Assembly (NCBI GenBank): GCA_035533755.1
Contig: DATLTC010000064.1
Span: 1 to 44,298, forward strand
DNA length: 44,298 nucleotides
Direction of reading: 5' to 3'
Source of the DNA: Gemmatimonadaceae bacterium
Lineage (GTDB): Bacteria > Gemmatimonadota > Gemmatimonadetes > Gemmatimonadales > Gemmatimonadaceae
The position numbers and the translations under genes were made by a program. Positions 1-44,298 of the stretch are shown piece after piece. Every line of letters starts with the position of its first letter. The stretch's first letter is position 1. The notes beneath the pieces are model-generated. The model did no database searches. It was not told the origin of the DNA and saw only the letters and a list, made by a program, of their open reading frames with translations.

Positions 1-91
1 GGCCGCGAATGCCCAGCGTTCCGATGATGGCGCCGAACAGCACCGCCACCATCGCCACGAGCAGCGCGTCATGCGCGAGAAGCCCGGTCAT
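1..91 (-). CDS. ccmF: Cytochrome c maturation protein CcmF, N-terminal fragment
   Basis: Only the first 30 codons are in the window; the gene continues off the left edge. The start ATG (91-89) overlaps the ccmE stop in an ATGA junction. The visible peptide is a short lead followed by a hydrophobic helix, as expected for the first membrane segment of CcmF, the haem lyase that takes haem from CcmE and attaches it to apocytochrome c. The identification rests mainly on position directly after ccmE in a ccmABCDE operon, which is the standard order; the residues alone would not prove it. Confidence 0.7.
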   Translation of the reverse strand, partial: MTGLLAHDALLVAMVAVLFGAIIGTLGIRG

Positions 92-531
92 GGCGTGGAT
101 CCCTTGATCAGGGTCTTGTACATCTCCTCCGGCTTCTCGCCCGGCTTGGGCGGATGATACTCGTTGGAGTGCTTGACCATCAGGTTGGTGGCCTGGAACA
201 CGTTGTCGCGGCCGAATTTCCCTTCGACCACGACGCCCATCCCGGGCTGGAACATCTGCGGTGGCGCGCCCACTTCGTGCACCGCCACCGTGCCCGAATC
301 GTCGCTGACCTCGAACTGCAGGTGCATGGTCTTCTCGTCCCACTTCACCGACCCCGGCTTGACCATCCCGCCCAGCCGCACCGGCATGTCGTAGCCGTCG
401 GCGCCCTTGGCCAGCAGCTCCTTGGGGGTGAGGAAGAACACCACGTTCTTGTTCAGGCCGCCGTAGAGCAGCCAGCCGAACGTGGCCACCAACACCACCG
501 CGGCGAGGATTCCCCAGTTGCGCTTGCTCAT
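88..531 (-). CDS. ccmE: Cytochrome c maturation haem chaperone CcmE
   Basis: 147-residue periplasmic haem chaperone of System I cytochrome c maturation. It has an N-terminal membrane anchor (about residues 7-24) and then the OB-fold. The haem-binding motif HxxxY is present as H121-S-N-E-Y125, followed by a proline-rich flexible tail; in this family the His bonds covalently to the haem vinyl group. The frame is open well upstream, but the start at 531 (Met-Ser-Lys-Arg) is chosen because it directly precedes the anchor and forms an ATGA overlap with the ccmD stop. The 3' end overlaps the ccmF start the same way, so D, E and F look translationally coupled. Confidence 0.95.
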   Translation of the reverse strand: MSKRNWGILAAVVLVATFGWLLYGGLNKNVVFFLTPKELLAKGADGYDMPVRLGGMVKPGSVKWDEKTMHLQFEVSDDSGTVAVHEVGAPPQMFQPGMGVVVEGKFGRDNVFQATNLMVKHSNEYHPPKPGEKPEEMYKTLIKGSTP

Positions 532-686
532 GCCGCCCCTCCGGCTTCCGGCCGATGTCCCGTGACCCGCTCGTACTCCGCGCGCGCCTGCTGGACCGCC
601 CGATGCACGTGCAGCAGATAGCCCAGGATCACGACCCACGTGATGACGTACGATGCCGTCACGAATGCCCAGTTGGATGCTACCAT
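528..686 (-). CDS. ccmD: Haem exporter subunit CcmD
   Basis: A 52-residue protein with one membrane helix (about residues 8-26) followed by a basic, charged tail containing the Q-A-R-x-E-Y segment typical of CcmD. CcmD is the small subunit that stabilises the CcmABC complex and helps release haem-loaded CcmE. The start ATG (686-684) shares one base with the ccmC stop (TGATG) and the stop overlaps the ccmE start (ATGA). Sequence conservation in this family is weak, so the call depends on size, topology and the exact slot between ccmC and ccmE. Confidence 0.85.
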   Translation of the reverse strand: MVASNWAFVTASYVITWVVILGYLLHVHRAVQQARAEYERVTGHRPEAGGAA

Positions 687-1396
687 CACTCCAGTCCTCC
701 AAGTGCCGTCGCCTGCGCCGCGTGTTCCGCGGCCCGGATGAGGCACGCTGCTTCATACCGTCGACGAATGAAATAGATCATGATCAACAGGAACGCGACG
801 GCGTTGGTCCACAACCCCGCCAGATACGCCGGCGCCATGGTCTGCGCGCTCGACGGCGTCTGATGGAGCGTGCGCCACCACGTCACCGACATCCACACGA
901 TCGGCACGTTGATCGCGCCGAGGATGCCGACCGCGGCGCTCCACTGGCCGCGCCGCTGGGGATCGTCCACGAACGCCCGCAGCGCCAGATACCCCACGAA
1001 CACCAGAAAGAGCACGAGCGTGGACGTCAGCCGCGCGTCCCAGGCCCACCAGACCCCCCATGCCGGCTTGCCCCAGAGCATGCCCAGGACCAGCGTGAGC
1101 CCATTGAATGTAGCGCCCACCTCGGCCGCGGCGGCCGCGAGCAGGTCGTCCTCCTCGCGCCCCTTCCAGAGGAAGCGGAGGCTGTACACCATCACGATCA
1201 CGAAACACACGAACATGATCCACGCCGCCGGCACGTGGACGTACATGATCTTCTCCAGCTGCCCCATGTTGGCATCGGGCGGCGAGGTGACGAAAGCGAA
1301 CACCTGCGTGAAGATCAGGACGGCGAAGGCCACGACGCCGAACAGGGTCCAGCGGCCGGAGCGGGGCACGTCGATGGGATGAGCGACAGCGGTCAT
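686..1396 (-). CDS. ccmC: Haem exporter/handler protein CcmC
   Basis: 236-residue integral membrane protein with about six hydrophobic segments. It carries the tryptophan-rich WWD signature (W108-G-K-P-x-W-x-x-W-W-x-W-D120) that holds haem on the outer face, plus the flanking haem-ligand histidines H54 (in Y-V-H-V-P) and H178 (in W-W-R-T-L-H). CcmC loads haem onto CcmE. The gene follows ccmB by 9 nt and overlaps ccmD by one base. Length and motif spacing match the E. coli family. No truncation or missing residue is seen. Confidence 0.96.
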   Translation of the reverse strand: MTAVAHPIDVPRSGRWTLFGVVAFAVLIFTQVFAFVTSPPDANMGQLEKIMYVHVPAAWIMFVCFVIVMVYSLRFLWKGREEDDLLAAAAAEVGATFNGLTLVLGMLWGKPAWGVWWAWDARLTSTLVLFLVFVGYLALRAFVDDPQRRGQWSAAVGILGAINVPIVWMSVTWWRTLHQTPSSAQTMAPAYLAGLWTNAVAFLLIMIYFIRRRYEAACLIRAAEHAAQATALGGLE

Positions 1397-1405
1397 AGGG
1401 TAACC

Positions 1406-2092
1406 TCAGACCTCGATCACGTATTCGAACGCGAGTAGAGTGGCGATCAGGAAGATCACGTCGTACGCCGTGAGCAGCTTCACCCACGCGCCCGCCTCGT
1501 GCATCATGTCACCGTTCAGGAGTGCCTTGGACGCCGACATCGCGGCCAGCAGCACCGGGACGAGCATCGGGAATAGCAGCAGCGGCAGCAACACCTCGCG
1601 GGCCCGGCTCCGGCTCGCCATCGCGGCGTAGAACGTGCCGAGCACCACCAGCCCCACCGCGCCCAGCACCAGCACGCCGATCAGCGACGGCCAGGCGGCC
1701 GGGATCCGGATCTGGAACAGCGCGATGCCGGCCGTGACCACGATCACCAGCATCAACCCCACGAAGATGGAGTTGGCGGCCAGCTTGCCCACGTAGATCA
1801 CCCAGCGCGAGCCCGGATACTGCAGCAGCTGATCCAGCGCGCCGCTCTCGAGCTCCACCTGGTACGAGCGATTGAACGCCAGCACGCCGGCGAACAGCGC
1901 CGACAGCCAGAGGGCGCCGGGCGCCGCTTCGCGCAGGGCCTGCGCGTCGGGGCCCAGCGCGAACCCGAACAGCACCAGAATCGTGACCCCGAGAGCGGCC
2001 ACGCTGTTGAACCCGGCCTTGGAGCGTCGCTCCGTGGTCAGATCCTTCCAGGCGATGGCGCGAATGCGCCGCACGTCGTCGCGGAATGCCAT
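1406..2092 (-). CDS. ccmB: Haem ABC exporter permease CcmB
   Basis: 228-residue polytopic membrane protein with about six transmembrane segments. The N-terminal R-x-x-A-x-x-W-K-D-L-x-x-E-x-R-S-K stretch is typical of CcmB. It is the permease partner of CcmA; together with CcmC and CcmD they form the ATP-driven complex that releases holo-CcmE. The start ATG at 2092 overlaps the ccmA stop by one base (TGATG), consistent with coupled translation of the ATPase and permease subunits. Confidence 0.93.
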   Translation of the reverse strand: MAFRDDVRRIRAIAWKDLTTERRSKAGFNSVAALGVTILVLFGFALGPDAQALREAAPGALWLSALFAGVLAFNRSYQVELESGALDQLLQYPGSRWVIYVGKLAANSIFVGLMLVIVVTAGIALFQIRIPAAWPSLIGVLVLGAVGLVVLGTFYAAMASRSRAREVLLPLLLFPMLVPVLLAAMSASKALLNGDMMHEAGAWVKLLTAYDVIFLIATLLAFEYVIEV

Positions 2093-2793
2093 CAGCCCGC
2101 TCCCGCCACGATGCGCACGCGCGGCGCGGGCGCCGGCGCGGACTCGGCCACGCGGCCGTTCACGATCGTGATCGTGCGGTCGAGCACTCCCGCCGCCGGC
2201 GCCAGTTCGTGGAGCACCACGAGCGCCCCGCCGCCCGCATGGCCGGCTTCGACGATGATGGAATTCATGAGCGCGATGCCCGCCGAGTCGAGGTTGCTGT
2301 ACGGTTCGTCGAGCAGCAGCAGCCGTGGGCGGCGCAGCAGCAGCCGCGCCAGCGCCAGCCGGCGCTGCATGCCTGCCGAGAATCCGCGCACGCGTTCGTT
2401 GGTCACGTGGGTGAGCCCCACGCGCTCCAGCGCCGCATCCAGATTGGCGCCCACCGGCTGCCCGAGCATCTCGGCGGCGAAGCGGAGATTCTCGCGCGCC
2501 GTGAGATCGTCGTACAGTCCCGGCGTGTGGGCGAGGAATCCCAGGTCTTCCCGCACGTCATTCGGCTCGCGCACGATGTCGTGGCCGTAGATGCGGGCGG
2601 TGCCGGCGCTGGGCTTGAGCAGCGTGCCGAAGATGCGGAGGAGCGTGGTCTTGCCGCTTCCGTTGGAGCCCAGCAGCCCCACGATCTCCCCGGGTCTCAG
2701 CTCGAGTGTTATGCCCCGAAGCACCCATCGCGCGCCGAACCGGCGCGCCACACCATGGGCCTCGATCGCCAACTCAGATTGAACAGTTGCCAT
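2092..2793 (-). CDS. ccmA: Haem ABC exporter ATP-binding protein CcmA
   Basis: 233-residue ABC ATPase and first gene of the ccm operon. Visible motifs in order are Walker A G-S-N-G-S-G-K-T, signature F-S-A-G-M-Q-R-R, Walker B L-L-L-L-D-E-P with the following Y-S-N-L-D, and a switch-region histidine (V-V-L-H-E). The F-S-A-G-M-x-x-R form of the signature is characteristic of CcmA-like ATPases. The start at 2793 gives a normal family length. Upstream 2794-2900 shows no sigma-70 promoter I would commit to, but three GCCTxA-like hexamers lie side by side around 2814-2832 on the minus strand. Confidence 0.94.
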   Translation of the reverse strand: MATVQSELAIEAHGVARRFGARWVLRGITLELRPGEIVGLLGSNGSGKTTLLRIFGTLLKPSAGTARIYGHDIVREPNDVREDLGFLAHTPGLYDDLTARENLRFAAEMLGQPVGANLDAALERVGLTHVTNERVRGFSAGMQRRLALARLLLRRPRLLLLDEPYSNLDSAGIALMNSIIVEAGHAGGGALVVLHELAPAAGVLDRTITIVNGRVAESAPAPAPRVRIVAGAG

Positions 2794-2908
2794 GGGTTCG
2801 GGATGCGTTGATTGCCCACCAGGGATAGGCTGAGGCTAAGGCTCGACCCGCAGCCTCGCCATCAGCAAGCACCCGAGCCCGTGTGGGGGAATCACCGACT
2901 AAAAGACT

Positions 2909-2948
2909 GGGGGTAGGGGCGGCGTCGTTAGCCAGAACCCCCACCCCC
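2909..2948 (-). terminator. G/C-rich hairpin after the fasciclin gene
   Basis: GGGGGT (2909-2914) pairs with ACCCCC (2943-2948), and GGGG (2916-2919) with CCCC (2939-2942), leaving one bulged A and a 19-nt loop. Read on the minus strand the stem is followed within 4 nt by TTTT. It lies 47 nt past the stop of the fasciclin gene and before ccmA, so it probably separates these two minus-strand units. The short T run and long loop make it a mediocre intrinsic terminator. Confidence 0.4.
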
Positions 2949-2994
2949 GTATTCTATAGGAAGAGGCGCGGCGGCCCCACCCCCGACCACCGAC

Positions 2995-3426
2995 TTACGC
3001 CTTGGGCATCACCACGGCGTCGATCACGTGGATCACCCCGTTGGAGGCCGGAATGTCGGCCCGCACCACCCGGGTGCCGTTCACGTATACCCGCCCGTGG
3101 CGGGCTTCGATGTCCAACTCCTGTCCGGTCAGGCTGGTCGCGCGCGAGCGGCCGGCCGCCACCATCTGGGCCGCCAGCACCGTGCGCGGCAGCACGTGGT
3201 AGCCGAGCACGCGCGACAGTCGCGTCTTGTCGGCGAGCAGCGCTTCGAGCGCCCGTTTGGGGAGCCTGGCAAAGGCGGCGTCGGTGGGAGCAAAGAGGGT
3301 GAACGGGCCCCGGCTCTGCAGCGCGCCCCAGAGGTCCGCCGCCTTCATGGCGGCGACCAATGTCCGGAAGGTGCCGGCGGGGAGTGGGATGGCGGCGAGG
3401 CCCCGCATGGAATCGGTTGTGCGCAT
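2995..3426 (-). CDS. Fasciclin (FAS1) domain protein
   Basis: A 143-residue, single-domain FAS1 protein. The two conserved FAS1 boxes are visible: F-T-L-F-A-P-T-D-A-A-F near the first third and N-G-V-I-H-V-I-D-A-V-V-M-P at the C-terminus, with Y-H-V-L-P between them. There is no signal peptide or lipobox, unlike most secreted bacterial FAS1 proteins, so it may stay in the cytoplasm or leave by another route. The frame is open to 3486, but that ATG lies inside the -35 element of the predicted promoter; the ATG at 3426 is therefore preferred (another in-frame ATG is at 3408). It is divergent from a CarH-like photoreceptor and its promoter is embedded in the repeat array, so I infer light- and B12-dependent repression. 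The molecular role is unknown. Confidence 0.85.
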   Translation of the reverse strand: MRTTDSMRGLAAIPLPAGTFRTLVAAMKAADLWGALQSRGPFTLFAPTDAAFARLPKRALEALLADKTRLSRVLGYHVLPRTVLAAQMVAAGRSRATSLTGQELDIEARHGRVYVNGTRVVRADIPASNGVIHVIDAVVMPKA

Positions 3427-3438
3427 CGAATCCGTCTC

Positions 3439-3526
3439 TGTCCAGTGTGTGTCCAGAATATACGGCGCATGGACGTTTCTTGTCAATGAATTGTCCAGAT
3501 AAATTCATTGACGATAGCTGGACAAT
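3439..3526. promoter_or_regulatory. Interlocked repeat operator between fasciclin gene and carH
   Basis: Short TGTC/TGTCCAG boxes recur with an 11-bp step. On the plus strand TGTCCAG is at 3439 and 3450, TGTCAAT at 3481 and TGTCCAG at 3492. In inverted orientation ATTGACG is at 3507 and CTGGACA at 3518, again 11 apart. The same bases make two nested perfect inverted repeats: GTCAATGAATT (3482-3492) with AATTCATTGAC (3502-3512), and ATTGTCCAG (3490-3498) with CTGGACAAT (3518-3526). Thermus CarH is known to bind repeats of about 11 bp as a tetramer, so this is very probably the operator of the adjacent regulator. Confidence 0.75.
3457..3486 (-). promoter_or_regulatory. Sigma-70 promoter of the fasciclin gene
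   Basis: On the minus strand TTGACA (3486-3481) and TATATT (3462-3457) are separated by 18 nt, a near-consensus housekeeping promoter. Transcription would start around 3450, about 25 nt before the chosen ATG. The -35 coincides with an operator box (TGTCAA read on the other strand) and the start region overlaps the TGTCCAG box at 3450-3456, so a bound repressor would block the polymerase directly. Confidence 0.6.
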
Positions 3527-3542
3527 ATGCGACATTTGACCG

Positions 3543-4475
3543 ATGACTCACCCTGATCAGCCTGCGGGTCGGCACCCAATCGGCGTGGTGGCCGAACGCA
3601 CCGGGCTCACCACCGACGTGCTGCGCGTGTGGGAGCGTCGGTATGGCGCCGTGCATCCCGACCGGACCAGCGGCCGGCAACGATTCTATTCCGACGCGGA
3701 CATCGAGCGTCTGAGGCTGCTGCGCCTGGCCACGCTCCGCGGGCGGAGCATCGGCCAGGTGGCGCACCTGACCACGGCAGCGCTGGCGCGGATGGTGGAG
3801 GAGGACGCGCTCGGGCGCGCGCGCGCCGGCGGCCGGGAATCGGACGTCACGCATGCCGCCGGCGAGTACGTGGACCAGGCGCTCGAGCTGGTGCGCGGTC
3901 TCGACGCGCTGGGGCTGGAGTGGCTGCTCCGTCGCACCTCGGCGGTGCTCGGGCTGCGCCCATTCCTGGAGTCGATCGTCGCGCCGTTGCTGCGGCGGGT
4001 GGGCGACGAGTGGCACGCCGGGCGGCTGACCGCGGCGCAGGAGCATCTGGCCACGGCCATGGTGCGGCGGGTGGTCACCGCCATAACGCAGACGATGAGC
4101 GTGGCCGCCGACGCGCCGGGGGTGGTGGTGGCCACGATGGCCGGCGAGCGACACGAGATCGGGGCGCTGCTCGTGGCGGCGACGGCCACCGCCGAAGGGT
4201 GGCGCGTGACCTACCTGGGCAGCGATCTCCCGGCCAAGGACATCGCCGAGGCGGCGCTCGCCACCGCGGCACGGGCCGTGGCGGTGAGCGTGGTGTACCC
4301 GGCGGACCGGCGCCAGGTGATGCAGGAGCTGACCGAGATCCGCGGCCTGTTGCCGGGAGAGGTGCGCATCTTCGTGGGCGGGGCCGGCGCCGCCGCGATC
4401 TCACCCGACCTGACGCTCGCGGGCGTGCGGATGGTGGAGGGGCTGGCCGATCTGGCGGCGGTGCTGGCGTCCTAG
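3543..4475 (+). CDS. carH: CarH-type MerR regulator, B12-dependent photoreceptor
   Basis: 310-residue regulator. Residues 11-75 form a MerR winged helix (L-R-V-W-E-R-R-Y-G then R-F-Y-S-D-A-D-I). A helical bundle follows (about 105-185), then a cobalamin-binding Rossmann domain (about 193-308). The bundle carries the Wx9EH motif W157...E167-H168, and His158 follows the Trp directly. The B12 lower-ligand motif is E202-x-H204-x-x-G207. These match the residues that cap adenosyl-B12, supply the lower ligand and form the light-induced bis-His adduct in Thermus CarH. The protein is expected to be a dark-state repressor that lets go of DNA in light. Start at the only suitable ATG; no clear ribosome site precedes it, so a near-leaderless message is possible. 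Its stop shares a CTAG with the converging ATPase gene. Confidence 0.92.
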   Translation: MTHPDQPAGRHPIGVVAERTGLTTDVLRVWERRYGAVHPDRTSGRQRFYSDADIERLRLLRLATLRGRSIGQVAHLTTAALARMVEEDALGRARAGGRESDVTHAAGEYVDQALELVRGLDALGLEWLLRRTSAVLGLRPFLESIVAPLLRRVGDEWHAGRLTAAQEHLATAMVRRVVTAITQTMSVAADAPGVVVATMAGERHEIGALLVAATATAEGWRVTYLGSDLPAKDIAEAALATAARAVAVSVVYPADRRQVMQELTEIRGLLPGEVRIFVGGAGAAAISPDLTLAGVRMVEGLADLAAVLAS

Positions 4476-7117
4476 CGGCGGCGCCGCGCCCATTTGTCCG
4501 CTTCGGCCGCGGCGATCACCGTGAGGCCCACGCCCAGGATGGCCGCCCACTGCGCCGCGCTGAGCGGTACGGTGCGCAGCATGCGCTGCAGGAACGGCGT
4601 GTAGATGGCCGCCACGTGGGCGAGCGTCACGGCGATCGTGCTCAGCACCAGGAACGGGTTGGTCCATACGGGCGTGCTGAACACCGATCGGTCCAGGGAG
4701 CGGCAGTTGAACACGTGGTAGAACTGGAACACGACCATCTGCGTGAGGGCCACGGTGCGGGCCATGGGGAGGTTGCCCGTGGTGTGCAGCGTCCACCAGA
4801 ACATGGCGAACGTGCCCAGCGTGAGCACGAGTCCCACGCCGCCCAGGCGGAGGTAGAGGGCCGGCGTGAGCGCGCCTTCGGCGCGCGGCCGCGGCGGCTG
4901 GGTAAGCAGGGCGGGCTCTCCCCGCTCGAACGCGAGGGCCATCACCTCGAGGCTATCGGTGACGAGGTTGATCCAGAGGATCTGCGCCGCGAGGAGCGGC
5001 AGCGGCCATCCCATGACCATCGCGCCCAGGATGACGGCGATCTCGGCCACGGCCGTGGACAGGAGAAAGAACGTGGCCTTGCGAACGTTGGCGAACACCA
5101 CGCGTCCCTGCTCGATAGCGGCGGTGATGGTCGCGAAGTTGTCGTCGGCGAGGACCATGTCGGCCGCCTCGCGGGCCACGTCCGATCCGCTCGCGCCCAT
5201 GGCGATGCCGAGGTGCGCGGCGCGCAGCGCGGGGGCGTCGTTCACGCCGTCGCCGGTGACGGCCACCACGTCGCCGCGCGCCTTGAGGCACTGGACGAGG
5301 CGCAACTTCTGCTCCGGCGACACGCGGGCGTAGACGTTCACCTCGCCCAGGGCGTGGATCAACTCGTCGTCGATCATGCCGTCCAATTCGCGTCCGCTCA
5401 ACACCGCGTCGCCCAGGCCCAGGCGCCGCCCGATGACGCGCGCGGTGTCGGCGTGATCGCCGGTGATCATCAACACGCGAATGCCAGCCGTCCGCGCGCT
5501 CTGCACGGCGGCGGCGGCGTCGGGGCGCAGCGGGTCTTCGAGACCCACGAGTCCCGCGAACACGAACCCCTGGGCCAGCGAGTCGGGGACGATCTCGGGA
5601 TGCGTCGTGGGCCGGTACGCCATCGCGAGCACGCGCAGGCCGTCGGCGGCGAACCGGTGCGCCATCGCGTCGGCGGCGGCGCGATCGAACGGCTCCTCGC
5701 CGGCGTCGGCGCGCTGGCGCGTGCACCGCGCGAACACCGCCTCGGGCGCGCCCTTGAGATGTTCCAGCATTTCCGCGCCGTTCCCGCGCAGCGACACCAT
5801 GAATCGCCGCTCCGATTCGAAGGGCAGCACGTCCAGTTCCGGGTTCCGTTGATGGAGATCGGCGGGAGACAGGCCATGGCGCGCCGCCACGGCGAGCAGC
5901 GCGCGCTCCATGGGATCGGCGCTCCCGCCGTCCACCGCGCCGGGATCCGCCTCGCTGGCCAGGACGCCGATGCGCAGTGTGGCGAGGAGCGCCGGTTGGT
6001 CCGGCGGCTGGACGTGGCCGGCCGGCGAGATCTCGTAGCGCCGGCCGCCCGCCCAGAGCGCGCGCACGGTCATCTCGTTCCTGGTGAGCGTGCCCGTCTT
6101 GTCGGAGCCGATGACCGTGGTGCTGCCCAGCGTCTCCACGGCGGGCAGCGCGCGCACGATGGCGCGGCGGCGGGCCATGCGGCGCGCGCCAATCGCGAAC
6201 GTCACCGTGAGCACCACGGGCAGTCCCTCGGGGATGGCCGAGACAGCCATCGCCACCGCGGTGAGGAAGACGTCGGCGGGCGCCATGGACCGGGCCAGGC
6301 CGATGAGGAGCACGAGCGCGGCCAGCGCGAGAATCACCAGTCCCACGCGGCGGCCGAATTGCGCGAACGACTCCTGGAGCGGCGTGGGGACGGGTTCGGT
6401 GGCGCGCACGGTCTGCGCGATGCGGCCTAGTTGCGTATCGGCGCCGGTGCGCACCACCAGGCCGCGGCCCCTGCCGCGCGCCACGGCCGTGCCAGTGAAT
6501 GCCATGTTGAGCTGGTCGCCCGCGAGCAACGTCATGTCGGGCAGCGGATCGGTGCGCTTCTCCACGGGCACCGATTCGCCGGTGAGCAGGGATTCGTCGA
6601 CGGCGAGGTGCTGGGCCTGCACGAGGCGCAGGTCGGCGGGCACGCGGGCTCCGGAGGCCAGCACGACCAGATCGCCCACCACGAGCGCCGGGCTCGGCAC
6701 CGCGCGCTGCGCGCCGTCGCGCACGACCACGGCGAGCGGCGACGTAAGCCGCGCCAGGGCGCGCATCGCCTTGCGGGCGCGATACTCCTGCGTGAACCCG
6801 ATCAGCGAGTTCAGGATCACCACCGCGAGAATCACGATCGCGTCGCTGTCATCGCGCAGCACCACGCTCACGCCTGCCGCGGCCAGCAGGATGTAGATGA
6901 GCGGATCGTGCAACTGCCGGAGCAGCAGCATCCACCACGGGGTCTCTGGCTCGTCCTCGATGCGATTGGGCCCGAGCGCCGCCAGGCGCGCGGCGGCCTC
7001 GCGCGGCGACAGCCCGCGCGGGCCCGAGCGGAGGGCGCGCTCGACGTCGGCCGCCGGGCGCGTGTGCCAGGGCGGTCCAGCGGCCCCTGGACCGGGCGGT
7101 CTAGGGTCGGTGCGCAT
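4472..7117 (-). CDS. P2A-type cation-transporting ATPase (Ca2+/Mn2+-like)
   Basis: 881-residue ion pump in the inner membrane. It has an N-terminal cation-ATPase domain, the actuator motif TGES (179-182), TM4 A-I-P-E-G-L-P (294-300), phosphorylation site D339 in D-K-T-G-T, KGAPE (455-459) in the nucleotide domain and TGDGVND (621-627). TM5 reads S-T-A-V-A-E (687-692) and TM6 N-L-V-T-D (717-721). Relative to SERCA the TM4 Glu, TM5 Glu and TM6 Asn/Asp are kept but the TM5 Asn is Ala, which suggests one transported ion, as in secretory-pathway Ca/Mn pumps. The start at 7117 is supported by GGAGG 8 nt upstream. Ca2+ is the likeliest substrate, Mn2+ an alternative. Confidence 0.9.
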   Translation of the reverse strand: MRTDPRPPGPGAAGPPWHTRPAADVERALRSGPRGLSPREAAARLAALGPNRIEDEPETPWWMLLLRQLHDPLIYILLAAAGVSVVLRDDSDAIVILAVVILNSLIGFTQEYRARKAMRALARLTSPLAVVVRDGAQRAVPSPALVVGDLVVLASGARVPADLRLVQAQHLAVDESLLTGESVPVEKRTDPLPDMTLLAGDQLNMAFTGTAVARGRGRGLVVRTGADTQLGRIAQTVRATEPVPTPLQESFAQFGRRVGLVILALAALVLLIGLARSMAPADVFLTAVAMAVSAIPEGLPVVLTVTFAIGARRMARRRAIVRALPAVETLGSTTVIGSDKTGTLTRNEMTVRALWAGGRRYEISPAGHVQPPDQPALLATLRIGVLASEADPGAVDGGSADPMERALLAVAARHGLSPADLHQRNPELDVLPFESERRFMVSLRGNGAEMLEHLKGAPEAVFARCTRQRADAGEEPFDRAAADAMAHRFAADGLRVLAMAYRPTTHPEIVPDSLAQGFVFAGLVGLEDPLRPDAAAAVQSARTAGIRVLMITGDHADTARVIGRRLGLGDAVLSGRELDGMIDDELIHALGEVNVYARVSPEQKLRLVQCLKARGDVVAVTGDGVNDAPALRAAHLGIAMGASGSDVAREAADMVLADDNFATITAAIEQGRVVFANVRKATFFLLSTAVAEIAVILGAMVMGWPLPLLAAQILWINLVTDSLEVMALAFERGEPALLTQPPRPRAEGALTPALYLRLGGVGLVLTLGTFAMFWWTLHTTGNLPMARTVALTQMVVFQFYHVFNCRSLDRSVFSTPVWTNPFLVLSTIAVTLAHVAAIYTPFLQRMLRTVPLSAAQWAAILGVGLTVIAAAEADKWARRRR

Positions 7118-7375
7118 CGGCGCCTCCGCGCGACGCGGAACGTGACGCGCGCGAGGCCTCGAGCGCGTGCGAGCGTCGTCTCCGCTCCATGGCGGGAGCG
7201 GCGGCGGTGCGTGCCTCGGATAGTTGCGGGGGATAGGGCGTCCGAACTGCCGGGCGTCTCACCCAACCGATGCCCGGTGATGCCCGACACGACGGCATGG
7301 CGCGCGGCTCGGGAACTCGCGGCGGCGGGGGCAGCGGCTCAGATTACCGGATGACCCCACCCGGGTGAGGCGGAC

Positions 7376-9403
7376 GTGATCGATCGAGCGCGCCGCGACC
7401 GCGCATTGGCCGAGCGGCTCCGCGAGGAGATTCGCCGGCACGACTACCTGTATTACGTGCGCGACAAGCCGCGCGTCTCCGACGCCGCGTACGACGCGCT
7501 GGTCCGTCGCCTGCGCGCGCTGGAAGCTCGCGATCCGGCGCTGGTCACCCCCGACTCGCCCACGCAGCGCGTGGCGGGGCGGCCGAGCGGCAAGTTCGAG
7601 ACGCAGCGCCATGCGGCGCCGATGCTGAGCCTGGACTCCACGCGCGACGCCGGCGAGGTGGCGCGGTTCGATGCCCGCATACGCAAGCTCGTGGGCCCGT
7701 CGGTGCGCTATCTGCTCGAGCCCAAGCTCGACGGCGCGTCGATGGAGCTGGTGTACGAGCGTGGGCGGCTGGTGCGCGCCGTGACCCGCGGCACCGGCAT
7801 CCAGGGCGACGCGGTGACCGCCAACGTGCGCACCATCCCGTCGGTGCCGCTCACGCTGCGGGCGAGCGAGCGGCCGGCGCCTCGCGTGCTGGTGGTGCGC
7901 GGCGAGGTGATGATGGGGTTGCGCGGCTTCGAGCGTCTGAACAAGCGGCTCGTGCAGCGGGGCGAGGAGCCGTTCGCCAATCCGCGCAACGCGGCGGCGG
8001 GGTCGCTGCGCCAGCTCGACGCGCGGATCACCGCCGAGCGTCCGCTGCGCATCGTGACCTACGAGATCATGGCCGTGGACGGCGTGGCGTTGGCGCGCGA
8101 CGAGGACGCGTTGCAGGCGTTGCGCGCCTGGGGGCTGCGCACCACCGAGTACACCGAGGTGGCCCGGAGCGCGGCCGACATCGAGCGCTATCACGCGGCG
8201 ATGGCGGCGCGCCGCGACCGGCTGGGGTACGAGATCGACGGCATCGTGATCAAGGTGGACGACCTGGCGGCGCGGCGCCGCCTTGGCGCCACGGGCCATC
8301 ACCCGCGCTGGGCGCTGGCTTACAAGTTCGCGCCGCGCGTGGAGATCACGCGCGTGGAGGACATCACGGTGCAGGTGGGGCGCACGGGCCTGCTCACGCC
8401 CGTGGCGCTCCTGCGCCCGGTGGACGTGGGCGGCGTGACCGTATCACGGGCCACGCTGCACAATGCGTCGGAGGTGAAGCGGCGCGACATCCGGGTGGGC
8501 GATATGGTGCGCCTGTATCGGGCGGGCGACGTGATTCCCGAGATCGTGGAGCGGCTGCCGTCACGCCGCGGCACGCGCCACGCGGCGTTCCGGATGCCGG
8601 CGCGCTGTCCGGCCTGCCGGGCGCGGGTGGTGTCGGAGGGGCCGATGACCTGGTGCCCCAACCGCTTCGGGTGTCCGGCGCAGCTCAAGCGCTCGCTGCA
8701 GCATTTCGCCTCGGAGGGCGCGCTCGACGTGCAGGGCGTCGGCGAGGAGACGGCCAACGCGCTGGTGGAGCACGGCCTGGTGCGCGCGCTGCCCGATCTG
8801 TTCCGGCTCCGCGCCGGCGATCTGGAATTGCTGGACGGGTTCGCCGCCAAATCGGCGCAGGCGCTCGTGGATGAGATCCGGAACGCGCGCGCGCTGGAAC
8901 TGCACCGCTTCCTGTACGCGTTGGGCATCCCGGGCGTGGGGAGCACGGTGGCCCGCGATCTGGCCGAGCAGTTCGGCACGCTGCCGGCGCTGCGCCGCGC
9001 GACCACCGCCGAGCTCCTGCGCACGCCGCGGTTGGGCGCCGTGCGCGCGGCCGCCGTGCGCGCGTTCCTGGCTGATCCGCGCAATCGTCGCACCATCGCG
9101 GCGTTGCTCGCGGCCGGCGTGCGGGTGACCGCCGAGCGCCCCCGGGGCGGCGTGCTCTCGGGCAAGCGCGTGGTGTTCACCGGCGGCCTGTCGTCGCTCG
9201 CGCGGCCCGAGGCGAAGGCGCTGGTGGAGGCGATCGGCGGCCGGGTGGGTGAGACCGTGGGGCCGGACGTGGACTTCGTGGTGGTGGGGGATCGGCCGGG
9301 GGAGAAGCTGGAGCGGGCCCGGCGCTCCGGCATTCGCGAGATGACCGAACGCGAATTCCTGGCGCTGGTCAGGCGCGCGGGGGCGACGCCGCGGGCGCGC
9401 TGA
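7376..9403 (+). CDS. ligA: NAD-dependent DNA ligase LigA (divergent)
   Basis: 675-residue ligase with the full domain order: Ia (Y-Y-V-R-D near 26-30 and S-D-A-A-Y-D), adenylation domain with catalytic K117 in E-P-K-L-D-G, OB fold, a four-Cys zinc finger (C411, C414, C427, C433), HhH repeats and a C-terminal BRCT domain (from about 594). It seals nicks using NAD. The usual T-R-G-D-G-x-x-G-E-D-V-T-x-N segment reads T-R-G-T-G-I-Q-G-D-A-V-T-A-N (137-150) and the usual S-L-D-N reads S-L-D-S, so it is an unusual member, perhaps a second ligase of the genome. Start is GTG at 7376 with TGAGG upstream. It converges on polX with a 17-nt gap. Confidence 0.93.
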   Translation: MIDRARRDRALAERLREEIRRHDYLYYVRDKPRVSDAAYDALVRRLRALEARDPALVTPDSPTQRVAGRPSGKFETQRHAAPMLSLDSTRDAGEVARFDARIRKLVGPSVRYLLEPKLDGASMELVYERGRLVRAVTRGTGIQGDAVTANVRTIPSVPLTLRASERPAPRVLVVRGEVMMGLRGFERLNKRLVQRGEEPFANPRNAAAGSLRQLDARITAERPLRIVTYEIMAVDGVALARDEDALQALRAWGLRTTEYTEVARSAADIERYHAAMAARRDRLGYEIDGIVIKVDDLAARRRLGATGHHPRWALAYKFAPRVEITRVEDITVQVGRTGLLTPVALLRPVDVGGVTVSRATLHNASEVKRRDIRVGDMVRLYRAGDVIPEIVERLPSRRGTRHAAFRMPARCPACRARVVSEGPMTWCPNRFGCPAQLKRSLQHFASEGALDVQGVGEETANALVEHGLVRALPDLFRLRAGDLELLDGFAAKSAQALVDEIRNARALELHRFLYALGIPGVGSTVARDLAEQFGTLPALRRATTAELLRTPRLGAVRAAAVRAFLADPRNRRTIAALLAAGVRVTAERPRGGVLSGKRVVFTGGLSSLARPEAKALVEAIGGRVGETVGPDVDFVVVGDRPGEKLERARRSGIREMTEREFLALVRRAGATPRAR

Positions 9404-9420
9404 ATCGGGGCCGGCGGTGC

Positions 9421-11142
9421 TCAGCGGGCGGCGTGCAGCAGCTTCACGAACCGCGAGAGGGACCGCGTGTTGGCCACGTCGGACTTCTCCGCCCAGCCCC
9501 GCCGTGCCTGATCCACGCCCCAGCGCATGAACCGCAGCTCGTTGGGCGAGTGGGCGTCGGTATCGACGATGATCATGGCGCCCGCGCCGATGGCCGAGCG
9601 CACCGCGGAGTCGTCGAGGTCCAGCCGTTCCGGTTGCGCGTCCACCTCGAGCATGACGCCGTGATCGCGGCAGGCCTGGGCCACGCGATCGAAGTCGAAC
9701 CGCGCACCGCGCCGGCCGTTGATCAGCCGCCCCGTAGGGTGCGCGAACACATCCACCGACGGATGGGTGAGCGCCTTGAGCACGCGCTCGGTCTGCTTGG
9801 CCGGGTCGAGGTCGAGCTTGGCATGCAGCGCCACGAACACGATGTCGAGGGCCGAGAGCGTGTCGGCGCGGAGGTCGAGCGTGCCGTCGGCGTGGATGTC
9901 CACCTCGGCGCCGGCCAGCACGGTGAGCTTGTTGAGCCTGGCGTTGAGCTTGTCGATCTTCTTGCGCTGGCGGCGGAAGCCGGCGTCGTCGAGCCCGCGG
10001 ACCATGCGCAGCATGGGGCCGTGGTCGGTGATGGCGATGTATTCGTAGCCCATCGCCTGGGCCGCCTCGGCCATCTCCTCCAGGGAGCCGCGTCCATCGC
10101 TGTCGGTGCTGTGCATCTGAAGATCGCCGCGGATGTCGCCGAGTTCGACGAGGCGCGGGAGCGATTTCTGCCGAGCGGCCTCGATCTCGCCGCGATCCTC
10201 GCGCAACTCCGGCGGAATCCAGGGCAGGCCCACGGCCCGGAACACGTCGAGCTCGTGCCTGCCGCCGGTCTGGCGCGCGCCGCGGAACACGCCGTACTCG
10301 TTGATCTTGAGCCCGCGCTTCTGGCCCATGCGGCGCACGGCGATGTTGTGCGCTTTGGAGCCGGTGAAGTAGTACAGGCCGGCGCCGTACGACCTGGCGT
10401 CGAGCACGCGGAGGTCGATCTGCAGCCCCGAGTTGAGCACCACCGAGGCGCGCGTGGCGCCCTGGGCCAGCACCTCGCGCACTTCGGGGTAGGCCACGAA
10501 GTGATCGGAGACGGCCTGACCGTTGGCGCATTCCACGAGAATGTCCAGATCGCCCACCGTCTCGCGCCCGCGGCGGAAGCTGCCCGCGATGTCGGCCCGC
10601 TTCACCCCTCTGAATTCGCGGAGGTAGGCCAGCATGGACTCGCCGTACTGGGCGGCCACGGCGCGCGGGAGGCGTGACTCGGTGCCGGCGCGCGCCGACA
10701 GTTCGGCGAGGATCTTCAGTTCGGTGGCGGGGCCGAAGCCGGGGAGGGCGCGGATCCTGCCGGCCCTGGCGGCACGGGCGAGGCCGGCGGCCGAGCGGAT
10801 GCCGAGCGTCTGGGCCAACATGCGAGCGCGGCTGGGTCCGATCCCCGGTACCCGCATCAACTCCACGGCGCCGCGCGGCGCGGCGTGCCGGGCATCCTTG
10901 AGTGCCGCAAAGGAGCCCGTGCGCGCGATCTCCTGGATCTTGGCGGCCAGGTCGGGGCCGATGCCGGGCAGTTCCTGCAGGCGCGCGCCATCGTGCGCCA
11001 CCAACGCCGCGATCGGTTCGGCGTGCTCCTCCACCACCCGCGCGGCGTTGCGGTAGGCCCGGATGCGGAATGCGTTCGCCCCCTCGATCTCGAGCAGCTC
11101 CGCCATCTCGCGGAAGAGGCGGGCGATCTCCGCATTCTCCAT
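9421..11142 (-). CDS. polX: DNA polymerase/3'-5' exonuclease PolX
   Basis: 573-residue bacterial family X polymerase. HhH motifs (L-P-G-I-G-P and V-P-G-I-G-P) come first. The nucleotidyltransferase core follows, with G-S-F-R-R-G and D-L-D-I-L metal ligands and a third Asp in L-Q-I-D-L-R. A C-terminal PHP domain contains L-Q-M-H-S-T-D-S-D-G, I-T-D-H-G, G-A-E-V-D-I-H, a H-P-T-G-R loop and V-D-T-D-A-H, so the nuclease metal ligands look complete. The family fills short gaps in base excision and end repair. The gene starts 4 nt after the ArsR stop and probably shares its transcript; the converging ligase gene could supply the sealing step. Confidence 0.94.
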   Translation of the reverse strand: MENAEIARLFREMAELLEIEGANAFRIRAYRNAARVVEEHAEPIAALVAHDGARLQELPGIGPDLAAKIQEIARTGSFAALKDARHAAPRGAVELMRVPGIGPSRARMLAQTLGIRSAAGLARAARAGRIRALPGFGPATELKILAELSARAGTESRLPRAVAAQYGESMLAYLREFRGVKRADIAGSFRRGRETVGDLDILVECANGQAVSDHFVAYPEVREVLAQGATRASVVLNSGLQIDLRVLDARSYGAGLYYFTGSKAHNIAVRRMGQKRGLKINEYGVFRGARQTGGRHELDVFRAVGLPWIPPELREDRGEIEAARQKSLPRLVELGDIRGDLQMHSTDSDGRGSLEEMAEAAQAMGYEYIAITDHGPMLRMVRGLDDAGFRRQRKKIDKLNARLNKLTVLAGAEVDIHADGTLDLRADTLSALDIVFVALHAKLDLDPAKQTERVLKALTHPSVDVFAHPTGRLINGRRGARFDFDRVAQACRDHGVMLEVDAQPERLDLDDSAVRSAIGAGAMIIVDTDAHSPNELRFMRWGVDQARRGWAEKSDVANTRSLSRFVKLLHAAR

Positions 11143-11146
11143 GGGC

Positions 11147-11479
11147 CTACCGTCGCGCCAGTAACTTCCGTCGCTGCGTGCTCATCTCTTCGAGCCGGCC
11201 GCACATCAGGTCGCAGATGCGGAACACATCGTTGTCCGACAGCCGGTAGATCACGTACAGCCCGTCGCGATGGCGGTCAACGAACCCGCCGTCGTGGAGG
11301 CTCCGGAGGTGCTTGGACAGATTGGCCTGTCCGAGTCCCGTGTCGTGGGCCAGGTCGCTCACCGAGCGTTCGCCAGCGCGTAGGGCCTGTAGGATCTGCA
11401 ATCGCGCCGGCTCCGCCAACACCTTGAAGCGGTCGGCAATGAGTGCGAGCAGTTCCGGGGTCATCTTGGCGTTGCTCAT
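11147..11479 (-). CDS. ArsR-family transcriptional regulator
   Basis: 110-residue winged-helix repressor. The helix-turn-helix spans about 36-65 (S-V-S-D-L-A then Q-A-N-L-S-K-H-L). Its only cysteines are C89 and C93 in the last helix (I-C-D-L-M-C), a C-x3-C pair that could bind a soft metal or form a thiol switch; the classical ELCVCDL metal site in the recognition helix is absent. The frame is open further upstream, but the ATG at 11479 gives the normal family length and leaves the inverted repeat at 11523-11559 untranslated. It is followed 4 nt later by polX and preceded by DUF2892 and the efflux genes. The regulated genes and the ligand are inferred, not shown. Confidence 0.88.
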   Translation of the reverse strand: MSNAKMTPELLALIADRFKVLAEPARLQILQALRAGERSVSDLAHDTGLGQANLSKHLRSLHDGGFVDRHRDGLYVIYRLSDNDVFRICDLMCGRLEEMSTQRRKLLARR

Positions 11480-11518
11480 GTGAGGACAGTGTGGCCGGTG
11501 TGAGTTGACCATCCGCGG

Positions 11519-11559
11519 ATATGGTTGATCATGCACTGGAAGTACGTCCACGATCAACC
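11519..11559. promoter_or_regulatory. Inverted repeat upstream of arsR
   Basis: GGTTGATC (11523-11530) and GATCAACC (11552-11559) are perfect inverted repeats 21 nt apart, 44-80 nt before the arsR start. The left arm extends to ATATGGTTGATCA (11519-11531), which shares the ATATGG and TGATCA parts seen upstream of the thioredoxin gene. A plausible autoregulatory ArsR site; no promoter hexamers stand out. Confidence 0.45.
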
Positions 11560-11567
11560 CCACGGTG

Positions 11568-11768
11568 CTAAGGCCGGGTACAACCGGCCAGGCCAAACCG
11601 CCCCAGGACGCGCTCCAGGGGGCAGAACTTCGTGAAACTGGATTGGAGCAGGTTGAAGCCCACGAAGGCCGTGAACAGGAGCCACCAGGGCGACACCCAC
11701 CACCCCAGGGCCACCGAGGCCATCACGAAGACGCCGGCAAACCGGCGGATCACCATGTCATCACACAT
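11568..11768 (-). CDS. DUF2892 (YgaP-type) small membrane protein
   Basis: 66 residues with two hydrophobic segments. The R-R-F-A-G-V-F-V start, the central W-W-L-L-F-T-A-F-V-G segment and the F-T-K-F-C-P-L-E-R-V-L-G tail match the DUF2892 family, which is often fused to rhodanese or sits beside sulphur- and thiol-responsive ArsR regulators. The start at ATG 11768 is preferred over the GTG at 11780 because GGAG lies 6-7 nt before it. The gene lies between the PII-like gene and arsR on the same strand. Its biochemical role is unknown; thiol or sulphide handling is only suggested by family context. Confidence 0.82.
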   Translation of the reverse strand: MCDDMVIRRFAGVFVMASVALGWWVSPWWLLFTAFVGFNLLQSSFTKFCPLERVLGRFGLAGCTRP

Positions 11769-11794
11769 CGAAATCTCCACGTAGGGTGCGCCGG

Positions 11795-11818
11795 GCCGGG
11801 CCCCGGACGGGGCCCGGC
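11795..11818 (-). terminator. 10-bp GC hairpin after the pump operon
   Basis: GCCGGGCCCC (11795-11804) and GGGGCCCGGC (11809-11818) form a perfect stem with a GGAC tetraloop, 8 nt past the stop of the PII-like gene and before DUF2892. No T run follows on the minus strand, so it is either a Rho-type end, an mRNA-protecting stem or an attenuator. Confidence 0.35.
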
Positions 11819-11825
11819 GGCGCGG

Positions 11826-12116
11826 TCAGATGAACGACTCGGTCTGCATCACGGAGGCGTGCAGGTGCTCGCCCGGCTCGAGGTGGGCTTTCATGTCGGC
11901 CAGCGCGGCCACCAGGATCGCGGCCTGGTCCTCCGGCGTGATCGTGAGCCAGAGGGTGGCGTGGCCGGGCCAGGCCCGCGTGCCCTCCAGCCGTCCGGTG
12001 GATCCGGCGCCGATGCCGCGGCCGATCTGCGTGTAGCCGCGGGCCCCGTGCTTCTCCAGCAGTTGAGGGATGCGGTGCTCATCGGCGCCCGCATGGATAA
12101 TGAAAATGGTCTTCAC
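11826..12116 (-). CDS. PII-like signalling protein linked to RND pump
   Basis: 96 residues starting M-K-T-I-F-I-I-H-A-G, with alternating strands and helices and the segment G-A-R-G-Y-T-Q-I-G-R-G-I-G-A-G, close to the Y-T...G-x-G loop of PII proteins and PII-NG/CutA-like relatives. Such small ferredoxin-fold proteins are known next to heavy-metal RND efflux genes, where they are thought to sense the substrate or the energy state. Its ATG overlaps the RND stop (ATGA), so it is made together with the pump. The classical uridylylated T-loop is not evident. Nucleotide or metal binding cannot be decided from the sequence. Confidence 0.72.
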   Translation of the reverse strand: MKTIFIIHAGADEHRIPQLLEKHGARGYTQIGRGIGAGSTGRLEGTRAWPGHATLWLTITPEDQAAILVAALADMKAHLEPGEHLHASVMQTESFI

Positions 12117-15100
12117 TTGGCGTGCGCCTCCTGGCGCGAGCGAAGTTCCCAGTACAACAACGGCACCACCACCATCGTCAGCAGCGTGGCCACCACGGCG
12201 CCGCTCATCAGCGCCACCGCGAGCCCCTGGAAGATCGGATCGAGCACCATCACGATCCCGCCCACCACCACCGCGGCCGCGGTGAGCGCGATGGGCCGGA
12301 ACCGCACCGCGCCGGCTTCGATCACCGCTTCACGCAGCGAGCGCCCGCGGTCCTCGGCCAGTTGGATGAAGTCCACGAGCAGGATGGAATTGCGCACGAT
12401 GATGCCCGCCAGCGCGATCATCCCGATCATCGAGGTGGCGGTGAAGAACGCCCCCGTGAGCGCGTGCCCCGGCAGGATGCCGATGAGCGTGAGCGGAATG
12501 GGCGCCATGATCACCAGCGGCACCGTGAACGACTGGAACCAGCCCACCACGAGGACGTAGATCAGGATCAGCACGACGGCGAACGCCAGGCCCAGATCGC
12601 GGAACACCTCGATTGTCACCTGCCATTCCCCGTCCCACTTCACCGCCGTCTCGTCCAGCGTGGCCGGCTGCACGGCGTTGTAGATGTGGATGGGCTGTCC
12701 ATCCACGCGCAGCGTGTCGAGCGCCTTGTTCATCTTGAGGATGGCGTACACCGGCGCTTCCACGGCACCCGCCACGTCGCCGGTCACGTAGATCACCGGC
12801 CGCAGATTCTTGCGCATGCGCTGCGACTGCAGCACCTCGGGCACCACGTGCACGAACCGGGCCAACGGCTGCGGCCCGTGGGCCGTGGCCACCGGAATGC
12901 TCAGCAGCGCATCCACCGACGACCGGCGGTCGCGGGCAAGACGCGGCACGATCTCCACGCCCTCGCGCGCCGTGGGCTCGGCCATCAATCCGGCCGGCGC
13001 GCCCGACAGGGCCAGGGCCAGCGTCTGGGTGATCTCGTCCACGCTCGCCCCGGCTTCGGCGGCCTGCGCGCGATCCACGCGGAAGGCGCGTTTGGCCTGC
13101 GGCGCCTGCAGTGTCCAGTCCACGTCCACCACGCCGGGCGTGGTCTCGAACACGTGGCGCACGTCGATGGCCGTCTTGAGCCGCGCGCTGTCGCTGGGGC
13201 CATACACCTCGGCCACGAGCGTGGCCAACACCGGCGGACCGGGCGGGATCTCGGCGATCTTGGCCGAGGCGTGATACCGCTGGGCAATGGAGTCGATGCC
13301 GGGGCGTACCGCCACGGCGATCGCATGGCTCTGCCGGCTGCGCTCTCCCTTGCCGACCAGATTCACCTGCACGTCGGCCACGTTGTCGCCGCGGCGCATG
13401 AAGTAGTGGCGCACCAGCCCATTGAAGTTGAACGGCGCCGCCGTGCCCGCGTACACCTCGGCGCTCTCCACCTCGGGCACGTGGCGGACGTAGGCCGCGA
13501 CCTGTTCGGCGGCGGCCGCGCTCGTCTCGAGCGAAGCGCCGGCGGGCAGGTCGAGCACCACCTGGAATTCGTTCTTGTTGTCGAACGGCAGCATCTTCAC
13601 CTTCACGGCGCCGATGAACAGCAGGGCCACCGAGCCGATCAGGAGCAGCACCGTGCCGGCGTAGAACGCCATGCGCAGGCGGGTGCGTTCGATGAGCGGC
13701 GTCATGATGCGGGCGTACCAGTGCGCCGGCTTGGTGGCCTCTTCGGGCTCGTGCAGCGCGTCGTGCGGCACGGTGGTCTTGGCCACGTGGCCCTTGAGCA
13801 GCCGGTACGAGACGTACGGCGTGATGATGAACGCCACGCCGAGCGAGGCGAGCATGGCGAACGACGCGCCCACCGGGATGGGACGCATGTACGGGCCCAT
13901 CATGCCGGAGACGAACGCCATCGGGAGGATGGCCGCGATGACGGTGAACGTGGCGAGGATGGTCGGATTGCCCACCTCGTCGACGGCCTCCACCGCCGCC
14001 ACGTCGGGGGGGCGATCGCCCAGCCGCAGGTGGCGGTAGATGTTCTCCACGACCACGATCGCGTCGTCGACGAGGATGCCGATGGAGAAGATCAGCGCGA
14101 ACAGCGTGATGCGGTTGAGCGTGTAGCCCAGCGCGTAGTACGCGAACAGCGTGAGGGCGAGCGTGACCGGCACGGCGATCAGCACGACGAGCGCTTCGCG
14201 CCAGCCGAGCACGAGGCCGATGAGCAGCGTCACCGACAGCGTGGCCAGCGCCAGGTGCATCATCAATTCGCGCGCCTTCTCGCCGGCCGTCTGGCCGTAG
14301 TCGCGCGTCACGTCCACGGCGACGCCCGCCGGCAGGACGCGGCCGCGCGTGGCGTTCACGCGGTCGATCACGGCGCGCGTGATGACCGTGGCGTTGGAGC
14401 CGTGGCGCTTGGAGACGGCGATCGTGACCGCGCTCTCCGGCGTGCTGTCGCGGGCCGCGTGCGACACGTAGTTGGTGCGTTCGGCGAAGCCTTCCTGGAC
14501 GTCGGCCACGTCGCGCAGGTAGATCGGGTGTCCGCCGCGGGTGGTCACGACGACGCTGCCCACGTCGGCCGGCGTCACGAGCGGCGCGCCGACGTCCACG
14601 CGGAACACCGAATCGTCGGCCGTGAACTCGCCGGCCTGGAGCCGGGCGTTGGCGCCGCCCAGCGCCATCGAGACCTCGCCGGGCGTCACGCCGCTCGCGG
14701 CGAGGCGCACCGGATCGATGGTGACGCGCATCTGCTTGGGTTCGCCGCCGACGACGAAGGTCTGCGCCACGTCGGGCACGGTGCGGATCTCGGCCTCGAG
14801 ATGCAGCGCCATCTGGCGCAGCTCGTTGGAGCCGTAGCCGCCGCCGTGCAGGGTGAGCGTGAGCACCGGCACGTCGTCGATGGAGTGGGGCTTGATCAGC
14901 GGCGGCGAGACGCCCGGCGGCGCCTGGTCGGCGTCGGCGAACAGCTTGGCGTGCACCTTGGAGACGCTCGTCTCCTGGTTCTCGCCCACCTTGAACCGCA
15001 CCGTGACCAGCGACATGCCTTCGGTGGACGTGCTGTACACGTAGTCCACGCCCGGGATCTCCCACATCCGCCGCTCGATGGGGCGGCTGACGAGGTTCTC

Positions 15101-15286
15101 CACTTCGGTCGGCGAGGCGCCGGGCATGGTGGAGATGACGTCGATCATCGGAACGGAGATCTGCGGCTCCTCCTCGCGCGGCGTGGCGATGATGCCGATG
15201 GCGCCGAGGATCAGCGACGCCACGGCGATCAGCGGCGTGAGCTTGGAGTGCAGGAAGGCGCGCGCGATGCGACCGGCGATACCCAT
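12113..15286 (-). CDS. RND efflux pump inner-membrane subunit (pump 1)
   Basis: 1057-residue proton-driven RND permease. It has an N-terminal TM1, a large periplasmic loop beginning R-E-E-E-P-Q-I-S-V-P, a TM2-TM6 block and a second periplasmic loop followed by TM8-TM12, the usual duplicated layout. The TM4 proton relay reads I-L-V-D-D-A-I-V-V-V-E-N, the two-Asp form of drug-type (HAE) pumps rather than the D-G-A-V form of CusA/CzcA. The downstream PII-like gene is nevertheless of a kind usually found with metal pumps, so the substrate stays open. It follows the membrane fusion gene by 2 nt. Confidence 0.93.
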   Translation of the reverse strand: MGIAGRIARAFLHSKLTPLIAVASLILGAIGIIATPREEEPQISVPMIDVISTMPGASPTEVENLVSRPIERRMWEIPGVDYVYSTSTEGMSLVTVRFKVGENQETSVSKVHAKLFADADQAPPGVSPPLIKPHSIDDVPVLTLTLHGGGYGSNELRQMALHLEAEIRTVPDVAQTFVVGGEPKQMRVTIDPVRLAASGVTPGEVSMALGGANARLQAGEFTADDSVFRVDVGAPLVTPADVGSVVVTTRGGHPIYLRDVADVQEGFAERTNYVSHAARDSTPESAVTIAVSKRHGSNATVITRAVIDRVNATRGRVLPAGVAVDVTRDYGQTAGEKARELMMHLALATLSVTLLIGLVLGWREALVVLIAVPVTLALTLFAYYALGYTLNRITLFALIFSIGILVDDAIVVVENIYRHLRLGDRPPDVAAVEAVDEVGNPTILATFTVIAAILPMAFVSGMMGPYMRPIPVGASFAMLASLGVAFIITPYVSYRLLKGHVAKTTVPHDALHEPEEATKPAHWYARIMTPLIERTRLRMAFYAGTVLLLIGSVALLFIGAVKVKMLPFDNKNEFQVVLDLPAGASLETSAAAAEQVAAYVRHVPEVESAEVYAGTAAPFNFNGLVRHYFMRRGDNVADVQVNLVGKGERSRQSHAIAVAVRPGIDSIAQRYHASAKIAEIPPGPPVLATLVAEVYGPSDSARLKTAIDVRHVFETTPGVVDVDWTLQAPQAKRAFRVDRAQAAEAGASVDEITQTLALALSGAPAGLMAEPTAREGVEIVPRLARDRRSSVDALLSIPVATAHGPQPLARFVHVVPEVLQSQRMRKNLRPVIYVTGDVAGAVEAPVYAILKMNKALDTLRVDGQPIHIYNAVQPATLDETAVKWDGEWQVTIEVFRDLGLAFAVVLILIYVLVVGWFQSFTVPLVIMAPIPLTLIGILPGHALTGAFFTATSMIGMIALAGIIVRNSILLVDFIQLAEDRGRSLREAVIEAGAVRFRPIALTAAAVVVGGIVMVLDPIFQGLAVALMSGAVVATLLTMVVVPLLYWELRSRQEAHAK

Positions 15287-15288
15287 GC

Positions 15289-16320
15289 TCAGGCTCCCCC
15301 GGCCGTGGTCGGCGCGACGACGATCGTCGTGCCGGCGCGCAGTCCGCTCGTCACCTCGACGAACGCGCCCCGCACGGCGCCCAGGCGCACCCAGCGCAGC
15401 GCGTCGCCCGTGGCCTCACGCACGATGACGCCGGTGAGGTCGCCCTCGCGCCTGATCGCGGCGAGCGGCACGAGCACGGCCGTGCGGCGTCCCTGCGGAA
15501 TGGCGATCGACGCGGCGCCGCCGGCGGTGAGCCGGTGGCGCGGATTGTCGACGATGGCGTTGACCGTGTAGACGTTGCCGGCGGCCGGCACCACGCCTTC
15601 GACGGTGGCGGTGACGGTGGTGTCCTCGATCGTGGCCTGCACGCGCGCCCCGCGCTTGAGTCCGCGAACGTCCTCGGGCGCGGCGTTCACGCTCACGCGC
15701 AGGCGCGATGTGTTCTGCACGGTCACGAGCGGCGCGCCGGGCGCGGCGAAGGCGCCGGGATCGACGAACCGCTGGGTGACGATGCCGGCGAACGGGGCGC
15801 GCACGTCGGCGTAAGCACGGGTGGCGTCGAGTTCGCGGGCGCTGGCGTTGGCGGCGGCCACGCCGGCGTTGGCGCGGGCCAGTCCCGTCTCCACGGCGTC
15901 GAGCTGGGCGCGCGTGGCGGCGCTATCGGCGTAGAGGGCGCGGATGCGCGCGGCCTGCGTCTGGGCATCGTGCTGCATGGCCTCGGCGCTGGCGATCGCG
16001 GCCCGGACCTGCGCGTCGCGGGCCACGAGGTCGCGGGCGTCGATGTGCACCAGCGGCTGGCCGGCGGCCACGACGTCGCCCTCGTGCACGAGGACGTCGG
16101 TGACCGTGCCCATGAGCTTGGTGGACAGCGTGGCTTCGGTGAACGGCTGCGCGGTGCCGGCGGCGTCGAGCACCGATTGGATGGTCGAATCGGCCACCAC
16201 ATACGCGGTGCCGGCGGCGGGCGCGGTTCTGGCCGCGGTATGCTGCGGGGCGGGGCCGGAGCAGGCCGCGGCGACGAGGAGGCCGCCGGTGGCCATCGCG
16301 CGAGCGAACGAAATGTGCAT
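15289..16320 (-). CDS. RND membrane fusion protein (pump 1)
   Basis: 343-residue periplasmic adaptor. The N-terminal hydrophobic segment ends in A-A-A-C-S-G, a weak lipobox. A biotinyl-lipoyl half (V-L-V-H-E-G-D-V-V-A-A-G-Q-P-L) comes next, then an Ala-rich helical hairpin, the second lipoyl half (A-D-V-R-A-P-F-A-G-I-V) and beta-barrel domains. It links the RND pump to TolC. The ATG at 16320 is preferred because AGAGGA lies about 9 nt upstream; the ATG at 16338, which would begin just past the tolC stop, is the alternative. The gene ends 2 nt before the RND start. Confidence 0.9.
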   Translation of the reverse strand: MHISFARAMATGGLLVAAACSGPAPQHTAARTAPAAGTAYVVADSTIQSVLDAAGTAQPFTEATLSTKLMGTVTDVLVHEGDVVAAGQPLVHIDARDLVARDAQVRAAIASAEAMQHDAQTQAARIRALYADSAATRAQLDAVETGLARANAGVAAANASARELDATRAYADVRAPFAGIVTQRFVDPGAFAAPGAPLVTVQNTSRLRVSVNAAPEDVRGLKRGARVQATIEDTTVTATVEGVVPAAGNVYTVNAIVDNPRHRLTAGGAASIAIPQGRRTAVLVPLAAIRREGDLTGVIVREATGDALRWVRLGAVRGAFVEVTSGLRAGTTIVVAPTTAGGA

Positions 16321-16339
16321 CAGGTGAGTCCTCTGCATG

Positions 16340-17707
16340 TCAGCGAGTCGTGGGCGACGCGGGGGCGTCGAGGTCGGCAAGGGAACCGGGGTCGCGCCCC
16401 AGCGCCTGGCGGCGCGCGGCGTCCGCGGCGATCACGGCATAGCGGGCCGCCGACAGCTCCACGGCGGTCCTGGCCTGGGCGGCCGCGGCGTCGAGCAGCT
16501 CGACGATCGTGGCCAGCCCGCCTTCGTACTTTCGGGTGACGAGGCGGTGCGCTTCCACGGCCTGCGCCGCTGCCAGCTCGGCGAGGTCCATGCGCTGCAG
16601 CGCCACGACGAGTTCGGTGCGCGTCTGGGCTTCTTCGAGCTGCGCATTGGCGTTGGCGGCATCGGCGGCGGCGTTGGCCACGGCGCGTTGGGCGGCGGCG
16701 TGCCGGACGTCGGAGAGGGTGCCGCCGCCACTGAACGGCGACCAGGACACCATCACGCCGGCCGTCCAGCTGGGCAACCCATCGTAGGGATGCGACAGCG
16801 AGTGCCAGTCGTAGCGGCCGAAGGCATTGAGGCGCGGCAGATACGCGGCGCGGGCGCGGCGCGCATCGGCGCCGGCGGCGTCGGCGCCGAGGGTGGCGGC
16901 GCGGAGGTCGGCCCGACTGGCGGCGCCGGCGTTGGCGGTATCGGGGGCGGCTGCGTCGCGCAGGGTCTGGGCGCTGGGAATCCGGGCGTCCACGGTGACG
17001 GCCTGGCCGGGCATGGCGAGCAGGGTGCCGAGTTGGCGGCGGGCGAGGAGCACGTTGCCCTCGGCGGCGGCGCGTTGCGCGTCGAGTTCATTGGCGCGCA
17101 CCGAGGCGAGGAGCACGTCGGAGCGGGTGACCATGCCGTTGCGTTCCATGGATTGGGCGGCGCGGACGTGGGCGTGCGCGGCGGCGGCGGCGGAATCGAG
17201 GGCCACGACCTGCGCGGCGGCGACGGCGGCGCCGAAGTAGGCGCGCACGACGTCGCCGCGCACGGAGCGGCTGGTCCACTCGGCGCTGGCGTCGGCGGCT
17301 TGCGCGGCGAGCGAGGCGGCGCGGCGTCCCACCCAGGCGTCGGCGTTGAACAGGGGTTGCGACACCGTGACGTCGCCGGAGTAGTCGCGGACGGCGGCGG
17401 GGAAGTTGAGGGCGTGGGGGTCGAAGGCCGCCTGGGTGGTGGAGCGCTGGCGCAGGGTGGTGCCGAAGGCCCCGATGGGATCGGTGGTCTGGAGGTAGCC
17501 GGCGTCGAACTGGACGCTGGGGAGGATGCCGCGGAGCGGGGCGATGGCGCTGGCGTGCTGCGCGTCGGCGGCGCCGCGGGCCATGCGATTGGCATAGGCC
17601 ACGGAGTCGGCGCGCTGGAGCGCGGCGGGGAGGGCGATCGGTGTCTGGGCCGCGAGTGGGGCGGCGGCGGACAGCGCGAGGGCGAGGGCGAGCGAGAGTT
17701 TGCGCAT
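16340..17707 (-). CDS. TolC-family outer-membrane efflux protein (pump 1)
   Basis: 455 residues with a clear signal peptide (M-R-K-L then a hydrophobic core ending P-L-A-A-Q). Two Ala/Gln-rich outer-membrane-efflux repeats follow, with short beta segments such as V-S-Q-P-L-F-N and V-M-V-S-W-S-P-F-S-G-G-G. It forms the outer-membrane channel of pump 1. It is the first gene of the tolC-MFP-RND-PII run. A CATATAG motif shared with the thioredoxin upstream region lies 25-42 nt before the start. No ribosome-binding site is obvious. Confidence 0.92.
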   Translation of the reverse strand: MRKLSLALALALSAAAPLAAQTPIALPAALQRADSVAYANRMARGAADAQHASAIAPLRGILPSVQFDAGYLQTTDPIGAFGTTLRQRSTTQAAFDPHALNFPAAVRDYSGDVTVSQPLFNADAWVGRRAASLAAQAADASAEWTSRSVRGDVVRAYFGAAVAAAQVVALDSAAAAAHAHVRAAQSMERNGMVTRSDVLLASVRANELDAQRAAAEGNVLLARRQLGTLLAMPGQAVTVDARIPSAQTLRDAAAPDTANAGAASRADLRAATLGADAAGADARRARAAYLPRLNAFGRYDWHSLSHPYDGLPSWTAGVMVSWSPFSGGGTLSDVRHAAAQRAVANAAADAANANAQLEEAQTRTELVVALQRMDLAELAAAQAVEAHRLVTRKYEGGLATIVELLDAAAAQARTAVELSAARYAVIAADAARRQALGRDPGSLADLDAPASPTTR

Positions 17708-17731
17708 TCGGGAATTAATGATTTTCCTGGA

Positions 17732-17749
17732 TGACCATATAGGAATGCA
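17732..17749. promoter_or_regulatory. Motif shared by tolC and thioredoxin upstream regions
   Basis: TGACCATATAGGAATGCA here matches the start of TGATCATATAGCCATATGCA at 18367-18386 at 10 of the first 11 positions, and again in ATGCA after a two-base gap. Both lie just upstream of minus-strand efflux-linked genes. AT-rich islands of this sort in a GC-rich context are typical ArsR-family operators, and an arsR gene lies downstream in the same run. Confidence 0.45.
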
Positions 17750-17774
17750 TCGGGCGCGACCGGCCGTGGCCCGC

Positions 17775-17796
17775 TGCGCACCGTGAGCGGTGCGCA
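17775..17796 (-). other. 9-bp hairpin between thioredoxin gene and tolC
   Basis: TGCGCACCG (17775-17783) and CGGTGCGCA (17788-17796) form a perfect stem with a TGAG loop, 20 nt past the thioredoxin stop. No T run follows on the minus strand. It could terminate weakly, or stabilise a processed transcript, setting different levels of thioredoxin and pump. Confidence 0.4.
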
Positions 17797-17815
17797 GGAG
17801 GCCGTGGGCCGTGAT

Positions 17816-18304
17816 TCAGATGGCGGTGAGGAGCGGCTTGAGCAGCTTCTCGATCATCGCCTTGGGGGCGGCGCCCACCTGGCGGGCGGCTTCCTTGCCG
17901 TTGTGGAAGGCGATGAGCGTGGGGATGCCGCGGATGCCGAGTCCGTTGGAGACGGACGGGAAGCGGTCGGTGTCGAGCTTGAGGATCTCGAGGCGGCCCT
18001 TGTACTGGCGCGCCATGTCGTCGAGCACCGGGGCCATCATGCGGCAGGGGGCGCACCAATCGGCGTAGAAGTCCACGAGCACCGGCACCTTGCTCTCGGC
18101 GATGATGCGATGGAAGTCGGCGTCGGTGACCGGCATCGGGCGGTCGATGAGCACGGGTTTGGCGCAGCTGGAGCAGTCGGGATTGCCGGCGTTGAGGTCG
18201 GCGGTGGTGAGGGCGCCGCAGAAGGGACAGCGGACCACGCCCGTGGCCGGCTGCTGGTGTGCGACGGTGGAGCTGCTATCGGGTGTCATGGGAGCCTCGT
18301 TCAT
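17816..18304 (-). CDS. trxC: Thioredoxin 2 (TrxC-like) with zinc ribbon
   Basis: 162-residue protein. An N-terminal zinc ribbon (C26-P-F-C29 and C44-S-S-C47) is followed by a thioredoxin fold with the active site W-C84-A-P-C87. The zinc ribbon is the mark of TrxC. The active site has Ala where most thioredoxins have Gly, a known minor variant. The cis-Pro loop (G-I-P-T-L) is present. The ATG at 18304 has no ribosome site, whereas the in-frame ATG at 18289 has GAGG 5 nt before it and may be the true start (157 aa). The position ahead of the efflux genes fits protection of thiols during metal or oxidative stress. Confidence 0.92.
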   Translation of the reverse strand: MNEAPMTPDSSSTVAHQQPATGVVRCPFCGALTTADLNAGNPDCSSCAKPVLIDRPMPVTDADFHRIIAESKVPVLVDFYADWCAPCRMMAPVLDDMARQYKGRLEILKLDTDRFPSVSNGLGIRGIPTLIAFHNGKEAARQVGAAPKAMIEKLLKPLLTAI

Positions 18305-18353
18305 GCGGTACGGGCCGCGGCCATGGCCGGGCGTACCCCGGTCCCGCGGCGAC

Positions 18354-18386
18354 CTATATAACTAAGTGATCATATAGCCATATGCA
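18354..18386. promoter_or_regulatory. AT-rich dyad upstream of thioredoxin gene
   Basis: CTATAT (18354-18359) and ATATAG (18372-18377) are inverted repeats 12 nt apart, and CATAT (18371-18375) with ATATG (18380-18384) form a second tight dyad. The block lies 50-82 nt before the gene in otherwise very GC-rich sequence. It resembles ArsR/SmtB-type operators in base composition and symmetry. Confidence 0.45.
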
Positions 18387-18514
18387 AGTCCCCGAGGTGG
18401 CGCGGGCCAGGGGATCCGGCGCCCGGCGGCGCCGCGGGCGCGCCCGGCGGGCATCAGGATCGTAGGGGGTCCGAATCAGATGATTCAGGATCGAACGGAT
18501 GCTCCGGATCACGC

Positions 18515-18557
18515 AAAAAGGGGGCGCCGGCGGAAAGATCTCTCCGCCGGCGCCCCC
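18515..18557 (-). terminator. Strong intrinsic terminator of pump 2 operon
   Basis: A perfect 15-bp stem pairs 18520-18534 with 18543-18557 (arm sequence GGGGGCGCCGGCGGA) around an 8-nt loop. On the minus strand it is followed immediately by TTTTT (18519-18515). It lies 33 nt past the RND stop and closes the ECF-sigma/efflux operon. Confidence 0.92.
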
Positions 18558-18589
18558 GCACGTGCACTGCTACATCCGGGCCTCGATGC

Positions 18590-21500
18590 CTAGTCGGCGC
18601 CCACCGGGCCCAGCTCGGCCGGCACGGGCAGGCCGCGGCGCCGCGCCATCCAGCCCCCGGCCCGCCGGCTCACCGCGTCGAGGTAGGTGTACGCCACCGG
18701 CGTGATGTACAGCGTGATGAACTGCGAGAAGAACAGTCCGCCCACCACCGCGATGCCCAGCGGACGGCGCGCTTCGGCGCCCGCGCCCACCGACAGCGCG
18801 ATCGGCAGCGTCCCGAGCAGGGCCGCCATGGTCGTCATCATGATCGGGCGGAACCGGATGAGGCACGCCTGGATGATGGCCTCCGACGCCGGCAGATGCT
18901 GCGTGCGCTCGGCCTCGATCGCGAAGTCGATCATCATGATCGCGTTCTTCTTCACCAGGCCCACCAGCAGGATGATCCCCACGAAGGCGTAGATGCTCAG
19001 ATCCACGCGGAAGATCAACAGCGTGAGCAGCGCGCCGAACGCCGCGAACGGCAGCCCCGAGAGGATGGTCAGCGGATGGATGAAGCTCTCGTACAGGATG
19101 CCGAGCACCGTGTAGATGACGAAGATGGCCAGGACGAGCAGCATGAGCAGCCCCGACTGGGCGGACTGGAACGCCTGCGCGGCGCCCGCGAAGCTGGTGC
19201 TGATCGACGCCGGCACCACGTTGGCGGCCACGCGCTGGACGGCCGCCGTGGCATCGCCCAGCGCCACATTGGGCGCCAGATCGAACGAGATCGTCACGGC
19301 CGGCAGCTGGCCGGCGTGGTTCACGGTGAGCGGCCCGGTGGTCTTGGACACCGTGGACACGGCGCTCAACGGCACGAGCGCGCCGTTGTTGGCGCGGATG
19401 TAGAGCAGCGACAGGGCGGCGAGGTCGCGCTGATACTGCGGCTCCATCTCCATCACCACCCAGTACTCGTTGTTGGGCGTGTAGATGGTGGACACCTGGC
19501 GCGATCCGTAGGCGTCGTACAGCGCCATCTCCACCTGCTGCGCGGTGACGCCCAGCGACGCGGCGCGCTCGCGGTCGATCTCGATGCTCGCCTGCGGGTT
19601 GCCCAGCTGGAGGTCGGTGGAAACGTCCAGCAGCTGCGGCAGCTTCCGGACCGAATCGAGGAGCTGCTGGGAGGCCGCGTACAGCGCCTGGATGTCGGAG
19701 CCCTGCAACGTGAACTGATACTGCCCCTTGGCCACCCGCCCGCCGATCTGGATGGCCGGCGGGTTGGACATGTACACGACCATTCCCGGCACCTTGCCGA
19801 GCTTGGGGCGCATCTCGGCCATGAAATCATTGGCGCTCAGGCGGTGGCCCAGCGCCTTGAGGCTGATGAACATCCGCCCCTGGTTGGACGACTGCGTGAA
19901 CCCGCCGGCGCCCACGGCCGACATGAACCCGGCCACGTTCGTGTCGCGCTGGACGATGGCCGCCAGCTGCTGCTGGTGCGCCACCATGTCGTCGTACGAT
20001 GCGCCCTGCGCGGCCTCGGTGGTCACGCGGATCTGGCCTGTGTCCTCGTCGGGGATGAACCCCTTGGGGATGATCACGAACAGCGCGGCCGTGCCGGCCA
20101 GGATGGCCACCGCGAACACGACCATGGCCCGCCGGTGGCGCATGACCACGTGGAGCGACGCCTCGTACCGCGCGAGGATCCACTGCCATCCGCGTTCCGT
20201 GAAGTTGAACAGCCGCCCGTGCTGCTCGGCGCCGTGCGGTCGCAGGAACAGGCTGGCGAGCATGGGCGTGAGGCTCAGCGACACGAATCCCGACACCAGG
20301 ATGGCCACGGCGATCGTCACCGCGAATTCGTGGAACAGCCGGCCCATGATCCCGCTCAGGAACAGGATGGGGATGAACACGGCGGTGAGCGACAGCGTCA
20401 TCGACAGGATCGTGAATCCGACCTCGCGGGCGCCGGCGAAGGCCGCCTCCATGGGCGCTTTGCCCATCTCCATGTGGCGGACGATGTTCTCCAGCATCAC
20501 GATCGCGTCGTCCACCACGAAGCCCACGGCCAGCGTGAGCGCCATCAACGACAGGTTGTCCAGGCTGTAGCCGAGCAGGTACATCACGGCGAAGGTGCCG
20601 ATGACCGAGATCGGCAGCGCCAGGCTGGGGATGGCGGTGGCCGAGACGTTGCGCAGGAACACGAAGATCACCATCACGACCAGGAACAGCGTGAGCACGA
20701 GGGTGAACTTCACCTCGTGCACCGACTGGTCGATGGACAGCGAGCGGTCGTACAGGGTGTGGATCTCCACCGCGCCCGGGATCGTGGTCCGGAGCTGGTT
20801 CATGAGATTCTTGACCGCGGTGGCCACGGCCACGGTGTTGGTGCCGGGCTGCCGCTGGATGGCGAGCACGATCGAGCGTTCGCCGTCGTACCACCCCGCG
20901 GCCTTGTTGTTCTGCACGTCGTCGAGCACGTTGCCCAGGTCGCCCAGCCGCACCGGCGCGCCGTTGCGATACGTCACGACGAGCCGCTGGAACCCGGCGG
21001 CGTTCTGCATCTGGCCGTTGGCCTGCACGGTATAGGCGCGATTGGGGCCCCAGAGCACGCCGGTGGGCAGGTTCACGTTCTGCGACGCGATCGCGCTGGC
21101 CACCTCGTCGATCCCGATCTTGCGGTAGGCCAGGGCGTTGGGATCGAGTTGCACGCGCACGGCGTACTTCTGCGACCCGAACACCTGCACCTGGGCCACG
21201 CCGCTGACCATCGAGATCCGCTGCGCCATCACGGTCTCGCCGTATTCGTCGAGCTGCGAGAAGGGCAGGAGCTTGGACGTGAGCGCGAAGTAGATGATGG
21301 CCTGGTCGGCCGGGTTGACCTTCTGGTACGACGGCGGGAGGATGCCGGCCGGGAGTTGGCCCAGCACCTTGCCGATGGCCGACTGGACGTCCTGCGCCGC
21401 GGCGTCGATGTTGCGGTCGAGCGAGAACTGGATGGTGATGGACGTGGAGCCGAGTCCGCTCGTGGACGTCATGTTGTCGATGCCGGCGATGGTCGAGAAC

Positions 21501-21709
21501 TGCTTCTCGAGGGGTGTCGCCACGGCGGCGGCCATCGTCTCCGGGCTGGCGCCCGGCAGATTGGCGTTCACGGTGATGGTCGGGTAATCCACCGTGGGGA
21601 GATCGCTCACCGGCAGCTGCCGGTAGGCGCTGATGCCGAACACGAGGATCCCGATCATGACGAGCACCGTCATGACCGGCCGGCGAATGAACAGATCCGA
21701 GAGGCTCAT
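18590..21709 (-). CDS. RND efflux pump inner-membrane subunit (pump 2, MdtB/MuxB-like)
   Basis: 1039-residue HAE1-type drug/proton antiporter. The N-terminus M-S-L-S-D-L-F-I-R-R-P-V-M-T, the stretch V-S-D-L-P-T-V-D-Y-P-T-I-T-V and the TM4 relay G-F-V-V-D-D-A-I-V-M-L-E-N are typical of MdtB, MdtC and MuxB pumps. All 12 membrane segments and both porter loops are present at normal length. The start ATG overlaps the membrane fusion stop (ATGA). It is the last gene of the operon, ending 33 nt before a strong terminator. Substrates are likely lipophilic drugs, bile-salt-like compounds or host metabolites; nothing in the sequence narrows this. Confidence 0.95.
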   Translation of the reverse strand: MSLSDLFIRRPVMTVLVMIGILVFGISAYRQLPVSDLPTVDYPTITVNANLPGASPETMAAAVATPLEKQFSTIAGIDNMTSTSGLGSTSITIQFSLDRNIDAAAQDVQSAIGKVLGQLPAGILPPSYQKVNPADQAIIYFALTSKLLPFSQLDEYGETVMAQRISMVSGVAQVQVFGSQKYAVRVQLDPNALAYRKIGIDEVASAIASQNVNLPTGVLWGPNRAYTVQANGQMQNAAGFQRLVVTYRNGAPVRLGDLGNVLDDVQNNKAAGWYDGERSIVLAIQRQPGTNTVAVATAVKNLMNQLRTTIPGAVEIHTLYDRSLSIDQSVHEVKFTLVLTLFLVVMVIFVFLRNVSATAIPSLALPISVIGTFAVMYLLGYSLDNLSLMALTLAVGFVVDDAIVMLENIVRHMEMGKAPMEAAFAGAREVGFTILSMTLSLTAVFIPILFLSGIMGRLFHEFAVTIAVAILVSGFVSLSLTPMLASLFLRPHGAEQHGRLFNFTERGWQWILARYEASLHVVMRHRRAMVVFAVAILAGTAALFVIIPKGFIPDEDTGQIRVTTEAAQGASYDDMVAHQQQLAAIVQRDTNVAGFMSAVGAGGFTQSSNQGRMFISLKALGHRLSANDFMAEMRPKLGKVPGMVVYMSNPPAIQIGGRVAKGQYQFTLQGSDIQALYAASQQLLDSVRKLPQLLDVSTDLQLGNPQASIEIDRERAASLGVTAQQVEMALYDAYGSRQVSTIYTPNNEYWVVMEMEPQYQRDLAALSLLYIRANNGALVPLSAVSTVSKTTGPLTVNHAGQLPAVTISFDLAPNVALGDATAAVQRVAANVVPASISTSFAGAAQAFQSAQSGLLMLLVLAIFVIYTVLGILYESFIHPLTILSGLPFAAFGALLTLLIFRVDLSIYAFVGIILLVGLVKKNAIMMIDFAIEAERTQHLPASEAIIQACLIRFRPIMMTTMAALLGTLPIALSVGAGAEARRPLGIAVVGGLFFSQFITLYITPVAYTYLDAVSRRAGGWMARRRGLPVPAELGPVGAD

Positions 21710-22848
21710 GGCGTGACCTTGGCGGGCGTCGCGGCGGGCGCGCCCACCGCGGGCCGGGCGTCCACCTTGGTGCCGGGCACGAGTCGCGACTGGCCGTCGG
21801 TCACGACGGTCTCGCCGGCCACGAGGCCGCTATCGATGACGGTGAGTTCGCCCACCGCGCGGCCGGCGACGATCGGCCGCACGCGCGCGCTCTGCGCGCT
21901 GTCGACCACGAACACGTAGTTCCCGTTCTGGCCCGAGACGACGGCGGAGTTGGGGACGGCGAGGGCGTCGGCCTGCGTGCCCAGTTGGACGGTGACTCCC
22001 ACGTACTCGCCGGGCCAGAGCGCCCGCGCCGCGTTGGCGAAGCGCGCCTTGGCCATCACCGTGCCGGTGAGCGAATCCACGGCGTTGTCGATGAAGCTCA
22101 GCGTGCCCGACTCGGCCAGCGAGACGCTGTCGGCCGTGGCCACGCGCACCGGCACCGGGCCGGCGGCCATGCGGGGCTCGAGGGCGAGGAATTGCTGCTG
22201 CGTGACGGGGAAGCGGACGAGGATCGGATGCAGCTGGTTGATCACCACCAGCGCCTGCGCGTTGGCCTTGACGAGATTCCCGCGGCGCACGAGCAGGCTG
22301 CCGGTGCGGCCGTCGATCGGCGAGCGGACGGTGCAGTAGGCCAGATTGAGCCGCGCCGTTTCCACGGCGGCGCTGTCGGCCTGGAGGGTGGCGCGCAGCG
22401 CCACCGCCGAGGCCGTGGCCTGGTCGGCCTGCGACTTGGTGACGTAGTCCTTGGCGACGAGGGCGCGGTAGCGGTCGGCGTCGCGTTGGGCGTTCTCGGC
22501 CTGCGCGGCGTCGCGCGCCAGGGCCGCCTGCGCCTGGCGCAGCGTGGCCTGGAAGGGCCGGGGGTCGATCTGGAACAGCACCTGTCCGGCGCGCACCTCA
22601 TCGCCTTCATGGAACGCGACGTTGTCGAGAATGCCGCCCACCTGGGCTTCGACGGTCACCGTCTGCAGGGGCTCGACGACGCCGTTGGCGAGCACGATGT
22701 AGGGAGCGGTGATCCGCAGCACCTTGGCCACGCGCACGGGGACCGTGGCGGGATGGTCGGCGGGCGGCTTGCCGCAGGCGGCCAGCAGAATCAGCGGCAG
22801 GGCAAGCAATGCACCGCGCGAGGCGCGGGTACGGAGCGGCGTGATCAT
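21706..22848 (-). CDS. RND membrane fusion lipoprotein (pump 2)
   Basis: 380 residues beginning with a lipoprotein signal (L-I-L-L-A-A-C-G). It has the lipoyl half-motifs F-H-E-G-D-E-V-R-A-G-Q-V-L-F and V-R-S-P-I-D-G-R-T-G, a coiled hairpin between them and the beta-barrel and proximal domains. It is the adaptor of pump 2. The same frame stays open far into tolC, but the ATG at 22848 is certain because the signal peptide starts there and it overlaps the tolC stop (ATGA). The 3' end overlaps the RND start in the same way. Confidence 0.94.
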   Translation of the reverse strand: MITPLRTRASRGALLALPLILLAACGKPPADHPATVPVRVAKVLRITAPYIVLANGVVEPLQTVTVEAQVGGILDNVAFHEGDEVRAGQVLFQIDPRPFQATLRQAQAALARDAAQAENAQRDADRYRALVAKDYVTKSQADQATASAVALRATLQADSAAVETARLNLAYCTVRSPIDGRTGSLLVRRGNLVKANAQALVVINQLHPILVRFPVTQQQFLALEPRMAAGPVPVRVATADSVSLAESGTLSFIDNAVDSLTGTVMAKARFANAARALWPGEYVGVTVQLGTQADALAVPNSAVVSGQNGNYVFVVDSAQSARVRPIVAGRAVGELTVIDSGLVAGETVVTDGQSRLVPGTKVDARPAVGAPAATPAKVTP

Positions 22849-24314
22849 CGATCGTTGTCGGGAGCGGAAGGAAGAAGGGGCGCGAGGGCTTCGCCGTGGA
22901 TGCCGAGCACGCCGACGTCGTGGGCGAGCTGGGCCAGCGAGGTACGCCACTGCCAGCGGGCCTGCACGGCCTGGGCGCGGGCGCTGGCCAACGCGGCCTG
23001 CGCCACGAGGAGGTCGATGATGCTGCCCACCCCCTCGGTGTAGCGCCCGCGGGCCACCTGCTCCGATTCCGTGGCGCTGGCCAGGAGGTCGGCGGAGGTG
23101 CGCACGCGCTGGCCGGCGGTGCGCATGGCGTAATACGAGGTGAAGACCTGCAGCGCGATCTGCTGTCTGGTGAACTCGGTGCGGGCCTTGGCGGCGGCGA
23201 GCTGCTCGGCGGCGGCGTGTTCGTCGTACTGGCGCGTGAACCCGGAGAACAGCGGGATCGAGACGCCGAGGTCCACGGTGTAGGAGCGGCCGGCGAATCC
23301 GGCGAGGTCGGACCCGGTGTAGCCGGTGGTGGCGCCGAGGGCGAACGACGGCAGCCGGGCCGCGCGGGCCTGCTCGAGCTGGGCGGCGGCGATCTGCGCC
23401 TGGGCGCGCACCTGGGCGAGGTCGGGGCGGTGGCGCGTGGCCACGTCGATGAGCGAATCCACCGAGGCGGTGACGGCGCCGATGGCGGCCGAATCGGGGG
23501 CCGGCTCGTCGGGCAGGTCGAGCGACGTGCTGGCCGGCAGCCCCATCGTCACGGCGAGCGCGCCGCGCGTCACGTTGAGCTGGCCCTCGAGCGTCTCGAG
23601 ATCGAGCTCGGCCTGGGAGCGCGCCGTGCGCGCCTGCAGCACGTCGGCGATCGTGGCCAGTCCCACGTCGTGGCGATCGCTGGCGGCGGCGAGGTTGGCG
23701 GTGGCTTCGGCCAGCGCCGTGCGCTGCGCGTCGCGCAGGGCACGCGTGGAGAGATACGAGAACACGGATGCCTCCACCTGGAGGATCGTGTTCTGCACGG
23801 TGGCGTTGTGGGCGAGGTCGGCGGCGATGGCCGTCTGGCGCGCGGCCTCGATGGCTCCGGCGCGGCCGCCGAAGTCGAGCACGAGGTACGACAGGTTCAG
23901 CGCCGGCCCGTATTGCGTGCGCTCGCCGGCCAGGCGCCCCGGCACGGCGATGGACAGCGACCGGGTGATGGTGCCGGAGGCCGAGAGGGTGGGCAGCAGG
24001 CTGCCGCGGCTGGCGCCGTAGAGATCGGCCGCGGCGCGGGCCTGGGCCCACGAGATGCGCGTGGCCGGATTGTTGGTGAGCGCCACGTCCACCGCGTCGG
24101 CCAGGGTGAGGCGGCCGAGGGCATCGGCGGTAATCGCGGCGGCCGGGGGCGCGGGGGGCGCCGGGCGCCGGGCCGCGGCGATGACCGAGGCGGGCGGCGT
24201 CCAGTACGCGTTGGGCTGCGGGGGCGCGGCTGCCACGCCCTCGATGCCGGGGGGCGCGCTCACGCAGGCCGTGAGCGCGCACGCGGCCGCCACTGCGAAC
24301 AGCCGCCGCGTCAT
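22845..24314 (-). CDS. TolC/NodT-family outer-membrane lipoprotein (pump 2)
   Basis: 489 residues with a lipobox (A-L-T-A-C-V), a Pro/Ala-rich linker and two outer-membrane-efflux domains containing long Ala/Gln helices and the beta segment V-D-L-G-V-S-I-P-L-F-S-G-F. It forms the exit duct of pump 2. The start overlaps the stop of the Spy-like gene (ATGA), and the stop overlaps the adaptor start. Length and layout are ordinary for NodT-type lipoproteins. Confidence 0.93.
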   Translation of the reverse strand: MTRRLFAVAAACALTACVSAPPGIEGVAAAPPQPNAYWTPPASVIAAARRPAPPAPPAAAITADALGRLTLADAVDVALTNNPATRISWAQARAAADLYGASRGSLLPTLSASGTITRSLSIAVPGRLAGERTQYGPALNLSYLVLDFGGRAGAIEAARQTAIAADLAHNATVQNTILQVEASVFSYLSTRALRDAQRTALAEATANLAAASDRHDVGLATIADVLQARTARSQAELDLETLEGQLNVTRGALAVTMGLPASTSLDLPDEPAPDSAAIGAVTASVDSLIDVATRHRPDLAQVRAQAQIAAAQLEQARAARLPSFALGATTGYTGSDLAGFAGRSYTVDLGVSIPLFSGFTRQYDEHAAAEQLAAAKARTEFTRQQIALQVFTSYYAMRTAGQRVRTSADLLASATESEQVARGRYTEGVGSIIDLLVAQAALASARAQAVQARWQWRTSLAQLAHDVGVLGIHGEALAPLLPSAPDNDR

Positions 24315-24757
24315 CGCAGGCCGCCGGAATCGCGCGCCGGTTGCATGCGGAGGAACTGCTCCCGCTGCGCGGGCGTGAGCACCTGCTCGATGCTGGCGTG
24401 CACGGTGTCGACCAGCCCCTGGACGCGCGGGCGGATCTCGGCGCGGAGGGCGCGGAACTCGCCCGAGCGGCGGGACATGATGCTGTCGATGGTATCGGCC
24501 TGGGACGGCGAGAGATGCAGCGTGGCCGTCAGCTCGGCGCGAATGGCGCGGCGGTCGGCGTCGGTGGGAGAGCGCAAGATCGATTCGATGGGGTGAAACG
24601 ACGTGTCGGGGAAAGCCGGCGCGCGCACGCGGGCATGGAGCACCACGCGGTCGATGGCGATGCCGGCGAGCGCGCTGCCAAGGGCGAGCGCGCAGAGGAC
24701 GGCGACGGCGAGCGAGCGGGGCGGCATCCGTACGGCGCCGCGACGGCTACGCGTCAC
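24311..24757 (-). CDS. Spy/CpxP-like periplasmic protein
   Basis: 148 residues (GTG start): one N-terminal membrane or signal segment (about 15-35), then an all-helical periplasmic domain. Two L-[ST]-P-x-Q motifs (L-S-P-S-Q and L-T-P-A-Q-R-E-Q-F) correspond to the LTxxQ motifs of the Spy/CpxP/CnrX fold. CnrX-type members sense periplasmic metal and control an ECF sigma factor; Spy-type members are chaperones. With a sigma and a putative anti-sigma factor directly upstream, a sensor role is attractive but inferred. The GTG at 24757 is used because it overlaps the upstream stop (GTGA). Confidence 0.7.
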   Translation of the reverse strand: MTRSRRGAVRMPPRSLAVAVLCALALGSALAGIAIDRVVLHARVRAPAFPDTSFHPIESILRSPTDADRRAIRAELTATLHLSPSQADTIDSIMSRRSGEFRALRAEIRPRVQGLVDTVHASIEQVLTPAQREQFLRMQPARDSGGLR

Positions 24758-25158
24758 TCATGCCCCGGCGCGGGCGCCACGCGGCCGCCGGTGGGCGTGA
24801 CGAGGAAATCCACCAGGTGCTGCGACGTGCGGTCGCGCGGCACGGCGCCGACGAGCGAATCCGGCGCCGCCACCGGGACCATGGCGTTCCGCGCCGCGGT
24901 GTGCGACGCCCAGAGGATGGCGCCGGCGGCCACGAGGGCCGTGGCCACGCCGAGTGGGATGAGCGTGCGGGCCCAACCGGCGGTGAACTCCCACCATGAC
25001 GGGGCGGTACGGCGGCGCGCGGCCAGGATCGGCGACGCGCCGGCGGCGATGCGCCGGGCCAGCGCCTGGCGGCCGGCCGGCGTGACGGCGCTCGCCGGAT
25101 CGAACCGCCGCAGCATGTCGCGCAGCGCCGGGTCGGGGGAGAGATCGTCGTGTCTCAT
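24754..25158 (-). CDS. Putative membrane anti-sigma factor
   Basis: 134 residues. A basic cytoplasmic N-terminal half of about 60 residues contains D-P-A-L-R-D-M-L-R-R-F. A single transmembrane helix follows (about 63-83), then a roughly 50-residue periplasmic tail. This topology, and the overlap of its ATG with the ECF sigma stop (ATGA), fit a membrane anti-sigma factor. No zinc-binding HxxxCxxC motif is present and no known domain is recognised, so the role is inferred from layout. It may work with the Spy-like protein encoded next. Confidence 0.55.
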   Translation of the reverse strand: MRHDDLSPDPALRDMLRRFDPASAVTPAGRQALARRIAAGASPILAARRRTAPSWWEFTAGWARTLIPLGVATALVAAGAILWASHTAARNAMVPVAAPDSLVGAVPRDRTSQHLVDFLVTPTGGRVAPAPGHE

Positions 25159-25856
25159 GAACCTTCTCCACGAAAGGGCGACAGCGCCTTGCGCAACTGA
25201 CGGCGCGCCGCGTGCAGATGCCAGCGGATGGTAGCCGGCGAGGATTCCAGCAGCTCGGCCAACTCGGCTACCGTGTATCCGTCCAGTTCGAACAGTTGCA
25301 TGATCAGCTTGCGGCGCGGGGGCAGCAGCGCCAGTTCGTGACGGAACCGCGCGAGGATCTCGGCGCGTTCGGCCGCGTCGGCCGGGCTCTGGGCGGGATC
25401 GAATACGTCGTCGGGCAAGGGCTCGGTGGCGCGCACGGAGCGCGCCGCCGCGAGATCCAGTCCGCGATTCACCAGGATGCGCGCCAGCCAGGGCCAGAAC
25501 GGGCGCTCGGCATCGAACGCGTCGAGATGTTCGAGCGCGGCGAGGAAGGCGTCCTGCGTGAGATCCTCCGCGTCCTCCCGGTGGTGGAGGATGCGGATGC
25601 TCAGCGCGAGCGCACGGGCGAGGTGGCGCTCGACGAGCGACCCATAGGCCTCACGGTCCCCGTTGCGAATGCGCGCAACGAGTTGGCGTTCTTCCTGGAC
25701 TGGGTTTGGTGGGCGATCTGGCGCGGCGTTATCGCCGCGGTCGCCGTGGTCTGCTTTTGCCGTATTCGTTCCAACGCTCCAGAGCTCGAACCACGGACCC
25801 GGACGGGCGGGAATCCCCCCCAAACACGCACCTGAAAGTACGCTGACCCCGCGCAC
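25155..25856 (-). CDS. ECF-family RNA polymerase sigma factor
   Basis: Sigma region 2 (H-H-R-E-D-A-E-D-L-T-Q-D-A-F through W-P-W-L-A-R-I-L-V-N) and region 4 (L-P-P-R-R-K-L-I-M-Q-L-F then Y-T-V-A-E-L-A-E-L-L) are clear, with no region 3, as in ECF sigma factors. The N-terminus is uncertain: the frame opens at GTG 25856 (233 aa), with a TTG 11 codons later, and the first 55 residues are not conserved-looking. It is the first gene of a six-gene run with the efflux system and probably drives its own operon. TACA/TGTA boxes lie just upstream (25875-25889). Confidence 0.9.
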   Translation of the reverse strand: MRGVSVLSGACLGGIPARPGPWFELWSVGTNTAKADHGDRGDNAAPDRPPNPVQEERQLVARIRNGDREAYGSLVERHLARALALSIRILHHREDAEDLTQDAFLAALEHLDAFDAERPFWPWLARILVNRGLDLAAARSVRATEPLPDDVFDPAQSPADAAERAEILARFRHELALLPPRRKLIMQLFELDGYTVAELAELLESSPATIRWHLHAARRQLRKALSPFRGEGS

Positions 25857-25874
25857 GCCGGATCCGGGTTGTCC

Positions 25875-25889
25875 TACAACTACACTGTA
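25875..25889. promoter_or_regulatory. TACA/TGTA boxes upstream of the ECF sigma gene
   Basis: TACA (25875-25878) and the short dyad TACACTGTA (25881-25889) lie 19-33 nt before the GTG of the sigma gene. The dyad recalls the TACAnnTGTA core of BlaI/CopY repressor sites but has one spacer base instead of two. No such repressor is encoded in the window. Weak evidence. Confidence 0.25.
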
Positions 25890-26099
25890 CGGCTGAGCTC
25901 CTGAAACTGTTTGCTGCGTTGTGGAACGTACGGTTCGAGACCTTGCGGTCAGGCATCGGGCCCGTCTGGCCGGCCCATTGCCTTTCTATTCCTTCCACGC
26001 ACCAGACCCCCCCACTGCTGGGATCGGTCACTCGAATTTTTCGCAAAGGTGTCACTCACGTTTCCTTTACGCCCCGTGGAGCCCCCGGCGCGGCGCCGG

Positions 26100-27383
26100 T
26101 CAGGCGGCGGGGGCGGGCCCGGTGGGGGGCAGAATCCCCCGCGCGATGTAGATCGGGCGGACGTGGGCGCGGAACCGTGGCAGCCAGAGGGCGAACGCGC
26201 CGCCGCCGAGCACGCAGGCCGTGCCGCCCAGCATGAGCGTGGCCGGCACGCCGATGCGTTCGGCCACGAACCCGGCGATCAGACTGCCGATGGGGGCTGT
26301 GCCCTGGAACGACATCGCGTAGAACGCCATGACGCGGCCGCGCATACGCTCCTCGACCAGGGTCTGCAGCAGCGTGTTGGTGGAGGCCATGGTCACCATC
26401 AACCCGGCGCCGGCCAGCGGCAGGAGGAGGAGCGACAGCCAGAGGGCCCGCGACAGCGAGAACGCCACGATGCCGGCCCCGAAGGTGCACGCGGCCACGG
26501 CGATCACGCGCCCGAGGCCGACGACCGACGTGCGGGACGCGAGGTAGAGCGCGCCGCAGAGGGCGCCCACCCCGGCGGCCGTCATCAGGAAGCCCAGCGT
26601 GTGCGGCCCGCCGTGGAGGATCTTCGATGCCACGGCCGGCATCAGCACCATGTAAGGCATGCCCATCGTGCTCACCAGCGCCAGCAGCAGGAGCACGCCG
26701 CGCATGGGGGCGGAGCCCGACACGTAGCGGAAGCCGTCGCGCAGTTCCTCGAGCAGGTGCGTGCTCGCGCGGGGCGGCCGCTCGCGCGACACGCGCATCG
26801 CGATCAGCGACACGATGACGGCGAAGTACGACACGGCGTCCACCAGGAAGCACCAGCCCTCGCCGAACGCGGCGATCAACATGCCGCCGATGGCCGGGCC
26901 GACGATGCGGCTGGCGTTCACCATCGTCGAATTGAGCGCGATCGCGTTGGAGAGATCGTTGCGGTCGTCCACCATCTGGATCACGAACGCCTGGCGGGCC
27001 GGCGTGTCGAACGCATTGATCATCCCCTGCGCCAGTTGCAGGGCCAGGATCTCGGTGACGGTGATGACGTGGGCGAGGGCGAGCACGGCCAGGGCCAGCG
27101 ACTGCAGCATCGACAGCGTCTGCGTGATGACGAGGATGCGGTGCCGGTTCCAGCGGTCGACGAGCACGCCGGTGAACGGCGCCATGACGAGGGTCGGGAT
27201 CTGGCCGGCGAATCCCACGAGGCCGAGCAGCAGGGGCGAGCCGGTGAGCCGGTAGACGAGCCAGCTCGTGGCGATCCGCGTGATCCACGAGCCGGTGAGC
27301 GAGACGATCTGCCCGCTGAAGAACAGGCGGTAGTTCCGATGCCCGAGCGCGCGGGCGATCGTGGGGGTGCGGAACGCCCTCAC
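26100..27383 (-). CDS. MFS exporter (EntS/MFS_3-like)
   Basis: 427 residues with about 12 transmembrane segments. The N-terminal L-G-H-R-N-Y-R-L-F-F-S-G-Q-I-V-S-L-T-G-S-W and the loop motif G-V-L-V-D-R-W-N-R-H-R are typical of the MFS_3 group that includes the enterobactin exporter EntS and related drug exporters. In the C-terminal half R-M-R-G-R-V-M-A-F-Y appears at the matching loop. Its ATG overlaps the stop of the YecD-like hydrolase gene (ATGA), so the two are co-translated. The substrate is unknown; the hydrolase partner does not by itself imply siderophore export. Confidence 0.9.
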   Translation of the reverse strand: MRAFRTPTIARALGHRNYRLFFSGQIVSLTGSWITRIATSWLVYRLTGSPLLLGLVGFAGQIPTLVMAPFTGVLVDRWNRHRILVITQTLSMLQSLALAVLALAHVITVTEILALQLAQGMINAFDTPARQAFVIQMVDDRNDLSNAIALNSTMVNASRIVGPAIGGMLIAAFGEGWCFLVDAVSYFAVIVSLIAMRVSRERPPRASTHLLEELRDGFRYVSGSAPMRGVLLLLALVSTMGMPYMVLMPAVASKILHGGPHTLGFLMTAAGVGALCGALYLASRTSVVGLGRVIAVAACTFGAGIVAFSLSRALWLSLLLLPLAGAGLMVTMASTNTLLQTLVEERMRGRVMAFYAMSFQGTAPIGSLIAGFVAERIGVPATLMLGGTACVLGGGAFALWLPRFRAHVRPIYIARGILPPTGPAPAA

Positions 27384-27961
27384 TCCAGCGCGGCCAGGAC
27401 GTCGGCTGTGGACCGCACGCGCCCGATGGTGGGGAAGAACCGGGTCACGGCGTGCGTATGGAGATCGGCTTCGCGCGCCGCCATCGCGTCTTCCACGAAC
27501 ACCAGCGCATACCCCGATTCGTATGCGACACGGGCCGTGGCCTCGACGCCGACGTTGGTGGAGATGCCGCCGATGACGATGGTGCGCACGCCGCGGCGGC
27601 GGAGCTGCACGTCGAGGTCGGTGCCGAAGAATGCGCCTGGCTGGTGCTTGGTGACCACGATGTCGCCCGGCTCGGGGCCGAGCGCGGGCACGATCTCCGT
27701 CCAGTCGGCGGGCATCGGACCGGACCGGGGCGGGCGCGGCGCGTCCACGGGCGCGTTGGGAAACAGCTCGCCGTTGGGGCCAGGGTCCACGCGCACCAGC
27801 ACGACCAGCGCGCGGCGGGCACGGAACCGCGCGGCCAGCGCGCGCGCGCGCTCGATCACCTCGCTCGCGGGGTGGGGCGCGGTCGACGTGGACGTGATAC
27901 CGCGCTGCAGGTCGATGAGCACGAGCGCGGTGGTGGCCGGATCGAGGTCGAGCGAGGACAT
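27380..27961 (-). CDS. YecD-like isochorismatase-family hydrolase
   Basis: 193-residue cysteine-hydrolase-fold protein. The N-terminal T-A-L-V-L-I-D-L-Q-R-G-I supplies the catalytic Asp, and V-V-T-K-H-Q-P-G-A-F the Lys. The nucleophile position reads S-T-N-V-G-V-E-A-T-A-R, with Gly instead of Cys, as in E. coli YecD and true isochorismatases, so thiol amidase chemistry is not expected. The C-terminal F-F-P-T-I-G-R-V-R-S matches YecD-type proteins. The ATG at 27961 is chosen for the GGAG 7 nt before it; the frame extends to an ATG at 28012. The stop overlaps the MFS start. Substrate unknown. Confidence 0.85.
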   Translation of the reverse strand: MSSLDLDPATTALVLIDLQRGITSTSTAPHPASEVIERARALAARFRARRALVVLVRVDPGPNGELFPNAPVDAPRPPRSGPMPADWTEIVPALGPEPGDIVVTKHQPGAFFGTDLDVQLRRRGVRTIVIGGISTNVGVEATARVAYESGYALVFVEDAMAAREADLHTHAVTRFFPTIGRVRSTADVLAALE

Positions 27962-28239
27962 CATGTGGCTCCGCACGTCGTTGTGCCGCATGGGGTTAGC
28001 ATTGGCGACCATGGAAAGTACTTACAGATTCTTAGGTCGTCCGGGTTGTTGGGGTGCGCTACATTAGATACTAGGCGAACCGCGGCTCACGGGCCACGGT
28101 TCCGGCCCGGGGCGGTGCCGCGGGCCGCAAGCAATGCCCCGCCGCTGGCGCCCACATCGTGCGGGCGCAACGACATGGCGGAGTACACCTCCGGTCAGCA
28201 ACGTTCGGAATCATCGATCGTTAAGGCAACAGTTCACAG

Positions 28240-29097
28240 ATGACGTCCGGCCCCCAGCTCTCGCTCATCATCCCGGCGTACAACGCCGGCGCTCAACTCG
28301 CAGGAACTCTGGCCGCGCTCGACGAGTTCCGCGCGTCGGCGCCGGTGTCGGTGGAAGTCGTGTTGGTGGACGACTGCAGCACCGACGGCGAGACGGCCGA
28401 GGCGTTGGTGCGCTACGCGCAGGCGCGCGAGCGGGTGCGCGTGCTGCGCAATCCGGTGAATCGGGGCAAGGGATACGCCGTGGCGCGCGGGATGATCGTT
28501 GCGACCGGCGCGTACCGCGTGTTCACGGACTTCGATCTCGCGTACCCGCTGTCGCAGACGCTGAAGATCCTGGCGGCGCTGGAGGCCGGCAAGGACGTGG
28601 CGATCGCGTGCCGGGTGCTGCCCGAGTCGCGGTACGTGATGAGCCCGAGCTTCTTCCACTATCTGTACACGCGCCATCTGATGAGCCGGGCGTTCAACGC
28701 GGCGGTCCGGGTGCTGTTGCTGCGCGACACGCTCGATACGCAGGCGGGGCTGAAGGGATTCACCGCCGCGGCGGCCCAGGCGATCTTCACGCGCACGACG
28801 ATCGCCGGCTTCGGGTTCGACGTGGAGACGCTGTACATCGCGCGCCGCCTGGGGCTGTCGGTGGCGCAGGTCGCGGTGGATTTCCGCTATGACGAAGAAC
28901 CGACGACGGTGCACTTCGTGCGCGATTCGATGCGGATGGCGCGGGATCTGGTGAGGATCCGCTGGCACGGCTGGACCTCCCGCTATCTCGACACGGCGGG
29001 CACGTTCGACCTCGAGGCGCCGGACGCGGCATCGGACGGCTCGCCGTTGACCGCAGCCGCGGCGGCGGCCGTCGACGCGTCCGCTCGCGCGTCGTAA
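28240..29097 (+). CDS. Family 2 glycosyltransferase (dolichyl-phosphate-sugar synthase type)
   Basis: 285 residues. The GT2 fold begins L-S-L-I-I-P-A-Y-N-A-G, followed by V-V-L-V-D-D-C-S-T-D, N-R-G-K-G-Y-A-V and the metal-binding D-F-D-L-A-Y-P; G-L-K-G-F follows at the acceptor side. This pattern is that of polyprenyl-phosphate glucosyl/mannosyl transferases. No C-terminal membrane helices are present, and the last 30 residues are an Ala-rich tail. The upstream 28013-28239 holds no gene I can support. A deacetylase gene begins 4 nt later. Confidence 0.9.
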   Translation: MTSGPQLSLIIPAYNAGAQLAGTLAALDEFRASAPVSVEVVLVDDCSTDGETAEALVRYAQARERVRVLRNPVNRGKGYAVARGMIVATGAYRVFTDFDLAYPLSQTLKILAALEAGKDVAIACRVLPESRYVMSPSFFHYLYTRHLMSRAFNAAVRVLLLRDTLDTQAGLKGFTAAAAQAIFTRTTIAGFGFDVETLYIARRLGLSVAQVAVDFRYDEEPTTVHFVRDSMRMARDLVRIRWHGWTSRYLDTAGTFDLEAPDAASDGSPLTAAAAAAVDASARAS

Positions 29098-29101
29098 CCC
29101 G

Positions 29102-29935
29102 GTGGGCGCGCCCCGTCCGCTGCTGATCGTCAACGCCGACGATTTCGGCCTCACGGAGAGCGTCAACCGTGGGATCATCGAAGCGCACGACGCCGGCGTG
29201 GTGACGTCCACGTCGATGATGGTCAACATGCCGGGGTGGGAGGACGCCCTGGAACGGCTGCGCCCCAGGCGCGCCATGCTCGGCGTGGGGCTTCACCTGA
29301 ACCTGATCGCCGGCCGGCCGCTCACGCACGCGCCGTCGCTCACCGATGCGAACACGGGGAACTTCCACTCGTTCCGATCGCTGGCCTGGCGCGCCGCGTT
29401 CGGCCTGGTGCGTCTGGTGGAGGTGCAGGGCGAGTGCGCGGCGCAGTTGAGCCGGATGGTGATGGCGCGCGTGCGGGTGACGCACGTGGACAGCCACCGC
29501 CACACGCACTGTTTTCCCGGATTCTTCACCGCCGCGCGCAATGCCGCGCGGCTGGTGGGAGTGCGGGTGATCCGCGTGCCGCGCGAGCCGATGGCGGCGG
29601 GCCCGCAGCGCGCCGCCGTCCGCCTCAAGAAGCGGCTGCTCGATGCCGGCGTGTGGGCCAGTGGGGCGCGTGGCGACGACGTGCGGGCCGAGTTCTTCGG
29701 CGTGTCGCTGCAGAATTCGCCGGCATTCCTGGACGGCGTGTTGGCGCGCCTCGATGCGTTGCCCGCCGGGCCGAGCGAACTCGCGGTGCATCCGGGATAC
29801 TCGTCGCCGGAACTGGCGGCGTTGGATGCCTACACCGACGTGCGCGAGCGCGAACTGCGCGCCCTCACCTCGCCCGAGCTACGCGCCCGCCTGGCCCGCG
29901 GCGACATCGCGCTCGGGCACTTCGGCATGCTCTGA
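29102..29935 (+). CDS. ChbG/YdjC-family (HpnK-like) carbohydrate deacetylase
   Basis: 277 residues starting at GTG 29102. N-A-D-D-F-G supplies the Asp metal ligands, G-L-H-L-N-L follows, and H-V-D-S-H-R-H-T-H supplies the His ligands of the YdjC TIM-barrel deacetylases. The family removes acetyl groups from N-acetyl sugars; HpnK members occur with hopanoid or glycolipid genes. The glycosyltransferase 4 nt upstream suggests that a lipid-linked sugar is first transferred and then deacetylated. The last 57 nt overlap the converging GT87-like gene. Confidence 0.9.
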   Translation: MGAPRPLLIVNADDFGLTESVNRGIIEAHDAGVVTSTSMMVNMPGWEDALERLRPRRAMLGVGLHLNLIAGRPLTHAPSLTDANTGNFHSFRSLAWRAAFGLVRLVEVQGECAAQLSRMVMARVRVTHVDSHRHTHCFPGFFTAARNAARLVGVRVIRVPREPMAAGPQRAAVRLKKRLLDAGVWASGARGDDVRAEFFGVSLQNSPAFLDGVLARLDALPAGPSELAVHPGYSSPELAALDAYTDVRERELRALTSPELRARLARGDIALGHFGML

Positions 29936-31063
29936 GCCGGACCGCAGCAGGAGCACCTGCAGGGCCAGCCACACGACGAAGATCGGGATCGTCTTGAAAT
30001 AGTAGGGGGCGAAGAAGTCGCGCCGCAGCGTGGCGGGCATCAGGCTGCTGTTCACCGCGGTCGTGCCGAGCAGCACGAAGGCGAGCAGGGCGCGGTTCCA
30101 CGCCGTCGCTGGCGTCGAGGCGAACCATATGCCCACGCCGCAGAGCGCGAGGACGAACGTCGGGCTCTCGGCCTGGTGGTTGAACAGCACGCAGAAGATG
30201 AGCAGCGAGGCGAGGAACAGCCGCTGGAACGTGGGGTCGTCCAGCCGGTCGCGGCGCGCGGCGAGCGGGAGCATGAGGATCGCCACGCCCGCCAGCTGCT
30301 GCGGCCAGTTGGGCCAGTCGACGTGCAGCCAGAGGTGCACCTGCTGCATGATCGAGAACATGCGATCGGGCGCGTCGTGCGATTCGACGGCGCGCCACCC
30401 CTGGTATTGCGCGGCGAGCGTGCGGGCCGGCACGACGAGCAGCGGGGCCAGGGCCACGGCGGCGCCGGCCAGCACGCACAGCCCCACGAACCGCGCGCGC
30501 CGCGGATGGAACATGAGAAACACGCCGGCCGCGATCGGGAAGATCTTGACCGCCGTGCCCACGGCCACGCTGACCGCCGCCGCGAATTGCCGCCGCCGCG
30601 CCAGTTCGGTGAACGCGAGCACGATGAGGGCCGTGACCAGCGCATTGCTCTGCGCGTTCTGGAGGGAGCCCAGCATGTCGAAGAACACGATGGCCCGCAC
30701 CACCAGCGCCGGGCGCGGGGGGAGGAGGCGCCCGATGGCGACGTACAGCAGGCCGGCGTTGAGGGCGGTCCACAGGAAATAGCCGAGCCCAAACGGCACC
30801 ACCGCGAACGGCGCGAACAGGAAGGCGAAGCTCGGACTGTACTTGAATAAATCCTGATATCCCTGGCCGGGCGCGTACAGGTTCTGCCCGTGCACGAGGT
30901 GGTCCCAGGCCCCGCGGAAGATCAGGAAGTTGTTGCGGGGGTGGAAGATGCCCTGCACGGTGACCACCGCCACGGCCGCGATCCAGGCGGCGCGCATGAG
31001 CCCGGTCAGGACGCGGTCGCGGCGGTCGTGGGGGTGGGCGGTGGAGTCCTGAGCGATTGCCAC
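29879..31063 (-). CDS. GT87/DUF2029-family membrane glycosyltransferase
   Basis: About 394 residues with roughly nine to ten hydrophobic segments. N-terminal features Y-A-P-G-Q-G-Y-Q-D-L-F-K-Y-S-P-S-F-A and A-V-K-I-F-P-I resemble the DUF2029 (GT87) alpha-mannosyltransferases that use polyprenyl-phosphate sugars. The frame is open to 31291 but the peptide before 31063 is not protein-like. The GTG at 31063 or the ATG at 30997 are possible starts, neither with a good ribosome site. The gene converges on the deacetylase with a 57-nt overlap. The neighbouring polyprenyl-phosphate-sugar synthase could make its donor. Confidence 0.78.
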   Translation of the reverse strand: MAIAQDSTAHPHDRRDRVLTGLMRAAWIAAVAVVTVQGIFHPRNNFLIFRGAWDHLVHGQNLYAPGQGYQDLFKYSPSFAFLFAPFAVVPFGLGYFLWTALNAGLLYVAIGRLLPPRPALVVRAIVFFDMLGSLQNAQSNALVTALIVLAFTELARRRQFAAAVSVAVGTAVKIFPIAAGVFLMFHPRRARFVGLCVLAGAAVALAPLLVVPARTLAAQYQGWRAVESHDAPDRMFSIMQQVHLWLHVDWPNWPQQLAGVAILMLPLAARRDRLDDPTFQRLFLASLLIFCVLFNHQAESPTFVLALCGVGIWFASTPATAWNRALLAFVLLGTTAVNSSLMPATLRRDFFAPYYFKTIPIFVVWLALQVLLLRSGSEHAEVPERDVAAGQAGA

Positions 31064-31163
31064 TGGTGAAGTGGGTTGCAGGTTGTCATATACCAAGGCG
31101 TGGGGCGTCGGCGCTCCACGCCTTCCGGACGCTCGTTCACCCCCCAACCTCCGGTTCCGTTCA

Positions 31164-33929
31164 ATGCCGTCAATAATATCGCGTCGTGTCGTCCGCGCCG
31201 CCCTCCTCGGGCTCGTCGCGGCCGCCCCCCTGGCCGCCCAGCAGGCGGCCGCCCCCGATCTGGTGCGCGAGGCATCGGTGGAGGGGATCATCGCCTACCG
31301 CATCCCCGCCAACGGGCTCCGGGTGCTGCTCTATCCCGATCAGACCAAGCCGCAGACCCTGGTGAACGTCACCTACCTGGTGGGATCGCGCGAGGAAGGG
31401 TACGGCGAGACGGGCATGGCGCATCTGCTCGAGCACCTGATGGTCAAGGGGACCACGGCGCATGCCGACATCGCGAAGGAGCTGGAAACGCGCGGCGTCG
31501 AGTACAACGCCAGCACGTCGTTCGACCGCACCAACTACTTCGAGCTGTTCGCCGCCGCCGACACGACGCTCGACTGGACGCTGGCGATGGAAGCCGACCG
31601 GATGGTGCACAGCCGCATCGCCAGGGCCGACCTCGATCAGGAGATGACGGTCGTCCGCAACGAGTTCGAGAGCGGGGAGAACAGCCCCACGCTGGTGACG
31701 ATCAAGCGCGTGCTGGGCAGCGCGTACCTGTTCCATGCCTACGGCCGGTTGCCCATCGGGTCGCGGTCCGACATCGAGAACGTGCCGATCGACCGCCTGC
31801 AGGCGTTCTACCGGCGCTACTACCAGCCCGACAACGCCGTGCTGCTCATTGCCGGCAAGTTCGACACCACGCGCGCGCTGGCGCTGGTGCGCCGGTACTT
31901 CGCGCCGATCGCGCGGCCGGCGCGGGTGCTCGAGCCCACGTACACCGTGGAACCGACCCAGGACGGCGAGCGCGAGGTGTGGGTGCGCCGCGCCGGGGCC
32001 GAGCAGGACCTGGTGGCGTTCTTCCACACGCCGGCCGCATCGAGCGGCGACGCGGCGGCGGTGGACGTGCTGCAGCACGTGCTGGTGGACGCGCCGTCGG
32101 GCCGGCTGTACAAGGCCCTGGTGCTCACGAAGAAGGCGAGCGCGGTGAACGCGCTCCCGCTCCAGTTGCACGATCCGGGCGGCCTGATGCTCATCGCCAC
32201 GCTGAGAACGGAGGACACGCTCCCGGCGGCGCGCTCGGCGATGCTCGAGGCGCTCCACGCGATCGCGACCACGCAGCCCCCCACCGTTGAAGAGGTGGAC
32301 CGGGCCAAGGGCGCCATTGCCAGCGCGTACGCGCTGGCGCTCAACAACACGGCCGGGGTGGGGCTCGCCCTGTCGGACTGGATGGGCGTGGGCGACTGGC
32401 GGCTGTTCTTCCTGCACCGCGACCAGGTGGGCAAGGTCACGCCGGCCGACGTGCAGCGCGTGGCGCAGGCGTACCTCAAGCCGTCCAACCGCACGCTGGG
32501 GTTCTTCGTTCCCGCGGCGCAGCCCGACCGCGCGGAGATCCCGGCGGCGCCCGACATCGCGAAGCTGGTGCAGGGCTACACGGGCCAGGCCGTGGCAGCC
32601 ACCGGGGAGGCGTTCGATCCGTCGCCGGCCAACATCATGGCGCATACGACGCATTTCACCACCGGGGCCGGCCTCAAGGTGGCGCTGCTCGCCAAGAAGA
32701 CGCGCGGCGAGAGCGTGAACGCCATGCTCACGCTCCGGTTCGGCGACGAGAAGACGCTGCAGCATCGCGGCGACGCGGTCTCGATGGCGGCGGCGATGCT
32801 CATGCGCGGCACCACGAAGCACACGCGCCAGCAACTCACCGACTCCCTCAACGTGCTCAAATCGCGCCTGTCGATGAGCGGCAACGGCAATTACGTGGCG
32901 GTGACCATCCAGTCCACGCGCCAGAACCTGCCGGCCGTGCTGTCGCTGGCCGACGAGATCCTGCGGATGCCGGCGTTCGATTCCACGGAATACTCGGCGC
33001 TCATCAGCCAGCAGATCGCGGCCATCGAATCGGCGTCCAAGGAGCCGACTGCGCTGGCCATCAACGCGATGCAGCGGAAGTTCTCGCGCTATCCCGCCGG
33101 CGACCCGCGCTACGCGGGCTCGATGGACGAGGAGCTGGCCGATCTGCGCGCGCTCTCGCTGGCCGACGTGCGCCGGGCGTACGTCGATTTCTTCGGCGCC
33201 GGCACGGGCGAGGCGGCGGTGGTCGGCGACTTCGATGCCGACGCGGTGCGCGCCCAGCTCGACACGATGTTCGCCGGCTGGAGGACCCGTAATCCCTACG
33301 CGGTCATGCGCAACGTGCTGTTCCCGATCGATGGCACGCGCGAGCGCATCGACACGCCGGACAAGGCCAACGCGATGTTCGTGGCGGGCACCGATTTCCC
33401 GCTGTCCGATCACGACCCGGACTACGCGGCGATGCAGCTGGCCAACTACATGATGGGGGGCGGCGTGCTCACCTCCCGTCTCACCCAGCGCATCCGCGTC
33501 AAGGACGGCCTGAGCTACGCCACGCAGTCCATCTTCGTGGCCGATTCACGCGTGCCGCTGGGGCAGTTCATCGCCATCGCCATCCACGCGCCGCAGAACG
33601 GCGACCGGGTCACGCGGGATTTCTTCGACGAGATCGACAGCGCGCGCGCCGGTGGATTCACCGCCGCCGAACTGGAGAAGGCGCGGACGGGACTGCTCGA
33701 GTCCAACCGCCTCATGCGGTCGCAGGACGGCGCGCTCGCCGGGCAGCTGGTGACCGACATGCTGCTCGGGCGGACGATGCAGTTCCAGGCGGACAACGAA
33801 CAGCAGATCCGGTCCGCGACGCTCGCCCAGGTGAACGCGGCGTTCCGCAAGTACATTGATCCGGCGAAGATCGCCGTGGTCTGGGCGGGTGACGAGTCGA
33901 AGGCGAAAGCGGGGCCGCCCAAACCCTAG
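31164..33929 (+). CDS. Secreted two-domain M16 zinc metallopeptidase
   Basis: 921 residues with a signal peptide ending P-L-A-A-Q-Q. The inverted zinc motif H87-L-L-E-H91 and the third ligand E167 (76 residues after the second His, the usual spacing) make the N-terminal half catalytic. The C-terminal half (from about residue 480) is the inactive M16 repeat with the substrate-positioning Arg/Tyr segment R-I-R-V-K-D-G-L-S-Y. It would degrade peptides in the periplasm, as PqqL/YhjJ-type proteins do. The frame is open upstream, but the start is set at the signal peptide. The stop shares a CTAG with the converging fusion gene. Confidence 0.93.
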   Translation: MPSIISRRVVRAALLGLVAAAPLAAQQAAAPDLVREASVEGIIAYRIPANGLRVLLYPDQTKPQTLVNVTYLVGSREEGYGETGMAHLLEHLMVKGTTAHADIAKELETRGVEYNASTSFDRTNYFELFAAADTTLDWTLAMEADRMVHSRIARADLDQEMTVVRNEFESGENSPTLVTIKRVLGSAYLFHAYGRLPIGSRSDIENVPIDRLQAFYRRYYQPDNAVLLIAGKFDTTRALALVRRYFAPIARPARVLEPTYTVEPTQDGEREVWVRRAGAEQDLVAFFHTPAASSGDAAAVDVLQHVLVDAPSGRLYKALVLTKKASAVNALPLQLHDPGGLMLIATLRTEDTLPAARSAMLEALHAIATTQPPTVEEVDRAKGAIASAYALALNNTAGVGLALSDWMGVGDWRLFFLHRDQVGKVTPADVQRVAQAYLKPSNRTLGFFVPAAQPDRAEIPAAPDIAKLVQGYTGQAVAATGEAFDPSPANIMAHTTHFTTGAGLKVALLAKKTRGESVNAMLTLRFGDEKTLQHRGDAVSMAAAMLMRGTTKHTRQQLTDSLNVLKSRLSMSGNGNYVAVTIQSTRQNLPAVLSLADEILRMPAFDSTEYSALISQQIAAIESASKEPTALAINAMQRKFSRYPAGDPRYAGSMDEELADLRALSLADVRRAYVDFFGAGTGEAAVVGDFDADAVRAQLDTMFAGWRTRNPYAVMRNVLFPIDGTRERIDTPDKANAMFVAGTDFPLSDHDPDYAAMQLANYMMGGGVLTSRLTQRIRVKDGLSYATQSIFVADSRVPLGQFIAIAIHAPQNGDRVTRDFFDEIDSARAGGFTAAELEKARTGLLESNRLMRSQDGALAGQLVTDMLLGRTMQFQADNEQQIRSATLAQVNAAFRKYIDPAKIAVVWAGDESKAKAGPPKP

Positions 33930-36900
33930 GGCTTCGCCGCTTCCCTGGCCCGGGCCTGGCGCACGACCAGGTCCGCGGCCAGGAGCTGGGCGATGAAGTT
34001 GGATTCGTCGGTCTCGGGGGCCAGCGTCCTGAACGCCGCCGTGGCGCCCGCGAAGTCGCCGAGCGAGATCCGCGCGACCACGGCGCCGTTGCGCAGTTCG
34101 TTCACGCCCAGCCAGGGCAGGGAGTCGTGGGCGACGTCGGCGATCAGGGTGTCGGCGGCCGCCGAGGCCTGGGGGAAGTTCCACGCCGCCAACCCGTGCA
34201 CGAAGTCCACGGCGGCGCGGGCGTGCGGCGGTGCGTTGGCCCGGGCGAGGTAGGCATACACGCGACCGTAGAACGCGTCGTCGGCCACTCCCGATGAGCC
34301 GTCGTGCAGCAGCGCCTCGACGCGCACGAACGAGTGCATCCAGGAATGCCAGTCGGTGGGCGGGGTGGCGGCGGCCACCTGGCGCTCGAACCGGTCCACG
34401 CGATACACGGCGTCGGCCAGCACGGAATCGTACGGCACGCCCACGCGCTGGTCCGGCGTCATCGCGAGCACGCGGCGCAGGCGCACCTGCAGTGCCAGCG
34501 CCTCGACGCGCGGAATCTCCGGCGCCACGGCCAGCGGTTCGGTGCCGAAGCCTTGGGGGCGGCCGGCCAGCGCGGCGACGACGTTGAATCGTCCCTTGCC
34601 GAGGCTCTCCAACCCGGTGGCCTCCTGGTGCAGGAACCGCGTGCGCTCGGCGTTCAGATCGAGCACCGGGTAGTAGTCGGAGTTCACCTGCGCGTGCGTG
34701 ATCAGGTAGGGGTGGAGGATGTCGCGTCCCGCCAGGCGCATGGCGTCGAGCGCTTCGGGGCTCATGGGCACGGCGCGGCGCAGGTCGTGGGCGACGCCGG
34801 GATACCGCAGCACCTTCCAATCGGGCACGAGGGGCGTCGAGCGGTTGGAGGCGAGGATCAACACGTCGCTGTTGGAGGTGAAGAACACCTCGTACGACTT
34901 GAAGTTCTGGTCGATGGCCGCGAGCACGGAGACGACGAGCGAATCGTTCATCTCGTACAGATGCAGCCACTGGCCGAGCACGCCGTTGGCGGTGAGGTTG
35001 TTGCGCACGCGGTGGTAGAACTCCTGCGTGAACAGGCCCGAGACGCCGCTCACCCAGGGGTTGGACGGCTCCGAGATGATGAGGTCGAACTTGCGCCCGG
35101 TGGCGGCGAAATAGGATTTGGCGTCGTCGATCACGATGCGCGAGCGGGGGTCGTCGAACACGCGGTGATTGGCGGGACGGAAGGCGCGCGACGCGGCGAC
35201 CATCTCGGGCTCGATCTCCACGGTCACCACCTGCCGCACCTCGGGGCTGCCGAGCAGGAGACTGGACGTCATGCCGGAGCCCTGGCCGATGACGGCGATC
35301 TCCCTGGCGTCGGGCACGTGGGCGAGGCCGATGAGGGGGAGCAGAATCTGCGTGGCCTGGTCCTCGGCCAGCGAGCGCAAGGCGCCGGGCTCGATGGTGG
35401 AGTCTTCCCAGAACGGATCCATCGACGCGTCGGGCTTGCCGTTGGTGGCGAGCGTGAGGTAGCCGCCGGTGGTGGTGCGGCGCACGCTCACCGTGGCCGT
35501 GCGTCCATCCTTGTAGAAGGGGAAGCTGAAGGTGGTGGACGTGGGCAGGAGGCCCTGGCGATACACCCCGCTCGACAGCTTCCACAGATCGAAGCGCACG
35601 AGCAGGCCGTTGGCGAGGACGAAACAGACCGTGGCGAGCAGGAACCCGAACCGCGCGCGGGCGCGGTGATCGCGGTCGAGGGGGCTGGGGCGGAGCAGGG
35701 CCACGCCGAGCGCGATGTCCACCACGGCGCCACTGATCAGCAGCCACTTGAGGCCGAGCACCGGCATGAGCACGAGGCCGGCGATGATGACGCCGGCGAT
35801 GGAGCCCAGCGTGTTGACGCCGTACACGGTGCCGATGGCCCGTTCGCCGGCGCCGTTGCGGATGAGGATCCTGGTGATGAGCGGGAGCGTGATGCCGGCG
35901 CAGAACGTGGCCGGGAGCATGATCATCAGGCAGATCAGGTATCGCGAGAACACGAACCCGTCGTACCCGGCGTTGGTGGTGTCGAACATCCGGATGAGGC
36001 CTGCCATCCATCCGAACGACGCCATGTAGAGCGGGAGCGTGGCCACGGCCAGGGTGCCCATGACCCACTGCACGATGCCGAGAGTTCGCATGGGGTGTTC
36101 CATGGCGTCGGCCCGTCCGCGGATCCAGTACGCGCCCAGCGCGATGCCGAGGATGAACGCCGAGAGCATGAGTTCGAACGAATGCGTGGCCGCGCCGAGT
36201 ACGAGCGAGAGCATGCGGATCCACGCGATCTCGTAGATGAAGCTGGCCACCGCGGTGCCGAAGCTCACGGCGAGGAGGACGCGCCATTCCCGCGGGAGGG
36301 TGGCCGATTGTTCGATCGGTTGCGGGAGCGGCTGGGCGTCGGGGCCGTCGGTGGGATAGTACGCGCGCGAGGCGATGCCGACGCCGATGGCGACGAGGAA
36401 GTTGAGGACGCCGGCGGCCAGGAGCGTGCCCGGGAGTCCCACTTCGCCGATCAGGAAGAAGCCCGCGACGAGCGCGCCGATGGCGGCGCCGATGCTGTTG
36501 GTGAAGTAGAGCAGTCCGAGCACCCGGCCCGGCTCGGCGCGCACGTGGCGGATGGCGCCGGCGCTCATGAGTGGGAAGGTGGCGCCGAGGAGGACCGACT
36601 GCGGGAGGATGAGGAGGGCGGCGAGGGTCCACTGGACGGCCATGACGCCCAGCCCGCCGGCGCCGCCGGCCATGTGCGGAAAGACGTGCGCGTAGGCGAA
36701 GTCGGTGCTGGCGACGAAGACGTCGTGGAAGACGAATCCGATGGCGCCGACGAGGAACTCGACGCCCGCGTACCAGAGCAGCGGTTGCCGGAGGCGCGAC
36801 GAGCGGTGGCCGGCGACGAGGGCGCCGAGCGACATGCCGCCGAGGAAGATGACGAGGACGATGATCTGGGCGTATGCGGCGTGGCCGACGAACAGGCCGA

Positions 36901-36979
36901 GATAGCGCGTCCAGATGGTTTCGTAGATGAGTCCCGCAGCGCCGGAGAGGACGAACGCGAAGGCGAGAATGAGCAGCAC
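33926..36979 (-). CDS. Membrane-fused spermidine-synthase-like protein
   Basis: 1017 residues (GTG start). The first 480 or so form an MFS-like block with about 14 hydrophobic segments (opening S-G-A-A-G-L-I-Y-E). A Rossmann spermine/spermidine-synthase-like domain follows (about 530-760), and the last 250 residues are a soluble helical region. The nucleotide loop reads G-Q-G-S-G-M-T rather than G-G-G-D-G, and the catalytic-region Asp is replaced in I-I-S-E-P-S-N-P-W-V. The S-E-P-S-N-P-W-V-S-G motif is typical of this fused bacterial family, whose reaction is not established. It lies 84 nt after the serine hydrolase gene and may share its transcript. Confidence 0.88.
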   Translation of the reverse strand: MLLILAFAFVLSGAAGLIYETIWTRYLGLFVGHAAYAQIIVLVIFLGGMSLGALVAGHRSSRLRQPLLWYAGVEFLVGAIGFVFHDVFVASTDFAYAHVFPHMAGGAGGLGVMAVQWTLAALLILPQSVLLGATFPLMSAGAIRHVRAEPGRVLGLLYFTNSIGAAIGALVAGFFLIGEVGLPGTLLAAGVLNFLVAIGVGIASRAYYPTDGPDAQPLPQPIEQSATLPREWRVLLAVSFGTAVASFIYEIAWIRMLSLVLGAATHSFELMLSAFILGIALGAYWIRGRADAMEHPMRTLGIVQWVMGTLAVATLPLYMASFGWMAGLIRMFDTTNAGYDGFVFSRYLICLMIMLPATFCAGITLPLITRILIRNGAGERAIGTVYGVNTLGSIAGVIIAGLVLMPVLGLKWLLISGAVVDIALGVALLRPSPLDRDHRARARFGFLLATVCFVLANGLLVRFDLWKLSSGVYRQGLLPTSTTFSFPFYKDGRTATVSVRRTTTGGYLTLATNGKPDASMDPFWEDSTIEPGALRSLAEDQATQILLPLIGLAHVPDAREIAVIGQGSGMTSSLLLGSPEVRQVVTVEIEPEMVAASRAFRPANHRVFDDPRSRIVIDDAKSYFAATGRKFDLIISEPSNPWVSGVSGLFTQEFYHRVRNNLTANGVLGQWLHLYEMNDSLVVSVLAAIDQNFKSYEVFFTSNSDVLILASNRSTPLVPDWKVLRYPGVAHDLRRAVPMSPEALDAMRLAGRDILHPYLITHAQVNSDYYPVLDLNAERTRFLHQEATGLESLGKGRFNVVAALAGRPQGFGTEPLAVAPEIPRVEALALQVRLRRVLAMTPDQRVGVPYDSVLADAVYRVDRFERQVAAATPPTDWHSWMHSFVRVEALLHDGSSGVADDAFYGRVYAYLARANAPPHARAAVDFVHGLAAWNFPQASAAADTLIADVAHDSLPWLGVNELRNGAVVARISLGDFAGATAAFRTLAPETDESNFIAQLLAADLVVRQARAREAAKP

Positions 36980-37063
36980 GGCGGATGGGTTGTGGGGTAG
37001 GGTGCGCGGGCCGGCGGCGGCGAGAGCGGACGGATGAACGGTGACGACGGGGTGGGGGGCGCG

Positions 37064-37987
37064 CTAGTACGATCCGGCCTCGGGCTTCCGCGGCCAGGCC
37101 GCGACGACCGCCGCGCCGATCCTGCCCAGCGCCACCTGGGCCTCGTTGTCCACGACGTTGCGGATGTCGGCGTCCTGCTTGGTGAACCCACACACGACGA
37201 CGCGCGACTGGAGCGGGAAGAGGGCGCACTCGGTGCGCGACGAATCGATGGATCCGGTCTTGTGGGGCACGACGAGGCCGTCCACGGAGCGCTGCATGGA
37301 TTCCATATCGGCGTTGTCGGCAAGGATGGCGAGCATGGCCGAATCGGCGGCGGGGCTCACGGCGCGTCCGTTGGCGAGCAGGGCGAACAGGCGCGCCATC
37401 TCGTTGGGCGTGCTCACGCCCAGCCCGTACTTCACCGAGCTGTCCATGGCCACGCTGGTGTTCCGGAGGTAGGTCTTGGAGTGGACCTTGGTGTGCGGCA
37501 GGCCGAGCGCTTCCATCTTGTCCCACACCGGCCGGATGTCGGTGCGGTCGAGGATGAGGTTGGTGGCCGTGTTGTCGCTGAGGATGATCATGAGATTCGC
37601 GGCGTCGCCCACGGAGAGGGTGAGGCCGTCGTGCATGAACTGGAGCACGCCGCTGCCCGGCACCTTGTCGATGTCGAGCAGCGTGAGGGGATCGTCGAGC
37701 GAGATCTTCTTGCGTTGGACGAGATCGAACAGCGTGACGAGAATCGGCACCTTGATGAGGCTGGCGGTGGGGAAGGTCTCGTCGCCGCGCAGGGAGAGGC
37801 GCTCGCCGGTGTCGAGGTTGCGCACGGAATAGCCCAGCACGCCGTGGAAGGCGTGGGCGACGGAGTCGAGCGTGCGGTGCAACGCGGCGGTGTCGGCGCG
37901 GGCGTAGGTCGGGGGCGGGGTCTGGCCCGGCGTCGCGGCGGCGGGCGCGAGGCATAGGGCGGCGGCGAACAGGATGCGGCGAAGCAT
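37064..37987 (-). CDS. Class-A beta-lactamase-like serine hydrolase
   Basis: 307 residues with a signal peptide (M-L-R-R-I-L-F-A-A-A ending T-P-G-Q). The Ser-Lys dyad is S76-L-I-K79, the S-D-N motif is at 137-139 and K-T-G at 243-245, as in penicillin-binding and class A folds. The omega-loop E-x-x-L-N motif that holds the deacylating Glu166 is not found between 160 and 185, where the sequence is K-V-H-S-K-T-Y-L-R-N. It is more likely a peptidoglycan or ester hydrolase of the Beta-lactamase2 family than a working antibiotic-resistance enzyme. The ATG at 37987 is chosen for the signal peptide. Confidence 0.88.
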   Translation of the reverse strand: MLRRILFAAALCLAPAAATPGQTPPPTYARADTAALHRTLDSVAHAFHGVLGYSVRNLDTGERLSLRGDETFPTASLIKVPILVTLFDLVQRKKISLDDPLTLLDIDKVPGSGVLQFMHDGLTLSVGDAANLMIILSDNTATNLILDRTDIRPVWDKMEALGLPHTKVHSKTYLRNTSVAMDSSVKYGLGVSTPNEMARLFALLANGRAVSPAADSAMLAILADNADMESMQRSVDGLVVPHKTGSIDSSRTECALFPLQSRVVVCGFTKQDADIRNVVDNEAQVALGRIGAAVVAAWPRKPEAGSY

Positions 37988-38098
37988 GGCGGCGGTGGGC
38001 AGGAGAGAGGCGTGGCGCGGCGGTGGAACGAGTATGCGCGCATCCGCCGTCCGCAGCCAGATGCGGGCGGGCCAGGGCACGCTACTATATGATGGACG

Positions 38099-38599
38099 AT
38101 GGATCGCCTCTCGAAGTCCCGCCCGCCGGCGCCTGCCGGCACGACCCTGCATCGCCTATTCGACCTCGGCGTGATCCTCAAGGGCATCGACGGCGTGCTC
38201 GAGGTGATCGGCGGGGCCGTGATCGCGGCCGCGGGTCCGCGCACGCTGAACGCCGCCGTGCTGTTTCTCACGGCGCACGAACTCTCCGAGGATCCGCACG
38301 ACGTGGTGGCGAACCTGCTGCGCCACGGCGTGGCGCAGCTCTCGTCGAACACGACGCTGTTCGCGAGCGCGTATCTCGTGGGCCACGGCGTGGTGAAGCT
38401 GATCCTCGTGGCCGGTCTGCTCCGGGAGCGGCGGTGGGCATTCCCGGCCGCGCTCTGGTTCATGGGCGCGTTCGTGGTGTACGAGGGCTATCGCATCGCG
38501 CTCACGCGCTCGCCGGCGCTCATGGTGCTGACGGCGGTGGATCTGGGCGTGCTGGTGCTCATCTGGCGGGAGTACCGGTGGCGCGCGAGGGCGCGATAG
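38099..38599 (+). CDS. DUF2127 membrane protein
   Basis: 166 residues with four hydrophobic segments. L-H-R-L-F-D-L-G-V-I-L-K-G-I-D-G-V-L-E-V-I-G-G (split here by a loop), the central H-G-V-V-K-L-I-L-V-A-G-L-L and a Y-E-G-Y-R-I segment are characteristic of DUF2127. Function unknown. It is divergent from the serine hydrolase with 111 nt between the two starts. An AT-rich TACTATATGATG (38083-38094) ends only 4 nt before the ATG, so if it is the -10 region the message would be almost leaderless. Confidence 0.87.
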   Translation: MDRLSKSRPPAPAGTTLHRLFDLGVILKGIDGVLEVIGGAVIAAAGPRTLNAAVLFLTAHELSEDPHDVVANLLRHGVAQLSSNTTLFASAYLVGHGVVKLILVAGLLRERRWAFPAALWFMGAFVVYEGYRIALTRSPALMVLTAVDLGVLVLIWREYRWRARAR

Positions 38600-38720
38600 C
38601 GCCGCACCAACGGCGGATGTCGCGTCTTTAGCGGCCCATTTGCCGGTAGCGTGATGGTACCGTTTCATTCCCGCCGCGCGGGCGCCGCGGTGGTGGGCCG
38701 GACATCCGCGCGTTCGCGTG

Positions 38721-38736
38721 TGTGATGCGCATCACG
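38721..38736. promoter_or_regulatory. CRP/FNR-type palindrome upstream of the cytochrome operon
   Basis: TGTGATGCGCATCACG contains the perfect 14-bp palindrome GTGATGCGCATCAC, matching the CRP consensus TGTGA-N6-TCACA at 9 of 10 fixed positions and close to the FNR form. It lies 158 nt before the first gene of the electron-transfer operon, in the 294-nt gap 38600-38893, which contains no gene I can support. No convincing -10 hexamer is visible at the expected distance. Confidence 0.55.
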
Positions 38737-38893
38737 CGATCACGTTCGCGAGTTACGCGCGGCTGCTTGGCGCGTGTGGACCAATGAGAGGGACGTTGGT
38801 GTACACACGGCACGGAAGCTTGCAGCCCCCATCAAGAAACGTACGACGCATGGCCACCGCCAGCGCTGCCCGACGATCCAACCGGTCGGGCGC

Positions 38894-39880
38894 ATGAGAC
38901 AATCGAACCTCGCCCGCGCGGCCGAGCCGCGCTCCGATGGCGGCCCAGCGGCCGCCGCCGGCGCGCCGGCAGCGAAATCCGCGGCGCCCGCCGTCGCGTC
39001 CGGGAAGCGCAGGCTGCGCACGAGCACGATCGTCCTCATCGCCATCAACGTGCCGCTGGTGGCGATCAATCTGCTGGGCCTGCCGTATTACACGGCGTCG
39101 CTGGCGGTGCGCGCCCGCCACCCGTGGCGCGACTGGCTGCAGCCGTCGGGGTACATCGGGCAGTCGGCCGGCATCGCGGCCTTCCTCATCTTCGCGTTCC
39201 TCTGGGTGTATCCGCTGCGCAAGAAGTGGCGGGGGTTGCGCTGGACCGGATCGATCGGCCGCTGGCTCGACGTGCACGTGACGTCGGCCCTCACCCTGCC
39301 GCTGTTGCTGGCCATCCACGCCGCGTGGCGGTCGGACGGCGTGATCGGCCTCGGACTGGGGGCGATGCTGGTCGTGATCGCCAGCGGCATCGTGGGCCGC
39401 TACCTGTACACGCGCATTCCCCGCGCGCGCAGCGGCATCGAGCTCACCCGCGACGAGGTGACCGCGCAACGACGCGAGCTCATCCAGCGGCTCGCGGCGG
39501 CGACCGGGCTGGAGCCGGACGCGGTGGAGGCGACGCTGGACATCGCTCCCGAGCCGGAGGCGCAGGAGAGCGCATGGCGCATCCTCTGGCGTCTGGTGAC
39601 CAACGACCTGACGCGGTGGCGCCGCATGCGGGAGCTGCGCGGGCGCTGGACCGCGCTCTCTCCGAACAGTCGGCCGCTGGATCATCGGGCCATGCGCGAG
39701 GCGTTGCGGCTCGCCGATCGCGAGATGTCGCTGGCCCAGCAGTCGCGGATGCTCGACGCGACGCAGCGGGTGTTCCGCTACTGGCACGTGGCCCATCGCC
39801 CGTTCGCGATCACCGCTCTCGTCGCGGTGGTGATTCACGTGGCCGTCGTGGTCGCCGTGGGCGCGACCTGGTTCCGGTAG
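38894..39880 (+). CDS. Di-haem b-type membrane cytochrome
   Basis: 328 residues: a Pro/Ala-rich cytoplasmic-looking tail to residue 40, then hydrophobic segments at about 43-62, 88-107, 127-145, 148-169 and 300-325. Two helices each carry a pair of His exactly 14 apart: H128/H142 and H301/H315 (in W-H-V-A-H-R-P-F). That is the spacing of the bis-His ligands of the two haems in cytochrome b of bc complexes and related quinone-linked cytochromes. A soluble stretch (about 175-290) separates the helix pairs. It probably passes electrons across the membrane to or from the multihaem proteins encoded downstream. The ATG at 38894 is preferred over an open upstream extension with no protein-like features. 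Confidence 0.8.
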   Translation: MRQSNLARAAEPRSDGGPAAAAGAPAAKSAAPAVASGKRRLRTSTIVLIAINVPLVAINLLGLPYYTASLAVRARHPWRDWLQPSGYIGQSAGIAAFLIFAFLWVYPLRKKWRGLRWTGSIGRWLDVHVTSALTLPLLLAIHAAWRSDGVIGLGLGAMLVVIASGIVGRYLYTRIPRARSGIELTRDEVTAQRRELIQRLAAATGLEPDAVEATLDIAPEPEAQESAWRILWRLVTNDLTRWRRMRELRGRWTALSPNSRPLDHRAMREALRLADREMSLAQQSRMLDATQRVFRYWHVAHRPFAITALVAVVIHVAVVVAVGATWFR

Positions 39881-39889
39881 CGGACGGCG

Positions 39890-41320
39890 ATGCTGCTCAC
39901 GACGCTCGGCTTCTTCGCCCTGACCGCGTTGGCGATCTGGCTCCATCTGCGCACCACGGGCGTCGCGCACGCGCCGCCGTCGCGCGCGGGCGCGCCCTGT
40001 CCGCGCTGCAAGGCGCTCGTGCCGCCGGGCGCCACCTACTGTCCCAGTTGCGGTGTGCCGCAGCAGATCTTCGAGATGGTGCGGGCGCCGGTGTCCGCCG
40101 GCGCCGCGGATCCGGGGGGCGCGCCGAAAGCGCTGGTGCGCGCGGACATGTGCGTGGGCTGCGGCACGTGCGTGGCGTCGTGTCCGGAGCCCGGCGCGAT
40201 CACGCTGCGCGGCAAGCTCGCCGTGGTGGACGACGCGCTGTGCCAGGGGCACGGGGAATGCGTGCGCGGCTGTCCGGTGGGCGCGATCCTCGTCACCACG
40301 GGCGCGGCGGTGAACCGGGTGACCGTGCCGCTGGTGGACGAGCATTTCGAGACCAACGTGCCGGGGCTGTACATCGTCGGCGAACTGGGCGGCCGCGGCC
40401 TGATCAAGAATGCCATCAACGAAGGCAAGATGGCAATCGAGCACGTGGCCCGCGCGCTGCCGCCCGGCGAGCGACGGTCCGACGGCCACGACGACGCGGT
40501 GGACGTGGCCATCGTCGGTTCCGGGCCGGCCGGGCTGAGCGCCGGGCTCGAAGCGCTCCGCTGCGGACTGAGCTACGTGGTGCTCGAGCAGGGCTCACTC
40601 TCCGACACGGTGCGCAAGTATCCGCGTCACAAGCTGCTGCTCGCCGAGCCGGTGCACGTGCCGCTGTACGGCGATCTCTGGGTGGCCGACGGGTCGAAGG
40701 AGACGCTGCTGAAAGTGTGGGAGACGATCGTGGCCAACACGGGGCTGGCCGTGCGCACGGGGGAGAAGGTGCAGCAGATCGTGCGCGACGGCGCCGTGTT
40801 CCGCGTGGAGACGACGCGCGGGTCACAGGCCGCGCGCCGGGTGGTGCTGGCCATGGGACGGCGCGGCAGCCCGCGCCGGCTCGGCGTGCCCGGCGAGGAC
40901 CGCGACACCGTGTTCTACGACGTGGTCGAGATGGAGGCGTTCGCCGGGCGGCGCGTGCTCGTGGTGGGCGGCGGCGACAGTGCCGTGGAGACGGCGCTCG
41001 GCTTGGCCAACCAGGCGGGCACGGAGGTGCGGATCTCGTATCGCGGCGAGACGTTCGCGCGGATCGCCGACCGGAATCGCGCCAAGGTCGATCGCGCGAT
41101 CGCCGCCGGGAAGGTGACGCCGCACTTCGGCAGTCACGTGCGCGAGATTCGCGAGGATGTGGTGGTCCTCGGGTCGGGCGAGGCGTCGATCATCCTGCCG
41201 AGCGACTTCGTCGTCATCCGCATCGGCGGGGACGCGCCGTACGCGTTCCTCGAGCGGCTGGGTGTGCGCATCGTCGAGAAGGACGTTCCGCTGCCTCCCC
41301 GGCAAGACCTGGCCGGATGA
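39890..41320 (+). CDS. Membrane-anchored [4Fe-4S]/FAD oxidoreductase
   Basis: 476 residues. The order is: TM anchor (2-19), zinc ribbon (C37, C40, C51, C54), a first [4Fe-4S] motif (C88, C91, C94, C98), a second with His in place of one Cys (C118, H121, C124, C128), a V-P-G-L-Y-I-V-G-E segment (157-165), and then an FAD domain (G-S-G-P-A-G at 210-215) with a nested NAD(P)H domain (G-G-G-D-S at 360-364). The C-terminus I-L-P-S-D-F-V-V-I-R-I-G-G is YpdA/thioredoxin-reductase-like. There is no redox CxxC in the flavin half, so it is not a thioredoxin reductase. It likely moves electrons from NAD(P)H through FAD and the clusters to the cytochrome b. It begins 9 nt after that gene. Confidence 0.85.
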   Translation: MLLTTLGFFALTALAIWLHLRTTGVAHAPPSRAGAPCPRCKALVPPGATYCPSCGVPQQIFEMVRAPVSAGAADPGGAPKALVRADMCVGCGTCVASCPEPGAITLRGKLAVVDDALCQGHGECVRGCPVGAILVTTGAAVNRVTVPLVDEHFETNVPGLYIVGELGGRGLIKNAINEGKMAIEHVARALPPGERRSDGHDDAVDVAIVGSGPAGLSAGLEALRCGLSYVVLEQGSLSDTVRKYPRHKLLLAEPVHVPLYGDLWVADGSKETLLKVWETIVANTGLAVRTGEKVQQIVRDGAVFRVETTRGSQAARRVVLAMGRRGSPRRLGVPGEDRDTVFYDVVEMEAFAGRRVLVVGGGDSAVETALGLANQAGTEVRISYRGETFARIADRNRAKVDRAIAAGKVTPHFGSHVREIREDVVVLGSGEASIILPSDFVVIRIGGDAPYAFLERLGVRIVEKDVPLPPRQDLAG

Positions 41321-43330
41321 ATGCGGACGCTTCTCCTGCTGTGCGGCGCCATGCTGCTGGGACTGGCCCCACGGGCGTCCGCCCAGATCTCGCCGGGCCC
41401 GCTCGCCCGGGTGCATCGGGACCTGGAGGGTCCGACGAACTGCGCCCAGTGCCACGGGCTGCACCGCGAACCGATGTCGCAGATGTGCCTCGCCTGTCAT
41501 AAGGACGTGGCGTGGCTCATCAGCCAGGGCCGGGGGCTGCACGCCCGCGAGGTGACGGCGCAGAAGAAGGAATGCGCCAGCTGCCACCCGGACCACGCCG
41601 GCGTGAACTTCCAATTGATCGCCTGGCCGGGCGGATCCGAGGCAGGGTTCGACCACCGGCTGGCCGGCTGGGCGCTCGAGGGCAAACACGCTCAGGCAAA
41701 GTGCGGGGACTGCCACACGGCCAAGTTCCGCGTGGGCCCGGCCGCGGCGCTGTCCAAGCGCCAGGGATCCGCCGGCTGGCTGGGGCTGGAGACGACGTGC
41801 GCGTCGTGCCATCGCGCCGACGACGTGCACCGGGGATCGCTGGGCGCGAGTTGCGAGCGCTGCCACGACACGCGCGGGTGGAAGCCGGCGCCGAAGTTCG
41901 ATCACGGCCAGACCGACTATCCGTTGACGGGCCGACACGCCGACGTCGCGTGCGACAAGTGCCACCTCGCGCCGCGGCTCGGCATCGCCCCCGGTCCGGA
42001 CGGCGTGCGGATCCCACGATTCAAGCCCATCGCGTTCGCGCAGTGCTCGTCCTGTCACGAGGATCCGCACCGGGGCAAGCTGTCGGGCCGGTGCGCGGAC
42101 TGCCATGTGACGCGTGGTTGGGCGATCATCGACCGGGCGGAGTTCAATCACTCGGTCACGCGGTTCCCGCTCCTGGGCATGCACCGCGGCGTGTCGTGCA
42201 CCGCGTGCCATCGCGCCAATCTCACGCTCAAGGATCCGCCGTTCGCCGCCTGCGCGTCGTGTCACGCCGACCCGCATGTCGGCGAGGCGACGCTGGGCGG
42301 CAAGCCGGTGGACTGCGCCGCGTGCCACCGCGTGGAGGGGTTCAGGCCGTCGACGTTCACCCTGGCGCAACACGCGGCGACCCGATATCCGCTCACCGGG
42401 CGGCACGCCCTGTTGCCGTGCTCGGCCTGCCACGCCAAGGTGGGCGGCACGGTGAGGCTCCGCCTACCGTTCGCGCACTGCGCGGACTGCCACGCCGATG
42501 CGCACGGGGGGCAGCTCGCCGGCCGGCCGGACCGAGGCAGCTGCGAGGGCTGCCACACGGACGCCGGATGGAAGCCCAGCACATTCTCGATCGCCGCGCA
42601 CGCCAGGTTGCGGGTCCCGCTCGACGGGCGGCACGGGACCATCGCCTGCGCGGCGTGTCACGCGGCGGTCCGGCCCGGCCTCCCGCGACTCACGATGTCG
42701 CGGGCGTCGCTCGGCACGGCGCACGTAGTGCTGCGGGTGCCGGAGACCGCGTGCGCGGATTGCCACGTGGATCCGCACGCCGGCCGGTACGCGGCGGGCG
42801 GTGCGTTCCCGGTGCCGGGCGGCTGCCGGTCGTGCCACGACACGCGCCGCTTCCGTCCGTCGACGGTGGACGTGGCGATGCACGCGCGATTCTCGTTTGC
42901 CCTCGACGGAGCGCACCGCGCCGTCGCGTGCGTGGCGTGCCACGCCGAGATGCGCGCGCCGGAGGCCGCTTCGACCCTCGTGCTGGCGCCCCGGGGCGTG
43001 GCGTCGTTGCCGTTCACCCACACGCGGTCGACCACGTGCCGGTCGTGCCACGAGGGCGACAGTCCGCACGGGGCGCAGTTCGCGAGTCGCAAGGACGGCG
43101 GCGCGTGCGAGAGCTGCCACGGCACCGACTCGTTCGCGCCGGCGTCGCGGTTCGATCATGACCGCGATGCGTCGTTCCCGCTCGCCGGCGCCCACGCCAA
43201 CGTGCCGTGCGCCGCGTGCCACAGGACAGAAACCACCGGCGCGGGCAAGGCCCGCGTCGTCTACCGGCCGCTCTCCGGAAGGTGCGAGAGCTGTCACGCC
43301 CGCCACGGGGCGACGAGGAGTACGCCATGA
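41321..43330 (+). CDS. Secreted 23-haem c-type cytochrome
   Basis: 669 residues with a signal peptide (M-R-T-L-L-L-L ending R-A-S-A-Q). I count 23 CxxCH haem-attachment motifs, about one per 29 residues. Many sit in a loose repeat of the form F-x-H...[FY]-P-L-x-G-x-H-x(4-5)-C-x-x-C-H, together with D-P-H-x-G segments that supply distal His ligands. The density and layout fit an elongated haem wire in the periplasm or on the cell surface. There is no membrane segment after the signal peptide. The ATG follows the flavoprotein TGA with no gap and the stop overlaps the next cytochrome (ATGA), so the three are translated as a set. Maturation needs the CcmABCDEF system found at the left of the window. 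Confidence 0.93.
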   Translation: MRTLLLLCGAMLLGLAPRASAQISPGPLARVHRDLEGPTNCAQCHGLHREPMSQMCLACHKDVAWLISQGRGLHAREVTAQKKECASCHPDHAGVNFQLIAWPGGSEAGFDHRLAGWALEGKHAQAKCGDCHTAKFRVGPAAALSKRQGSAGWLGLETTCASCHRADDVHRGSLGASCERCHDTRGWKPAPKFDHGQTDYPLTGRHADVACDKCHLAPRLGIAPGPDGVRIPRFKPIAFAQCSSCHEDPHRGKLSGRCADCHVTRGWAIIDRAEFNHSVTRFPLLGMHRGVSCTACHRANLTLKDPPFAACASCHADPHVGEATLGGKPVDCAACHRVEGFRPSTFTLAQHAATRYPLTGRHALLPCSACHAKVGGTVRLRLPFAHCADCHADAHGGQLAGRPDRGSCEGCHTDAGWKPSTFSIAAHARLRVPLDGRHGTIACAACHAAVRPGLPRLTMSRASLGTAHVVLRVPETACADCHVDPHAGRYAAGGAFPVPGGCRSCHDTRRFRPSTVDVAMHARFSFALDGAHRAVACVACHAEMRAPEAASTLVLAPRGVASLPFTHTRSTTCRSCHEGDSPHGAQFASRKDGGACESCHGTDSFAPASRFDHDRDASFPLAGAHANVPCAACHRTETTGAGKARVVYRPLSGRCESCHARHGATRSTP

Positions 43331-44298
43331 GACGGTCGTACCGAAGGCTGGCCGCGCTCGCGTTCGCGGTGTGGTCGCTGCCGGCCGCCGCGCGCGGCCA
43401 GGACAACCCGCACGGTCCCACGATCGGCGCGTGCAGCGCCTGCCATCGCCCCGACGGGTGGACGCCGGTGTCGATCAGCAAGACGTTCCGCCACGCGCCG
43501 GCGACCTTCCCGCTCGAAGGAGCGCACGCGCACACGCCGTGCACGGCGTGTCATCGCACGCTCGATTTCGCGAACACGCCCACCGCGTGCGCGTCCTGCC
43601 ACACCGACGTGCATCACGGCGAATTCGGCACGCAGTGCGCGCGGTGCCACACGCCGCGCAGTTTCATCGACCCACCGGCCATGCGGCGGATGCACGAGAC
43701 CACGCAGTTCCCGCTGCGCGGCATCCACGCCGTGGCGGCCTGTGAATCGTGCCACCTTCCGTCGCTGCCCGGCCGGAGCGCGTACGTGAATCGTCCCACG
43801 ACATGCTTCGGATGCCACGCCGCGGAATACCGTCAGGCCAAAGCGCCGGACCACGTGGCGAGCGCATTCCCGCAGGACTGTTCGCAGTGCCACGGGCTGA
43901 TGACGTGGCAGGGCGCCGGATTCAATCATGCGACCACGGGTTTCCCGCTCACCGGGGCGCACCTCGCGGTGGCCTGCGCCGGCTGTCACGGCGACGGCGT
44001 GTACCGGGGCAAACCCACGGCGTGCGTGTCGTGTCACCAGGCGGACTACGCGAAGACGTCGCGTCCGCCCCACGCCGCGGCGGGATTCCCGACCACGTGC
44101 GAGTCGTGCCACAGCACCGCCAACTGGACGAGCGCGACGTTCGATCACAACGCCACCAAGTTCCCGCTCACGGGCGCGCACGTGACCCTGGCCTGCAATG
44201 CCTGCCATGGCGACGGCGTGTACGCCGGCAAGCCGACCGCCTGCGTGTCATGCCACCTCGCGGACTACAACGGCACGAACAATCCGGCCCACGCCGCG
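43327..44298 (+). CDS. Second multihaem c-type cytochrome, cut by window edge
   Basis: 324 codons are visible and the frame is open to the right edge. A signal peptide (M-R-R-S-Y-R-R, hydrophobic core, then A-A-R-G-Q) is followed by 12 CxxCH motifs. The C-terminal visible part is a tandem repeat with a 73-residue period carrying three haems per unit. Each unit opens F-P-L-T-G-A-H and contains C-H-G-D-G-V-Y and K-P-T-A-C-V-S-C-H. It begins in an ATGA overlap with the 23-haem cytochrome. Its final haem number and any C-terminal anchor lie outside the window. A role in the same electron chain is inferred from coupling and design. Confidence 0.93.
   Translation, partial: MRRSYRRLAALAFAVWSLPAAARGQDNPHGPTIGACSACHRPDGWTPVSISKTFRHAPATFPLEGAHAHTPCTACHRTLDFANTPTACASCHTDVHHGEFGTQCARCHTPRSFIDPPAMRRMHETTQFPLRGIHAVAACESCHLPSLPGRSAYVNRPTTCFGCHAAEYRQAKAPDHVASAFPQDCSQCHGLMTWQGAGFNHATTGFPLTGAHLAVACAGCHGDGVYRGKPTACVSCHQADYAKTSRPPHAAAGFPTTCESCHSTANWTSATFDHNATKFPLTGAHVTLACNACHGDGVYAGKPTACVSCHLADYNGTNNPAHAA
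43942..44298 (+). repeat. 219-bp in-frame tandem repeat in the multihaem cytochrome
   Basis: Unit one runs 43942-44160 and unit two starts at 44161 and is cut by the edge. Both begin with codons for F-P-L-T-G-A-H, and the offset is exactly 219 nt (73 codons). Each full unit encodes three CxxCH motifs. A looser F-P-L-[ER]-G copy is also seen earlier in the gene. Confidence 0.85.

Follow-up and report, generated by a model that had tools for sequence, protein, structure and literature searches.

The right-hand end of this contig raises the question of where a compact set of redox genes, encoding a membrane cytochrome b, a flavoprotein and two giant multihaem cytochromes, would draw its electrons from and on which side of the cell envelope it would deliver them. 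The window analysed is the whole stretch of 44,298 nucleotides, that is, the entire contig C64 of a Gemmatimonadaceae genome (3.2 Mb, 98% complete), which its relatives likewise put in Gemmatimonadota. Our answer, which we regard as probable, is that these are four genes of an operon of five, which would encode a PCC3-type conduit for electrons across the cell envelope with a cytoplasmic flavin reductase of its own.

The original prediction described four plus-strand genes with gaps of 9 nt and 0 nt and a 4-nt overlap, and the ORF coordinates agree. The gene for cytochrome b (38894-39880; 328 aa), a five-helix, di-haem protein predicted to take electrons across the inner membrane, is followed after 9 nt by that of the FAD/Fe-S flavoprotein (39890-41320; 476 aa) and then, with no gap, by that of the exported cytochrome MHC1 (41321-43330), a predicted periplasm-spanning wire. 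The N-terminal part of MHC2 (43327-44298), a second giant exported cytochrome and the predicted outer or extracellular wire, overlaps MHC1 by 4 nt, and its ORF is open at the contig end, with no stop. Exactly 23 CxxCH motifs were counted in MHC1 and 12 in this part of MHC2, in agreement with the 23 and at least 12 first reported, and 1000 shuffles of MHC1 gave a mean of 0.24 and a maximum of 3. The operon is tightly packed and under purifying selection, with dN/dS values against a same-genus relative of 0.25 for the flavoprotein, 0.26 for cytochrome b and 0.35 for MHC1. No promoter or terminator signal stood out from chance in the scans for them. At the opposite end of the contig, the minus strand carries the cytochrome c maturation genes ccmE, ccmD-like, ccmC, ccmB and ccmA (88-2682), as would be expected where c-type cytochromes of large size are produced. 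Also on the minus strand are two RND efflux transporters (ACR_tran; 12113-15286 and 18590-21709), a 1017-aa fused membrane/spermidine-synthase-like protein (33926-36979), a close counterpart of which also lies upstream of cytochrome b in a same-genus genome (G210), and a class A beta-lactamase-like protein (37064-37987; PF13354, E 5e-54) that falls below the NCBIfam class A cut-off.

The identification of the first gene product as a di-haem b-type membrane protein was borne out by two conserved histidine pairs, the members of each being 14 residues apart. In the AlphaFold model the helices lie at residues 43-61, 87-111, 121-143, 149-173 and approximately 293-322, and the haem-ligand motifs, encoded like the rest on the plus strand, are W124-x3-H128-x13-H142 in TM3 (39263-39319) and W297-x3-H301-x13-H315 in TM5 (39782-39838). 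All four histidines are invariant in an alignment of 16 sequences from several phyla, as is an SGxxG motif in TM4 (S164, G165, G168; 39383-39397, plus strand). At least two HX13H pairs were present in 71 of 72 cytochrome b loci, the single exception being truncated by a contig end. The protein matched no Pfam or NCBIfam family, including PF01794, the NOX/FRE ferric reductase domain, though the HX13H pairs are present, and a Foldseek comparison of its model with the PDB returned no significant fold match. Because the phyla are interleaved in the cytochrome b tree, in which supported branches require at least three label changes each in Gemmatimonadota, Acidobacteriota and Bacteroidota, horizontal transfer is likely.

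The second protein had been described as a membrane-anchored FAD/[4Fe-4S] protein, in keeping with its N-terminal hydrophobic anchor and its Pfam matches to Pyr_redox_3, Fer4_21/Fer4_10 and a zinc ribbon. Behind the anchor lie the zinc ribbon, which only some family members have, then a two-cluster ferredoxin, and finally an FAD/NAD(P) domain of thioredoxin-reductase-like type that is devoid of the CxxC active site. In the ferredoxin segment (40151-40273, plus strand), the second motif reads C118xxH121xxC124xxxC128P, a histidine replacing the second cysteine; this histidine (CxxHxxCxxxCP) is kept in 64 of 67 homologues, while C88, C94, C98, C118, C124 and C128 are conserved in 67/67 and C91 in 52/67. 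Downstream of the GGGDSA motif, R385 and R391 are nearly invariant and would fit NADPH. The nearest relatives of the FAD/NAD(P) domain are YpdA/Bdr and thioredoxin-reductase-like flavoproteins, from which the present protein differs by its membrane anchor, its zinc ribbon, two Fe-S clusters with CxxHxxC and the lack of the CxxC site. Identity with the YpdA bacillithiol disulfide reductase was rejected (TIGR04018, 165 bits against a cut-off of 340), and a flavoprotein match in Pseudoalteromonas, which sits among glycosyltransferases, was set aside.

The two multihaem cytochromes vary in different ways. MHC1 carries 17, 20 or 23-24 haems across loci, with 18, 19 or 22 each confined to a single locus; the alignment shows that the differences are mostly whole three-haem blocks, whereas the MHC2 of relatives ranges from about 10 to 64 haems, some of these counts being limited by contig ends. 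The N-terminal motif of MHC1 is here QISPGPLARVH, and the general form SPGxLxxxH occurs on exactly one cytochrome in 55 of 56 loci, this being of the MHC1 type in those displayed. The simplest reading of these sequence features is that MHC1 would bridge the fixed gap between the two membranes, its N-terminus docking on cytochrome b, and that MHC2 would lie at the outer membrane or farther out, a place that sets no limit on its length. A PDB sequence search with the MHC2 of a relative returned no match.

The original prediction had remarked that no porin was visible, an absence that proved to be an artefact of the contig end, as a predicted outer-membrane barrel gene is found on another contig of the same genome, C31, and in relatives. 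C31 opens inside a multihaem reading frame (1-797, nine CxxCH), which is followed, with a 4-nt overlap, by a gene for a protein of 548 aa, hereafter gene 5. The multihaem tail carries the C-terminal cap FPIYSGxHxxxWxxCxxCH ... GYxYxSxxCYxCHPxG, as does the MHC2 of relatives; it also contains one CxxxCH (CTGACH) instead of CxxCH (L042:1-797). From the gene order of relatives, the presence in the genome of a single cytochrome b and a single gene 5, and the shared cap, we infer that C64 and C31 are adjacent, MHC2 continuing into the C31 tail and gene 5 following it. Near-identical repeats are the usual cause of assembly breaks, and the ends of these two contigs lie within repeats that are 92-93% identical, which explains why no exact-overlap join between them was found. 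Gene 5 encodes a small N-terminal beta domain with a weak FlgT_C-like match and an aromatic C-terminus (...SYRF). The model for a relative (L005), of low confidence with a mean pLDDT of 57, has 22 beta strands after the N-terminal domain, and its PDB matches are outer-membrane barrels, including MOMP and AlgE (best E 7e-10); a PDB search with the gene 5 sequence gave no match. Gene 5 is thus a predicted outer-membrane beta-barrel.

The search for the same gene order across genomes, as the original prediction had proposed, showed that the cluster recurs, with the barrel as a fifth gene, in at least four phyla, complete five-gene clusters being found in Gemmatimonadota, Acidobacteriota, Bacteroidota and Eisenbacteria. 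Genomes positive for the cytochrome b profile numbered 31 of the 298 Gemmatimonadota, 26 of the 247 Acidobacteriota and 39 of the 395 from the Bacteroidota group, with further positives in Eisenbacteria, these shares being rough given that samples were drawn evenly and thresholds differed between searches. Among 72 cytochrome b loci, 62 have a linked flavoprotein, 54 two multihaem ORFs and 42 gene 5, and all five parts stand together in about 34. Within the 298 Gemmatimonadota genomes, gene 5 was detected in 34, 29 of which are also positive for cytochrome b, leaving two with cytochrome b alone and five with gene 5 alone, a co-occurrence for which shared ancestry would inflate any p-value. The plasmid pEMTOL02 of Emticicia oligotrophica DSM 17448 has the complete order of cytochrome b, flavoprotein, 23-haem cytochrome, 40-haem cytochrome and gene 5, and this cluster adjoins a ccsA cytochrome-assembly gene. 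In several Bacteroidota and some Gemmatimonadota clusters a membrane-anchored protein of approximately 200 aa adjoins cytochrome b, one of these having TPR repeats (L171:8603-9202).

Related modules occur on other plasmids. In the small ones of Salinimonas iocasae (L057:9986-13472) and Acetobacter aceti (L058:6537-9259), a 2Fe-2S/FAD/NAD reductase is combined with a five-helix cytochrome b of the related kind and with a cytochrome of 7 haems, and copper/metal resistance genes lie nearby. That of Sphingobium herbicidovorans (L066:6043-11218) encodes, besides a cNMP-binding/FAD/4Fe-4S protein, a cytochrome b in which both WX3HX13H motifs are present and a 10-haem cytochrome that is extended at its N-terminus; its gene table shows no porin. 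Motifs resembling SPGxLxxxH also begin cytochromes of these related plasmid modules, including the 7-haem ones.

Taken together, the parts point to a trans-envelope conduit, an architecture that is well supported and in which the location of each protein is a predicted one. Electrons would enter on the cytoplasmic side, where the membrane-anchored flavoprotein would pass them from NAD(P)H (or ferredoxin) to FAD and on to its two Fe-S clusters; the two b-haems of cytochrome b, bound between the histidines of TM3 and TM5, would then carry them across the inner membrane to MHC1, a periplasmic wire of 23 haems and near-fixed length. Through the barrel encoded by gene 5 they would finally reach MHC2, whose wire, of variable length, would be at the cell surface or outside it, and an outside acceptor. 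The overall logic would be that of a ferric reductase or NADPH oxidase whose functions are divided between two proteins and whose outer acceptor is a haem wire. The operon supports the order first proposed, NAD(P)H - FAD/Fe-S - haem b - haem c wire, whichever way the electrons run, the role of NAD(P)H being a predicted one.

The loci in which the flavoprotein is not linked to cytochrome b bear on the nature of the electron partner. These are ten, of which five lie at contig ends, two have the gene elsewhere in the genome, two have an FNR-type replacement and one is a lone cytochrome b (L174). According to the original prediction, cytochromes occurring independently of the flavoprotein in relatives would speak against the chain, and such independence was seen in a weak form: in two Acidobacteriota clusters no flavoprotein gene is adjacent, yet it is present, unlinked, in both genomes, and in two further Acidobacteriota loci (L107 and L109) an FNR-type FAD/NAD/[2Fe-2S] reductase, that is, an NAD(P)H-flavin reductase, takes its place immediately upstream of cytochrome b. 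The related modules on the S. iocasae and A. aceti plasmids likewise have an FNR-type reductase in this position. The domain type of the flavoprotein and its replacement by FNR-type enzymes make NAD(P)H the likely partner, and the strongest argument for a donor of this type is that two unrelated flavin folds, each combining a nicotinamide site with FAD and Fe-S, stand beside the same cytochrome b. It has been proposed that the matching inner-membrane protein of PCC3 and PCC4 exchanges electrons with quinone (PMC5566968), and among the inner-membrane proteins through which electrons enter extracellular transfer the best known are quinol oxidases (PMC6295460). Cytochrome b could accordingly exchange electrons with the quinone pool, with the flavoprotein in an accessory capacity such as regulation, repair or a second point of entry, as the two Acidobacteriota clusters with no flavoprotein gene alongside might suggest. 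We consider this unlikely, given that the flavoprotein is linked in 62 of the 72 loci and kept elsewhere in both of those Acidobacteriota genomes, and that an accessory role is hard to square with a swap for an unrelated NAD(P)H-flavin reductase. More tentatively, we envisage that a conduit fed by NAD(P)H may be quinone-independent, tying the cytoplasmic NAD(P)H (or ferredoxin) pool directly to the outside in a single hard-wired chain, with interchangeable flavin modules (thioredoxin-reductase-like with 4Fe-4S, FNR-like with 2Fe-2S) on the same cytochrome b.

As for direction, outward flow is favoured on the present evidence; from NAD(P)H it is energetically downhill, and by established energetics NAD(P)+ could be reduced with electrons from the positive outside only in an uphill transfer. 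This argues against an inward mode, in which the cell would take up extracellular electrons, e.g., from Fe(II), and gain reducing power by passing them to NAD(P)+ or ferredoxin, as does the absence of RuBisCO from the genome (3.2 Mb, 98% complete), and thus of any sign of Calvin-cycle demand. In its favor, the genome encodes two haem-copper oxidases, and PCC3 has been discussed mainly in iron oxidisers (PMC10734462, PMC12442390). Neither the oxidases nor the absence of RuBisCO settles the direction, and we regard inward flow as doubtful. It is very improbable that the haem proteins stay inside the cell as a periplasmic electron reservoir or feed a periplasmic reductase, since, despite the related Sphingobium module with its ten-haem cytochrome and no porin in its gene table, and a cell location of both cytochromes that rests on prediction, a barrel-type gene 5 lies consistently beside MHC2 in four phyla and MHC2 is unconstrained in length, unlike the nearly fixed MHC1.

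A conduit linked to NAD(P)H would have wider implications. The link of PCC3 to metabolism has so far been hypothetical; a flavin enzyme of the NAD(P)H type at its inner end, both conserved and replaceable, would supply the answer and tie the disposal or uptake of external electrons to the pyridine-nucleotide balance and not to respiration alone. Among the Gemmatimonadota, Acidobacteriota and Bacteroidota genomes sampled, roughly a tenth would join the carriers of this kind of conduit, and the plasmid copy in the isolate E. oligotrophica DSM 17448 makes the system open to testing.

Several known systems share part of this design. In NADPH oxidases two b-haems, bound by histidines with the HX13H spacing, receive their electrons from an FNR-type domain, and the present system is like the NOX/FRE proteins in having an NAD(P)H-FAD module that would feed two b-haems, with HX13H pairs, across the membrane; it differs in its separate proteins, its mostly thioredoxin-reductase-like flavin fold, its extra Fe-S clusters and the cytochrome wire as outer acceptor. 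With MtrCAB/MtoAB and the OmbB-OmaB-OmcB of Geobacter it shares a barrel that holds or docks multihaem wires, but the cytochromes of those systems are of the ten-haem MtrA type or have 8 or 12 haems, and electrons enter there from quinol via CymA, CbcL or ImcH. A canonical Mtr/Mto complex (MtrA-type model TIGR03508, DmsE-family decahaem, 37 bits against a cut-off of 192) and an Hmc-type complex (HmcA model, 28-36 bits against 400) were both rejected. The porin-less modules of cytochrome b and cytochrome c encountered here have small cytochromes, unlike the giant MHC1 and MHC2, and the Sphingobium plasmid pairs a WX3HX13H cytochrome b with a thioredoxin-reductase-like FAD/cNMP/4Fe-4S protein. 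PCC4 has the same inner-membrane motif, other redox genes nearby and three smaller periplasmic cytochromes of 4, 5 and 10 haems, with no extracellular one (PMC5566968); it was rejected as an identity for a system with two cytochromes of 23 and at least 21 haems.

The closest likeness is to PCC3, in which a porin is accompanied by two kinds of cytochrome very rich in haems, one extracellular and one periplasmic, and by a protein of the inner membrane that has been compared with ferric reductase (He et al. 2017, PMC5566968); its function is untested according to PMC12442390. The cytochrome b described here fits that inner-membrane protein in its size of approximately 300 aa, five helices, two WX3HX13H motifs in TM3 and TM5 and SGxxG in TM4 (PMC5566968). 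In Gallionellaceae the periplasmic cytochrome of PCC3 has 21, 24 or 27 haems, stepping by three as MHC1 mostly does, and the extracellular one a variable 10-35 (PMC10734462); these compare with 23 haems in the predictedly periplasmic MHC1 of the window, 17-24 in that of relatives, and at least 12 plus nine CxxCH in the MHC2 of this genome, predicted to be extracellular. A porin gene is likewise present, its linkage in this genome spanning the contig gap, with 22 strands modelled for gene 5, fewer than in many PCC3 porins, for which up to 42 are reported. Four of the five parts, likened by description and motifs and with MHC2 taken at its predicted location, match a published system (PMC5566968, PMC10734462), and the conduit, which the original prediction had put forward as a candidate undescribed one, is not categorically new. 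The five-gene cluster was not found described for these phyla in the open-access literature. PCC3 has been described in Proteobacteria and with no flavoprotein, in contrast to the flavoprotein-linked clusters of Gemmatimonadota, Acidobacteriota, Bacteroidota and Eisenbacteria, and the novelty lies in the flavin enzyme attached to a PCC3-type conduit and in the phyla that carry it.
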